A stretch of 53,500 bases of DNA, taken from assembly GCA_012960135.1 (NCBI GenBank), contig DUBW01000085.1, positions 1-53,500 of the forward strand, read 5' to 3'. Source of the stretch: Methyloprofundus sp. (lineage in GTDB: Bacteria > Pseudomonadota > Gammaproteobacteria > Methylococcales > Methylomonadaceae). The position numbers and the translations under genes were made by a program. This document shows positions 1-53,500 of this stretch, piece by piece; the stretch's first letter is position 1, and every line of letters begins with the position of its first letter. Below the pieces are notes generated by a model, which did not search any database, had not been told where the DNA came from, and worked only from the letters and a program-made list of their open reading frames with translations.

Positions 1-914
1 GTTATGAGCTCACCATGCTCACTACTCTCGCGGCAGAACATCTTCAACAGAACTTTAAGGTAGGTATTCGCTGCAACTTTTCAATAGGCGCGGAGCACCA
101 TTCTCGTTTCGGTTTTGATGTGGGAACAGCAAGTTTTCAGACGACCCTGCAGACACTACGCGCCATGCCCAACTGCCGCATCGCTGGCATACACTGCCAT
201 TTTCTGGCACCCGAACGTAGTGCCGCTGCCTATGCATCGATCGCTGAACAAATGATTGCTATAGCCAGCTCTGAATTCAGCCAGGAGAATCTTGACTTTA
301 TTGATATAGGTGGCGGGTTTTTTAGTCCTATGCGCCCCGAGTTACAGGTGCAGTTTCCTTTTGACGTCCCTTCATTTGAGGAGTATGGGCACGCCATTGC
401 CAGCGTGTTTGCCAGAGCTTATCCTGAGCAGAATGGTCCTGAGCTGATATTGGAGCCGGGAATTTCCATCGCTGCCAACACCATGCAGTTTGCCGCAAAA
501 ATCATAGATCTTAAGCCTGCAGGAGATCGTCTTATCGCATTGGCTGCTGCCAGCCAGTATGATATTAAGCCCACATTAAGCCCCCGCAATCTACCAATTA
601 CGGTATATCCATCTGTTGCTAAAAACATGTCCACGCAAAGGCAAACATTTGATATCGTCGGTTCAAGCTGTATGGAGAGTGATTGTTTATACAGGGGCTA
701 TCAGGGAGAACTTAAACCGGGTGATTATGTGGTATTTGATAATGTGGGCGCCTATACCAATGTACTACGGCCGCCATTTATAAACCCTGCCCCACCTATT
801 TTGAGCTATAGCTCTAAGCATGAAATCAAAGTTATTCGCCGCCGAGAAACGACCGATGATATTTTCAGCAGTTATTCATTTACCGCATTCGAGCAGGGAG
901 TGCCCACTGCGTAA
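1..914 (+). CDS. PLP-dependent decarboxylase of the DapDC/ODC fold-III family (5' end outside window)
   Basis: The reading frame is open to the first base, so only the 3' part is here, about 304 codons. Features of alanine-racemase-fold decarboxylases are visible: SRFGF, an IHCHF stretch in place of the usual HxH, the phosphate-binding glycine loop DIGGGF, EPGI, and a C-terminal GSSCMESD followed by GAY. In this family the Cys/Asp and Tyr complete the active site of the partner subunit. The ATG at 15 is internal: the upstream codons read YELT, as in the family's SLYEL motif. Substrate (diaminopimelate, ornithine, carboxyspermidine or a secondary-metabolite amino acid) cannot be told from this fragment. 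It converges with the yciO-like gene, 11 bases from its end. Family assignment is firm, substrate unknown. Confidence 0.8.
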   Translation, partial: YELTMLTTLAAEHLQQNFKVGIRCNFSIGAEHHSRFGFDVGTASFQTTLQTLRAMPNCRIAGIHCHFLAPERSAAAYASIAEQMIAIASSEFSQENLDFIDIGGGFFSPMRPELQVQFPFDVPSFEEYGHAIASVFARAYPEQNGPELILEPGISIAANTMQFAAKIIDLKPAGDRLIALAAASQYDIKPTLSPRNLPITVYPSVAKNMSTQRQTFDIVGSSCMESDCLYRGYQGELKPGDYVVFDNVGAYTNVLRPPFINPAPPILSYSSKHEIKVIRRRETTDDIFSSYSFTAFEQGVPTA

Positions 915-925
915 GATTGCTTTAA

Positions 926-1549
926 CTAGGCTAGCATAGGCGCTTCGCCTATACCCTGACGGATAATTTCAACCTGCCCGTCTGTGCAGGAAATAATCGT
1001 ACTATTCTGGCCCTCGACAATGCCTGCATCAATAATTAAATCCAGTTCATTATCCAGTTGTTCCCGAATTTCATAAGGATCACTTAACCCATATGCTTCG
1101 TTTGGTAAGATCAAGGATGCGCTCAGCAAAGGCTCACCTAACTCTTCAACGATAGCCAGGGCTATTTTATTATCAGGTATTCTTATACCTACTGTTTTGC
1201 GTTTTGCATGCATCATACGCCGTGGTACCTCTTTGGTCGCATCGGCTATAAAGGTAAAGGGACCAGGTGTCAGTAATTTAATTAAGCGATGTGCTTCATT
1301 GCTTAACTTGGCAAAGCTGGAACTTTGCGCCAGACTTTTACATACCAGTGTAAAGTTATGCTTATCATCTAATTGTCGAATACGCTTTATGCTATCCAGC
1401 GCTTGTTTTTCACCTACTCGACAGCCTAAAGCATAGCCCGAGTCCGTTGGATACACAATCACCCCGCCCTTACGAATAACATCAACCACCTGATAAATAA
1501 AGCGTTGTTGTGGATTTACAGGATGTATTTCAATAAATTCTGCCATCAT
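926..1549 (-). CDS. yciO: YciO-like protein of the TsaC/Sua5 (YrdC) family
   Basis: A 207-residue protein with a single YrdC-type fold. The N-terminal region with HPVNPQQR, RKGGVIVYPTDSGYALGC and RIRQLDDKHNFTL follows E. coli YciO closely, as does KEVPRRMMHAKRKTVGIRIP in the middle. TsaC/Sua5 enzymes make L-threonylcarbamoyladenylate for tRNA t6A37; YciO proteins share the fold and bind RNA and nucleotide but are a distinct branch. Length matches YciO (206) rather than TsaC (190) or Sua5 (340 or more). It lies 22 bases downstream of tsaB in the same direction, so a t6A-related role is plausible but inferred. There are two consecutive Met codons at the start (1549 and 1546), and either may be used. 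Confidence 0.85.
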   Translation of the reverse strand: MMAEFIEIHPVNPQQRFIYQVVDVIRKGGVIVYPTDSGYALGCRVGEKQALDSIKRIRQLDDKHNFTLVCKSLAQSSSFAKLSNEAHRLIKLLTPGPFTFIADATKEVPRRMMHAKRKTVGIRIPDNKIALAIVEELGEPLLSASLILPNEAYGLSDPYEIREQLDNELDLIIDAGIVEGQNSTIISCTDGQVEIIRQGIGEAPMLA

Positions 1550-1571
1550 CTTTTTTCTGTTTATTTATTCT

Positions 1572-2279
1572 TTAGGGCTGCTCTTTCTTTAGAGCTATTC
1601 TTTCTGCAGTAGTCTTTGCTACTTTATCGCGCAAATAGACAGGCATTGCCTGTTCTACAGCAACAGCCTGCAGACGTTGCACGCCCACTACACCCAAGTA
1701 AGCAATCTGCGCAGAACTAGGCAGATAATCGGCATCATAGCCAATCAGCTGTTGCCCTAAACGAGCTGTTAATTCAGGCTGATAACGCTGCCAGCCAGAA
1801 CCTATGCCGTAACCCGTTAGCTGTAAAGCATCAACCTCTGTCGCTGACTGTACCTTTTCTTTGCCTATTAACCGGGCAACATTTTCTGCATCACGTTGAT
1901 AGACCGCCCAGTATATTTCATCCATACGCGCATCAACCGCTGTAAATATTGTATCGTGCGTTGTCTTTTGCAAGCACGCCTGACTGATTGCCGCCAGCGT
2001 CGATACCGGCACGACTGGTAAATCCGCACCATAGGCAATTCCCTGCATAACTCCCGTGGCAATTCTAAGCCCGGTAAAAGAGCCTGGCCCACAACCAAAA
2101 GCAATAGCGTCTAATTGTTGCGGCTTTAATTCTGCTTCTGCCATTAAGCTATCAATCATCGGCAATAACAGTTGAGCATGTCTTCTTGGCGCTATTTCAT
2201 AGCGCTCCCTGATTTCTCCATCGATATAAAGTGCGGCGGAGCAGGCTTCGGTCGCGGTATCGACGGCTAGAATTTTCAT
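1572..2279 (-). CDS. tsaB: tRNA threonylcarbamoyladenosine biosynthesis protein TsaB
   Basis: A 235-residue ASKHA-fold protein. It begins MKILAVDTATEACSAAL (phosphate-1 loop), then RRHAQLLLPMID, then the diagnostic GCGPGSFTGLRIA near residues 62-74. TsaB is the catalytically inactive TsaD paralogue that scaffolds the TsaBDE complex, which transfers the threonylcarbamoyl group to A37 of ANN-decoding tRNAs. The HxxxH metal site of TsaD is absent, as expected. Length is normal (E. coli 231). It is followed 22 bases later by the yciO-like gene and preceded by tpx with a 16-base gap, so the three probably form one transcript. Confidence 0.93.
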   Translation of the reverse strand: MKILAVDTATEACSAALYIDGEIRERYEIAPRRHAQLLLPMIDSLMAEAELKPQQLDAIAFGCGPGSFTGLRIATGVMQGIAYGADLPVVPVSTLAAISQACLQKTTHDTIFTAVDARMDEIYWAVYQRDAENVARLIGKEKVQSATEVDALQLTGYGIGSGWQRYQPELTARLGQQLIGYDADYLPSSAQIAYLGVVGVQRLQAVAVEQAMPVYLRDKVAKTTAERIALKKEQP

Positions 2280-2295
2280 GCGTTGAGAGCTAAGA

Positions 2296-2811
2296 CTATA
2301 AATCTTTTAGTGCATCCAGAGCGGCATCATAATCCGGTTCATGAGTAATTTCTGTCACTAGCTCAGTATAAACAACGCGATCCCGCTCATCAATAATCAC
2401 CACTGCCCGCGCCGTTAAACCTGCCAGCATGCTGTCTAGTAAGCGTACGCCATAATCATCAGCAAAACTGGAACGAAAAGTGGAAACAGGAAAGACTTCT
2501 TTTAAGCCTTCGGACTCACAAAAGCGTCCTTGGGCAAAAGGCAAATCTGCCGAAACCATTAATAATACGGTATTTTCACAACGATCAGATTTTTCATTAA
2601 ATGCTCGTGCCGATGCAGCACAAACCGGCGTATCCAGGCTTGGGACTATATTGAGGATTTTCCGTTTACCTGCATAGGTCGCTAATGAAACCTCTTCTAA
2701 ACGCCCGTTTACCAAAGAAAAATCAGGTGCGTGACTGCCTACTGCCGGTAATTCGCCACTGCTATTAATGACAATTTCATCATTGCCTGGTTTAAATGTT
2801 AATTTAGCCAT
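2296..2811 (-). CDS. tpx: thiol peroxidase (atypical 2-Cys peroxiredoxin)
   Basis: A 171-residue peroxiredoxin that reduces peroxides with thioredoxin. The peroxidatic cysteine is Cys64 in [15 protein letters not shown] and the resolving cysteine is Cys98 in the segment [11 protein letters not shown], corresponding to E. coli Cys61 and Cys95. The N-terminal [17 protein letters not shown] and the [12 protein letters not shown] segment are typical of Tpx rather than BCP or AhpC. Length agrees with the family (about 168). It is transcribed leftwards ahead of tsaB, and upstream of it lies der with a 59-base gap containing a short palindromic repeat. Confidence 0.93.
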
Positions 2812-2848
2812 GTTTTCTCTCGTTGTGTATTCTATTTTTCAGACTGTA

Positions 2849-2876
2849 ATGTAGGAGACTGAAGTCCACCCTACGC
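2849..2876. repeat. short GTAGG..CCTAC palindromic (REP-like) element
   Basis: The bases GTAGG and CCTAC bracket a core GACTGAAGTCCACC that resembles the GGACTTTAGTCC core of better-preserved copies at 21643, 33691 and elsewhere. It is degenerate. The element overlaps the end of der, and its right arm CTAC supplies the der stop codon (TAG on the minus strand). Confidence 0.5.
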
Positions 2877-4301
2877 ATCCCTGTTTTTTCGTTTTAAAGA
2901 TATTTTTTTCTTTTTATAATGTTCCATTAAGCGTTTTTTCTTATGTAACTGCCGGTCACTTAATTTATTTTTCACTTCTTTAAACGGGTTTTTAGGCGAT
3001 TTAAAAACAATCTTTATCGGCGTTCCTTCCAGGCGTAGTTTATTACGAAAATAATTCATTAAATAGCGCTCGTATGCCGCCGGCAATAAATCCGTCTGGT
3101 TACCATGCACAACGACAATCGGTGGGTTACGTCCGCCCTGATGCGCATATTTTAATTTAATTCTGCGGCCATTGACCATCGGCGGCTGATGTCCTGCAAC
3201 CGCATCCTTTAAGACCTGGGTTAATACTGAAGTGGACATATCCACCATGGCGGCATCATAAAGTTTATGTACAACATCAAATAATTTACCTACACCACTG
3301 CCATGCAAGGCGGAGATCGGATGTTTTTCTGCAAAATCCAGAAAAGGCAGCTTAACATCAGTCTGCCTTTTTATCAGTTCACGCTGATCATAATCCAACC
3401 CATCCCATTTATTAAAGCCAATAATGAGCGCGCGCCCCGCATCCAGTACCATACCGAGCAAATGTGCATCCTGATCGGTAATCCCTTCGCTGGCATCGAT
3501 TAAATAAATCACGACATTGGCTTTTTCTACCGACTGCAGTGCTTTAATAATACTGAACTTTTCCACGACTAGCGTAACCTTTGCCCGGCGGCGCATACCG
3601 GCGGTATCAATCAGGGTATATTTTTTGTCATTACGCTCAAAGGGGATATAGACGCTATCCCGTGTGGTACCTGGTTCATCAAAGACCACTACGCGCTCTT
3701 CGCCCAGCAGGCGATTGACCAGCGTAGACTTACCGACATTAGGCCGGCCAACAATAGCAATAGCTACCCCTTGGTCTTCTAATTCGGTTTCTGTCTGCTC
3801 TATGACTTCGGGTAATTCGGCACTGACCCGGTGTAATAATTCATTAACTCCGCGCCCATGTGTTGCGGCAATAGAAACAGGATTTCCTATCGCTAAGCGA
3901 TGAAAGTCAGCAGCCGCGATTTCTGCATTGATGCCATCAATCTTATTGGTTACCAGAACAACGGGCTTATCCAGTTTTCTTAGCATCACCGAAATTGCTT
4001 CATCGGCGCTGTTCAAGCCTTGCCGCGCATCCACTAAAAACAGGATGACATCAGCCTCTTCCAGAGCAAGCTGCACTTGTCTTTTGGCGACCGATTCTAT
4101 ACCCTCGACATTATCGGTAATCCCGCCGGTATCAACCAGCAAATAAGGCGTTTCTCCACGTTTTACCCGGCCATATTTACGATCTCGTGTTAAGCCAGGG
4201 TAATCGGCAACCAGAGCATCACGGGTACGGGTTAAATAATTAAATAAGGTTGATTTACCTACATTAGGTCGACCAACTAAAGCGATAACAGGTAATGTCA
4301 T
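2871..4301 (-). CDS. der: ribosome assembly GTPase Der (EngA)
   Basis: A 476-residue tandem GTPase for 50S subunit maturation. The first G domain has GRPNVGKST at residues 10-18, DTGG and NKID. The second has another GRPNVGKST near residue 180, DTAGMRRR and NKWD. The C-terminal KH-like domain includes [11 protein letters not shown] and [15 protein letters not shown], followed by a Lys-rich tail. Length is normal for gammaproteobacteria (about 460-490). It follows bamB in the same direction with a 111-base gap, the conserved bamB-der order. Its stop codon lies inside a short palindromic repeat. Confidence 0.96.
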
Positions 4302-4345
4302 ACAGATTCCGTATAGTAAAACTCTGAGCTAAAAGGAGCCCTGTT

Positions 4346-4372
4346 TAGCGCAGCTCAAAGTGAGCTACGCTA
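4346..4372. repeat. interrupted palindrome between bamB and der
   Basis: TAGCG-C-AGCTCA, a short AAG spacer, then TGAGCT-A-CGCTA form a hairpin of about 12 paired bases. The layout (GTAGCG arm plus ACTTTGAG-like centre) looks like a diverged member of the GTAGGGCGGACTTTAGTCCGCC family. No T-run follows on the minus strand, so a terminator is less likely. Confidence 0.4.
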
Positions 4373-4412
4373 ATATGATATGCAGTGGGTATATAAAGTA
4401 AGTAGATTTAGC

Positions 4413-5594
4413 CTAAAATAATAACACTCTGACAGCCGCTAAAGTCCCATCAGTGGCATACACATAAAGCGTATCTTCGACCACAACAGGCTGAGCAACA
4501 ATAGGCTCATCAGTAATTTCTATGCGTCCTAACAAGCGACCATCGGTCTTGGACAGCCAGTGCAAATAGCCTTCAAAATCGCCAACAACCACATAGTCAC
4601 CATAAACGGCAGGCATTGATAAGCGGCGCTGATGTAAATCAGTCTGCTTCCAGTAAGACGCCCCGTTACGCTGATCTAATTGCCAGACATCACTGCTGGA
4701 ATCACTGAGATATAAATAACTGTAATCTGCACTTAAACCCTGAAATGACGAGATCACTTCATTACGCCATATGACCTCGCCATCTATTGGCGTTACTGCG
4801 TTCACACCGCTTTTATAACTACTGACAAAAATGATGTCATCATTAAGAACAGGCGTACCATTAAGATCAGTCAGGCGGTCTATTTCTGAGCGCCCTCTGG
4901 GGATAGCAACGCTGGTTTCCCAGATATTTGCGCCATCTGCTGAGTTAATGGCCATCAATTTACCATTCGCATAACCGATAATGACCATATCTCCGACCGC
5001 TACCGGAGCGCCTTCCCCTCTTACACTTAAGGCCGGAATATTATGCTCTACCGACCAGACTTGCTTGCCATCTTCTCTATTAAGAGCGATATCAAAGCCA
5101 TCGGCAGAACGAACAATCAGATTATCACCGACAGCAACGGGTAACGCCATGACTTCACTGGATACCCGGTGTTTCCAGACTGCCTCGCCGGTATTGGTAT
5201 TTAAGGCTAGAACATCTGCTTTACTAGTGCCGACAAAGAGTAAATCACCATCAATTACCGGACCCGATGAAATAGGCAAATCTGTTTCAACTTCCCAGAA
5301 TAGCTCACCATCGAGTAGGCTTCTTGCCTGAATCAGGCCATCATGATCAGCAATAATAACCCGGCCTTCAGCCACCGCAGGCACCAGATTAAGCGCTAAT
5401 CCATCCGTGCCGTCGCCATCAGATTTATCCCATAAAATATCCAGTTTTACTTCTGACTCATACTCGGTCAGCTCTGCAGGGGGCTCTGAATTATCCGAAT
5501 CTTTGAATAAGTCCCCCACACTATCCGACATATTCGTCAGGGTTGCACAACCGGACAAACCTAAAATAAATATTAAAGCTAATATTCTTCGCAT
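4413..5594 (-). CDS. bamB: outer-membrane assembly lipoprotein BamB
   Basis: A 393-residue lipoprotein of the BAM complex, which inserts beta-barrel proteins into the outer membrane. The signal peptide ends in the lipobox LSGC with the acylated Cys at residue 16. The rest consists of repeated PQQ-type beta-propeller blades, recognisable by recurring motifs such as DGLIQARSLLDGELFWEVE, NTNTGEAVWKHRV and NREDGKQVWSVEH. Length equals the family norm (E. coli 392). It sits between yfgM (69 bases upstream) and der, the common gammaproteobacterial order. Confidence 0.95.
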   Translation of the reverse strand: MRRILALIFILGLSGCATLTNMSDSVGDLFKDSDNSEPPAELTEYESEVKLDILWDKSDGDGTDGLALNLVPAVAEGRVIIADHDGLIQARSLLDGELFWEVETDLPISSGPVIDGDLLFVGTSKADVLALNTNTGEAVWKHRVSSEVMALPVAVGDNLIVRSADGFDIALNREDGKQVWSVEHNIPALSVRGEGAPVAVGDMVIIGYANGKLMAINSADGANIWETSVAIPRGRSEIDRLTDLNGTPVLNDDIIFVSSYKSGVNAVTPIDGEVIWRNEVISSFQGLSADYSYLYLSDSSSDVWQLDQRNGASYWKQTDLHQRRLSMPAVYGDYVVVGDFEGYLHWLSKTDGRLLGRIEITDEPIVAQPVVVEDTLYVYATDGTLAAVRVLLF

Positions 5595-5663
5595 TTAGAA
5601 ATCAGTGATTACTTTTTTGTAGCAAGGCATTAGATGACAGACACACTTTATGTACTATAGAAC

Positions 5664-6311
5664 TTACAATACACTCGGGCTATCAGGGCTAGTTAAATCA
5701 TCCAACTTAAACTGTAATAAGGGCGAACTCCGACCTGCTGCTAGTGCCGCCTGATAAGCAGTACGCGCTTCACCCACACGTCCCATAGCAACATATAGAT
5801 CACCTTTTAATTCTTCATAAATTGCTGCGAAGCCCCCGAGAGATGACTGGTCCACGCTGGCAATAATTTCCAGGCCTTGCTCATACTCTTGTAAAGCCAG
5901 TATTACTCTAATCAGGCGGGTCCGCGCAACATGCGTTAGTTCAGCATCATCACTGGTGGCCACTGCTAATTGCAATTGCTCTTTAGCTGCGACTAAATCC
6001 TGTTGCTCAACTTTTTCTTTTGCTTCAAACAAAAGAGCATAGGTGGCATAGGCCGTAGAGTTAAAATTGCGATTCAATCTATTGGCAATTTCAACAACTG
6101 ACTCAAATTTATTCGCCTCTTCAGCCACTAATAATTGCTCGTATAAAGATGACGCCTGAAGCATCTTATCCTGCTGATAACTTTGCCAGAAATTCCAGCC
6201 CAGCACCATAATAACTGCGGCAGCCACTCCACTTATTACCGAGGATCCATTGCCTTTCCACCAGTCTTTTAAAGCTGCTACCTGTTCTTCTTCAGTTTCG
6301 TAAATTTCCAC
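5664..6311 (-). CDS. yfgM: YfgM family protein, ancillary SecYEG translocon subunit
   Basis: A 215-residue protein with a short acidic cytoplasmic N-terminus, one membrane helix at about residues 23-43 and a periplasmic TPR-like helical domain. The N-terminal YETEEEQVAALKDWWK is the family's signature. In E. coli YfgM associates with SecYEG and PpiD and affects periplasmic chaperone traffic. It follows hisS by 31 bases and precedes bamB, as expected. No unusual residues seen. Confidence 0.9.
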   Translation of the reverse strand: MEIYETEEEQVAALKDWWKGNGSSVISGVAAAVIMVLGWNFWQSYQQDKMLQASSLYEQLLVAEEANKFESVVEIANRLNRNFNSTAYATYALLFEAKEKVEQQDLVAAKEQLQLAVATSDDAELTHVARTRLIRVILALQEYEQGLEIIASVDQSSLGGFAAIYEELKGDLYVAMGRVGEARTAYQAALAAGRSSPLLQFKLDDLTSPDSPSVL

Positions 6312-6342
6312 TTTATTACCCTTTCCTAAAATAGTTTGTTGT

Positions 6343-7608
6343 TTATTTTTTTAATAACTCTATCAGTTCAGCAATTGAAATCGTACGCTGCTCTTCATCT
6401 GTGCGTAAGAATTTAATACTGACCTTATTACTCGAAACTTCTTCGTCAGCTAAAATCAAGGCATAATCAGCGCCACTTTTATCTGCTTTCTTAAACTGGC
6501 TCTTAAAACTGCCACTGCCACAATGCATTTGTAATCTGATATGTGGCACACTATCGCGTATTTTTTCTGCCAGCACAACACCTGTTTTCTTTGCGGCCTC
6601 ACCTACTAATATCATATAGGCATCAATGGACTTTATATTTGCCAGCTCTTTACGGTTTTCTAATAAGCTCAGGATACGCTCCATACCCATGGCAAAACCC
6701 ACTGCATGATTAGGCTTGCCACCGAGCTGCTCAATCAGGCCATCATATCGCCCACCAGCACATACGGTACCTTGCGCCCCAAGCTCAGTAGTGACCCATT
6801 CAAATACGGTTTTACTATAATAATCCAGGCCACGAACCAGACGTTTATTCAACGTATAGGCTATGCCCAAAGTATCCAGCGTATCGGTAAGACCTTTAAA
6901 ATGGGCCTTACTCTCTGCTCCTAAAGACTCCATCAATTTTGGCGCCGCTTCGACTAGTACCTGCATATCCGGATTTTTAGTATCCAGAATACGCAAAGGG
7001 TTACTCAGCAAGCGGCGCTGGCTATCTTCATCCAGTTGCTCTTTATGCACGCTAAAGTATTCTACCAGTTGCTCGCGGTAAACCGCTCTTTCTTCAATAG
7101 TACCCAGCGAATTTAATTGTAGCTCAACCGTATCACTGATACCCAGTCGTTGCCACAATCTATGACTGAGCTGAATTAACTCTGCATCAATATCCGCATC
7201 AGCCATACCATAGGTTTCGACACCTAGTTGAATAAACTGTCGGTAACGCCCTTTCTGCGGTCGCTCATAGCGAAACATCTGTCCGTAATACCAGAGCCTG
7301 TGTATTTGGTTATGTAACAAGCCGTGTTCCAGGCAGGCCCTGACACAGCCAGCAGTACCTTCTGGCCTTAAGGTTAGTGACTCGCCATTTCTATCATCGA
7401 AAGTATACATTTCCTTTTCGACGATATCGGTTACCTCACCAATCGAACGTTTAAACAGTTCGGTTTTCTCTACGATCGGTAAGCGTATCTCTTTATATCC
7501 GTATGCGCCCAGCACGTCTCTCACATGCTGTTCAACAAACTGCCAACATGCGGTTTGCTCAGGAAGTACATCGTGCATGCCACGAATTGCCTGAATATTT
7601 TTTGCCAT
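6343..7608 (-). CDS. hisS: histidyl-tRNA synthetase
   Basis: A 421-residue class II aminoacyl-tRNA synthetase that charges tRNA-His. Motif 1 region is [10 protein letters not shown], motif 2 is [14 protein letters not shown], the histidine-specific segment is [15 protein letters not shown], and motif 3 is near [13 protein letters not shown]. The C-terminal anticodon-binding domain follows. Length equals E. coli HisRS (424). The usual upstream gene ispG (and rodZ) is absent here: 163 bases separate hisS from pilF, and no convincing gene was seen in that gap. Confidence 0.96.
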
Positions 7609-7771
7609 AATACTACGTCAGTATGGAGAGCACCTCTGATAATGATCTTTTTGCCTGATTTCAGCGTTGAATGGTTTTCTGCGATCCTCATGTATTTCAT
7701 ATACACTGCGGCTCTTAAAAACATTCGCCTTGAACTCGAACAAAAACTCTCATTATTAGAGGAACCCTAGG

Positions 7772-8554
7772 TTAATAATTATGTTGTATTTTTTCTGCCG
7801 CTTTAGAAAAAGGGAAGTTTCGCGTTAACTCTAACTGATATTGTTCAACCAGGTCATAAGTCTGTAATGCTGTTTCTATTTTAATAGCCAGCTCCAGCCC
7901 ATCCAGCGTTTTTCCAGCTGATCCAAAATAGCGCTCGACATAGGCTCTGGCCGACATCATCTCCCCTTTTGAATAGCGGATTTTAGCCGTTTCAAATAAT
8001 GCTAGCGAGTAGCTCGAATCGGCTTGTAAAGCTTTATAAAACTTTATCTCTGCAGCTCTTTGCTCATCATTCTCTAAATCATATAATCCCAAGTAGCTAT
8101 AAGCGACCCATTTTTTCTTATAGAACGGTGCGTTTACAATACGCTTAAACTCAATAACAGCCTCATCATGCCGCTCTTCTTCATATAAAAAAACAGCATA
8201 AGCTGTTAGTATATTGAAATTATCAGGCTCCAGCTTTAGCGCTTTATCAAAATAATGCTGTGCTTGATCAGGCTTTTTACTACGCTGCTTAATCAAGGCA
8301 AAAACCTGATAAGTCGTCGCGTTCTTATTATCCAACTTTAATGATCGCTTCAGGTTATCTTCCGCGTAATTATATTTTTCTAATTTGTAATACGCCAACC
8401 CTAGCTCGGTTAATGTTTTAGCCCGGTCTTGAGAGGAGCGATCCAGAATCACCGTCTCCTGCTCTACATAGACTACTTTTTTCGGTTCATCATTAGAAGA
8501 ACAAGCCGTTATCAAGCCTATTAAGACCAACAAATAAGCAGCATTAATTTTCAT
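7772..8554 (-). CDS. pilF: type IV pilus biogenesis/stability lipoprotein PilF (PilW), TPR
   Basis: A 260-residue predicted lipoprotein with lipobox ITAC (Cys18), followed by about six tetratricopeptide repeats, for example [20 protein letters not shown] and the repeat ending ALKLEPDN. PilF/PilW is the outer-membrane pilotin that helps the PilQ secretin assemble. The assignment rests on lipoprotein plus TPR architecture and position directly after rlmN, where it overlaps the rlmN end by 11 bases. That rlmN-pilF order is widely conserved in gammaproteobacteria. No other pilus genes are in the window. Confidence 0.85.
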
Positions 8555-9647
8555 GCTGCGCTTCCATCCTTTGTAATCTCTCTGCTCGACGGCTTTTATC
8601 TTTTACTTTACCGACTAATTGCCCACAGGCAGCATCAATATCTTCACCGCGCGTCTTGCGCACCGTAGTCACAATTCCGGCTTTGTATAATACATCTCTA
8701 AAGCGCGCAATCGCTTCAGTTGATGAACAGGTGTACTTGGTATTCGGGAAGGGATTAAACGGAATCAAGTTCATTTTTGACGGCACGTTTTTCAACAACT
8801 TCACTAATCCCCTTGCATCAACCAACGAATCATTCACCCCCTCTAACATGACATATTCAAAGGTAATAAATCCCCGCGGCGATGTTGCTATGTATGCTTG
8901 ACAAGCAGCCATCAATTCTTTTAAAGGGTATTTCTGATTAATCGGTACCAATATATCCCGCAGCTCATCTGTCGAAGCATGTAAAGATACCGCCATACTG
9001 ACATCGCATGCATCGGTTAAGCGATACATGGCTGGAACTACCCCAGAGGTACTGATAGTCACCCGACGCTTAGATAAGCCAAAGGCGAAATCCTCCGTCA
9101 TCAGGTTCATTGCCGAGACTACACTATCAAAATTTAATAAGGGTTCACCCATGCCCATCATCACTACATTCGTGATGCGCCCTTGTTCGCCCATGCGATC
9201 ATTCGCAGCTATTAACTGACCGATAATTTCAGCAGTACTGAGATTACGGTTAAAACCTTGCTGTGCCGTAGAGCAAAAAGTACAGGCCAGCGCACAACCT
9301 ACTTGCGAAGAAACACATAGTGTGGCTCGATTTTCTTCGGGGATATAAACTGCTTCTACTTTATTACCGCCGCCCATTTCTACTATCCATTTGCGAGTGC
9401 CATCACTAGCCACCTGTTCAAAGATAATATCCGGCGCAATAATACAGCAATGCTCTTTTAAGTAAGTCCGTAAAGACTTACTTAAATTGGTCATTTGATC
9501 AAAGTCGTACTCACCTTCCTGATAGATCCACTTTATTAGCTGGGTCGCACGAAAAGGCTTCTCACCAATTTCAACAAAAAAGGCCTGCATGCCTTTTCTG
9601 TCAAAATTGAGTAGATTTATTTTTTCCTGTTTAGCGAATTCGCTCAC
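8544..9647 (-). CDS. rlmN: dual-specificity 23S rRNA (A2503-C2)/tRNA methyltransferase RlmN
   Basis: A radical SAM enzyme methylating C2 of A2503 in 23S rRNA and A37 of some tRNAs. The [4Fe-4S] motif is CALACTFC, preceded by LCVSSQVG. The C-terminal mechanistic cysteine is in [12 protein letters not shown], matching E. coli Cys355. I chose the GTG at 9647 (367 aa, [13 protein letters not shown]) because AGGAG stands four bases upstream on the minus strand. A TTG at 9677 would add ten residues and increase overlap with ndk to 47 bases. With the chosen start the overlap with ndk is 17 bases, suggesting translational coupling. Confidence 0.93.
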
Positions 9648-10062
9648 AAAGCTCCTCGTCAGAGAAGAAGTATCCAATTTCTCTGGCTGCTGACTCTACT
9701 GCATCAGAACCATGCACTGCATTTTCATCAATGCTTGTAGCGAAGTCAGCACGGATAGTTCCCGCATCAGCTTCTGCCGGGTTAGTCGCTCCCATTAAAT
9801 CACGATTTTTTAATACCGCGCCTTCACCTTCTAAAACCTGAACCATCACAGGGCCAGAAATCATAAAAGCCACAAGATCGTTGAAAAAAGGACGTTCGCT
9901 ATGCTCGGCATAAAAGCCTTCTGCTTTTTCTTTCGATAATTGCATCATCTTTGCAGCAACAATGCGTAAACCATTGCTTTCAAAACGATTGTAAATTTCA
10001 CCAATATGGTTTTTCGCTACTGCATCAGGTTTTACGATAGAAAAAGTACGTTCTACTGCCAT
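9631..10062 (-). CDS. ndk: nucleoside diphosphate kinase
   Basis: A 143-residue enzyme that equilibrates NTPs and dNTPs by a phospho-histidine intermediate. The active-site histidine is His117 in NAVHGSDA. The start [15 protein letters not shown] is the family's N-terminus, and GGAG lies nine bases upstream of this ATG, so the in-frame TTG at 10077 is not used. Length equals E. coli Ndk (143). ndk-rlmN-pilF is a conserved order. The 156-base gap upstream holds a perfect 58-bp palindrome. Confidence 0.96.
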
Positions 10063-10150
10063 TTTTTTAAACTCCAAATTGTGATAATAAATAAAAATAG
10101 TGTGATAGCTTCCTTTTTTAGGACTACTATCGAAATTACTTGTTTTTAAA

Positions 10151-10208
10151 TGTAGGGAGTGGCTTTAGCCTGCCTTTTTAAAAAGGCAGGCTAAAGCCAC
10201 TCCCTACA
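10151..10208. repeat. perfect 58-bp palindrome (REP/MITE-like) between ndk and secF
   Basis: Two 29-base arms with no spacer are exact reverse complements. The left arm begins TGTAGGGAGTGGCTTTAGCC and ends CTGCCTTTTT. In RNA either strand would form a very stable hairpin. The arms share TGTAGGGAGTGGCTTTAGC with the element at 32309, and the general layout with those at 21643 and 33691. It may act as a transcript end for secF or as a mobile-palindrome relic. Confidence 0.9.
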
Positions 10209-10218
10209 TAAATATTTG

Positions 10219-11142
10219 TTAAGGCATCATATCAATATCATTGCCTTCGATCTCTGGCTCCATCAAATCTTCTTTACTAACACCTAATGCCAACACTAAT
10301 GGACTGGCAACAAAGATAGAAGAATAAGTCCCGATGACCACACCGACAGTTAAAGCAATGGCAAAATTATGAATAATCTCACCGCCTAATACGGCTAATG
10401 CAATAAGTACCAAAAGTGTCGTGACTGACGTCATAATAGTACGACTTAAAGTCTGGTTCAATGAGATATTCATCACATCTTCTGCCGAACCTTTACGCAG
10501 TAATCTAAAATTTTCCCGAATACGATCATAAACAACGATGGTATCGTTTAAAGAATAACCAATCACCGCTAAAACAGCGGCCAATACGGTTAAGTCAAAC
10601 TCCAGCTGTAATAATGAGAAAAAACCCAGGGTAATCAAGACATCATGCGCCAGGGCTGCGACCGAGCCTAAGGCAAATTTGTATTCAAAGCGCCAGGCGA
10701 CATAAATCAAAATACCAAACATGGAGTACAGCAATGCTAAGCCGCCATCTTCAGTCAGCTCATCACCCACTTGTGGACCAACAAATTCAACGCGACGCAA
10801 ATCTCCCTTTTCAGTCATTGCCCCACTAGCTGCCGTAGCAACCTCGGTGCTCAACTGAGCATTACTAAAACCTTCTTTCGGTTTTAGTCGAATTAACACC
10901 TCTTTAGTCGAGCCAAAATGCTGCACAGTGGCATCCTCAAAACCTGCATTTTCAAGTGCTGTACGCATCACTTTAAGGTCGACTGACTGTTGATAGCCAA
11001 TTTCAACCAGTGTTCCACCAGTAAAATCAATACCCAGCTTTAGGCCTTGCGTAGCCAAAGAAACAATCGTAGTAAGCAGTAATAAACCGGAGAAAATCGC
11101 TGCCAGTCGACGTTTACCTAAAAAATCTATTTGTTTAATCAT
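10219..11142 (-). CDS. secF: protein translocase subunit SecF
   Basis: A 307-residue inner-membrane protein that with SecD uses the proton gradient to pull proteins out of the SecYEG channel. It begins with the first TM segment after KQIDFLGKRR, then the periplasmic domain with GIDFTGGTLVEIGY, then five further TM segments including VLAVIGYSLNDTIVVYDRIREN, the SecF signature. Length is close to E. coli SecF (323). It follows secD with a 14-base gap. Confidence 0.96.
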   Translation of the reverse strand: MIKQIDFLGKRRLAAIFSGLLLLTTIVSLATQGLKLGIDFTGGTLVEIGYQQSVDLKVMRTALENAGFEDATVQHFGSTKEVLIRLKPKEGFSNAQLSTEVATAASGAMTEKGDLRRVEFVGPQVGDELTEDGGLALLYSMFGILIYVAWRFEYKFALGSVAALAHDVLITLGFFSLLQLEFDLTVLAAVLAVIGYSLNDTIVVYDRIRENFRLLRKGSAEDVMNISLNQTLSRTIMTSVTTLLVLIALAVLGGEIIHNFAIALTVGVVIGTYSSIFVASPLVLALGVSKEDLMEPEIEGNDIDMMP

Positions 11143-11156
11143 AATATTTATCCTTG

Positions 11157-13010
11157 CTAAATAGATAGCTTATCGAGACGTTGACGAGAACCATATATCC
11201 AGTTAATCACCATACGTGAACCTAAAATCGCGGTGAACATGGACGTTAAAATTCCGATTGCTAGTGTAATTGCAAAGCCTTTAATTGGGCCGGTACCAAA
11301 ACCAAATAACACCAGGGCTACTAATAAGGTAGTAATATTGGCATCAAAAATGGTTGCAAAGGCTTTTTCGTAACCTAGAAAAATACTAGTTTGCGGCGAG
11401 TTTCTATTGCGCAATTCCTCTTTAATACGCTCAAAAATTAATACATTGGCATCCACGGCCATACCAACGGTCAGTACAATTCCGGCGATACCCGGCAAGG
11501 TTAGAGTCGCTTGTAGCATGGATAGCACAGCAACAATCACCACCAGATTAAATGTCAAAGCCAGATTAGCAATAAGACCAAAGGTTTTGTAATAAACAGC
11601 CATAAAGACCAACACTAAAACAAAACCCACTATCACTGACAACATACCTTTATCGATATTATCCTGCCCCAGACTTGGACCCACTGTGCGCTCTTCAACG
11701 ATATCTACAGGCGCAGCTAATGCTCCAGCTCTTAATAAGAGTGACAGTTTACGTGCCTCCTGCGTACTATCTAGACCCGTGGTCTGAAAGCGCTTACTAA
11801 AGGCATCTCGAACAGTAGCAATACTGATGACCTCTTCAACCTTTTCCTTATGACGTATTTTTTTACCATTTACCATTTTTGTAGTGGCTTTCTGTTCAAT
11901 AAAAACCACCGCCATAGGCTGTCCTATATTATCTTTGGTGAACTTACCCATTTTCTTGGCACCAATACCATTCAAGGTAATATTCACCGACGCAGAACCA
12001 TTCTGATCCAGACCAGATGACGCATCAACAATCTGATCCCCTGTAATAATCACCCGGCGCTTTAATAACACCGGCGCTTTGGTATCACGCTCATAGTAAA
12101 GTCTAGAGCCGACAGGCACCCGACCAGCAATGGCACGCTGTATATCATGTTCGGTATCAACTTTGCGATATTCCAGCGTCGCTGTCGTACCGAGAATTTC
12201 TTTAGCCTGCGCTGTATCCTGCACGCCAGGCAACTGCACAACGATACGGTTATCACCTTGCTGCTGAATCACCGGCTCGGAAACACCTAGTTCGTTGACC
12301 CGATTACGCAAGGTAGTAATATTCTGCGCCAGCGCAAATTTCTTGATTTCGTTTATTTCTTGCTCAGAAATACTTAAATAAATCACTGGCTGCGCTTCGT
12401 CGACCTTCATATCCAGCTTACGAAACTCATCGTCTATCATATCGATAGCAGCCTGCTTATCTTTCTCGTTACGCAACACAACCTTCACCGCACCGTTATC
12501 AAAAGTAACGGATTTATAGCGAATTTTAGCTGTACGTAACGCCAGACGAATATCGTTATTGTAGCGTTCATCAGCCTGTTTTAACGCCGCAACCATATCC
12601 ACTTCTAACAGGAAATGCACTCCACCACGTAAGTCCAACCCTAAATACATAGGCTCGGCATCAATGGATCGCAGCCAATCAGGTGTCGCCGGCGCTAGAT
12701 TTAAAGCAACGATATATCGACTACCTAGACTATTACGCCATAAATCAGCAGCGCGCATTTGATCATCTGTATTATTAAAGCGCGCCAACACTTTAGTGCC
12801 TTGCAGCTCTATCGCTTTTGCGGTAATTGCCGCATCACTTAATGTGCCTTCAATTTGTGCAAGCTGTAATTCTGTAATATCAGTCGCATCGCCGGCTGAT
12901 ATCTGTACTGATGGATCATCACCATAAAGATTAGGCAATGAATACACAATCCCTAAAATCAGGACGATGAGAATCAGTAAGTTTTTCCATATAGGGAAAT
13001 GGTTTTGCAT
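11157..13010 (-). CDS. secD: protein translocase subunit SecD
   Basis: A 617-residue membrane protein, partner of SecF, of E. coli size (615). The N-terminal MQNHFPIWKNLLILIVLILG aligns with the family's LNRYPLWK start, so I use the ATG at 13010. An in-frame start at 13070 would add 20 non-conserved residues. The signature GLDLRGGVHFLLEVD follows TM1, then the large periplasmic P1 domain with RNRVNELGVSEPVIQQQG, then a TM bundle with GMAVDANVLIFERIKEELR. It lies in the yajC-secD-secF order. Confidence 0.96.
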   Translation of the reverse strand: MQNHFPIWKNLLILIVLILGIVYSLPNLYGDDPSVQISAGDATDITELQLAQIEGTLSDAAITAKAIELQGTKVLARFNNTDDQMRAADLWRNSLGSRYIVALNLAPATPDWLRSIDAEPMYLGLDLRGGVHFLLEVDMVAALKQADERYNNDIRLALRTAKIRYKSVTFDNGAVKVVLRNEKDKQAAIDMIDDEFRKLDMKVDEAQPVIYLSISEQEINEIKKFALAQNITTLRNRVNELGVSEPVIQQQGDNRIVVQLPGVQDTAQAKEILGTTATLEYRKVDTEHDIQRAIAGRVPVGSRLYYERDTKAPVLLKRRVIITGDQIVDASSGLDQNGSASVNITLNGIGAKKMGKFTKDNIGQPMAVVFIEQKATTKMVNGKKIRHKEKVEEVISIATVRDAFSKRFQTTGLDSTQEARKLSLLLRAGALAAPVDIVEERTVGPSLGQDNIDKGMLSVIVGFVLVLVFMAVYYKTFGLIANLALTFNLVVIVAVLSMLQATLTLPGIAGIVLTVGMAVDANVLIFERIKEELRNRNSPQTSIFLGYEKAFATIFDANITTLLVALVLFGFGTGPIKGFAITLAIGILTSMFTAILGSRMVINWIYGSRQRLDKLSI

Positions 13011-13143
13011 GATAAGTCCAACAAGATAAATCAAGGTCTGGCGCAGTCTGCACCAACGAAAAATGAGCACATTCAGGAGTTAAACCAACCTACTCCCGAA
13101 ATGCACTCATCTAAACAAGTCCGCTCCTAATCGCTTTTGCGAC

Positions 13144-13491
13144 TTAAGATTTGGTTTTTTTCATTTGAACTTTGAAAGTTCCTTTAGGCATTAAGCTACT
13201 GATCTGATGGCGCTGTACCTGAATAACGGTATTAGGTGCCACTTCGACCTGTACAAAATTTTCGTCCAGACTAACAACTTTGCCCAAAACACCACCGCCA
13301 GTAACAACTTCTGCACCAGCCTGCATCTGCTCAAGCATTTTTTTATGCTCTTTGGTGCGTTTATGCTGAGGCCTTAGAAATAAAAAGTAAAAAAACACCA
13401 AGATACCCACTGGAAATAGCATCCCTTCCCAACCTGGTTGTGCGACTACTGGAGCTGCTTCAGCCACAGCATCAGAAATTAAAAAACTCAT
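13144..13491 (-). CDS. yajC: preprotein translocase accessory subunit YajC
   Basis: A 115-residue single-pass membrane protein. One TM segment (about residues 24-40, GMLFPVGILVFFYFLFLRPQ) is followed by the conserved RPQHKRTKEHKKML and the cytoplasmic beta-rich GAEVVTGGGVLGKV. YajC is bound to SecDF and also found with AcrB. It lies 133 bases upstream of the true secD start and downstream of tgt, the standard order. Confidence 0.95.
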   Translation of the reverse strand: MSFLISDAVAEAAPVVAQPGWEGMLFPVGILVFFYFLFLRPQHKRTKEHKKMLEQMQAGAEVVTGGGVLGKVVSLDENFVQVEVAPNTVIQVQRHQISSLMPKGTFKVQMKKTKS

Positions 13492-13652
13492 GTCTTCCCC
13501 AATATCATCAATTATTTAGTAAAAAAGCTCTATATTATTACATATACTTCGTATAGTCACCATTATGGATTTCTATCCGCCGCTTTTGGCCGCAAGACTA
13601 CGTTACAGAAACAGCCATGGAACTCTATTTCAGCGCTTGCTATCGGCAAAAA

Positions 13653-14837
<1,185 letters not shown>

Positions 14838-14945
14838 CTAAATAACCTGTATAACAGGAGCTTAGTCGCCAGTATTTGTATTGCCATGCACTTTGTTAGC
14901 TGTGTTCTTGGGTCTGGCGTGCGAAGTATAATATTGATAGCTATG

Positions 14946-15212
14946 CTAAAGCCAGCTAATTGCCAAAGTATCTCCCATTGCTACTCGCCTTTTTTTTAGT
15001 TTAACTAGTTTTTCGGTATCCGCAGAAAGCAAAACAACACCCGATGGAATAAGCGAAGAGCAATCATCTATTATCGATGAATGAGGCAATTTTAAGTAAT
15101 ATTCATTTACTTTCCCAGCGCTCATCTGAACTAAAAGATTTAGCCGCAGAAACCCCTCCCTTTGATAGTTTGTCCCTGAGTTAAAACTCAAGACTACTGG
15201 GATATTACTCAT
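14946..15212 (-). CDS. doubtful small hypothetical protein (88 aa)
   Basis: An open frame of 88 codons with no family I recognise. It is Leu/Ser rich with no membrane segment. No Shine-Dalgarno sequence precedes the ATG at 15212. Its first ~17 codons lie antisense to an mscS remnant on the plus strand, which argues against that start; an internal ATG at 15125 would give 59 residues. It could be chance coding in a decayed intergenic region. Confidence 0.2.
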   Translation of the reverse strand: MSNIPVVLSFNSGTNYQREGFLRLNLLVQMSAGKVNEYYLKLPHSSIIDDCSSLIPSGVVLLSADTEKLVKLKKRRVAMGDTLAISWL

Positions 15213-15302
15213 TTAGTAAAAAAGCGCTTTGCTGCCGAAGGCATTTCCATTCCTTTTCCTCAGCGTGATGTGCATGTTATTCAAGAGGCTAACAGCGGCT
15301 AG
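15162..15302 (+). pseudogene. remnant of an MscS-family mechanosensitive channel (C-terminus only)
   Basis: The plus strand from 15180 reads VKTQDYWDITHLVKKRFAAE, followed by GISIPFPQRDVHV and a TAG stop at 15300. This is the characteristic C-terminal end of small MscS channels (VKT.DYW.. ..KKRF...GI.IPFPQRDVH). Immediately upstream the frame continues PLIVCP, then TGA at 15177 where the family has Trp. A few residues between YWD and VKKRF are missing. No pore or N-terminal part is seen upstream. It is clearly non-functional. A terminator-like hairpin lies just downstream. Confidence 0.75.
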
Positions 15303-15328
15303 TGCATATTCAGAAATAAAAAACACGC

Positions 15329-15354
15329 GATTCCCGATACACTTACCGGGAATC
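15329..15354 (+). terminator. probable intrinsic terminator of the decayed mscS gene
   Basis: GATTCCCG and CGGGAATC form an 8-bp stem around a 10-base loop, followed by TATTTTC. It stands 27 bases after the mscS remnant stop and appears to be a left-over of that gene. Confidence 0.55.
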
Positions 15355-15477
15355 TATTTTCTGCAATCATCGAAACAGAAGTTCAATAGCTTTAGATATT
15401 GCTGCCAACAAAAAAGCTGAAGTTTTTTACTTGTGATTGCGTTCTATTTAATGAATGTATTTTATCCAGCGCCAGCT

Positions 15478-15918
15478 TTAGTCTTCTCGATTAAACTCAC
15501 CCTCTATAACTCCAGGCCCGGCTTTTGGTTTTTGCTGCCCCGGAACAACACCGCCCTGAACCAGACGTTTTTCAATAATGTACTGAGCAATTTTCTTGCG
15601 TGCAGACGGGATTAAACAGGCAAAGCCGATCACATCAGTAAAAAAACCAGGGGTTAATAATAACGCGCCACCCACCAGTAATATTGGCCCTTCAACCATT
15701 TCATAAGCGGGAATTTGTCCGCGCTGCAAACTATCCTGAAAACGTTGCAAGGTTGCCAGACCTTGGCGCCTTAACAAGTTTGCGCCGATGATTGCAGTGG
15801 TAACAACCAAAGCAATAGTAGGAAACACTCCAACGATGCCGCCAATTTGTAATAGCAGGTAAATCTCTATAAACGGAACGATCAAAAAGACTAAAAAGAT
15901 GAGCTGTACCGGATTCAT
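15478..15918 (-). CDS. fxsA: FxsA family membrane protein
   Basis: A 146-residue inner-membrane protein with TM segments at about residues 5-22, 27-45 and 75-97. The family signature is visible in PFIEIYLLLQIGGIVG, in TAIIGANLLRRQGL and in GALLLTPGFFTDVIGFACLIPS. In E. coli overexpressed FxsA relieves exclusion of phage T7 by the F plasmid; its normal role is not known. It is a single gene with no operon partner visible here. Confidence 0.9.
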   Translation of the reverse strand: MNPVQLIFLVFLIVPFIEIYLLLQIGGIVGVFPTIALVVTTAIIGANLLRRQGLATLQRFQDSLQRGQIPAYEMVEGPILLVGGALLLTPGFFTDVIGFACLIPSARKKIAQYIIEKRLVQGGVVPGQQKPKAGPGVIEGEFNRED

Positions 15919-16130
15919 TATGTGACCTCTTGGTTTAATCTAAGTAACTACAATAAGGCTTTTTTTAAAAAAATCAAATATTCCGTCTGGTATTGAACTC
16001 ATATAGCACACTACCTAAAATACTCACCCTGCACTTATCATTGCAAAATGCTTACAATAAATCTTTGAAAACAAACGAGCCGCCTGTGTTAAAATCCTGC
16101 TCAATCTCGGTTGTTCCTGGCAGAGTGTAA

Positions 16131-16291
16131 TTATACTTCGCGCAGTCACGAATGCGGCTTCTTATTGGCTGACTTTTTGCCGATAACTGCGTTGCTGAAA
16201 CACTTGCGTAGCCTACTATGCGTCTCTTTCAGCACCTTGTTCTCGTTAAAAATTAGCTCGGTAATTATTCCGCATTCGTGACCGAGTATAG
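16131..16291. repeat. MITE-like element with terminal inverted repeats upstream of dsbD
   Basis: GTCACGAATGCGG at 16145-16157 is mirrored by CCGCATTCGTGAC at 16270-16282, and the match extends imperfectly outwards (TATACTTCG against CGAGTATAG). Inside, TGCTGAAA and TTTCAGCA form a second nested stem around GCGTAGCCTACTATGCG. No coding frame of note. It lies in the 529-base gap between fxsA and dsbD; the rest of that gap shows nothing else recognised. Confidence 0.6.
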
Positions 16292-16447
16292 TGTAAACAT
16301 AACAAGACAGACACTTTTAAATCTCCTGCCTTCCTTCATTAAAGAATAAATACCGAACGTTTTTTATCAGCGCAGCTATCACGACAGACCAGTGATCATT
16401 ATTTTCCTGGTAAAAATGAATTGCCTGACTACTTTATAGATAAGCCC

Positions 16448-18688
16448 ATGTATTATTTTAAATTTATTTTTACCTGTTTTTTTATTCTTGTTAGCCTATC
16501 GGCTAACGCCCTTGATCCGGATGAATTATTACAAGCAGATCAAGCGTTTAAAGTTTCAGCTGTTACTACAAAAGATGGTAATGTCAAGATTTCCTGGTTG
16601 ATTGCCGATGGTTATTATTTATATCGCAAGAAAATTTCGTTTACCTCGAAAACTGATTCTATACGTATAGAACGGGCTGATTTACCGGCTGGAAAAATAA
16701 AAAAAGACCCAAATTTTGGGGATATGGAGGTCTATCGTCATTCTATAAAAAGTCTTTTAACACTAAAGCGCCCCGCTGCAGCAACGACCTTTGCTCTACT
16801 GGTAAAACACCAGGGCTGTGCTGATGCTGGACTTTGCTACCCTCCGCAGAGAACTGTTCTAAATATAAATTTACCTGCTATAAATGCACCGCAAACCAGT
16901 GACTCATTTAATCCCTTAGATCAAATAAGTAAAGGACTGGGACAGAGCTTAGCGCTATTTTCTGATAAATTACTGCCTGCCGATGAAGCTTTTCAATTTT
17001 TTGCCACGATAAAAGATGCGCATACTCTGAATTTACAATGGCGTATCGCAGATGGATATTATCTGTATCGGGAAAAATTTAATCTGCAATTATCCTCCGA
17101 TTCAGCCATAGATACACAGTTACTTAGCTATGATATTCCCCATGGAAAAGCGACACATGACGAAGCATTTGGTGATGTCGAACTCTTATATAATAATCTA
17201 AGTTTTAATGTGCCATTAGCACGCAGCAATACGGCTGAACACGAAATAACCCTGACGGCTAAATTTCAGGGCTGTGCGGAGCGCGGGGTATGCTATCCAC
17301 CGATGCAGAAAACAGTCAATTTATTATTACCTGTAAGTTCAACTGCTGCAACGACTAGTCCACTTGCTAGCGTTAAGAAAAAAACCGAGTCTGAACAAGA
17401 CCTTATTGTCGCATCGTTACAACAAGACTCTTTCTTCCTGACCTTATTAAGCTTTTTAGGCTTTGGTTTATTACTCGCTTTTACACCTTGTGTATTTCCG
17501 ATGATCCCCATTTTATCGGGTATTATTGTCGGCCACGGGGAAAACATTACTCATCGCAAAGCTTTTTTCCTATCCTTAAGTTTCGTACTCGCTTCAGCTA
17601 TAACCTATACTGTTTTTGGTGTGCTTGCGGCTTTGTTTGGCAGTAATCTTCAGGCGATTTTTCAGGCTCCCTGGGTGATTTATCTATTTAGTGCTATTTT
17701 TATCGCTTTATCCTTGTCGATGTTCGGCTTTTATAATCTGGAACTGCCAAAATCGTTACAAACCCGTTTACAGAATACCAGTAATAAACACCGCGACGGC
17801 TCTTTTATCAGCGCTGCCGTCATGGGCGTTTTGTCATCCTTGATAGTCGGACCTTGCGTCGCTGCCCCCCTAGCTGCTGCACTGATGTATATCGGCCAGA
17901 CGGGTGATGTGATTCTAGGCGGCTCTGCATTATTTGTGATGGGCTTTGGCATGGGCGTCCCACTGCTTATTATTGGTGCCTCTGCAGGCAGTTTATTACC
18001 CAAAGCAGGGCACTGGCTTAATGCCAGTAAGATTGTGTTTGGAGTCATCATGCTTGCTGTAGCCGTATGGATGCTAGAGCGTGTTATTGCCCCGGAATTG
18101 ACAATGTTATTCTGGGCAATGTTATGCATAATTCCAGCTATTTATCTGCGGGTATTAGACCCTTTACCAGAAATTGATAGTGGCTGGCATAAGCTTTGGA
18201 AGGGAGCGGGCGTTATTTTGCTTGCCTATGGCGTGCTTATTCTAATAGGTCTTAGTGCCGGAAATACTAACCCATTACTACCTTTAAAAGGCCTTGCATC
18301 CGGTTCAACCAATCCGCAGCAGGAAGCACCCATAGAATTTAAACGCGTAGCCTCTTTAGCAGAATTAGACCAGAAGCTAAAAGCAGCAAGCGCCCAAGGA
18401 AAATGGGTGATGCTGGATTTTTATGCTGACTGGTGCATTAGCTGCAAAGAAATGGAAGCCTATACTTTAAATAACCCCGACGTTAAGCAGGCACTATCTA
18501 GTTTTGTATTATTACAAGCCGATGTCACTGAAAATAATGATCAGGATAAAGCCTTATTGAAAGCCTTTGATTTAATTGGCCCACCTGCGATCCTGTTTTT
18601 TAACCTTAATCAGCAAGAACAATCCAGTGCACGTGTAATTGGCTATCAAGAAGCCGAAGCTTTCTTACAACATCTGTCTCAGCTTTAA
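16448..18688 (+). CDS. dsbD: thiol:disulfide interchange protein DsbD with duplicated alpha domain
   Basis: A 746-residue electron conduit that passes reducing power from cytoplasmic thioredoxin to periplasmic partners. The ATG at 16448 begins a clear signal peptide (cleavage after SANA), so the TTG at 16421 is rejected. The order is: alpha domain 1 (about 22-145, GCADAGLCYPP), alpha domain 2 (about 175-295, GCAERGVCYPP), eight-TM beta domain with FTPCVFPMIP and VGPCVAAPLAA, and gamma thioredoxin domain with DFYADWCISCKEME. E. coli DsbD has one alpha domain and 565 residues. Both alpha copies keep the Cys pair and the IADGYYLYR motif. A TlpA-like gene follows 28 bases later. Confidence 0.93.
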   Translation: MYYFKFIFTCFFILVSLSANALDPDELLQADQAFKVSAVTTKDGNVKISWLIADGYYLYRKKISFTSKTDSIRIERADLPAGKIKKDPNFGDMEVYRHSIKSLLTLKRPAAATTFALLVKHQGCADAGLCYPPQRTVLNINLPAINAPQTSDSFNPLDQISKGLGQSLALFSDKLLPADEAFQFFATIKDAHTLNLQWRIADGYYLYREKFNLQLSSDSAIDTQLLSYDIPHGKATHDEAFGDVELLYNNLSFNVPLARSNTAEHEITLTAKFQGCAERGVCYPPMQKTVNLLLPVSSTAATTSPLASVKKKTESEQDLIVASLQQDSFFLTLLSFLGFGLLLAFTPCVFPMIPILSGIIVGHGENITHRKAFFLSLSFVLASAITYTVFGVLAALFGSNLQAIFQAPWVIYLFSAIFIALSLSMFGFYNLELPKSLQTRLQNTSNKHRDGSFISAAVMGVLSSLIVGPCVAAPLAAALMYIGQTGDVILGGSALFVMGFGMGVPLLIIGASAGSLLPKAGHWLNASKIVFGVIMLAVAVWMLERVIAPELTMLFWAMLCIIPAIYLRVLDPLPEIDSGWHKLWKGAGVILLAYGVLILIGLSAGNTNPLLPLKGLASGSTNPQQEAPIEFKRVASLAELDQKLKAASAQGKWVMLDFYADWCISCKEMEAYTLNNPDVKQALSSFVLLQADVTENNDQDKALLKAFDLIGPPAILFFNLNQQEQSSARVIGYQEAEAFLQHLSQL

Positions 18689-18716
18689 TATACACTTGGT
18701 CTAACTTGTATTGCAT

Positions 18717-19265
18717 ATGTCTAAACATCTGATTGCTTTGTTATTTATTTCCCTGTTGCTGACAAGTTCGTTGATTGCCTGGCAGCAAAGCCAGAAGCCT
18801 TTGCAGGCGCAGCAAGCCATCCCGCTGCCTGAATTTTCCCTGCCAGACCTCTCAGGCACACTCCACCCTATTTCAGAATGGCATAGGAAAATTTTAATTA
18901 TTAATTTCTGGGCTACCTGGTGCCCACCCTGCCTGAAAGAAATTCCTGAATTTATTCAACTACAAACAGAATATGCAGGACAAAATGTTCAGTTTATCGG
19001 TATAGCAATTGATGAAGCTGAATTAGTTGCCGACTACTTAAGCTTTATTGATATAAATTATCCTATCCTGATTGCCGAGTCAGGCGGTGCAAAACTTGCC
19101 CAACAACTAGGTAACACCGTCAGCGCCATCCCCTTTACAGCCATAGTCAACCAACAGCAACAAATTATTTTTTACCATCCTGGTGAACTATCAAAGCAAC
19201 GCCTGACTGAGCTAATTGAGCCCTTATTAAGCTCTCAACCCTACCTCAATACACACTTAAAGTAG
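18717..19265 (+). CDS. TlpA/ResA-like membrane-anchored thioredoxin
   Basis: A 182-residue thioredoxin-fold protein with an N-terminal signal anchor (residues 5-21) and the redox motif WCPPC in INFWATWCPPCLKEIPEF. The cis-Pro segment is SAIPFTAIV. Such proteins reduce periplasmic disulfides, commonly in cytochrome c maturation, and receive electrons from DsbD/CcdA, which fits its place directly after dsbD. The ATG at 18717 is used; a TTG at 18711 is possible but adds only two residues. Substrate is not known. Confidence 0.88.
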   Translation: MSKHLIALLFISLLLTSSLIAWQQSQKPLQAQQAIPLPEFSLPDLSGTLHPISEWHRKILIINFWATWCPPCLKEIPEFIQLQTEYAGQNVQFIGIAIDEAELVADYLSFIDINYPILIAESGGAKLAQQLGNTVSAIPFTAIVNQQQQIIFYHPGELSKQRLTELIEPLLSSQPYLNTHLK

Positions 19266-19383
19266 TAAAAAAACTACCAGTTTTGTCGCGAACTGCTGCT
19301 AAAAAACATATATCTGGACAAAACCTTACAAATTAGGCAAAATTACCACATACTTGCGTAAAATAATAAAAACAACGTACAGA

Positions 19384-19830
19384 ATGGCAAAAATTACAAT
19401 ACTTAATGGCCCTAATCTGAACCTGCTCGGCATACGAGAGCCGGGGCATTATGGCAATAAAACTCTAGCTGATATTCAAAAAAGCGCAGCCGCCTTTGCC
19501 AGCAAAGCAGGCCATACATTAAGTTTTCATCAAAATAATGCCGAGCATGAGCTTGTTGAGCTAATTCATCAGGCCTTCGCTGATCAGGTTGATTTTATTA
19601 TTATCAACCCTGCTGCATTCACCCATACTAGCGTCGCGATTCGTGATGCTTTATTAGCAACAAAAGTTCCTTTTATAGAAGTCCACCTATCCAATGTTCA
19701 CGCACGGGAGTCGTTTCGTAAACACTCCTATTTCTCTGATATTGCAGAGGGAGTTATTTGTGGATTTGGTGCGACAGGATACGAACTGGCCTTACAGGCT
19801 GCTCATCAGACACTACTCGAGAGAAAATAA
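19384..19830 (+). CDS. aroQ: type II 3-dehydroquinate dehydratase
   Basis: A 148-residue enzyme of the shikimate pathway. It shows [19 protein letters not shown] with the catalytic Arg/Tyr loop (Tyr23), the [10 protein letters not shown] segment, [18 protein letters not shown], and [18 protein letters not shown] with the proton-donor His. The ATG at 19384 gives the family N-terminus [10 protein letters not shown]; the open frame upstream is not conserved. aroQ followed directly by accB and accC is a common order in gammaproteobacteria. Confidence 0.96.
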
Positions 19831-19833
19831 ATC

Positions 19834-20277
19834 GTGGATATTAGAAAAATAAAAAAACTGATCGAAATTATTGAAGAATCTGACATCGCTGAAATCGAAA
19901 TTACCGAAGGCGAAGAGTCTGTCCGCATTAACCGCTATTCAAGCAAGTTCGCTCCGGCTGCGCCTGTCGCTGTTGCCCCTGTAGCTTTAGCAGCACCTGC
20001 CTCCGCTTTAACTGCCAGTGACCCGGCACCCAACGAGCCTTCAGGGCATGCCGTTAAATCACCTATGGTGGGGACATTCTACCGCTCGGCTTCCCCGGGT
20101 TCCGCCCCCTTTATAGAAGTGGGTCAATCCGTTAAAGAAGGCGATACGCTGTGCATTATTGAAGCAATGAAAATTCTTAACCAAATTGAAGCGGATAAAA
20201 CTGGCGTTATCAAACAAATATTAATCGAGGATGCACAATCCGTTGAGTATGATCAAGCACTTTTCATCATAGAATAA
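19834..20277 (+). CDS. accB: biotin carboxyl carrier protein of acetyl-CoA carboxylase
   Basis: A 147-residue subunit carrying biotin for malonyl-CoA synthesis. N-terminal [16 protein letters not shown], a short Ala/Pro-rich linker (residues 45-70), then the biotinyl domain with [11 protein letters not shown] and the biotin-lysine motif EAMKILN. It uses a GTG start three bases after the aroQ stop. The gap to accC is 16 bases, so the two are co-expressed. Confidence 0.96.
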
Positions 20278-20293
20278 TAACGAGGTAAAAACT

Positions 20294-21637
20294 ATGTTCG
20301 ATAAACTTGTTATTGCCAACCGTGGCGAGATTGCTTTACGTATTTTACGTGCCTGTCGTGAGCTGGGCATTAAAACAGTTGCCGTTTATTCCAGTGCTGA
20401 TCGCGATTTAAAGCATGTTCGCTTAGCTGATGAAGCTATTTGCATCGGCCCTGCCGCTTCTGCAGATAGCTATCTTAATATCCCTGCACTAATTAGTGCA
20501 GCTGAAGTCACCGATGCAGAAGCCATTCACCCGGGATATGGTTTTTTAGCTGAAAGTGCAGAATTCTCTGAAAAGGTTAAGAAAAGTGGCTTTATTTTTG
20601 TCGGCCCTGAGGCGGATACCATTCGCGCCATGGGCGATAAAATCGAAGCTAAAAAGGCGATGATAGCGTCAGGCATCCCTTGTGTACCTGGTAATGGCGA
20701 ACCTTTAGGGGATGATAATGCCATTAACCTGAAAATGGCACAAGAAATCGGCTACCCGATTATTATCAAAGCAGCCGGCGGCGGTGGCGGCCGAGGTATG
20801 CGCACAGTTCATACCGAAGGCGCTTTAATCAGTTCCATTGCTTTAACCAAGTCAGAAGCAGGTTCATTTTTCGGCAATTCAACCGTCTATATGGAAAAGT
20901 TTCTGGAAGACCCGCGCCATATTGAAATTCAGATTCTTTCTGACTCACACGGCAATGCCGTTCACCTAGGTGAACGGGATTGTTCTATGCAACGCCGCCA
21001 CCAAAAGGTAGTTGAAGAAGCCCCTGCTCCCGGCATTACCGAAGAGCTGCGCAATTTTATTGGTGAGCGTTGCGCTCAAGCCTGTCGCGATATCGGCTAC
21101 CTTGGCGCAGGTACTTTTGAATTTCTATTTGAGAGAGGCGAGTTCTTTTTTATAGAAATGAATACCCGCATACAGGTTGAACATCCAGTGACTGAAATGG
21201 TGACCGGTATTGATATCGTCAAAGAGCAATTACGTATTGCTGCTGGTGAGCCACTCTCTTTTACTCAGGATGATATCGTTATTCGCGGTCATGCCATCGA
21301 ATGCCGCCTGAATGCTGAAGACCCTGTTACCTTTATGCCATGCCCAGGTACTATTGATCTTTTCCATATGCCTGGCGGCCCTGGAATTCGTTGTGAAACA
21401 CATATTTACAATGGCTATACAGTGCCACCCTATTATGACTCAATGATCGGCAAACTGATCGCACATGGCGATGACAGAGCTAGCTCTATTGCTCGCATGC
21501 GTACGGCTTTAAGTGAAATGGTAATCGATGGCATCAAGACTAATATCCCATTACAACAGGACATTATGGCGGATAGCGCGTTTGCTGCAGGAAGTCAGAA
21601 TATCCACTATTTAGAAAAGAAACTCGGCATGAGCTAA
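20294..21637 (+). CDS. accC: biotin carboxylase subunit of acetyl-CoA carboxylase
   Basis: A 447-residue ATP-grasp enzyme that carboxylates biotin on AccB. It begins [20 protein letters not shown], with the ATP lid [12 protein letters not shown], the bicarbonate/biotin segment [15 protein letters not shown], and the catalytic [14 protein letters not shown]. Length equals E. coli AccC (449). A good GAGG precedes its ATG. Confidence 0.97.
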
Positions 21638-21642
21638 ATCGT

Positions 21643-21866
21643 TGTAGGGCGGACTTTAGTCCGCCTTTTTAACTGCGTCAGCATATCTTTTTACCATGAA
21701 GGACATGAAGATTTTGAAAGCATATGTACTATTTTCAGTGCCCTACCAAGGATAATGTTTTAAACAAGCCCACTTCATACCCTTCATGGTGAAAAAAACA
21801 AGTGATAAACTGCGCCATCAACCCGCTTTTCTTTCTATGCTCTAGCGGACTAAAGTCCGCCCTACC
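21643..21866. repeat. composite inverted repeat (MITE-like, about 224 bp) between accC and prmA
   Basis: The ends TGTAGGGCGGACTTTAGTCC (21643) and TAGCGGACTAAAGTCCGCCC (21844, followed by TAC) are inverted copies, each itself nearly palindromic. A second, inner inverted pair follows: TTACCATGAAGGACATGAAG (from 21691) against CTTCATACCCTTCATGGTGA (near 21773). There is no coding frame. A diverged copy of the inner arm lies at 35091. It fills most of the 243-base gap. Confidence 0.75.
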
Positions 21867-21880
21867 CTAATCACTTCATT

Positions 21881-22759
21881 ATGGCCTGGCATCAAATTTC
21901 TGTCATCAGCAACGAAGCTAGTGCTGCTGATATTTCCAATTTCCTTAACGAACTGGGTGCTGTTTCAGTCACATTTATGAGCGCAACCGCCCAGCCAGTC
22001 TATGAACCAAAAATAGGCGAAACCAAAATCTGGGGGCAGACGAAAACTATTGCCTTATTTGAACTGGATGCATCTCCTGAGATAATAAAAAGCCTGCTAT
22101 TCCAGCAGTTTTCAGATAATAGCGTTCATGACTGGCATGCCGAAGTTCTGCAAGACCAAATCTGGGAGCGTGCCTGGATGGAACATTTCCAGCCTATGCA
22201 ATTCGGTGAACGCTTATGGGTATACCCTTCTGGTCAAGAACAATCCAGAACAGGTACAGTTAGTTTAATTCTCGACCCTGGGCTCGCCTTTGGTACCGGC
22301 ACCCATGCAACGACCGCACTCTGCCTGGAGTGGTTAGCAGAACACGATATTACCGGTAAAACCGTGATTGATTTTGGCTGTGGCTCTGGCATTCTCGCTG
22401 TTGCCGCCGTGCTGCTGGGCGCAAAAGAGGCTCATGCGATTGATATAGACCCGCAGGCTCTTATTGCAACACAGGATAATGCGCAAAAAAATAAGGTCGC
22501 TAGTAAAATCAAGACCTATTTGCCTGAGCAATTTAAGCCTTTTCAGGCGGATATTGTATTAGCCAATATTCTTGCCAAGCCGCTGATCGAATTATCTGAC
22601 AATATTAGCAATTTGGTATGCCCGACAGGACAACTGGTATTATCCGGCATCTTAAAAGAACAGGCTGATTCTGTAAGCGCTTGCTATCAATCCAGCTTTA
22701 CAATTAACAGTGCCATTATCCAAGGTGACTGGTGCCGCCTGGACAGCATCAAAAAATAA
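21881..22759 (+). CDS. prmA: ribosomal protein L11 methyltransferase
   Basis: A 292-residue SAM-dependent enzyme trimethylating L11. The N-terminal substrate domain begins MAWHQISVISN. The linker DPGLAFGTGTHATTALCLEWL and SAM motif I VIDFGCGSGILAVAAVLLGA, then AIDIDPQA and LANILAKPLIEL, are diagnostic. Length equals E. coli PrmA (293). A DUF3426-type gene starts four bases after its stop, so the two are likely coupled. Confidence 0.96.
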   Translation: MAWHQISVISNEASAADISNFLNELGAVSVTFMSATAQPVYEPKIGETKIWGQTKTIALFELDASPEIIKSLLFQQFSDNSVHDWHAEVLQDQIWERAWMEHFQPMQFGERLWVYPSGQEQSRTGTVSLILDPGLAFGTGTHATTALCLEWLAEHDITGKTVIDFGCGSGILAVAAVLLGAKEAHAIDIDPQALIATQDNAQKNKVASKIKTYLPEQFKPFQADIVLANILAKPLIELSDNISNLVCPTGQLVLSGILKEQADSVSACYQSSFTINSAIIQGDWCRLDSIKK

Positions 22760-22763
22760 GTTT

Positions 22764-23413
22764 ATGGACACTTTTTGCCCAAAGTGTAAGCACCCACAAA
22801 AAACCAGTAACCGACAACTAAAAAAACACCCGGCAGAATAAGCTGTACGCAATGCAAGTATAAGTTTAATCCTCACGCCTCGATGAGCAAACAGACACCA
22901 CCCAAAGATGAACCCGGCATTAGCGAAACTTATCCCTGGCAAAAAGAACCCGTTTCTCACACCAAGCACTGGATAGCAGGAAGCCTGGTCGCTATTTTAT
23001 TATTCTTTTATCAACTTATTTACTTTACTGGCTACCTGCTAGCCCAAAATGCGCAACTAAGGCCGTGGCTAGAAACACTAAGCAATAAACTTGATTACCC
23101 TCTGCCAAGCTATCGTAACCTTACTGAATTCACTACCATCGGCAGCACGATAATTAAGCTCAGTAACAACACCTATCGCCTGCAAATCAGCTTTATTAAC
23201 CATGCTGACTTTGAGCAACACTTACCTCATCTTCTAGTAACCTTGCATAACCAGCATGGAGGCCAGTTTGCCCAGAGAGAGTTTTCCCCTCGAGAATATC
23301 TGGGCAAAGACCACCCCAGTATATTTATTCCAAGCTCGGCAAGCACCAATATAGATTTTTTCATAGGCGCACCTGAACAAGATATAGGCAGCTATAGTAT
23401 AGAATTAAAATAG
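22764..23413 (+). CDS. zinc-ribbon/DUF3426 membrane protein, interrupted by an apparent -1 frameshift
   Basis: The ATG at 22764 opens MDTFCPKCKHPQKTSNRQLK, an MJ0042-type zinc-ribbon start, but stops after about 25 codons. At the A7 run near 22819-22825 a -1 shift leads into KTPGRISCTQCKYKFNPHAS, which supplies the second CxxC pair and runs on into the frame whose first ATG is 22883. That frame encodes a TM segment (about residues 32-50 from its own Met) and a periplasmic DUF3426-like domain. Proteins with a zinc ribbon, TM and DUF3426 are commonly encoded after prmA. Either an A was lost (true mutation or base-call error) or slippage at A-AAA-AAA restores the product. If translation starts at 22883 the product is 176 residues with no zinc ribbon. 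Function unknown. Confidence 0.65.
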
Positions 23414-23505
23414 AAATATCTCTGTGCTAAAGATTTTGTCCTAACCCGTATTGCTTTGTTAGTTATAATATTTCATTAACTCTCCTATAAGCACATTAAT
23501 ATTCT

Positions 23506-24702
23506 ATGGCTCACCCTGAACTATTTCTCAAGAAAAACGAAGATAAACGCTTACGCAAAGGTCACCTCTGGGTTTTTAGTAACGAAGTTGATACCCAGCG
23601 TAGCCCTTTAAACCAGTTTGAGCCGGGTGATATGGTCAAAGTAATCGCCAGCGACGGTCAAATACTCGGCAGTGCCTATATTAATCCAGGCACCCTGGTC
23701 TGTGCGCGAATTTTATCCCGGAAACCCAGCGCCAAGTTAGGCGAAAAAATGTTTGCTATACGCATCGCCCGGGCACTAGCTTTGCGTGAGCGCTTTTATA
23801 GCAAGCCTTATTACCGGCTTATTTTTGGCGAAAGCGATGGCTTGCCTGGCCTGGTTATAGATCGATTTGCTGATGTCTTATCCGTACAAATCACAACCGC
23901 TGGTATCGATCGGCAAAAAGAACCGTTACTAGCAGTATTAATTGAGTTGCTACAGCCAAAAGCCATTTTACTTAAGAATGATAACCCACAACGGACCTTA
24001 GAAGGCCTGCCTACTGAGTCTGTCTGCGCATATGGGACGATACCTGAGCAATTAATTATTGAAGAAAATAATGCGCAGTTCCAGATTGATATCGTCGCTG
24101 GCCAGAAAACTGGCTGGTTTTATGATCACCGTAGTAGCCGCGCTCAATTAGCTCAATTAGCGCAAGAGAAAACCGTACTGGATTTATTCTCTTATTCCGG
24201 AGCCTGGGGCATTCCCGCTGCATTAAACAACGCACAACAAGTGACCTGCGTTGATGCTTCTGCCAGTGCGATTGCTCTGGCAAAACAAAATGCCCATTTA
24301 AATAATGTTAGCGACAGAATGCAGTTTGTGCAGAGCGATGTCTTTGAGTATTTAAAACAAGCTCGACTGGAAAAGAAACGCTTTGATATAGTAATTTTAG
24401 ACCCACCCGCTTTAATCAAGCGCAAGAAAGACTTTAAATCAGGCTACGAAGCCTACCGCCGGCTAAATCATCTCGCACTACAAGTTTTAGCAAAAGACGG
24501 AATCCTGATTTCTGCATCCTGCTCGTATCATTTAAGCAAAGCTAATTTGCACGAAATACTACGCTCTTCAGCACGCCATATAGATAGAAGTCTAAGTATT
24601 GTGGCAACTGGGGGCCAAGCCCCTGACCACCCTATTCACCCATCTATCTCTGAAACTGAATATTTAAAAACCTATTTTTGCGCTGTTTCTGAAACCCTAT
24701 AA
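23506..24702 (+). CDS. rlmI: 23S rRNA (cytosine-1962-C5)-methyltransferase RlmI-like
   Basis: A 398-residue class I methyltransferase. N-terminal PUA domain (about 1-75, beginning with LFLKKNEDKRLRKGHLWVFS), then the EEhEP-like domain with FGESDGLPGLVIDRF, then the Rossmann domain with VLDLFSYSGAWGIPAA, FDIVILDPPALIKRKKDF and SASCSYHL holding the catalytic Cys. Length matches E. coli RlmI (396). Monocistronic, with its own terminator immediately after. RlmI homologues differ in target, so C1962 specificity is inferred. Confidence 0.88.
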   Translation: MAHPELFLKKNEDKRLRKGHLWVFSNEVDTQRSPLNQFEPGDMVKVIASDGQILGSAYINPGTLVCARILSRKPSAKLGEKMFAIRIARALALRERFYSKPYYRLIFGESDGLPGLVIDRFADVLSVQITTAGIDRQKEPLLAVLIELLQPKAILLKNDNPQRTLEGLPTESVCAYGTIPEQLIIEENNAQFQIDIVAGQKTGWFYDHRSSRAQLAQLAQEKTVLDLFSYSGAWGIPAALNNAQQVTCVDASASAIALAKQNAHLNNVSDRMQFVQSDVFEYLKQARLEKKRFDIVILDPPALIKRKKDFKSGYEAYRRLNHLALQVLAKDGILISASCSYHLSKANLHEILRSSARHIDRSLSIVATGGQAPDHPIHPSISETEYLKTYFCAVSETL

Positions 24703-24704
24703 AC

Positions 24705-24737
24705 AAAAAATGGCGGCTCAAGGAGTCGCCATTTTTT
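24705..24737 (+). terminator. intrinsic terminator after rlmI
   Basis: AAAAAATGGCG and CGCCATTTTTT form an 11-bp stem around GCTCAAGGAGT, ending in a T6 run. It begins three bases after the rlmI stop. The A-run on the left could make it work on both strands. Confidence 0.85.
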
Positions 24738-24987
24738 AGTCATTTAACCCTATCTTAAAAATCTAGTCCGAATATTTCGCCCCTTTCATCCCGCTAATTA
24801 TTTATACATCATACCGTCAGGGCTTCGAAATATAATCGTAACAAAGCATATAAAAAACACCTTAAATACCTTATTTTTGCTGATTTATTTTCTACAATAA
24901 TAAAATATACTTATAAAACAGACTGTTAATAGTTGGCTTGCTTTTTGTATAGTTATAAAGACCACTACACCTAAATCAAATCAAAAT
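24738..24987. other. AT-rich intergenic region with a sigma-54-like site
   Basis: No coding frame seen. The bases TTGGCTTGCTTTTTGTA at 24933-24949 match the sigma-54 -24/-12 pattern TTGGCNNGNNNNTTGCA except for T in place of the critical C at -12. This sits 39 bases upstream of the small gene at 24988. It is weak evidence for a promoter. Confidence 0.25.
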
Positions 24988-25281
24988 ATGAGCGACCCAC
25001 AACCTCTGCAACAAGAATCTCAGATTTCAAATGGCGCAATAATGCTTGGTGCAGGTCTTGCTCTTGCCTCCTTTATTGTACTACCAGCCGTAGCCACACG
25101 AATTGGCTTAGGCTCCAGTCTAACGGGAGCTATGCGCATTGCTTTAATGAAAGCCTCAGCAAAAGTATGCAATCATACCCCAGGCAACGCACAAAATAAT
25201 TCAAAAAACTGCCCTATCTCTGGTATAGTCCAATTACGCTTATCGGTTCAAACTACTATCAAAATTGATACTTATGGCTGA
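24988..25281 (+). CDS. small hypothetical protein with one hydrophobic segment
   Basis: A 97-residue frame beginning MSDPQPLQQESQISNGAIML, with a hydrophobic stretch at about residues 17-42 (Gly/Ala/Leu rich) and two isolated cysteines (residues about 61 and 74). I do not recognise the family. Its end overlaps the next small gene by eight bases, which suggests both are translated together. The last ~25 residues look less protein-like and could reflect a frame change. It belongs to the decayed copper-ATPase locus by position only. Confidence 0.45.
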   Translation: MSDPQPLQQESQISNGAIMLGAGLALASFIVLPAVATRIGLGSSLTGAMRIALMKASAKVCNHTPGNAQNNSKNCPISGIVQLRLSVQTTIKIDTYG

Positions 25282-25441
25282 CAAAAAAAAATCATGTGAT
25301 TTATGCGGACTTCCTGTAGAAGTTGAAGGCTTTACTCTTCTAAGCAAAGAAGGCAAAAAGGAATTTTGCTGTGAAGGTTGCCAGGGTATTTACCAAATGC
25401 TCAACGAAGATAATCTTCTCCCTGAAGAAGCATCTAAATAA
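25274..25441 (+). CDS. stand-alone heavy-metal-binding domain of a CcoI-type ATPase (PF12156-like)
   Basis: A 55-residue protein, MADKKKSCDLCGLPVEVEG.., containing CxxC and a second CCEGCQGIYQML motif. This is the N-terminal cytoplasmic metal-binding domain usually fused to copper ATPases of the CcoI/FixI type, here a separate gene. It overlaps the preceding small gene by eight bases and lies just upstream of the broken ATPase gene. The four-to-five Cys pattern suggests Cu or Zn binding; the metal is inferred. Confidence 0.75.
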   Translation: MADKKKSCDLCGLPVEVEGFTLLSKEGKKEFCCEGCQGIYQMLNEDNLLPEEASK

Positions 25442-25469
25442 ACATCTACCTTATCCAAATAGTTCAAAT

Positions 25470-25559
25470 ATGGCTCACAATCATGGCAAGAAAGCTGCTG
25501 CCACAACAATAAAGCATGCTAGAAATATCGCCCATCATGGCCTCAGCATTTCAGCCTAA
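25470..25559 (+). CDS. possible 29-residue His-rich peptide
   Basis: ATG at 25470 gives a 29-codon frame containing MAHNHGKK, IKHARNIAHHG and a stop at 25557. Six of the residues that can be read are basic or His, five of them His, which would fit metal handling. It lies between the metal-binding peptide and the ATPase and overlaps the ATPase start by 44 bases. No clear ribosome site. Could be chance. Confidence 0.25.
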   Translation: MAHNHGKKAAATTIKHARNIAHHGLSISA

Positions 25560-27736
25560 CAATTTTAAGCTCGTTCACGAACTAAAAAACCGCGTCCGGA
25601 TTTTAGTGCCTATTTTGGAAAAAGATCCAGAACGAACTTATATTTTCGAGATTATTCTAAAAAAACGCCCTGAAATAAAAACCGTAAAATCTATACCAGA
25701 AATAGGCTCGGTAACACTGTACTTTGATCATAACAGCTTACCTAAAGAAAACCTGCTAACCATACTGGATATGGTGCTCGGAAATATCAGCAAGAAAAAA
25801 ATCAGTCTCCCTCCAAGTAATATCGTTGAAGATACAAGTGCTCCTATCCAGGGTTTTAGTCTGGCTATTGAAGGTATGACTTGCGCCTCTTGCGCACTTT
25901 TACTGGAGATGTCCTTAAAGCGGGACCCTCGCGTACACAATGCCACTGTCAACTTTGCTTCTGCCATCGCCTCAACAAATGGCCGCTTATCGCGTCAGGA
26001 TATGGCAGAAATTATTAGCAAAGTTGGCTATAAAGCAAACTTGATGGATACGCTATCGCAGCGTCAGGAGCTTATAAGAAAGGAGCACCAGCGCCTGGCC
26101 AGCGCTAAAAAACGATTTATCTGGGCCAGCGTCTTAACTACTCCAGTAGTAGCTATTGGTATGGCTATGCCTACAGGACGTATTTTTCACTGGATTCAAT
26201 TTGCACTAACAACACCTGTCGTTTTTGCAGCAGATGGTGCTTTTTTTAGCAAAGCTTGGTTACTCGCAAAAATGGGCAGGGCAAATATGGATAGCTTAAT
26301 TGCTATCGGTGTCGGTTCGGCTTATGGATATAGCCTACCCTCCCTGTTAAGAGGCAAAGGGCACTTATATTTTGAAGCGGCTGCCAGCATTATTTCCTTT
26401 GTTCTTCTGGGTCGTTATATGGAAGAAAATGCCAAAGGAAAAGCAGGCGAAGCGATTAGAAAGCTGATTGACTTACAACCGCAAACTGCGACTCTATTAA
26501 AAGATGGCCGGGAAATCACTATCAGTATCGATGATATAGAACTGGATGATCACCTGCTTATACGCCCTGGTGAAAAAATTCCGACGGACGGTAAGGTAGT
26601 CGATGGTATTTCTACAGTTGACGAAGCCATGGTTACCGGCGAAAGCATTCCTGTCGTTAAAGAAATAGGGCATAAAGTCATCGGTGGCTGTGTCAATGGT
26701 ACCGGAGTAATAACCATTCAGGCGACAGCCATCGGCACTGGCCAGTCAGCCAAACGGGGGAGTATTTATTCGCAATGGTAAGAGCCTGGAAACGGCAACG
26801 CATTTAACCGCTATTATTTTTGATAAAACGGGAACGATCACCGAAGGCAAACCTGAAGTCACTGATTTTATCAATGTCAGCCCACTCAGCAATGCAATAC
26901 TACTCACCCATATCGCTTCTGCCGAAAATAATTCAGAACATTTTCTCGCCCAAGCCATTGTCAATTATGCACAAGATGAACATGACTTTAGCTTTAAATC
27001 TGTCAAGGATTTTAATATCACAGCAGGTCGCGGCTTGCAGGCAAAAGTAGGCCATTATCAAGTTCTGATTGGCAACCAAGCATGGCTGGAAGAACACAAT
27101 ATCGATATTACTGAACTGCTTCCTCATGCCCATCAACTAGGGCTGAAAGGTAAAACACCTGTATTTACAGCTTTTAACGGCTATGCCAGTGCTATCTTTG
27201 GCATTGCTGATCAGCCTAGAGAGTCTGCTAAACAGGCTATTGCGGCATTAAATCAGTTAAATATCGAGACCCTGATGGTTACTGGTGATACGAGCGAAAC
27301 TGCACATCATATTGCCGACTTGGTCGGTATTAAAACCGTTATTGCTCACGCAACACCGGAACAAAAATTACAGGTAATACATCGCCTACAAGATGAAGGT
27401 GGCTCGGTGGGTATGATCGGCGATGGTATTAATGATGCTCCCGCCCTTGCCGCCGCAAATGTTAGCTTTGCCATTGGCCATGGCACTGATATTGCAATCG
27501 AATCGGCGGATTTGACTCTGGTCAACGGCGATATTTCCAAGGTTGCTGAAACTGTGGAACTCAGCACCTATACCATGAAGATCATTAAACAAAATTTATT
27601 CTGGGCTTTTGGCTACAACACCGTTGCCATCCCCATTGCAGCCGTAGGGAAATTAAATCCAATGATAGCCTCTGCTGCCATGGCCTTAAGTTCTGTCTCG
27701 GTTATAGTCAACTCTTTACGTATCAACGGAAAATAA
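25516..27736 (+). pseudogene. heavy-metal P1B-type ATPase (CcoI/CopA-like), internally deleted and frameshifted
   Basis: The first frame (25516-26781; an ATG at 25537 is also possible) encodes a degenerate HMA-like segment, an HMA domain with GMTCASC, TM helices 1-4 and the actuator motif VTGESIPV. It stops in SIYSQW. From 26759 the +1 frame continues VFIRNGKSLE, then the phosphorylation motif DKTGT, a TGD segment and GDGINDAP to 27736. An extra G in the G5 run at 26756-26760 explains the shift. Independently, the normal TM5-TM6 stretch with the CPC metal site, roughly a hundred residues between the actuator GTG and ..GTGQSAKRG, is missing. The product cannot be a working pump. Confidence 0.85.
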
Positions 27737-27737
27737 C

Positions 27738-28568
27738 GTGGTCGATTTTTTTGCTAGCCTGGATTACACAGTCTATACAGTTGCCTTACTAACGGGTTTT
27801 TTTGGTAGCGGACATTGCGCGGGGATGTGTGGTGCCCTGGTTGCTGGCTTCTTTATGAAAACCGAGAAAAAAAGTGTCTGGCCTTATATCGCCTATCACT
27901 TTGCACGCATCAGCATGTATTTCATCGTTGGCATTAGCGCTGCTTTTCTTGGTGTTGCATTGGTTGCAACCGGTTTGTTAGGGCATATTCAGGGTATCTT
28001 ACAAGTTGTTATTGGCTTTTTTGTGATCATTCTGGCTTTAGGTATTGTTGGGCTTTCTCCCTGGCAATTTTCGATGAAATATATGCCCACCAAGGTGTTA
28101 AATAAGATCTTCATGTCTGCTGCCAGACGCGGCTCAGTATTGGGCGCTAGCATGGGCGGCATGCTCAACGGCCTGATGCCCTGCCCCTTAACTTTTGCCA
28201 TGGCGGTCAATGCGACCACAGCACCTAACCCCGTTGAAGGCGGACTAATGATGCTGGCTTTGGGTATCGGCACACTACCGACGATGTTCTTAGTTACCTT
28301 TGCGTTTGGTAAACTTGGCACAGGAGCCCGCGGGTTAATGCTAAAGGTTGCTGCAGTACTGATGATCGTAATGGGAGCGAATACCATGTACAACGGTATC
28401 AGATTCCTTGCATTCGATACCGACTTTAAGGAAATGATGCTCCATATGCAATCTATGGAACTGATGAGTATCGACAATCAATCAGTACATGAAAATAGCA
28501 TGGAGATGGATCATCTCTATGCACAATATATATTAAGGCTTACCCTGGCAAATGAAACTCTCTCCTAA
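27738..28568 (+). CDS. SafE/UreH-like membrane protein of copper-ATPase loci
   Basis: A 276-residue membrane protein with about six TM segments. The two signature loops are GHCAGMCGALVAG and NGLMPCPLTFAM, typical of UreH_2/SafE domains found beside CcoI-type copper ATPases and related to the DsbD transmembrane fold. A GTG start follows the ATPase stop by one base. The C-terminal ~45 residues are Met/His/Asp rich (MMLHMQSMELMS, SMEMDHLY), which might bind copper. Its partner ATPase is broken, so whether it still has a role is open. Confidence 0.75.
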   Translation: MVDFFASLDYTVYTVALLTGFFGSGHCAGMCGALVAGFFMKTEKKSVWPYIAYHFARISMYFIVGISAAFLGVALVATGLLGHIQGILQVVIGFFVIILALGIVGLSPWQFSMKYMPTKVLNKIFMSAARRGSVLGASMGGMLNGLMPCPLTFAMAVNATTAPNPVEGGLMMLALGIGTLPTMFLVTFAFGKLGTGARGLMLKVAAVLMIVMGANTMYNGIRFLAFDTDFKEMMLHMQSMELMSIDNQSVHENSMEMDHLYAQYILRLTLANETLS

Positions 28569-29340
28569 AGATCTGATTGTTTTACATCATGCAGCAGATG
28601 TACTAGAAAGCCCTAGTTTTAGTTCAAGAATCACTAAGACCGTGGGCGGTGCAGTGGAGAAAACCATTGCCATTTTACCGGCACAAGTTTCTCTTTCATT
28701 AAACGATATCACCCGCACCGCCCTGGAAAAATCCCTAGAAGGCGCTATTTTCACCTTGAGCTCGCGTAAAAGCAGCGTTCCCTTTAATAGAACGCACAAA
28801 TTTTTCGCTGGCTTAAGTGGTGCCGTTGGCGGTGCTTTTGGATTAACCGCCATCACCGTCGAACTACCTATATCAACTACCATCATGTTGCGCTCAATTG
28901 CCGACATAGCCCGCTTTTATGGTGAAAATCTGAGTCACGGCAATACCAAAATGGCCTGCCTGGAAGTTTTTGCCTTAAGTGATACTACCCGGCATGGCTC
29001 TGAAACGGGCTACTATGCCATACGCTCAATACTCGCTAAAGGGCTGGCCGATGCATCTGCGCAACTTGGCACACCCGTGCTAAGTAAAGAGAGCGCACCT
29101 ATCGTAAGTAAAGCCATCAATCAAATTGCAGCACGTTTTAGCATCCCGGTTTCTGAGAAATTAGCCGCGCAATCCATCCCTGTTTTTGGCGCTATAGGCG
29201 GCGCTACCATTAACCTGTTATTTATAAGCTATTTTCAGAACCTGGCACACGCGCATTTTTCCTTGCGTAGACTAGAGCGTAACTACACTCCGGAATTGGT
29301 AAAATTAAATTACCAGAAATATTTAGCAGAGTACTATTAA
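28552..29340 (+). CDS. EcsC family protein
   Basis: A 262-residue protein of the EcsC family, recognisable by the central FFAGLSGAVGGAFGLTAITVE and ELPISTTIMLRSIADIARFYGE segments and the later PVFGAIGGATINLLFISYF. The hydrophobic Gly/Ala-rich parts suggest membrane association. EcsC stands with an ABC transporter in Bacillus, but its biochemical role is unknown. It overlaps the preceding gene by 17 bases, so it belongs to the same transcript. Confidence 0.8.
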   Translation: MKLSPKDLIVLHHAADVLESPSFSSRITKTVGGAVEKTIAILPAQVSLSLNDITRTALEKSLEGAIFTLSSRKSSVPFNRTHKFFAGLSGAVGGAFGLTAITVELPISTTIMLRSIADIARFYGENLSHGNTKMACLEVFALSDTTRHGSETGYYAIRSILAKGLADASAQLGTPVLSKESAPIVSKAINQIAARFSIPVSEKLAAQSIPVFGAIGGATINLLFISYFQNLAHAHFSLRRLERNYTPELVKLNYQKYLAEYY

Positions 29341-29430
29341 ACAAGTTTTTTAAAACGACAAAACTGATCACAAAATAAATAATTTTGTAGTATCATAATC
29401 CCCCGCATAGAGATTATTCCTGCCAAAAAA

Positions 29431-30441
29431 ATGAAGATAGGTCCTTATCAATTATCAAATAATCTTATCCTGGCGCCTATGGCTGGCATTACCGACCTAC
29501 CGTTCAGGAATTTATGCAAACAGCATGGTGCAGGACTTGCCATTTCAGAAATGGTCGCGTCTAATCCCGCTTTACGCAACCATAAACGCACCTTGTTAAA
29601 AGCCGATCATAACGGGGAAATAGGCTTGCGCTCAGTACAAATCCTGGGCACTAACCCCGCACAAATGGCAGAAGCTGCACAATTTAACGAGCAGCGTGGC
29701 GCTCAGATTATTGATATAAATATGGGCTGCCCCGCTAAAAAAGTGTGTTCAGTCGCCGCAGGCTCTGCTTTAATGCGAGATGAGAACTTGGTAACAGAGA
29801 TACTGCAAAGAGTCGCTGAAGCGGTCAACATTCCCGTGACCCTAAAAATCCGTACCGGGTGGGATAAAGATAGCCGCAATGCCGTAAAAATAGCTCGCCT
29901 TGCTGAACAATCCGGCATTGCAGCGCTGACTGTTCATGGACGTACCCGCGCCTGTGCCTTTAAAGGTGCAGCAGAATACGACACCATTAAAGCAGTCAAA
30001 GCAGCGGTTGCTATTCCGGTGATTGCCAACGGCGATATTACAACAGTAGAAAAAGCGCGATATGTACTGGATTATACCTCTGCTGATGCAATTATGATTG
30101 GCCGTGCTGCACAAGGCCGGCCGTGGTTTTTTAATGAAATTCAACATTACCTGCAAACCGGTGAACAGTTGATCCAAGCTGATTTACAAAAAATAAAAAG
30201 TACTTTATTGCAGCACCTAGAAGAACTGTATCTATTTTATGGCGAACTGAATGGTGTTAGAATAGCAAGAAAACATATCGGCTGGTATTTTAGTCATTTA
30301 GGCACCCTACCTGCTCCGATAAAAAAACCTATTTACCAGACAAATTCCCCAAAGAGCCAGCTATCTCTTGTTAGCTCCGCGTTTGATATTTTCGATAAAC
30401 CTATGCCACTGAGACATGGAAGCACCGCAATGAAATATTGA
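29431..30441 (+). CDS. dusB: tRNA-dihydrouridine synthase B
   Basis: A 336-residue FMN-dependent TIM-barrel enzyme making dihydrouridine-17 in tRNA. It has LAPMAGITDLPFRNL, the catalytic cysteine in NMGCPAKKVC, KIRTGW, TVHGRTR and MIGRAAQGRPWFF. Length is normal (E. coli 321). The fis gene starts four bases after the stop, the conserved dusB-fis operon. In E. coli this operon is strongly growth-rate controlled; the same is likely but not visible here. Confidence 0.96.
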   Translation: MKIGPYQLSNNLILAPMAGITDLPFRNLCKQHGAGLAISEMVASNPALRNHKRTLLKADHNGEIGLRSVQILGTNPAQMAEAAQFNEQRGAQIIDINMGCPAKKVCSVAAGSALMRDENLVTEILQRVAEAVNIPVTLKIRTGWDKDSRNAVKIARLAEQSGIAALTVHGRTRACAFKGAAEYDTIKAVKAAVAIPVIANGDITTVEKARYVLDYTSADAIMIGRAAQGRPWFFNEIQHYLQTGEQLIQADLQKIKSTLLQHLEELYLFYGELNGVRIARKHIGWYFSHLGTLPAPIKKPIYQTNSPKSQLSLVSSAFDIFDKPMPLRHGSTAMKY

Positions 30442-30445
30442 CACA

Positions 30446-30694
30446 ATGACAATTGCTAAAAACACACCCATCACCTTATCAGCCCAGGTCAAACAAGCCG
30501 TTGATCAATATCTAGCCCAGCTAGATGGCTACCAGACTACTGACTTGCATGCACTGGTGCTTACTGAAGTCGAAAAACCACTATTTGAAGCGACCTTTCA
30601 ATACGCCGGCTATAACCAGACAAAAACCGCGCAAATCCTTGGCATTAGCCGTAGTACTCTACGTAAAAAACTAGACCAGTACGGCTTATCCTAA
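30446..30694 (+). CDS. fis: nucleoid-associated protein Fis
   Basis: An 82-residue DNA-bending regulator. The C-terminal helix-turn-helix YNQTKTAQILGISRSTLRKK is nearly identical to E. coli Fis, while the N-terminal beta-hairpin arm is shorter (E. coli Fis has 98 residues), as usual outside the Enterobacteria. Fis controls rRNA promoters and many other genes. Coupled to dusB upstream; purH follows after 24 bases. Confidence 0.95.
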   Translation: MTIAKNTPITLSAQVKQAVDQYLAQLDGYQTTDLHALVLTEVEKPLFEATFQYAGYNQTKTAQILGISRSTLRKKLDQYGLS

Positions 30695-30718
30695 TCCACA
30701 ATATCTTTAGAGATTTAC

Positions 30719-32278
30719 ATGAAAAAAAAAGTTAATCGCGCCTTAATTAGCGTTTCTAACAAAACCGGCGTACTTGAATTTTGCCGCGAACTTGATCAAC
30801 TAGGCATTGAGCTCTTATCCACAGGCGGCACAGCCAGACTGTTAGCCGACAACGACATCAATGTTACCGAAGTCTCTGATTACACTGGATTTCCTGAAAT
30901 GATGGATGGCCGAGTTAAAACCTTACATCCCAAAATTCACGGTGGTATTCTGGGTCGTCGCGGCGTTGATGATCAAGTGATGGCAGAGAGTGGTATCAAA
31001 GCGATTGATATGGTGGTGGTTAATCTTTATCCTTTTGCAGAAACCGTTGCAAAACCTGACTGTGACCTGGCGACTGCTATAGAAAATATAGATATAGGGG
31101 GTCCCAGTATGATACGTGGAGCGGCCAAGAACCATAATGATGTTGCCATCGTCGTCGATCCCGAAGATTACCCCAGCATTTTGCAGGAACTGCAAGCAAA
31201 TTCTTCCAAGCTCAGCCATGACACCCGCTTTAATCTGGCGCTAAAAAGCTTTGAGCATACGGCAAACTACGACACTACAATTTCACAGTACTTGGCAAAA
31301 GTAAACCAGCAAACATTTCCGGAAACACTAAACCTGCAATTTAACAAAATTCAAAGCATGCGTTACGGTGAAAACCCACACCAGAATGCTGCTTTTTACA
31401 AGGAAAAAACGACACTATCGGGATCGATTTCAGCCGCTAAACAACTACAGGGAAAAGAGCTTTCCTATAATAATATTGCTGATACCGATGCGGCACTGGA
31501 GTGCGTCAAATCGTTTACTGACAGAGCCACTTGCGTTATCGTCAAACATGCTAATCCCTGCGGTGTTGCTCAGGCAGACTCGATCATGGCTGCCTATGAC
31601 CTGGCCTATGCGACAGATCCCACTTCATCCTTTGGTGGCATTATCGCATTTAACCGTGAATTAGACGGGGATACAGCCGCCGAGATTATTAAGCGTCAAT
31701 TCGTTGAGGTTATCATTGCTCCCACTATTAGTCTGGACGCACAAGCCGTACTAGCCGAAAAACAAAATGTGCGGGTGCTGGAATGTGGTCTGTGGACTAG
31801 CAGCAACGAACCTAGTCTGGATTATAAACGCGTCTCTGGCGGGCTGTTAGTACAAGATAAAGACCTCGCTATGATTAGCGCCGCAGAAGTCAAAGTCGTC
31901 AGTAAACGCCCCCCTAGCGAACAAGAATTAACAGATTTATTATTTGCCTGGAAAGTGGCTAAATTTGTAAAATCAAATGCTATCGTCTACTGTAAAGACG
32001 GGCGCACAATCGGTGTCGGTGCGGGACAAATGAGCCGCGTTTATTCTGCCAGAATCGCAGGCATTAAAGCCGCAGATGAGGGCTTGACCGTTCCCGGCTC
32101 GGTCATGGCATCCGATGCTTTCTTCCCGTTCAGAGATGGCCTTGATGCCGCCGCAGAGGCTGGAATTACTGCGGTTATTCAGCCAGGGGGTTCAATGCGC
32201 GATAACGAAGTGATTGCTGCAGCGGATGAGCATAATATTGCCATGGTTTTCACCGGCATGCGCCATTTTAAACATTAA
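30719..32278 (+). CDS. purH: bifunctional AICAR formyltransferase / IMP cyclohydrolase
   Basis: A 519-residue enzyme for the last two steps of IMP synthesis. The N-terminal MGS-like cyclohydrolase domain shows [15 protein letters not shown] and [16 protein letters not shown]. The AICAR transformylase domain shows [20 protein letters not shown] and [15 protein letters not shown] near the C-terminus. Length is normal (E. coli 529). It is followed by purD with a 132-base gap holding a palindromic element. Confidence 0.97.
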
Positions 32279-32308
32279 TTCAACTCTCAATCTTTATTGT
32301 AAACAAAA

Positions 32309-32373
32309 TGTAGGGAGTGACGTTAGCCCGCTTGTTAAGCTATTTAATAAAGCGAGCTAAAGCCACTCCCCAC
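32309..32373. repeat. imperfect palindromic element between purH and purD
   Basis: Left arm TGTAGGGAGTGACGTTAGC and right arm GCTAAAGCCACTCCCCAC are imperfect inverted copies separated by about 27 bases. The arms correspond to those of the perfect palindrome at 10151. A diverged family member. Confidence 0.75.
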
Positions 32374-32410
32374 TTGATGTAATTCTAATATCAAAACCTC
32401 GCGTATCTTT

Positions 32411-33685
32411 ATGAAAATTCTTATTGTCGGTAGTGGCGGTCGTGAACATGCCCTTGCCTGGAAAGCTAGCCAATCGCCAAGAGTAAAAACGGTTTACGTT
32501 GCCCCGGGCAATGCAGGAACAGCGATAGAAGATAAACTAACAAATATCAATCTATCGGTAGAAAATATTGAGGGTTTGCTAAATTTTGCGCAACAAGAAA
32601 ACATAGACTTAACCATTATCGGCCCGGAAGTACCTCTAGTTGCAGGCATAGTAGATACCTTCCAAGCAGCTGGACTAAAATGCTTTGGCCCCAGTGCTAA
32701 AGCAGCTCAACTTGAAGGCTCCAAAAAGTTCTGCAAGGACTTTATGGCACGGCATAATATTCCCACGGCTGAATACCAGACCTTTACCGATCAAGATGCA
32801 GCCATCAATTATATCCAGAAAAAAGGTGCACCCATCGTGGTCAAAGCGGACGGACTAGCCGCTGGCAAAGGTGTGATCGTTGCCCAGACCGAAGCCGAAG
32901 CGATTGCTGCAGTTGAAGATATGCTCTCGGGAAATAGCTTTGGTGTAGCGGGTAGCCGCGTGGTCATCGAAGAATTTCTGGCAGGTGAAGAGGCCAGTTT
33001 TATCGTAATCGCTGATGGCAAACAAGCATTACCCATGGCTAGCTCACAAGACCATAAAGCGCGCGATAATGGAGACAAAGGTCCTAACACTGGTGGCATG
33101 GGGGCCTATTCCCCAGCCCCAATTGTGACTGATGAAATTCATCAACGGGTGATGAACGAAGTGATTAACCCGACCTTAAAAGGGATGGCAGATGATGGCA
33201 TGCCTTATACCGGCTTCTTATATGCAGGCTTAATGATTAAGCCCAATGGCGAGCTAAAAGTTTTAGAATACAACTGCCGCTTCGGCGACCCTGAAACCCA
33301 ACCAATCATGATGCGCCTACAAAGCGATTTAGTCAGCTTATGTGAAGCAGCATTAACTCAGGATTTAGCCAATACCCATACTAAGTGGGATAAACGCAGC
33401 GCACTGGGAGTCGTGCTTGCCGCTGGTGGATATCCTGACAGTTATCCCAAAGGTGATGTAATTAGTGGCTTACCCGAGGCTGAAGCAAGTGATTATAAGG
33501 TGTTTCATGCAGGTACCCGCTTAGTTGACGGGGAAGTTGTTACCGCCGGCGGCCGGGTCTTATGTGCTTGTGCTCTGGGCGACGATATTAAGCAGGCACA
33601 AGAAAAAGCCTACCAGTTAACTGCAAAAATCAGCTGGGATAAAGTCTATTACCGGACTGATATAGGCTTTAAAGCCCTTAGATAA
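32411..33685 (+). CDS. purD: phosphoribosylamine-glycine ligase (GAR synthetase)
   Basis: A 424-residue ATP-grasp enzyme catalysing the second step of purine synthesis. It begins MKILIVGSGGREHALAWK and has PSAKAAQLEGSKKFCKDFM, DGLAAGKGVIVA, SQDHKARDNGDKGPNTGGMG and the C-terminal YRTDIGFKAL. Length is as in E. coli (429). Downstream of purH, the usual order. Confidence 0.97.
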   Translation: MKILIVGSGGREHALAWKASQSPRVKTVYVAPGNAGTAIEDKLTNINLSVENIEGLLNFAQQENIDLTIIGPEVPLVAGIVDTFQAAGLKCFGPSAKAAQLEGSKKFCKDFMARHNIPTAEYQTFTDQDAAINYIQKKGAPIVVKADGLAAGKGVIVAQTEAEAIAAVEDMLSGNSFGVAGSRVVIEEFLAGEEASFIVIADGKQALPMASSQDHKARDNGDKGPNTGGMGAYSPAPIVTDEIHQRVMNEVINPTLKGMADDGMPYTGFLYAGLMIKPNGELKVLEYNCRFGDPETQPIMMRLQSDLVSLCEAALTQDLANTHTKWDKRSALGVVLAAGGYPDSYPKGDVISGLPEAEASDYKVFHAGTRLVDGEVVTAGGRVLCACALGDDIKQAQEKAYQLTAKISWDKVYYRTDIGFKALR

Positions 33686-33690
33686 TCTTA

Positions 33691-33752
33691 TGTAGAGCGA
33701 ACTTCAGTTCGCTATATTTCAACGTGGTTTGCGGACTAAAGTCCGCTCTACA
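33691..33752. repeat. paired palindromic element after purD
   Basis: TGTAGAGCGAACTTCAGTTC (33691) and GCGGACTAAAGTCCGCTCTA (33731, followed by CA) are inverted copies, each also a short hairpin by itself, separated by about 16 bases. Same family as 21643. It starts five bases after the purD stop and may serve as its transcript end. Confidence 0.8.
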
Positions 33753-33776
33753 TAACTAGATAAAACTAGCAGAATC

Positions 33777-35072
33777 GTGACCAAGCTACTTCATATTCCC
33801 GAGAACCACAGCCAACGCTTTTCTCTACATAATGAGATTCATGCGCGCCCCCCCGTACCTCTTAAATTACCTGTAAGTGCCAGTCACCTCGCCCTTATAG
33901 TCAACGAACAGGAAAAGGCACAGGAACGCCTGCATTTGGTAAGCTTATGTCAAAGGTTTGGAATTAACCCCCCACCCATTGAAGCCAGTCACTTTATTGC
34001 CAGTTTTGATACTTTTCTATTTCACTGGGAGCAACATGGTGAATTTAGTACCTATTGCTTTTATGTCAATACTGCTGATAGCTGTAACCCTTTCTCCAAA
34101 CCGGCACTTGCTTTTGCTCCTATAGACTGGCTAGACAAATTAGTAGGGCAAACGATAGTTGCTGCTCACGCCGTTATTATGCCTGCAAGCGAACAGCAGC
34201 CCAGTACAGAAAAGATTACTCGGTATTTTGAGGGGAATGCTGCTGTAGGTGCGAAAATGACCGGCGGCGATGCTCAGGCATTTACCGATTTTCGTATTCA
34301 TAATGATGGCTTCAGTCGCTTTATTATTTTCGACAAAGAACTACAATCTGAGCAAGCAGGCCGCTTACTACAGAGATTATTTGAAATAGAAATCTACCGG
34401 GTCATGGCGTTATTAGCCTTCCCTATATCGCGGGAACTTGCCCCCAAAGTCAGCCAATACGAGCAACGCCTATCTCAAATCACCACAACCATGGCCCTGC
34501 CAGAGTGCGATGATGGACTTTTACTCGATCAAATGACGCGCCTGGCTGCCGAAGTTGAAAGCCATATATCCCATAGCCAGTTTCGCTTTGGTGCGGCAGA
34601 AGCCTATTACAAAATTGTCGAACAGCGAATTATTGACATCCGGGAAGACAAAATCCAAGGCGTCCAGACCATAGGTGAGTTCCTGACCAAACGCATGCAA
34701 CCCGCTATTAATTCCTGTACATCTACATCCAAGCGCTTTCGTTTGCTCTCCGAAAGAATTAGTAATGCCAGCCAACTGCTACGCACCCGTGTGGATATTT
34801 CCATAGAACAGCAAAACCAGGCCCTGCTTACTTCCATGGATAAGCGCGCAAAAATTCAGTTACGCTTTCAGGAAACAGTTGAAGGGCTGTCCATTGTTGC
34901 CATCACCACCTATATAATTAGCCTATTACATTCCAGTGTAAAAGCTGTGCATACTCTGGGATACCAGGAGTTTCACCCGGATATAGTTTCCGGACTCGCC
35001 ATCCCCTTTGTGCTGATCATTGTAGCTATCAGCGTGCGCCGCCTGCATAAGGTGATTAAAAAGATTGATTAA
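33777..35072 (+). CDS. DUF3422 family protein with two C-terminal TM segments
   Basis: A 431-residue protein. The start HPENHSQRFSLHNEIHARPP-like region (LHNEIHARPPVPLKLP) and the middle RLLQRLFEIEIYRVMALLAFP match the DUF3422 family. Two helices near the C-terminus (about 370-390 and 405-423) are hydrophobic, and the preceding part is a long predicted coiled/helical region. Function unknown. Start is a GTG at 33777, which is where the conserved part begins; no strong ribosome site is seen. Stands alone after purD. Confidence 0.85.
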   Translation: MTKLLHIPENHSQRFSLHNEIHARPPVPLKLPVSASHLALIVNEQEKAQERLHLVSLCQRFGINPPPIEASHFIASFDTFLFHWEQHGEFSTYCFYVNTADSCNPFSKPALAFAPIDWLDKLVGQTIVAAHAVIMPASEQQPSTEKITRYFEGNAAVGAKMTGGDAQAFTDFRIHNDGFSRFIIFDKELQSEQAGRLLQRLFEIEIYRVMALLAFPISRELAPKVSQYEQRLSQITTTMALPECDDGLLLDQMTRLAAEVESHISHSQFRFGAAEAYYKIVEQRIIDIREDKIQGVQTIGEFLTKRMQPAINSCTSTSKRFRLLSERISNASQLLRTRVDISIEQQNQALLTSMDKRAKIQLRFQETVEGLSIVAITTYIISLLHSSVKAVHTLGYQEFHPDIVSGLAIPFVLIIVAISVRRLHKVIKKID

Positions 35073-35090
35073 AGGCAGCTGTCAGCCTTA

Positions 35091-35126
35091 TTTTATTACC
35101 AAGAAGCACATGAAGATATTGGAAAG
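35091..35126. repeat. diverged copy of the inner arm of the 21.7-kb repeat
   Basis: TTACCAAGAAGCACATGAAG followed by ATATTGGAAAG matches TTACCATGAAGGACATGAAG with ATTTTGAAAG at 21691-21720. About 25 of 30 positions agree. A degenerate TGTAGGA..GGCTTTAGTCTACC stretch at 35142-35212 may be the rest of the same element. Confidence 0.55.
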
Positions 35127-35228
35127 ACGAGCCTTATAACATGTAGGATATAGCTTTTTCTATATTAAATGTGGCGCTGGCTTTAGTCTACCGCGACTGA
35201 TATTGCCTCATGTAAGCTACAATAGATA

Positions 35229-36145
35229 TGTAATGGTCAAGTAAAATAGGACATATTCTTAGACTATTTTACTATGGAATTCACGCTCAAACTCTCAAGG
35301 TGATTGATCGCCCAATTTAGAGTACGTTCGCTTACCATTATAAAAAGCTAGGTAATCAATAATACTCAGCTTTGCTGCATTTTCATGATACCCAGATGAT
35401 TGCGGTACTCTTTACTCGCATATTGGCCGCCACAACCCTAATGATGTCGCAGTCCAGGCTTGGGATTTCTGCGCAAAAATACCAACTGCAAGGCATCTGA
35501 ACAAAGCGAGGTACGCATATGATCATTAATCGCGTTACTTGATAACGCCCTATTTTGCTAAGTGCATCTGCCATGCGACGACTTCCATACACTTGTTTAT
35601 TTTCATAAAAAATCTGCTCAACTTTCTATTTAAGTTCAGCTTCTTCTTTGTTTTTTTCTACCTGTCAGGATTATTTGTCTAGGCATCATAAGCACGGGCA
35701 CTGACTCGTATAACGCGACATAGTGCGGTCACAGGGTATATCTTCTGTTGCTCGCGAATAAATGCGACCCTTATTCAGCTTCTTTCGCAAAGAAGAGTGC
35801 GGCCTTTTTTAATAGTTCGCGCTCCCTACGCAATTGTTCGTTTTCCTTGCGTAAGCGTGTTAATTCATTATGTGTATTTAGATTTAATGCAGAATAATTT
35901 TTAATTATTTTCTCTTCAGGGCCTTTCTCAGCCTTAACTCAGCGACTAATAGTGCTTAATGAAACCCCTATATGATCTGCGGCTCGTTGTCGCGCATATC
36001 CATTTATAAGCACTCATTTTGCCGTATCCTGTTTAAATTCTAGTGTCTATCTAGATTTTGGCTGTTTGTTTTCGTTACTCATATTCACCTCTAATGACTT
36101 AATAAATCAGCCTTTAGATGTGCCCTGCTTTATTAAACCATTACA
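35229..36145 (-). mobile_element. degraded IS3-family element
   Basis: The left end begins TGTAATGGTCAAGTAAAATA and the right end, read inwards on the minus strand, begins TGTAATGGTTTAATAAAGCA, an inverted pair. The two decayed frames between them are an IS3-type orfA and orfB on the minus strand. At about 917 bp it is shorter than a full IS3 element (1.2-1.5 kb), so it is internally deleted. No direct target duplication is visible at the two outer edges, which would fit a deletion at one side. Its right end truncates the condensation-domain gene at 36146. Confidence 0.8.
35270..36082 (-). pseudogene. IS3-family transposase orfA/orfB remnants
   Basis: From the ATG at 36082 the minus strand reads MSNENKQPKSR, then a stop, then TLEFKQDTAK, then HTH-like RQRAADHIGVSLSTISR and LRKENEQLRREREILKKAAL (the orfA leucine zipper), broken by several stops. 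Further on come the OrfB pieces KVEQIFYENKQVYGSRRMAD and IDYLAFYNGKRT. The catalytic core between them is largely missing. It is beyond function. Confidence 0.85.
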
Positions 36146-36424
36146 ATTTTTATCTTCAGTATTATTCGAACATTCCCAATAATGTAATTCAACAGGTTTA
36201 GCCGGGTATACGATTTGCATTATTTCATCATCATAGCGTCGAAAGCCTGTCCGTAATGACTCATGACGGCTTGCCAGCTGATTAATAGCACGCTCTAGCG
36301 CTTCTGTGTTCAAGCAACCTTTAATTTCAAGCACTAAGCTAAAATGGTAAAACGGGTTTTCAGGTTCAAACTGTGTTAAAAACCATATTCTTTGTTGAGC
36401 AAATGATAACGGCGTTTTCTTCAT
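36107..36424 (-). pseudogene. N-terminal fragment of an NRPS condensation domain, truncated by an IS
   Basis: 105 codons. Motif C1 is PLSFAQQRIWFLTQFEP (residues 4-20) and motif C2 is RHESLRTGF, both typical of peptide-synthetase condensation domains. The catalytic HHxxxDG and everything after it are absent. The first ~93 residues are native; the last twelve codons and the stop (36107-36145) lie in the IS end, so the tail CNGLIKQGTSKG is IS-derived. It stands 69 bases after the P450 in the same direction and would have been the start of a large NRPS gene. Confidence 0.85.
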
Positions 36425-36493
36425 TTGAAGCTGAATGATGTGCTACCACCCTGATTCAATTTCATAAACTACTCTATTACTTTTGTAAAAAGT

Positions 36494-37654
36494 CTATTTA
36501 CAATAACGAATTTTCATCATCGCTTCCACATACACTCGCCGAATAGGGTCTTCAGCCTCAACAGGATCAGCGTGATGCGTTATTTCAAATTCATTTAATA
36601 GCACCGTTAGAAAACTTTTCATCACTCTCCATGAAAAAGCGCCCCCAAGGCATATATGTGCCCCAGCACCAAATGCAATATGAGATTGTTTTCGATTAAG
36701 GCTAAGGCAGATTAAATGTGGTTTTAAAAAAATATCGGGATCATAATTTGCTCGCTGTAAATCACAAGTAAATACCGTCCTCTTTGGCAGCAAGGCATCG
36801 CATAGCATAATGTCCGTTTGAGTTATTGAATGTGTTGTCCAGCGCAAGCCATTTGCCAGCCGAAAACATTCATGAATAAATCGATTTATTTGTTCTGGTT
36901 TTTGCTGCAATTGATATTTTAACGCGGGCTCTTTCGATAAACAGACCATAGAAAACGTTAAACACGTACTCAGAAATGTAATGATGGGGTTAGCATTTAG
37001 GCCAAACAATAAGCCCACATCGATTGGGTTCATACCATTTGTATTTATTTTTTTTAGAATCTTCGCCTGCGACAGTAATGGCCCCATATCGTTAATAAAG
37101 GTTTCTGCATAATAACTATTTTCAATGATATCAGGTAAACGTTTATCCATTAAAAGAGTAGCTTGAATAAATCGGTAGGCTAACTCGTTCATTGTATTAA
37201 ATGTCTCTGTAGAAACATTCAGCTCGTTTAAAATAAACCCTTGGGTTATAGCAATAGATATCGCTTCATGAACATTACATGCCGGTGAAGTGCTCGCTCC
37301 TTTTAAAAACTCCCGGCTAATGCGTGCCAGCTTGTCATTCGTCCACGACGTAAATAGTGGCTCAAAAATATCCCGTGACATACTTCGCATCTGAGCATGA
37401 TTTTCATTCTTAGCTAATACTGATGTCAAACTACTAAGCCGGACCAATGCTTCAGGATTTTTTCCCACCCGTTTTAACATTGTCTCTACAGCTTCCATGC
37501 TATCCGATACATCCACCTCTTTATGACGGAGTAATGTCATCACATCTGAATAGCGGCTGACGATGACAGGTGAAAACGGTGAGGGTCGAAACGGCTTACT
37601 TGGCGCCTCTACTACTGGAAGCATTGGGTCATAGTAATCAGCAAAATCATGCAT
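36494..37654 (-). CDS. cytochrome P450 with non-canonical I-helix
   Basis: A 386-residue soluble P450. The heme-thiolate loop is FGAGAHICLGGAF with Cys335, the K-helix ExxR is ECFR at 262-265. The I-helix position that normally reads AGxxT has FGLNANP (217-223), so both the acid and the Thr of the oxygen-activation pair are missing. In the P450 families known to lack this pair, chemistry is often unusual (peroxygenase, dehydratase or carrier-bound substrates). Start MHDFADYYDPMLP resembles P450 N-termini. The gap to the upstream PhyH gene is five bases: same operon. Probable substrate is a carrier-bound acyl chain, which is inference. Confidence 0.88.
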   Translation of the reverse strand: MHDFADYYDPMLPVVEAPSKPFRPSPFSPVIVSRYSDVMTLLRHKEVDVSDSMEAVETMLKRVGKNPEALVRLSSLTSVLAKNENHAQMRSMSRDIFEPLFTSWTNDKLARISREFLKGASTSPACNVHEAISIAITQGFILNELNVSTETFNTMNELAYRFIQATLLMDKRLPDIIENSYYAETFINDMGPLLSQAKILKKINTNGMNPIDVGLLFGLNANPIITFLSTCLTFSMVCLSKEPALKYQLQQKPEQINRFIHECFRLANGLRWTTHSITQTDIMLCDALLPKRTVFTCDLQRANYDPDIFLKPHLICLSLNRKQSHIAFGAGAHICLGGAFSWRVMKSFLTVLLNEFEITHHADPVEAEDPIRRVYVEAMMKIRYCK

Positions 37655-37659
37655 GGCTC

Positions 37660-38469
37660 TTAATCCTTATCGCTATTATTAAAAATAATTTTCATGCCTG
37701 AACGTAAAATATTTCGATGCCTCATCATATCTTCTTTTTGCATCAGCCCCTGCGGCTTTTGCTCAAGGTCATAATGTCCAAAATCTATACCACTGACATG
37801 AATTACCGTTCCACGCTCTCCATCTTGTTGTCGGTTATCCGCAGCGATATAACGAATGGCAAAACCTGAGCGCTCTGACTCAGCTTTATTTATCGATGAA
37901 CCATGAACGAGTAGAGGGTGGTGTATAGATAACTGCCCTGCATTCAGTTCAACATCTATTATTTTATGTTTATTAATATCAAATCGAGCCACTTCTTTAC
38001 GCCCTAACATGTTATTGGCATCACTTGGATGATCATGAGGCACAACCTCTTTATGACTACTTGGAATAACTCTCACACATCCATTTTCAGTACTGCTTGG
38101 TGTCAAAGCAACCCAAACAGTTACTGCCTGGTGATTACTCAAGCCCCAATGTGTCGCATCTTGATGCCAAGATACATGCTTACTATCGTTAGCTAACTTA
38201 GTAATCATGCTGGTACCAAAACAAAGTACATTTTCGCCGAGTAATTGCTGAACTAAGCTCACAATCCGCTCATCCATAACCAGGTCCCATAATGCTGGTA
38301 CTAAAAGGTGTGGTTTATATTTTAGAATAGGAGGTATACGCCCGCCATGGGAGTCTTTAAGCTGTAACCATTGCTTTAAATAGCTATCTACCTCTTTGTT
38401 AGAAAGTAAGTCTAACGGAAATAAGATACCCTGCTTTTCAAAATTACTAATATCAATGTCTGATAACAT
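37660..38469 (-). CDS. PhyH-type Fe(II)/2-oxoglutarate dioxygenase, copy 2
   Basis: A 269-residue phytanoyl-CoA-dioxygenase-like protein. The iron ligands are H102 and D104 in SWHQDATHWGL and H189 in LLVHGSS; the 2-oxoglutarate Arg is R200 in ERSGFAIRYIA. The intact HxD shows an oxygenase, not a halogenase (which would have Gly or Ala). It resembles the other PhyH gene at 40126 in length and along its whole sequence (LLVP.LWDLV, WHQD.T.WGL, NGC.RV.P.SH, GFAIRYIA). FAAL lies eight bases upstream, P450 five bases downstream. Likely hydroxylates a fatty-acyl or amino-acyl intermediate; substrate unknown. Confidence 0.9.
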   Translation of the reverse strand: MLSDIDISNFEKQGILFPLDLLSNKEVDSYLKQWLQLKDSHGGRIPPILKYKPHLLVPALWDLVMDERIVSLVQQLLGENVLCFGTSMITKLANDSKHVSWHQDATHWGLSNHQAVTVWVALTPSSTENGCVRVIPSSHKEVVPHDHPSDANNMLGRKEVARFDINKHKIIDVELNAGQLSIHHPLLVHGSSINKAESERSGFAIRYIAADNRQQDGERGTVIHVSGIDFGHYDLEQKPQGLMQKEDMMRHRNILRSGMKIIFNNSDKD

Positions 38470-38477
38470 GAATATCT

Positions 38478-40109
38478 CTACTTAAAAACGTCAGGCATTT
38501 GCTTTAATAACTGACGCGTCGCAAATCGTTGTATTTTTCCACTTGTTGTTCTAGGCAATCTACCTCTAGCATGTATGCTGATAGAACTTTGTACGCCAAA
38601 GTCGCTTGCAATGAGTGCCTTTAATGACTTTCGTAATATTTCCCTATCTGCTCCCGCTATTGAAGGATAATGAACCTCCAAAGCAACATGAATGCTATCT
38701 GCTTTTTCATCTGGTCCTCTTATGGCAACAGCGGTGTCTACTCTGGCATCAAAGCCTAGGACTGTATTTTCAACTTCACCTGGGCCCATTGATCCACCTC
38801 GAATCGGGATAATTTCTTTTAGGCGATCTAGTATAAGCAGCTCATCATCTTTAATCATACCAATATCGCCTGTCGGTAAATAGCTTAAGCCATCAGGACC
38901 GATAAAACTCTCTTCATAAGGTATAAGTTTTCCGTTAGGCCCTTTACTCCACAAGCCGGGGGAAATACTTTTACCAGCAACACATATTTCACCTCCCTCT
39001 GAAGTAAAAGATTCTGGTAATTCTCTAAACATGAGATGGCAGCCTAGGGGCGCGCGCCCACAACTCAATCGCCCGTCAACAACACTTGGTGCTCCAGCTG
39101 TACATAACAACGTAGCTTCAGCCAAGCCATAGCAATTAATAAATGACTTATAGTTAAAGCCTGTGTTTTTTGTTAACTTAGAAAAATCGTTTAATACACT
39201 TGGTTGAGCTGGCTCTCCACCTAAAAATGCAATACGCCAATTTGAAAGATCAAGTTCTGCGATAGCTTCTGGTGTAATTCGACGATTACAAATTGCATAG
39301 CCGAAATTCGGGGCGCCGGCAAAATCGGCCTGATGATCCGCAATGGCCTTAATCCATCGAAGGGGGCGACGTAAAAACGTCTCGGGTGACATTTGTACGA
39401 CTGTTGCACCTTTTGTTAATGGCGCTAATAGCGTGCCGAACAAGCCCATATCATGATGATGGGGCAACCATGTCACCGCTACTGAGCTTGGCTTGCATTG
39501 AAATACCTCATGAATCATGTGTAAGTTTGCCATGATATTGGCATGTGTAAGAGCAATGCCGTGCGGCTCACTGGTTGAGCCTGAGGAAAACTGAATAATC
39601 GCAGGTCTATTAGCAGATATAGGTTTAAATGTAGTTTCGTTAACCTTAGTATCTTCTAGATCTTCATCTTGAAAACTGAATAGTTCATATTGTTCTGCAA
39701 TACTGGGTACTGAATGCAATTTTTCATCACATAGAATAAGGCTTGGGGATATATGCTTTACCACTGACTCAAAACGTTTTTTTGTACGGGCTTGATTTGG
39801 TATCGGTAATGGTACAGCGATGACCCCCGACACTAGGCAGGCAAGTAAAGTCACAATAAACTCTACCCCGGCATCATAGGCTAATATAACCGGCTGATTC
39901 CTAACATTCATCGATGCAAGCTTTATAGCACGATAGTTAGCTCGCAACCAAAGCTCATCATAGCTCAAGCATTGTGTAACTGTTTCCCCATCAGCTAAAA
40001 ACCGAATCGCATCGACATTAGGCGTGGTTTTAGACCAATGCCTTATTTGCTCCGCAGGTAAATCCAATGTTGGTTCTGACGTCATCGCTATATTCTTAGA
40101 AGGCTCCAT
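38478..40109 (-). CDS. fatty-acyl-AMP ligase (FAAL)
   Basis: A 543-residue adenylate-forming enzyme. Core motifs in order: IQFSSGSTSEPHGIALTHAN, TWLPHHHDMGLFG (the WLPxxHDMG signature of FAALs), NCYGLAEATLL, SYLPTGDIG, LDRLKEIIPIRGG and the C-terminal TTSGKIQR with the adenylation Lys. FAALs make acyl-AMP and pass the acyl group to an acyl carrier protein rather than to CoA. A stand-alone ACP is encoded in the same operon. No fused carrier or further domain follows. The chain length cannot be told. Confidence 0.92.
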   Translation of the reverse strand: MEPSKNIAMTSEPTLDLPAEQIRHWSKTTPNVDAIRFLADGETVTQCLSYDELWLRANYRAIKLASMNVRNQPVILAYDAGVEFIVTLLACLVSGVIAVPLPIPNQARTKKRFESVVKHISPSLILCDEKLHSVPSIAEQYELFSFQDEDLEDTKVNETTFKPISANRPAIIQFSSGSTSEPHGIALTHANIMANLHMIHEVFQCKPSSVAVTWLPHHHDMGLFGTLLAPLTKGATVVQMSPETFLRRPLRWIKAIADHQADFAGAPNFGYAICNRRITPEAIAELDLSNWRIAFLGGEPAQPSVLNDFSKLTKNTGFNYKSFINCYGLAEATLLCTAGAPSVVDGRLSCGRAPLGCHLMFRELPESFTSEGGEICVAGKSISPGLWSKGPNGKLIPYEESFIGPDGLSYLPTGDIGMIKDDELLILDRLKEIIPIRGGSMGPGEVENTVLGFDARVDTAVAIRGPDEKADSIHVALEVHYPSIAGADREILRKSLKALIASDFGVQSSISIHARGRLPRTTSGKIQRFATRQLLKQMPDVFK

Positions 40110-40125
40110 AATGGTTTACTTAACT

Positions 40126-40929
40126 TTATTCTCTATGAACTACTGCTTGGCCACGCTTTAAAATAACACAGTGGCGCTTTAAGGCCTCTCGATGGAATAA
40201 CCCTTCAGGCTTTTCTTCTAACAGAAAACCACCCAGATCTTTACCATGAACTAAAGTTGCATAATTAGGTTCATCCATAACACCTTTTAAATAGCCTGCT
40301 ATATACCGAATAGCAAAACCTGCTCTACGCTGCGTACCGGTATTGGGTTCTGAGCCATGTATTAACCTTTGATGGTGCAAAGACATCTCACCAGCGTTAA
40401 GTATTATATCAACAGCAGGAGCTTCAACACTCTCAGCCAAAGTTTCACTACGAAGTTGTAGCATATTGCTTGGGTCCTCCATTTCAACATGCTTCAATTG
40501 ATCACCATGAGACATAGGAACAACTCGCAAACAGCCATTGCTTCGATCTGATGTCGAAAATGCAATCCAAGCAGTCAATGCATCGGGTTTTTCTAGCCCC
40601 CAATAGGTTGAGTCTTGATGCCAAGGAACATGATCCGTGCTACCTGGTAATTTATCAAAAAAACTTGAACCCCAGCACAACACATCTTCACCTAATATAT
40701 CTACGACAGGCTCAATTACAGCTGAGGAACGTACTAAATCCCACAACCACGGGATAAGTAAATGCGCCTTAATATTTAAGGCCGGTGGTAGTTGTCCTCC
40801 TCGAGCAGAACCTAAAGTCTCTGTCTTATCACGGAGATGTGATATATTTTCTTTTGATACAACACGAATAGGCGATAGATAACCTTGTTGCTGGTAGTGT
40901 TCGAGTTGCTGTTTTGACAAGTGAGCCAT
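40126..40929 (-). CDS. PhyH-type Fe(II)/2-oxoglutarate dioxygenase, copy 1
   Basis: A 267-residue paralogue of the gene at 37660. Iron ligands H104/D106 in PWHQDSTYWGL and H191 in LIHGSEPN, with R202 as the likely 2-oxoglutarate contact. Its start codon overlaps the glycosyltransferase stop (TAATG), so translation is coupled, and FAAL follows 16 bases after its stop. Two such oxygenases flanking a FAAL suggests two successive oxidations of the activated acyl chain or of a residue later condensed with it (inference). Confidence 0.9.
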   Translation of the reverse strand: MAHLSKQQLEHYQQQGYLSPIRVVSKENISHLRDKTETLGSARGGQLPPALNIKAHLLIPWLWDLVRSSAVIEPVVDILGEDVLCWGSSFFDKLPGSTDHVPWHQDSTYWGLEKPDALTAWIAFSTSDRSNGCLRVVPMSHGDQLKHVEMEDPSNMLQLRSETLAESVEAPAVDIILNAGEMSLHHQRLIHGSEPNTGTQRRAGFAIRYIAGYLKGVMDEPNYATLVHGKDLGGFLLEEKPEGLFHREALKRHCVILKRGQAVVHRE

Positions 40930-41792
40930 TAGTCGGCTTGCCCCCTTTGAGGGCGTGCATTATACACCAGACCTACTTCTTGAATATGACGCAAGGGGTA
41001 CCCACGCAATTTATAATACTTGGCACTGCTATCCTTCAAAACCTTCATCGCCTGTTCTGGGCCACTCGTTGTTAGGCCCCCATGTATTTGATGAAAAGTT
41101 GCCTCCCCATCGATACGTATAAGCTGTGTTCTAGGCAGGTTAAGGGCTCTTATCAGCATATCAGGGTTAACAGCCCCCCCTCCTGGCTCATCAAAAGCAA
41201 CATCATATCCGCCTAACTCATTCCATAATTCTCTCGGCATGAATAATGCGTTACTTTCCAACAAGCTCCCTGTTGGCATTTCTTTAACTTCTGGTATGGA
41301 AATATCAAATAGGCGATATGGCTGTTGTGGCCAATCAATGGAATCTAACAGCTCATCTTCAACCCTTTGATCATAACCTCTCTGAGGTGCTAGAAACTGA
41401 CGTTGCGGCCCTAATTGCCAGTTTAACGTAGCAATTACTGGGCGCGCAGCCATTTTGGATGCACTAAAGCAGGCTTGGATTAATCCCGGTGAAGCCAAGC
41501 GTGCGGCATCAATCCAGACACCAATCAATTTACCTTTGGCATACTCAAGACCCTGGTTAATAGCAAAAACTGGCGATTTTGAATGCGTTCGACATGAGAT
41601 TATTTGTAAATCTATATTTAGGTTGCTAAATTCGTCGATATTTGGAGTGGGTGTCGAGCCGTTATCAACGACAATAAGCTCTACAGATAAGGACTCTTGT
41701 ACAAGCTGATAGGATTTTGACAAAGAAAACAACGTGCGAGGCAGCTCTCTTTGCATATTGAAACTAACCAAAACAATAGATACGTCAATCAT
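40929..41792 (-). CDS. family-2 glycosyltransferase
   Basis: A 287-residue GT-A enzyme. It begins VSIVLVSFNMQRELPRTLFS, then the nucleotide-binding ELIVVDNGSTPTP, AINQGLEYAKGKLIGVWIDA (with the metal-site Asp in WIDA), and later LGGYDVAFDEPGGGAVNPDM with the catalytic-base region. There is no TM segment. Acceptor and sugar unknown. It lies 20 bases after the ACP gene and overlaps the following oxygenase gene by one base, so it belongs to the same operon and may glycosylate the product. Confidence 0.85.
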   Translation of the reverse strand: MIDVSIVLVSFNMQRELPRTLFSLSKSYQLVQESLSVELIVVDNGSTPTPNIDEFSNLNIDLQIISCRTHSKSPVFAINQGLEYAKGKLIGVWIDAARLASPGLIQACFSASKMAARPVIATLNWQLGPQRQFLAPQRGYDQRVEDELLDSIDWPQQPYRLFDISIPEVKEMPTGSLLESNALFMPRELWNELGGYDVAFDEPGGGAVNPDMLIRALNLPRTQLIRIDGEATFHQIHGGLTTSGPEQAMKVLKDSSAKYYKLRGYPLRHIQEVGLVYNARPQRGQAD

Positions 41793-41812
41793 TGAGGTTA
41801 TTCCTATCTAGA

Positions 41813-42100
41813 TTAATGACCTGCATTTGCCGCAGCAAATTGATCTATAGATGGGTATTTAAACAACAAGGCAGGGTCAACAATGACACAAAACTCTTCT
41901 TCCATAACGCCTGCCATAACAATTGCTTCAACAGAATCAAGGCCATATGCATCGAAGCGATCAGAGGTTTTAAAGCTGTTTTCATCTAACGTCAGTACAT
42001 TTAAAATGAAGTTTTTAAGCCAGTCTTTTAGTTCATCTTCACTTAAAGGAAGCTTGATAGGCTTTATTTCATCTAAAGCAGTTTGCTCATTAGGGCTCAT
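41813..42100 (-). CDS. stand-alone acyl carrier protein
   Basis: A 95-residue protein with the phosphopantetheine site GLDSVEA (Ser56) in a four-helix carrier fold (FILNVLTLDE, FDAYGLDSVEAIVMAGVMEEEF, LFKYPSIDQFAA). It is not the housekeeping AcpP, which has DSLD in a highly acidic context. The start codon is one base after the stop of the pyruvyl-transferase-like gene. In FAAL gene clusters such carriers accept the acyl-AMP, which is the likely role here. Confidence 0.9.
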   Translation of the reverse strand: MSPNEQTALDEIKPIKLPLSEDELKDWLKNFILNVLTLDENSFKTSDRFDAYGLDSVEAIVMAGVMEEEFCVIVDPALLFKYPSIDQFAAANAGH

Positions 42101-42101
42101 A

Positions 42102-43334
42102 TTATTTTCCTGTACTGTTCCTATTTAATCTAAATGGCATAAGTGGCCAAGACGTACCTTCCAATACTATACCCTGTCGAAGCATTGCTGCTAGAAAGCC
42201 TTGCCGTTGTTTGGCGTAATCCTGCGGATTAGCAAGCGCATCCCGTATATTGGACCAGTGCGTATCTAACATTTGGAACACACTCTCAGGTAACGGGCAC
42301 TGAGACGATTCGCCTAATAGTACAGCTGCTCTCTCAAATGCCGTATACCAGTTCAACATCAGATCTTTCGTCATTCCAATATGATCCAAATAGCCTTTAA
42401 ATTTATTATACGAAGGGCGTGCAATTAATACACTAGGAATTGCATAAGAGCTTGCAACAATATAGCCATGTAGCGATGCGCCAATATACATACGAGCATG
42501 TGCAATCACACTTGTTATTTCTTGTAGATTGACGGGGTCATCATAAACAACATGAGCTTCTTTCATATATGCTGATACTGCTTGTGCCGTACCTAGATCA
42601 TCATGAGCTTCACCCAGTGCAATTAAAATCGGTATGTGCTGACTTTTTTTAGTGAACGCATCAATCAAGTTTGCTAGTTTTTCAGGGCCTATACCAGAAA
42701 GACTTCTATCTCGGATATGCATCGCTAAAATAGGCTTGTTCTGAGTAGCCGCATATCGCTGCTGGAAATTAGCAAAGCTTGAAGATAAATCTTCCTTCAG
42801 CCAAATGCGAGACAACTCAGCTATCGGATCAGGGATAATAGAGACTTTACCATTGTTAGGTGCGGGCAATAGATTAGCACTGCCTTTATCCCTGACTGAA
42901 AGATAAGACGCTGCTGATATAGTTTCCTTTACATAAGGGAGGTGCTGTTTAGGAAATGGAAATGGCACTCCTGGCGCATTCCAAACTAAAGGAACATCTG
43001 CTAAACACGCACTTAATGTTGCCCCCAACCATGTTGAGCTAACAGCATTATCATATTCTTTGCTATTGGTATAATTGAGTAATTTAGATATTGGTTGATT
43101 ATGAATAATATAACCTCCACCAATAATCACTCCATCAACTTTATCATTTTCTCTAATAAGCTCATCAATAGCTCTTGGCGTCGTCACCTCTAATCCCGGA
43201 GAAGCATTAGAAGGCGCATAGGGGATTACTGAATAGCCAAACTCTTTAAGTCTGTATTTCGCAATAACTGGGAATAACAAATCTCCATAGTTGCGCATGT
43301 CAAACATGCCGCATATAGCAATATTTTTTTTCAA
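42102..43334 (-). CDS. polysaccharide pyruvyl transferase family protein
   Basis: A 410-residue GT-B-like protein of the PF04230 family. It begins IAICGMFDMRNYGDLLFPVI, then GVIIGGGYIIHNQ and the C-terminal ARMYIGASLHGYIVASSYAIP with the conserved His. Members such as CsaB transfer pyruvate to sugars of cell-wall or exopolysaccharide; many homologues have unknown roles. First gene of the tight minus-strand operon, upstream of the ACP by one base. Its N-terminus also resembles other nucleotide-sugar-type transferases, so true activity is open. Confidence 0.85.
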   Translation of the reverse strand: MKKNIAICGMFDMRNYGDLLFPVIAKYRLKEFGYSVIPYAPSNASPGLEVTTPRAIDELIRENDKVDGVIIGGGYIIHNQPISKLLNYTNSKEYDNAVSSTWLGATLSACLADVPLVWNAPGVPFPFPKQHLPYVKETISAASYLSVRDKGSANLLPAPNNGKVSIIPDPIAELSRIWLKEDLSSSFANFQQRYAATQNKPILAMHIRDRSLSGIGPEKLANLIDAFTKKSQHIPILIALGEAHDDLGTAQAVSAYMKEAHVVYDDPVNLQEITSVIAHARMYIGASLHGYIVASSYAIPSVLIARPSYNKFKGYLDHIGMTKDLMLNWYTAFERAAVLLGESSQCPLPESVFQMLDTHWSNIRDALANPQDYAKQRQGFLAAMLRQGIVLEGTSWPLMPFRLNRNSTGK

Positions 43335-43858
43335 GCTATACTCTCTAGGTCTATTGCTCTAAATAGAGAATAGGAATTCCAAGCCACAAAGTCAAGATAT
43401 TATTTGATTTTCGGCAACAAACAGTCTATCAACTGCCTGTCAGTATGATGAGATTAAATCCACCCATTCCATACTTTAAGCAAAAGATGATGAATCACTC
43501 TGAATTTTTCACTTGATTAGTTTTGAAGCACAGAGAAACTTATTGTATTTTCCGGAAGAGCTTGCAGATTCAGCCTGTTTATAACGCAACCAGCTTACCG
43601 TTTGATCAACCCCATCGTCCGCTGTCGGATTCACTGCGTTATCATCCCAATACGGAGTTTGATCTATCTCCAGAAGAAAGAAGAAAACCCTTCTAGGTGG
43701 TCTAAATCAACCAGAAACTGGGAGGCTACAGGACCAGTTTTATTAAATCCTGACAGGATTGACGAAGCGGCTTAAATTATTTAGGCAAAAACTATCTTGA
43801 AAAACACCGGTAGCAAGGCATAGCCATTTTGTATAAGGTCACGCACGGGCTTTCTGCT
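43335..43858. other. intergenic region with unidentified coding remnants
   Basis: No intact gene. On the plus strand one frame reads ISFEAQRNLLYFPEELADSA (near 43513) and an overlapping frame reads PVYNATSLPFDQPHRPLSDS followed by LRYHPNTEFDLSPEERRKPF up to a stop near 43698. These look like decayed coding DNA, not chance, but I do not recognise the family. The promoter of the minus-strand operon should lie in its left part; none is clear. Confidence 0.45.
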
Positions 43859-45211
43859 TCAGTGTTTGTACAATTCACAAGCATCTAGAGCGTCATAGAT
43901 CTGTTGCGGAATAATATTATCTTTATCAAGCGCGTGGGTATAGCTTTCCAAGTTGAATGAATAGGGTGGTGTTGGTTTTTCTGAGCATTTTGAACAGTAC
44001 GGGAGATCATCTTTATCCATCGTTTCAGATGTCTTTTGGAAGGCTAATGTGTCTGAAAAAGATAGTCTTGATAGCTTGGCTCCCTCAGAATTAACCACGG
44101 CATTATGCTTCGAGCTGGTATTAAACTGCGCATATACAAGATTTTTATCGCTTTTTTTAACGGTAGGTGCTGCGCAACAGGGCATTACCCTCCCAGATGC
44201 ATCTAATGTCAGGTTATGATATAGCCATTTGCAGGTGTTGGTATCTACGCTGTTTTCATTTATGGGTGGGCTTGTGACGTTATCATTCCAAGATACTTTA
44301 AAAGCTTGATTTATTTTTTCTGAATGATTTGATGCAGCATCTATCTCGTCACTAAAAGAATTTTGTATCCCTGTATGGTTAAAAACAACACGACCTTCCT
44401 TGTTTGAGGTTGTAATTTTAATTTCAGGGTCGTCCCAGCTTACGTCAAACGGGGTTGAGATTATTATTTCATCCATGCCTAATTCTTTAGCCATATCTAT
44501 GGCGTCATCAACTTCATTTACATTATGTTCAAAAGTTAGGTATGACCAAATTAAGTGCGGCTTACTTAAGCCATACCTCTTTTTAGCACTTACTAATGAT
44601 TTAATATTATTAATTACAGTAGCAAACTCTCCTTTACGGCGATATTTTTCGTAGGTTTCTTGGCAGCTGCCATCTATTGACAGTAATAAAACATCAAGAC
44701 CTGATTTAACTATACTATCTGCATCAATTTTCAACGATAAATTGGTAGAAGTCATTGTAAATAAATGATATTTTTTTGCGTAACGAACCATTTCTGAAAA
44801 CTTTTTATGTAGTAGTGGTTCGCCATAATTATATAAAATGGCTGCCGAAGCGTGAATTCCAAATTGATCTAAGAAGTCTTGATACTGATCAATCGGCAAA
44901 AGTTTTTTAGGCCAGTCAAAGATCTGGGGGATTTTTTGGTTGCCACTATGAACACACCCAGGGCACCTGAGCTGACAGCTATTTGACGGGTCAATCATTA
45001 GCTGTACAGGGCTAGATGATAATTCAACAAGCCTATTTTGATACTCATATTCACTGGCGAAAAAATTAGACAGTTTTAATGATAATAATTTACAGAATGT
45101 ATCATTTCTGTAGTGTCTACTCAAAAGCTGATATAAGTCTACTTGGAATTGGTCAAGTGATTGAAAATAAGCACTACTAGGTCGTGCTATGTCAAGAATG
45201 TCAAGATTCAT
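43859..45211 (-). CDS. radical SAM/SPASM-domain protein
   Basis: A 450-residue enzyme. The [4Fe-4S]-SAM motif is NSCQLRCPGC (Cys79, Cys83, Cys86) in a frame typical of the SPASM group, followed by YNYGEPLL, TSTNLSL and LLLSIDGSCQETYEKYRRKG. The C-terminal SPASM part has CKWLYHN, the segment DASGRVMPCC and CSKC. Such enzymes modify peptides, sugars or lipids. It is the same strand as the FAAL operon but separated by 524 bases of decayed DNA, so its membership is uncertain. The N-terminal ~65 residues are not part of the SAM domain and are unrecognised. Confidence 0.85.
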   Translation of the reverse strand: MNLDILDIARPSSAYFQSLDQFQVDLYQLLSRHYRNDTFCKLLSLKLSNFFASEYEYQNRLVELSSSPVQLMIDPSNSCQLRCPGCVHSGNQKIPQIFDWPKKLLPIDQYQDFLDQFGIHASAAILYNYGEPLLHKKFSEMVRYAKKYHLFTMTSTNLSLKIDADSIVKSGLDVLLLSIDGSCQETYEKYRRKGEFATVINNIKSLVSAKKRYGLSKPHLIWSYLTFEHNVNEVDDAIDMAKELGMDEIIISTPFDVSWDDPEIKITTSNKEGRVVFNHTGIQNSFSDEIDAASNHSEKINQAFKVSWNDNVTSPPINENSVDTNTCKWLYHNLTLDASGRVMPCCAAPTVKKSDKNLVYAQFNTSSKHNAVVNSEGAKLSRLSFSDTLAFQKTSETMDKDDLPYCSKCSEKPTPPYSFNLESYTHALDKDNIIPQQIYDALDACELYKH

Positions 45212-45280
45212 TGCTGGTCTCAGTATTTTTCTCAGATTTAATAGTGTACAGTGTGTTTTAGAGGTGATTATTTTTTATTT

Positions 45281-45544
45281 TCAGGGCCTACTTGGCAATA
45301 AACAGAGGTCAACCTGGAAGCTCTCAGAGCAATACTGCCATATATTACTATAGGTTTGGAGCAAATCATCGGTAATTTTGTTTGCTTGATTAATAGCCTC
45401 TGCAAAGACTTCAGGGTCTAGCAGATATTCAGGCATCAACTTATCTTTCAGTGTTCTCATTCCTATCCAGCGGGATACGTTTGTGATTATACCTAAATGC
45501 TCACAACGATTTAAGTTATCAATAGTTGTGCCTGTTTTTTTCAG
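45281..45544 (-). pseudogene. remnant of a HepT-like (nucleotidyltransferase substrate-binding) protein
   Basis: The minus strand reads LKKTGTTIDNLNRCEHLGI, then TNVSRWIGMRTLKDKLMPEY, LLDPEVFAEAINQANKI, and so on to a TGA at 45281. The pattern LNRCEHLG....W..MR.LR.K..PEY..DP is that of small helical proteins paired with minimal nucleotidyltransferases (HepT/MntA-like or related). A TAA stands directly upstream and no start codon is seen, so only a C-terminal part survives. The rest of the 45212-45731 gap shows nothing recognised. Confidence 0.5.
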
Positions 45545-45731
45545 TTACCAGATTAAGAAATAGCTATCCTAGTTAGTTAATAAGAAATACATAGCGCCTT
45601 ATAATCACCACCGATTACATTTAAGTTTGGATTATACAAAGCTACAAAAATATGAGAAATTATACTCTTAGTACGTCCCGGAGAAAGTGGTATATTATCA
45701 ATCATGCCATACAATGACGAGTAATAGAGAA

Positions 45732-47366
45732 ATGGAAAATGATATCATTAACACTGATCAGAATATTCTAAAGGGTGAAATGCTGTTAGATGCGGTAGCG
45801 CAAAAGAAAGGCACAAAGGGCCTAGTGAAAGCGCTTGAAACAGCAATGGAACAAGGTGACTTAAAAGCTTCGCAGGTACTGCTATTGGCTGGACTCGAGA
45901 CTCCCGAAGTCGCTAAATACGTTGCTGCCCGTATCCCACAATTTGTTAAGCTACCGGGAACGAATACAGAAATACGAAGTAATATATTAAAGCGATTTCC
46001 TTTGGATCTAGCAAACGGTTTATCAATAGAGATAGTCGAAGCTGTTCTTGAAAATGTGGCTGGCAAAGCTGATTATCAACAGTTGTTGTTGCTCGCACAT
46101 AAACATACAGGACATTTCCGGTTTGGTTGGCAGTTGTCGAAGGACCTGACCATGGGGGGCAATCTTGATCAGGCTGTAATTGTACTGGATGAAATGGAAG
46201 AACGGGGGCATCAACATACCTTCATTTACCAGAGCCATGCCGAATATTTAAGTGTGCTTGGACAGCATAAACGAGCAATCGAGATTAGCCATAAGATTTC
46301 GAATGAAAACCCAACCGAGACGAATTTGAAGCGTAGCTACTTGCGCATGCTTATGGCTGGAGGATCCCTGGCAGAATTGGAAAGGGAATTGCCGATTATT
46401 CTTGCTGCAAATCCCAGTGACTGGATGCTGGCCGCCTTTCTACACCGCGCACGGGTTTCAGCAGCAACATTGATAAAGTGTTTTGCATTACTTGTGCCAC
46501 CAAATACTTCCAGTGACCCACGATATATTCTTTATTACGCAGCTTCAGCTATTGCAGTGAATGATCTAGACGCTGTTCGCGCTGCATTGACGCTTAATAT
46601 CCCCGACGAGATAGCTTATGCCCAGTCATTTAAGCGAGGAGTTCAATACGTTCTGGACAGAGATATTAAAATAAGTAGCCGATTTGTTTGTGACCCAACT
46701 CAATCCTATCAGGTGGTTAAGGCAGGTAAAGGTAAACCAACAGTAGTGGTGTGTTTAAGTAATTCAGGGATTAATTTTTCGTTTCTCAGCATTGGTTTTA
46801 TTGATCAATTACTGTCTGAATTTGACGTTAATGTGATCTATCTTCATGAGTCACGCAAAATGTTATTCCACGGTGGAATTGAGGGCCTGGGGGATACTGA
46901 AGCTGAAACACTTGCTGCTATTGAGCGATTACATGATGAATTGGACTCTTCCCTGAAAGTGACTATGGGTGCATCATTGGGGGGCTATGGCGCAGCCCGT
47001 TACGGACACCTTAGCAAAGCTAATGCCGTGTTGTCTTTTTCAGGACCTACGGACATGTTCCAGTTTACTGAAGCGGCAATACCCCAAGCCATTCATTCGC
47101 CTCAATTTCTTATCATGCAGCAAGTTCGTAGAACACTCACTGCTCAAGATTGTAAATTGAAATCAGTAATCGAAACATCTGGTACTAAACACTATCAATT
47201 CTATGGAGAACAAGCAAGTATAGATACAATACAGGCAAATAATATAGCGAACCTGTCGAATGTTGAATTGATACCCGTACCGGAGATTACAGATCATTTT
47301 GTTTTTGGTTATTGTGTTGCTAACGGACAACTCCAGAAAATTCTCTCCGAGGTTTTGACAAATTAA
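45732..47366 (+). CDS. helical-repeat protein fused to an alpha/beta hydrolase
   Basis: A 544-residue protein from the ATG at 45732; starts at 45714 (ATG) or 45687 (GTG) are also possible, and none has a strong ribosome site. The first ~300 residues are TPR-like helices, for example FIYQSHAEYLSVLGQHKRAI. The last ~230 form an alpha/beta-hydrolase fold with the nucleophile elbow GASLGGYGAARYG, a strand PTVVVCLSNSGINFSF before it, and a late ITDHFVFGY with the probable catalytic His. Substrate unknown; related genes often occur in surface-glycan islands. Transcribed away from the radical SAM gene. Confidence 0.7.
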   Translation: MENDIINTDQNILKGEMLLDAVAQKKGTKGLVKALETAMEQGDLKASQVLLLAGLETPEVAKYVAARIPQFVKLPGTNTEIRSNILKRFPLDLANGLSIEIVEAVLENVAGKADYQQLLLLAHKHTGHFRFGWQLSKDLTMGGNLDQAVIVLDEMEERGHQHTFIYQSHAEYLSVLGQHKRAIEISHKISNENPTETNLKRSYLRMLMAGGSLAELERELPIILAANPSDWMLAAFLHRARVSAATLIKCFALLVPPNTSSDPRYILYYAASAIAVNDLDAVRAALTLNIPDEIAYAQSFKRGVQYVLDRDIKISSRFVCDPTQSYQVVKAGKGKPTVVVCLSNSGINFSFLSIGFIDQLLSEFDVNVIYLHESRKMLFHGGIEGLGDTEAETLAAIERLHDELDSSLKVTMGASLGGYGAARYGHLSKANAVLSFSGPTDMFQFTEAAIPQAIHSPQFLIMQQVRRTLTAQDCKLKSVIETSGTKHYQFYGEQASIDTIQANNIANLSNVELIPVPEITDHFVFGYCVANGQLQKILSEVLTN

Positions 47367-47650
47367 TCTCAGGCTTAACGGACTAACAGTAAGTATTTAA
47401 AAATTCGTTGAGCTATTAATATTGTAGAGAAAACACAAAACTTCTTATCCATGATGTTTATATACTGGAAGCTTGGCAACGCAATCTAGCTATCCTCTAA
47501 TATCAGTCACTGTAAAACGTACTGAGGAAGTGGGGATTTTAATCGCAATAAAGCGAAATGATACGACAAGATTAACGTAAATATTAGCCCTTTTAGCTGA
47601 TGGATGGCTCGATTTTATGTAATCACATAGGATGAAACTAAGGTTTATTT

Positions 47651-49150
47651 ATGAATTCTGAAAAATACAGTGGTGCTTGTTCTATCTGTGGGGAAAAAGG
47701 AGAGTTTGCTCGAGGGGAGCAGCGTTCTATTCGAGAAAGTTACCCTTGCCCTAGCTGTCGATTTACTTTGCGATGGCGAGATCAAGCCGCAATTATACTT
47801 GATGAGTTTGGTCGAGGTCAGGCTTTATCACTGACCCAGCTCGTCAATAATCGGCATTTGGATAGGATCGATATTTTTGAACCTGCATTACGAGGTCCGT
47901 TTGTACAACGTTTTCAGGAGCTTCCTAAATATGTGCAAGGCTACTTTTGGCCTGAAGTTGAAAAAGGTGTGATAAACAACAACGGTGTGCGTAATGAAGA
48001 CTTGACCGATCTTTCTTTTCAAGATGATTGTCTTGACCTCTTTATTACCAGTGATGTCATGGAGCACCTTTATGATATCGAAAAGGCTTTTAGCGAAATT
48101 CACCGAGTGCTAAAACCCGGAGGAATACATGTTTTTACTATTCCAAATACAGCCCCCTTTCCCGATACCACGATTAAAAGGGTTAATATCGAGCATGACG
48201 GAACCCTTGCTCACCTTAAGCCTGCCCACTATCACAATTCAGGGGATGGTTCAAAATGCTTAGTTTATACGGATTACGGGGCTGACATCGTCGACATGAT
48301 TGATCAGTTCGGCTCAACAACGTCTGTTGTACGTCGCAGCAGCGCCCTTTCGACAAGTATTCAAAATGCAACTTTTGTAACGCGTAAGCTAGCAGGGTCT
48401 GGAGGCAGACGCCCGCCTAAGCCATCATTTCCGGTTAAAAAATCTAGCAGTGAACTGCAATGCCCTATATGTAGTGGCATGGTATTCGAAGCATTTAACG
48501 GTCGAACGAATGCCCGCTGTAGTAGCTGTCGCGCAGTAGAGCGTAACCGATTGATGTGGATGTTACTTGAAGAAAAGGGGGCGTTTGAACCCGAATTGAG
48601 AACCATGCACTTTTCCCCTGAATACGGCCTAGCAAAGAAGCTACACGAACTTTCAGGTGAAAAATATTTTGCTTGTGACTTCGACCCACAGCGCTACGAA
48701 AGTAAGTTATTTACAGTGCATGAAATAAATATGTGTACTGATCTTTCTGATATACCTGACGCATCTTATGACTTAATTCTTCATAACCATGTCTTAGAAC
48801 ATGTTGCCTGTGATGTGCATAGCGTAATGAACGAGCTTTATCGGATTCTAGCCCCTAGTGGCAAACACTTCTTTTCTGTGCCGATCAGAGGTCAAATTAC
48901 CGCTGAAGATATGTCAGAAGACCTTACTGATACCCATAGATTGATGCGCTTTGGCCAAGAAGATCATTTCCGAATATTTGGCACTAAAAGTTTAAAAGAC
49001 ATGTTACGCGACATTTGGGGTGAAGGGCAGTATGTGCTAGAGCCCCTTGCTTTACTTGGCGAGGATAAATTGAGGCGAGCTGCGATACCACACTCTGCCT
49101 GGACAGGCATATCCAGCCATAGCATCTTTGGTATGACTAAACTGAAATAA
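47651..49150 (+). CDS. tandem zinc-ribbon methyltransferase (two copies fused)
   Basis: A 499-residue protein made of two similar halves. Half 1 (about 1-255) has CxxC pairs C10/C13 and C33/C36 and a methyltransferase-11 part (ITSDVMEHLYDIEKAFSEIH, RVLKPGGIHVFTIPN). Half 2 (about 265-499) has CPIC and CSSC and repeats the pattern (LHNHVLEHVACDVHSVMNEL, YRILAPSGKHFFSVPIRG). The glycine-rich SAM motif I is poorly visible in both. Such zinc-ribbon methyltransferases occur in glycan loci. Methyl acceptor unknown. The 284-base gap to the upstream gene holds nothing recognised. Confidence 0.75.
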   Translation: MNSEKYSGACSICGEKGEFARGEQRSIRESYPCPSCRFTLRWRDQAAIILDEFGRGQALSLTQLVNNRHLDRIDIFEPALRGPFVQRFQELPKYVQGYFWPEVEKGVINNNGVRNEDLTDLSFQDDCLDLFITSDVMEHLYDIEKAFSEIHRVLKPGGIHVFTIPNTAPFPDTTIKRVNIEHDGTLAHLKPAHYHNSGDGSKCLVYTDYGADIVDMIDQFGSTTSVVRRSSALSTSIQNATFVTRKLAGSGGRRPPKPSFPVKKSSSELQCPICSGMVFEAFNGRTNARCSSCRAVERNRLMWMLLEEKGAFEPELRTMHFSPEYGLAKKLHELSGEKYFACDFDPQRYESKLFTVHEINMCTDLSDIPDASYDLILHNHVLEHVACDVHSVMNELYRILAPSGKHFFSVPIRGQITAEDMSEDLTDTHRLMRFGQEDHFRIFGTKSLKDMLRDIWGEGQYVLEPLALLGEDKLRRAAIPHSAWTGISSHSIFGMTKLK

Positions 49151-49910
49151 TTTGCTGACTTAATTTGTGTCCAAATAGAAAGTAAATAATGTTTAGTAAT
49201 CCCTGTAACATTTGTTGAATGTACGATTTAATCTTAATGTAATGCCGAAGATCCGGTCTATGATTTTAACTATTTCACATAGAGCCTATAAATGTGTTGT
49301 AATCCAAGTAGGATGTGTGGAACGTCATCACGTGATGACACATCAATGACGGTGCTGGCATCGTCTACTTCCCCTATTTCCAGTTGTGTCGATATAACAT
49401 TTCTCATGTTTTTTTGCGTGAAGTTTTAGTAATATAGGGCTATCATTGAAAACTCAGGATCTTCCAGCACACTTTTAGGATATTAAGTCATATTTAAAAA
49501 CAGTGACTTATCTGTTTTTATGAAAAATACTAAAATGGCGTCTTTTGAATATTCAATTGTTTTATTAGCCCTTCTTATAACATATAACACTGATTACAAA
49601 GGGAAATACTTGTTTCCGTTTAAGCGTTCAATAAACCTATGTTTCCCGATTTCACATTCACACTTTCTGATGAGTGTGTCAGCGTACTCTCCGAAATATA
49701 CTTAGAGAGCGATGTAATCACAGAATATGTTTAGAATTTATTCGTTATTTTCATAACCCCAGATAAACCATAGCGAAACTTTACCCAGTAGAGTTTATGA
49801 AAATGGATTTTTAATCGATGTCCACTTGTCATATTTCAGTCATATCATAATGGATAGCACAAAAATTGCTTCGCCAAAACAAGTTGTATTAATTTGAAGA
49901 TAAAAGCACT
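49151..49910. other. 760-base intergenic region with a 16-bp palindrome
   Basis: No convincing gene. GTCATCACGTGATGAC at 49324-49339 is a perfect 16-bp palindrome that could be an operator. CACAC..GTGTG and CTCTCCG..AGAGAG dyads lie near 49660-49710. A 61-codon frame at 49520 lacks protein-like character. The region is AT-rich. Confidence 0.4.
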
Positions 49911-52900
49911 ATGAATGGCTCAGATACTCATAAAAAAGAACAACCCAGCGCAAAGGAGCTCAAAACTAAATTTCTCGATGCGAATGGTTTTCTAGAACAG
50001 GAAAAGTGGAAAAAAGCTGAGGCCCTTTATAAAGAGTTGCTCGAATATGGTCCACCCTCGGTCGCACTGCTATGCAAACTAGCCTCATCCGCCATAGGAT
50101 TGAAGGAATACAGCAAAGCCGAAAGCTTATTAGTAAAAGCCGAAAACCTAGATCCCAGCTTTATTTGGACCTACGTCATACGCGCAGATATTTGTCAGGA
50201 ATCAAGTAATCTTGACAAAGCCATATTCAATCTTAAAAAGGCACAGGAAATAGATTCTTCCCTCTCTTTTCTTGCCGACCGTATTACTGCACTTGAAAAA
50301 AACCTCAGCAACAAAGTTTCTGCCAAACAGAATGATTTTCAACAGCTCTTTCAAAAAGCCAATAACCTGTTTGAGGATCATGAACTATTAAAAGCAGAGG
50401 TTATCTATCTTAAGCTTTTAAACGAATCGCCTAGCTCAGCGCCACTGTTATGTAGGCTCGCAGACGTGGCAAGTAAATTCGGCCGCTACCAGCAAGCAGA
50501 AGAGTATTACAATACAGCTGAAAAATCGGACCCAAACTTTCATTGGACCTATATTGGGCGATCTGAACTGTGGATTCTATATCAAGACTATAAAGCAGCA
50601 AGAGAACAACTTGAAAAGGCACAGGAATTAGCTCCAAACCTAAGCATCATTCCCGGCCGTATTGAAAAAATCCAACAAAAATTACAAACAAAGAAACGCC
50701 TGAAAGGCGACGTTGAAATAATCCACTGGCCATCAACTGCAGTCAAGCGCTCGTCTAAAAACGAGCAAGGAGAGCCTCTCAAGGTAACGGTAGTTTCTTG
50801 GGATATGGGCCACAACCCACTAGGCAGAGCAGCTCTATTGGCAGAACTCGCACTAATTAATGCCGACACAGAATTAGTAGGCCCTCTATTCCCAGATTTT
50901 GGCGAAGAGATCTGGTCTCCTCTATTCGATAATCAACGTTGTTTTGATATGCGCTGTTTCTACGCGGATAGTTCGTCCCGGTTTATTGAAGGCGCTATGC
51001 GTCTGGTCTCTGAAAAACCAGCGGATGTAGTATGGGTATGCAAACCAAGGCTGCCCAGCCTTTTAATCGGCTACCTATACAAAATTATTCATGGCTCACA
51101 CCTTATCTGCGACATCGACGACGATGAACTTGCCTTTGCAGAAGGCGATTCCCCGCTTAATTTTGATGCATTTCTTTCAGATTTCAGTCACTCAGATTGG
51201 CATGCACTTTATGCTAATCGATGGATTCAATTTGCCCAAAGTCTGATCCCGTTTTCTGATGGAACCAGTGTCTGTAATCCCCTTTTAGGAAACCGCTTTG
51301 GCGGAGAGCTTATTCGGCACGCCAGAGACGAGAACCACTTTGATCCAAACCGATACAACCGCGACTCATTAAGAAAAAGTCTAGGCTACTCGGAGTCAGA
51401 CCGTATTGTGCTCTTTATGGGAACACCACGGCGCCATAAAGGGCTTCTCGACATTGCAAAAGCACTGGCGGCCTTGAACGACGAACGAATCATTTTCAGT
51501 ATAGTAGGCTCAATACCCGAAACCGACTTTAGAGATGAACTCAAATCATTCAGCTCACTCAGAATAAGCTTTCAACCTAACCAGCCTATGTATAAGGCTG
51601 CCAGTATTAACTTTATGGCAGACTTGGTTTGTATTTTTCAAAACCCCGACGACCCCATCGCACAGTGGCAGACACCAGCAAAATTAACCGATGCATTAGC
51701 CATGGGCGTCCCTGTCATAGCAACAAGAGTTCCTCCTCTAGAAGATTTCATTGATGCCGGGCTAGTTATAACAACCGACAACAACAATTTAACCAAATCA
51801 CTGTCCGAGGCCTTGGAGGAAAAAAATCGTAGCGACGGTGCTCGCAGTAGCCGTAGAAAATTCTTTCAAGAGGAACTGTCGTACAAAACTAATGCCAAAC
51901 GGGCCGTCGAACTATTCAATGAATCGAGGAAGACCTGTCAAGACGTACCGGCTGATGTGATCAAACTGCTGAAATTTATTGATCGCGATATGCCTGGGAT
52001 GGTAAAGCAAAGCCTTGCAAAACAATTTGGTGACATCTTCCATATTGGTAACAGGGTACAGCCCTTTTCTAATCCAGAAAAAGGCATAAACCTTGTCTTT
52101 TTCTGGAAACAGAATGATTCAGGTATATACGGTCGACGTCAGGATATGCTGCTTGAAGAGCTAAGACGATCACCGAGGATTAATAAAATTCTGCATATCG
52201 ATGCACCAATCTCCATTGATCAGCTTAACTCTATAAGTTCACAGACTGGCGTTGATAGCACCAATCAAGGCGCACTCATCACATCCAGCACTATTTCACG
52301 TTTTTTGCGAACTAACGATGAGTACAAAATCTATAAGCGCAGTTTTATTTATCGCGGCAATGAATCCAAACTTTTTGGACAAGAACTACCCTATAAAGAA
52401 AGCTATCCCAACTATGTTGAGCAATGGATAAACGAACTCGATATGGCCGAAAATGCCATGGCTTGGGTATGTCCAGTTGTGCCCATGTTCCCTGAAGTAC
52501 AGGAACGCATTGGTTTCTCCTGGGTTGTCTGTGATGTAATTGATGACCAAAGACAATGGCCTATGCTACCAAGTACCCGCGAACTGGTTGAAGAGAATTA
52601 CCTGAAAACTTTCGCAGCAAGTGATCTCTTCTTCACGAACTGTGAACCGGTAGCGGAGTGGCTTCGAAGCGAAAAACTCAATGTCGCAGTGGTTCCTAAT
52701 GGAATGGAAATTCAGAAAGGTGTCGAAAACTGGTCAACGCCTCCAGAATTAGACTTTGTAGCTGGCCCTATAGTCGGTTATGTAGGCAACCTACATTCAA
52801 GAATCGATTGGGATCTAATTGAAGCTATTGCCGTAAATCGCCCAAATTGGTCTATCATTCTTATTGGTTCTATAGCTGAAGGCGAACAAATTAGCAGAGT

Positions 52901-53336
52901 AACTTCTCTTTATAACGTAACGGCCCTTGGCGTAATCCCCTATGCCAAAGCCACAAAATATATTGCCGCGTTCGATGCGGCTATGATTCCACATACAATT
53001 ACGACCCTATCGGAAAAAATGAACCCATTAAAACTCTACGTATATAGAGGCTTGGGAATTCGTGTTGTCTCTACACCGGTCGCTAATATTGGTGACCTTT
53101 CCAGTGAGATCGATATCGCCGACAACCCAGATGAATTTATACTGGCTCTTGAAAATTCAATCGCAGAGCACCAAAAGGATGGCAGAAGCTATCCCAGCGC
53201 CAAAACAATGCGAGCACTATCCTGGACAAGCCGGTTAGCATCCATATTTAAGCATCTAGATTTAGCCTGGAAAAAGAAACAAACAGATGATGCTGCTGAA
53301 AAAAACCAGCTAAATAGTTTAACCACCTTACTATGA
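49911..53336 (+). CDS. TPR protein with two glycosyltransferase domains (1141 aa)
   Basis: Domain order: two TPR blocks of about 115 residues that are copies of each other (1-150 and 140-265: compare LEEYGPPSVALLCKLASSAI-type and LNESPSSAPLLCRLADVASK), a first GT-B-like transferase (about 290-690; LFMGTPRRHKGLLDIAKALA, ISFQPNQPMYKAASINFMAD, TPAKLTDALAMGVPVIATRV), and a second one (about 710-1130; GRRQDMLLEELRRSPRINKI, VVPNGMEI, VGYVGNLHSRIDWDLIEAI, MNPLKLYVYRGLG). The segments LICDIDDDELAF and VVCDVIDDQRQWP lie at equivalent positions of the two copies. Role is probably glycan assembly; sugar and acceptor unknown. The N-terminal region may bind protein partners. Confidence 0.8.
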   Translation: MNGSDTHKKEQPSAKELKTKFLDANGFLEQEKWKKAEALYKELLEYGPPSVALLCKLASSAIGLKEYSKAESLLVKAENLDPSFIWTYVIRADICQESSNLDKAIFNLKKAQEIDSSLSFLADRITALEKNLSNKVSAKQNDFQQLFQKANNLFEDHELLKAEVIYLKLLNESPSSAPLLCRLADVASKFGRYQQAEEYYNTAEKSDPNFHWTYIGRSELWILYQDYKAAREQLEKAQELAPNLSIIPGRIEKIQQKLQTKKRLKGDVEIIHWPSTAVKRSSKNEQGEPLKVTVVSWDMGHNPLGRAALLAELALINADTELVGPLFPDFGEEIWSPLFDNQRCFDMRCFYADSSSRFIEGAMRLVSEKPADVVWVCKPRLPSLLIGYLYKIIHGSHLICDIDDDELAFAEGDSPLNFDAFLSDFSHSDWHALYANRWIQFAQSLIPFSDGTSVCNPLLGNRFGGELIRHARDENHFDPNRYNRDSLRKSLGYSESDRIVLFMGTPRRHKGLLDIAKALAALNDERIIFSIVGSIPETDFRDELKSFSSLRISFQPNQPMYKAASINFMADLVCIFQNPDDPIAQWQTPAKLTDALAMGVPVIATRVPPLEDFIDAGLVITTDNNNLTKSLSEALEEKNRSDGARSSRRKFFQEELSYKTNAKRAVELFNESRKTCQDVPADVIKLLKFIDRDMPGMVKQSLAKQFGDIFHIGNRVQPFSNPEKGINLVFFWKQNDSGIYGRRQDMLLEELRRSPRINKILHIDAPISIDQLNSISSQTGVDSTNQGALITSSTISRFLRTNDEYKIYKRSFIYRGNESKLFGQELPYKESYPNYVEQWINELDMAENAMAWVCPVVPMFPEVQERIGFSWVVCDVIDDQRQWPMLPSTRELVEENYLKTFAASDLFFTNCEPVAEWLRSEKLNVAVVPNGMEIQKGVENWSTPPELDFVAGPIVGYVGNLHSRIDWDLIEAIAVNRPNWSIILIGSIAEGEQISRVTSLYNVTALGVIPYAKATKYIAAFDAAMIPHTITTLSEKMNPLKLYVYRGLGIRVVSTPVANIGDLSSEIDIADNPDEFILALENSIAEHQKDGRSYPSAKTMRALSWTSRLASIFKHLDLAWKKKQTDDAAEKNQLNSLTTLL

Positions 53337-53391
53337 AGAAAATTTCCCCATGCCCAGAAATCTTCAACTTCTGTGTATTTAAGGGCGAAGT

Positions 53392-53500
53392 TGTAATGGT
53401 TTAATAAACCTGTAGGGTTTGATAGCCTATTAATATCACAATAGGATACGACATGACCAATACAACTCGAAAGCCGCGTACAAGCTTTACGCCAGAACAA
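53392..53500 (+). mobile_element. left end of a second IS3-family element (cut by window edge)
   Basis: The end reads TGTAATGGTTTAATAAACCT. Its first 17 bases are identical to the right end of the element at 35229-36145 read inwards. The transposase ATG follows at 57 bases from the TGG, the same spacing (58) as in the first element. The rest lies outside the window. Confidence 0.75.
53454..53500 (+). CDS. IS3-family transposase orfA, N-terminal 15 codons only
   Basis: The ATG at 53454 opens MTNTTRKPRTSFTPEQ, the usual start of an IS3 OrfA helix-turn-helix protein. AGGA lies seven bases upstream of the ATG. It resembles the MSNENKQPKSR..LEFKQ start of the degraded copy at 36082. The remaining gene is outside the window. 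Confidence 0.7.

Follow-up and report, generated by a model that had tools for sequence, protein, structure and literature searches.

We asked whether a run of eight closely spaced genes in a methanotroph (Methyloprofundus sp.) is the broken starter half of an assembly line for lipopeptides, as a preliminary description had proposed, or a pathway that is complete in itself. The genes lie at 36107-43334 of the window, the 53,500-nucleotide stretch of DNA analysed here. All eight minus-strand open reading frames were confirmed there, separated from the PF04230 gene through the condensation stump by 1, 20, -1, 16, 8, 5 and 69 bases, in exact agreement with the one-way arrangement first described. 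Pfam backs each of the original labels as well (PF04230, PF00550, PF00535, PF05721 twice, PF00501, PF00067 and PF00668). The features of the locus are as follows.

42102..43334, minus strand: PF04230 polysaccharide-pyruvyl-transferase-like protein, cassette gene 1 (Pfam E 4.9e-21; 39-47% identity in five carriers, in the same place)
41813..42100, minus strand: free-standing acyl carrier protein, ACP (PF00550, E 4e-11; carrier serine in the motif GLDS)
40929..41792, minus strand: GT-A-fold GT2-family protein (PF00535, E 7.6e-8; D-(G/A)-A-R in place of DXD)
40126..40929, minus strand: PhyH1, an Fe/2OG oxygenase of hydroxylase type, HxD...H (PF05721; groups with the other PhyH1 proteins in the tree)
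38478..40109, minus strand: acyl-AMP ligase of the FAAL clade, FAAL-specific insertion shortened (PF00501; FAAL models and structures among the best matches)
37660..38469, minus strand: PhyH2, a second Fe/2OG oxygenase of a distinct orthologue group (PF05721; tree)
36494..37654, minus strand: cytochrome P450, last conserved cassette gene (PF00067; FGAGAHICLG and ExxR)
36107..36424, minus strand: truncated NRPS condensation domain (stump), outside the conserved cassette (PF00668 profile positions 4-97 of 456)
35383..36060, minus strand: transposase-like remnant, decayed over several frames and interpreted as IS3-like (from sequence and open segments; one piece PF13276)
43859..45211, minus strand: radical SAM/SPASM protein inside the island (PF04055)
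45687..47366, plus strand: TPR and alpha/beta-hydrolase protein, candidate acyl transferase or thioesterase (similarity to the carriers' gene; fold)
47651..49150, plus strand: double SAM methyltransferase (PF08241, PF13489)
49911..53336, plus strand: large TPR-GT4 glycosyltransferase (PF13692, PF00534, TPR)

A seven-gene cassette and a condensation stump

The order PF04230-ACP-GT2-PhyH-FAAL-PhyH-P450 recurs in five alphaproteobacteria, namely three Sphingobium, a Defluviicoccus and a Pseudooceanicola, whose cassette proteins are 19-60% identical to those of the window. Because it recurs in five other genomes, this seven-gene order is not a matter of chance; it is not unique to the window genome, and the genes form one unit, as had been claimed. 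In the three Sphingobium cassettes, counted with the TPR gene and with start codons of our choosing, 17 of 21 junctions are 4-base overlaps. In Pseudooceanicola, GT2 is fused with PhyH1 and FAAL with PhyH2, and the cluster is compact, running from the TPR-hydrolase gene to the P450 gene within positions 6505-15244 of its locus (L032), with an AcrB-type pump gene adjoining. The same organism is the window's nearest carrier in the PhyH tree. Within the family, PhyH1 was found in none of the 236 other genomes (1 of 237, counting its own). Horizontal acquisition is the best reading of the cassette's presence here.

Neither PhyH1 nor GT2 serves by itself as a marker of the cassette. PhyH1 matches occur in 11 of 369 genomes of the class, own included, and no other cassette gene was found in the 10 matching class-level loci examined (six stretches of 14-20 kb and four of about 3.7 kb, a set apart from the short loci L011-L013, L016, L017 and L019); one of the four examined among 71 plasmid records matching PhyH1 is a cassette. 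Members of the GT2 subfamily likewise turn up apart from it, on Rhodobacter CZR27 and Acuticoccus plasmids, in genomes G1462 and G1503, and in regions from six of seven other matching genomes of the phylum (G1122 left out). The 20.8 kb analysed of the palsa_895 locus contain no PhyH gene. In a variant set (G855) a ketoacyl synthase gene adjoins that of the FAAL, consistent with a substrate of acyl or polyketide type.

The condensation stump does not look like part of this unit, and is better read as leftover NRPS DNA. It abuts a decayed IS-like remnant, one piece of which matches PF13276 (HTH_21, E 1.3e-5, below the curated cut-off), and is the sole condensation-domain match in its own genome, which is about 90% complete. 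Matches to it occur in 64 of the 237 genomes of the family, its own among them, and its likeness is to ordinary NRPS domains in the other genomes, where PhyH1 was not found. We searched six carriers for PF00668, five as genomes and RAC03 through its plasmid record alone: it occurs in one, Pseudooceanicola, on contig C8, the cassette being on C4, and in none of the six on the cassette's contig. The relatives thus do not continue into an NRPS there, contrary to the idea of a starter half.

Active sites of the cassette enzymes

The AMP-binding domain of the ligase is most similar to FAALs. Its best NCBIfam match is PRK05691 (a synthetase whose N-terminal ligase part is the region matched), followed by fatty acyl-AMP ligase models, although every score is below the curated cut-off and those of the FAAL models far below. 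The best PDB match is 7r7f ('Polyketide synthase'), followed by 3kxw and 3pbk (Fatty Acyl-Adenylate Ligase); the first two we take to be FAALs, and many plasmid matches are annotated as fatty acyl-AMP ligase. The region that we read from the alignments as the FAAL-specific insertion has 17 residues in the window ligase; five further ligases from cassettes or cassette-like sets have 17-36 there, and three annotated FAALs 42-43. With the insertion shortened, ACP rather than CoA as the acceptor is not assured; rejection of CoA by FAALs is described as resting more on other elements than on the insertion (PMC8460268). The carrier protein was compared with those of the three Sphingobium and of Pseudooceanicola, to which it is 54-58% identical. 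Ligase and ACP together imply the carrier-bound acyl group that had been postulated.

The two PhyH proteins of the window and the two of RAC03 share H104, D106, H191 and R202 without exception, the HxD...H iron triad and the 2OG-binding arginine, and HxD is also present in the Defluviicoccus and Pseudooceanicola proteins inspected. A branch with 98/97 support splits five PhyH1 from five PhyH2. Among solved structures, PhyH1 is closest to a monooxygenase (6zyk), then to CytC3 and SyrB2, both of which act on carrier-bound substrates. The best NCBIfam match of the pair is a chlorinating enzyme, TIGR01762, with scores of 71 and 90 bits where the cut-off is 226. In Fe/2OG halogenases of the SyrB2/HctB type, Gly or Ala replaces the Asp of HxD; that motif being retained here, we dropped the assignment as chlorinating enzymes, and hydroxylation is the likely outcome to judge from the triads. 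The window P450 keeps both the heme-cysteine motif FGAGAHICLG and ExxR. A pair of Fe/2OG enzymes of the HxD type and a single P450 agree with the proposal that the acyl chain is oxidised twice by non-heme iron enzymes and once by a P450. The P450 is only 19-24% identical between the window and the five carriers, and the TPR protein 23-25% identical to the carriers' gene preceding PF04230, so that roles may differ among carriers.

The preliminary description also had a sugar added; that the GT2 protein does so is doubtful because the DXD motif is lost. The fold itself is of the GT-A type (predicted structure with pLDDT 80.7; match to WrtF with E 8.1e-11 and TM about 0.55) and is thus common to this protein and WrtF, a GT2 fucosyltransferase, but where WrtF has its acidic DD pair, each of the nine subfamily members aligned carries Ala-Arg. 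The motif reads D-(G/A)-A-R throughout these nine, in which D95, A97, R98, N209 and D211 are invariant. Judged by this motif, the protein may possibly not be a glycosyltransferase. Pyruvyl transfer by the PF04230 protein is likewise not assured, since it scores 55 bits with the CsaB pyruvyl-transferase model, whose cut-off is 213.

Flanking genes and the proposed function of the cassette

The unit extends beyond 43334: the genes at 45687-47366, 47651-49150 and 49911-53336 have counterparts beside the relatives' cassettes. The TPR-alpha/beta-hydrolase gene directly precedes PF04230 in all five other carriers; in the window it is divergent, and a radical SAM gene lies between it and the cassette. 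The radical SAM/SPASM protein, used as a query, gave no counterpart in the relatives' loci. The TPR-hydrolase protein matches no Pfam family at E 0.001, and structure comparison shows an alpha/beta-hydrolase fold, the weaker matches including one to a capsule O-acetyltransferase (E 1.4e-3) and another, at E 1.8e-3, to a glycosylation-associated complex; S430 and H537 are invariant in seven of seven sequences. The window methyltransferase is 38% identical to a methyltransferase of RAC03 over 218 aa, and the GT4 37% over 843 aa to a glycosyltransferase beside the RAC03 cassette. No polymerase, flippase or ABC exporter, such as would go with a complete surface polysaccharide locus, was found among the Pfam-scanned genes, which are part of the window's genes. 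The Pseudooceanicola locus yielded no homologue of the window's GT4 or of its methyltransferase, and attachment to a glycan is therefore not indicated for every carrier.

From the gene content and order, the relatives, the fusions, the active-site motifs and the lack of a condensation domain on the cassette's contig in the carriers searched, we propose, at somewhat better than even odds (about 0.55), that the cassette is complete, was acquired horizontally and serves to charge the ACP with an acyl group, to oxygenate that group and to hand it to a glycan-type acceptor, without an NRPS. In the course that we infer, substrates, step order, acceptor and product included, the FAAL-clade ligase would adenylate an organic or fatty acid and load the ACP, and PhyH1, PhyH2 and the P450 would oxygenate the bound chain. 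The TPR-alpha/beta-hydrolase protein would then shift the acyl group from the ACP onto a sugar acceptor, or release it, and the acceptor would owe its assembly or decoration to the PF04230 protein and the GT-A protein without DXD, joined in the loci that have them by the large GT4s and methyltransferases. More speculatively, the ligase, the ACP and the three oxygenases, working without PKS or NRPS, might give a poly-oxygenated acyl decoration of glycans that has spread horizontally, the GT-A protein, devoid of its metal site and fused to an oxygenase, acting on the acyl-ACP or transferring independently of metal.

The compact Pseudooceanicola cluster with its adjoining pump gene, and the invariant serine and histidine of the hydrolase, would also suit a self-contained small-molecule pathway, in which the acyl group oxidised on the ACP is released by the hydrolase as a free metabolite, possibly glycosylated or pyruvylated, and not placed on a surface glycan. 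We regard this as possible yet rather unlikely, given the genes for large GT4s and for methyltransferases that lie beside the cassette in four of the five carriers (RAC03, D43FB, YR768 and Defluviicoccus), and the place of one GT2 relative outside the cassette in a plasmid polysaccharide cluster. It is improbable that the locus is a broken lipopeptide or glycolipopeptide starter half, in which the now-truncated NRPS joined the oxidised acyl-ACP to an amino acid. The stump does open like an N-terminal condensation domain, on the same strand 69 bases behind the P450 gene, in a family where NRPSs are frequent, and initiation by FAAL, ACP and condensation domain is a known arrangement (PMC9113097); against this stand the distribution of PF00668 among the carriers searched (RAC03 by its plasmid record), the nearest of which has none on the cassette's contig, and the seven cassette genes of the window, all open although the NRPS is gone. 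Open too are the three flanking genes with counterparts, and active-site residues are retained, which makes it very unlikely that the island is a decaying, functionless remnant, even with an NRPS stump and a decayed IS-like remnant on one side and PhyH1 found in just this one of the family genomes.

Known systems and meaning of the cassette

Resemblances to known systems are partial. In lipopeptide initiation of the daptomycin DptE/DptF type (FAAL:ACP:CIII; PMC9113097), a free-standing ligase and a free-standing ACP are encoded together, as they are here; the cassette differs in having no complete condensation domain opening an NRPS, the stump being all there is, and in having three oxygenases and glycan-type genes. 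Hectochlorin HctB, a halogenase whose substrates are groups other than amino acids on an acyl carrier (PMC6218459), offers the non-heme Fe/2OG chemistry on a carrier-bound chain that would be expected of the cassette; the HxD motifs of the cassette, in contrast, point to hydroxylation, it has two such enzymes plus a P450, and its seven-gene core lacks both PKS and NRPS. In the literature library searched we found no publication combining the cassette's defining features, in keeping with the initial remark that no such cluster was described, and the main text of a FAAL review (PMC11837247) contains no mention of glycosyltransferase, P450, dioxygenase, polysaccharide or halogenase.

The window could easily be mistaken for a truncated lipopeptide cluster, a misreading that the comparison with relatives guards against. 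Two natural fusions, together with named Sphingobium and Pseudooceanicola strains, make the cassette testable. ACP-dependent acylation occurs in glycan islands of bacteria, for example those for flagellin glycosylation, which, like the cassette locus, hold an ACP and glycosyltransferases in one island; to our knowledge they have no FAAL, PhyH pair or P450, and the annotation of the RAC03 stretch lists no flagellar gene. For the most part, FAALs are described as enzymes that supply PKS and NRPS lines. A cassette that is conserved and NRPS-free, and that unites glycan-type enzymes with a FAAL-clade ligase, an ACP, a P450, two hydroxylase-type oxygenases and a DXD-less GT-A protein, points to an unstudied route for making and attaching oxygenated acyl groups.

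The conserved gene order and the condensation fragment

Coordinates and spacings of the eight minus-strand ORFs at 36107-43334 agree exactly with the preliminary description, and Pfam confirmed each of its domain labels. The first seven form the cassette PF04230-ACP-GT2-PhyH1-FAAL-PhyH2-P450:

42102-43334, minus strand: PF04230 gene, first of the cassette
36494-37654, minus strand: P450 gene, last of the cassette
36107-36424, minus strand: cut condensation ORF (PF00668), 69 bases behind the P450 gene

The seven-gene order recurs in five other genomes. On plasmid pBSY17_1 of Sphingobium sp. RAC03, the genes for PF04230, ACP, GT2, PhyH, FAAL, PhyH and P450 keep the order and orientation of the window, with identities of 56% (GT2 and ACP), 46% (PhyH1), 41% (PhyH2), 40% (PF04230), 39% (FAAL) and 20% (P450). 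A GT2 genome scan, which relied on a pair of short peptide patterns and so gives a lower bound, returned five loci. Sphingobium D43FB, Sphingobium YR768, Defluviicoccus SSA4 (whose ACP tblastn detected as segments not all in one frame) and Pseudooceanicola nanhaiensis have all seven genes in identical order; the fifth locus, in the alphaproteobacterial MAG palsa_895, is rearranged: it contains GT2 twice, and no PhyH lies within the 20.8 kb examined. A variant set in genome G855, divided between two contigs, comprises FAAL, ketoacyl synthase, TPR protein, two PF04230, ACP, two PhyH and GT2. There the ketoacyl synthase protein adjoins the FAAL (locus L059, 2666-5347), which suggests an acyl-elongating variant of the cassette. 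Upstream of the Pseudooceanicola cassette (L032, 3562-5844, minus strand), a gene encodes a protein in which PAN domains accompany a match to a thiol-activated-cytolysin domain (E 7.1e-19).

The cassette had been taken for the starter half of a lipopeptide assembly line, yet its intact relatives do not run on into an NRPS. The genes behind P450 were identified in four carriers: RAC03 and D43FB have large glycosyltransferases there, Defluviicoccus has a methyltransferase, which matched weakly, and two glycosyltransferases, and Pseudooceanicola has an AcrB-type pump gene on the opposite strand. PF00668 was found in one of six carriers searched, on contig C8, the cassette of that carrier being on C4; YR768 gave no match, and the RAC03 search was confined to the plasmid record. 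In the window's own genome (92 contigs, about 90% complete) the fragment is the sole PF00668 match. The Pfam match spans only profile positions 4-97 of 456. Past the stop of the fragment lie transposase-like pieces in several frames, broken by stops; one 80-residue piece matches HTH_21 (PF13276) at E 1.3e-5, under the curated cut-off, and we read this remnant as a putative IS3-family element. The contig has 55,638 bases, so the cassette is not cut off by its edge. At E 1e-10 the fragment is matched by 64 of 237 family genomes, own counted, the best of the others at 43% across 83 residues, and thus resembles ordinary NRPS domains of the family. We conclude that the fragment is a neighbour of the cassette and not a member. 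In this one lineage, an NRPS may once have been added.

The enzymes of the cassette

In Pseudooceanicola, GT2 and PhyH1 share a single 574-residue ORF, and FAAL and PhyH2 a single 799-residue ORF. These two fusions are strong evidence that the cassette members act jointly. In a 15-row PhyH tree, a branch with 98/97 support split five PhyH1 from five PhyH2, and shuffled labels equalled the split in 5 and 7 of 500. The Pseudooceanicola copies are the partners of the window's copies in both groups; one G855 protein groups with PhyH2 and the other has no firm placement. The PhyH pair probably duplicated earlier than the cassette spread.

H104, D106, H191 and R202 are kept in both PhyH proteins. 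Retained HxD-type residues go with hydroxylation rather than halogenation, which is why hydroxylation would be expected of the pair. Their best NCBIfam match is a chlorinating-enzyme model, far under its cut-off, and the solved relatives of PhyH1 are headed by 6zyk, followed by CytC3 and SyrB2. By NCBIfam models and solved structures, the ligase is closest to FAALs. The stretch that carries the insertion in FAALs, however, spans 42-43 residues in three annotated members but 17 in the ligases of the window and of Pseudooceanicola, and 26-36 in four further ligases. GT2 has a predicted GT-A fold. Where WrtF has an acidic pair, the family of this GT2 has Ala-Arg, invariant in 9/9 sequences, as are D95 and N209; the protein could act as a metal-independent transferase or serve some other role. 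Outside the cassette, this DXD-less subfamily occurs fused to methyltransferases (L035, 18001-19542; L051, 16718-18541), one fusion sitting in a plasmid polysaccharide cluster; within the window's class, three genomes carry two copies of it next to each other.

The upstream genes and the origin of the island

A TPR protein gene lies directly ahead of PF04230, with a four-base overlap, in all five full-order carriers. In the window, the cassette and the following upstream genes belong to an island:

43859-45211, minus strand: radical SAM/SPASM protein
45687-47366, plus strand: TPR-protein counterpart by sequence match, divergent, with the radical SAM gene between
47651-49150: methyltransferase, 38% identical to a gene beside the RAC03 cassette
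49911-53336: GT4, 37% identical to a gene beside the RAC03 cassette

In the structural model of the window's TPR protein (mean pLDDT 76 over the whole model), the C-terminal half takes the form of an alpha/beta hydrolase, and S430 and H537 are invariant in 7/7 sequences. A fold search, whose E-values were all modest (1.6e-4 or weaker), placed the TPR protein SPY first; esterases and MenH came next, and lower rows listed a capsule O-acetyltransferase as well as a glycosylation-associated complex. The closest NCBIfam models of the radical SAM/SPASM protein are metalloenzyme maturases, far under cut-offs; the loci of the relatives yielded no counterpart.

A particulate methane monooxygenase A gene in the genome marks the host, probably a gammaproteobacterium, as a methane oxidiser. 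Among 237 family genomes, PhyH1 matched its own genome alone (E 1e-10). The DUF3422 gene adjoining the island occurs in 17 of 18 genus genomes, own counted; in three others examined, purD still precedes it, but what comes after it includes no island gene of the window. These results suggest that the island was acquired. At or just beyond the window's end, a partly masked ORF (L078, 453-728) resembles by eye an IS transposase OrfA, which would place IS-like pieces on either side of the island.

A proposed acyl-glycan route

What is observed is the gene content, order, fusions and motifs; from these we infer the following route, including what it acts on, how its steps succeed one another, and its acceptor and product. 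The ligase would charge the ACP with an acid, which PhyH1, PhyH2 and P450 would oxygenate while loaded; the TPR-hydrolase would then transfer or release the acyl group, and PF04230 and GT2 (with GT4 and methyltransferases where present) would work on a glycan-type acceptor. As exact terms in open-licence PubMed Central, 'fatty acyl-AMP ligase' and 'phytanoyl-CoA dioxygenase' do not co-occur, nor do both with 'polysaccharide pyruvyl transferase'. The individual enzymes and the FAAL-ACP start are already known; what appears to be new is their NRPS-free arrangement, common to alphaproteobacteria and to the host of the window, which is probably a gammaproteobacterium.
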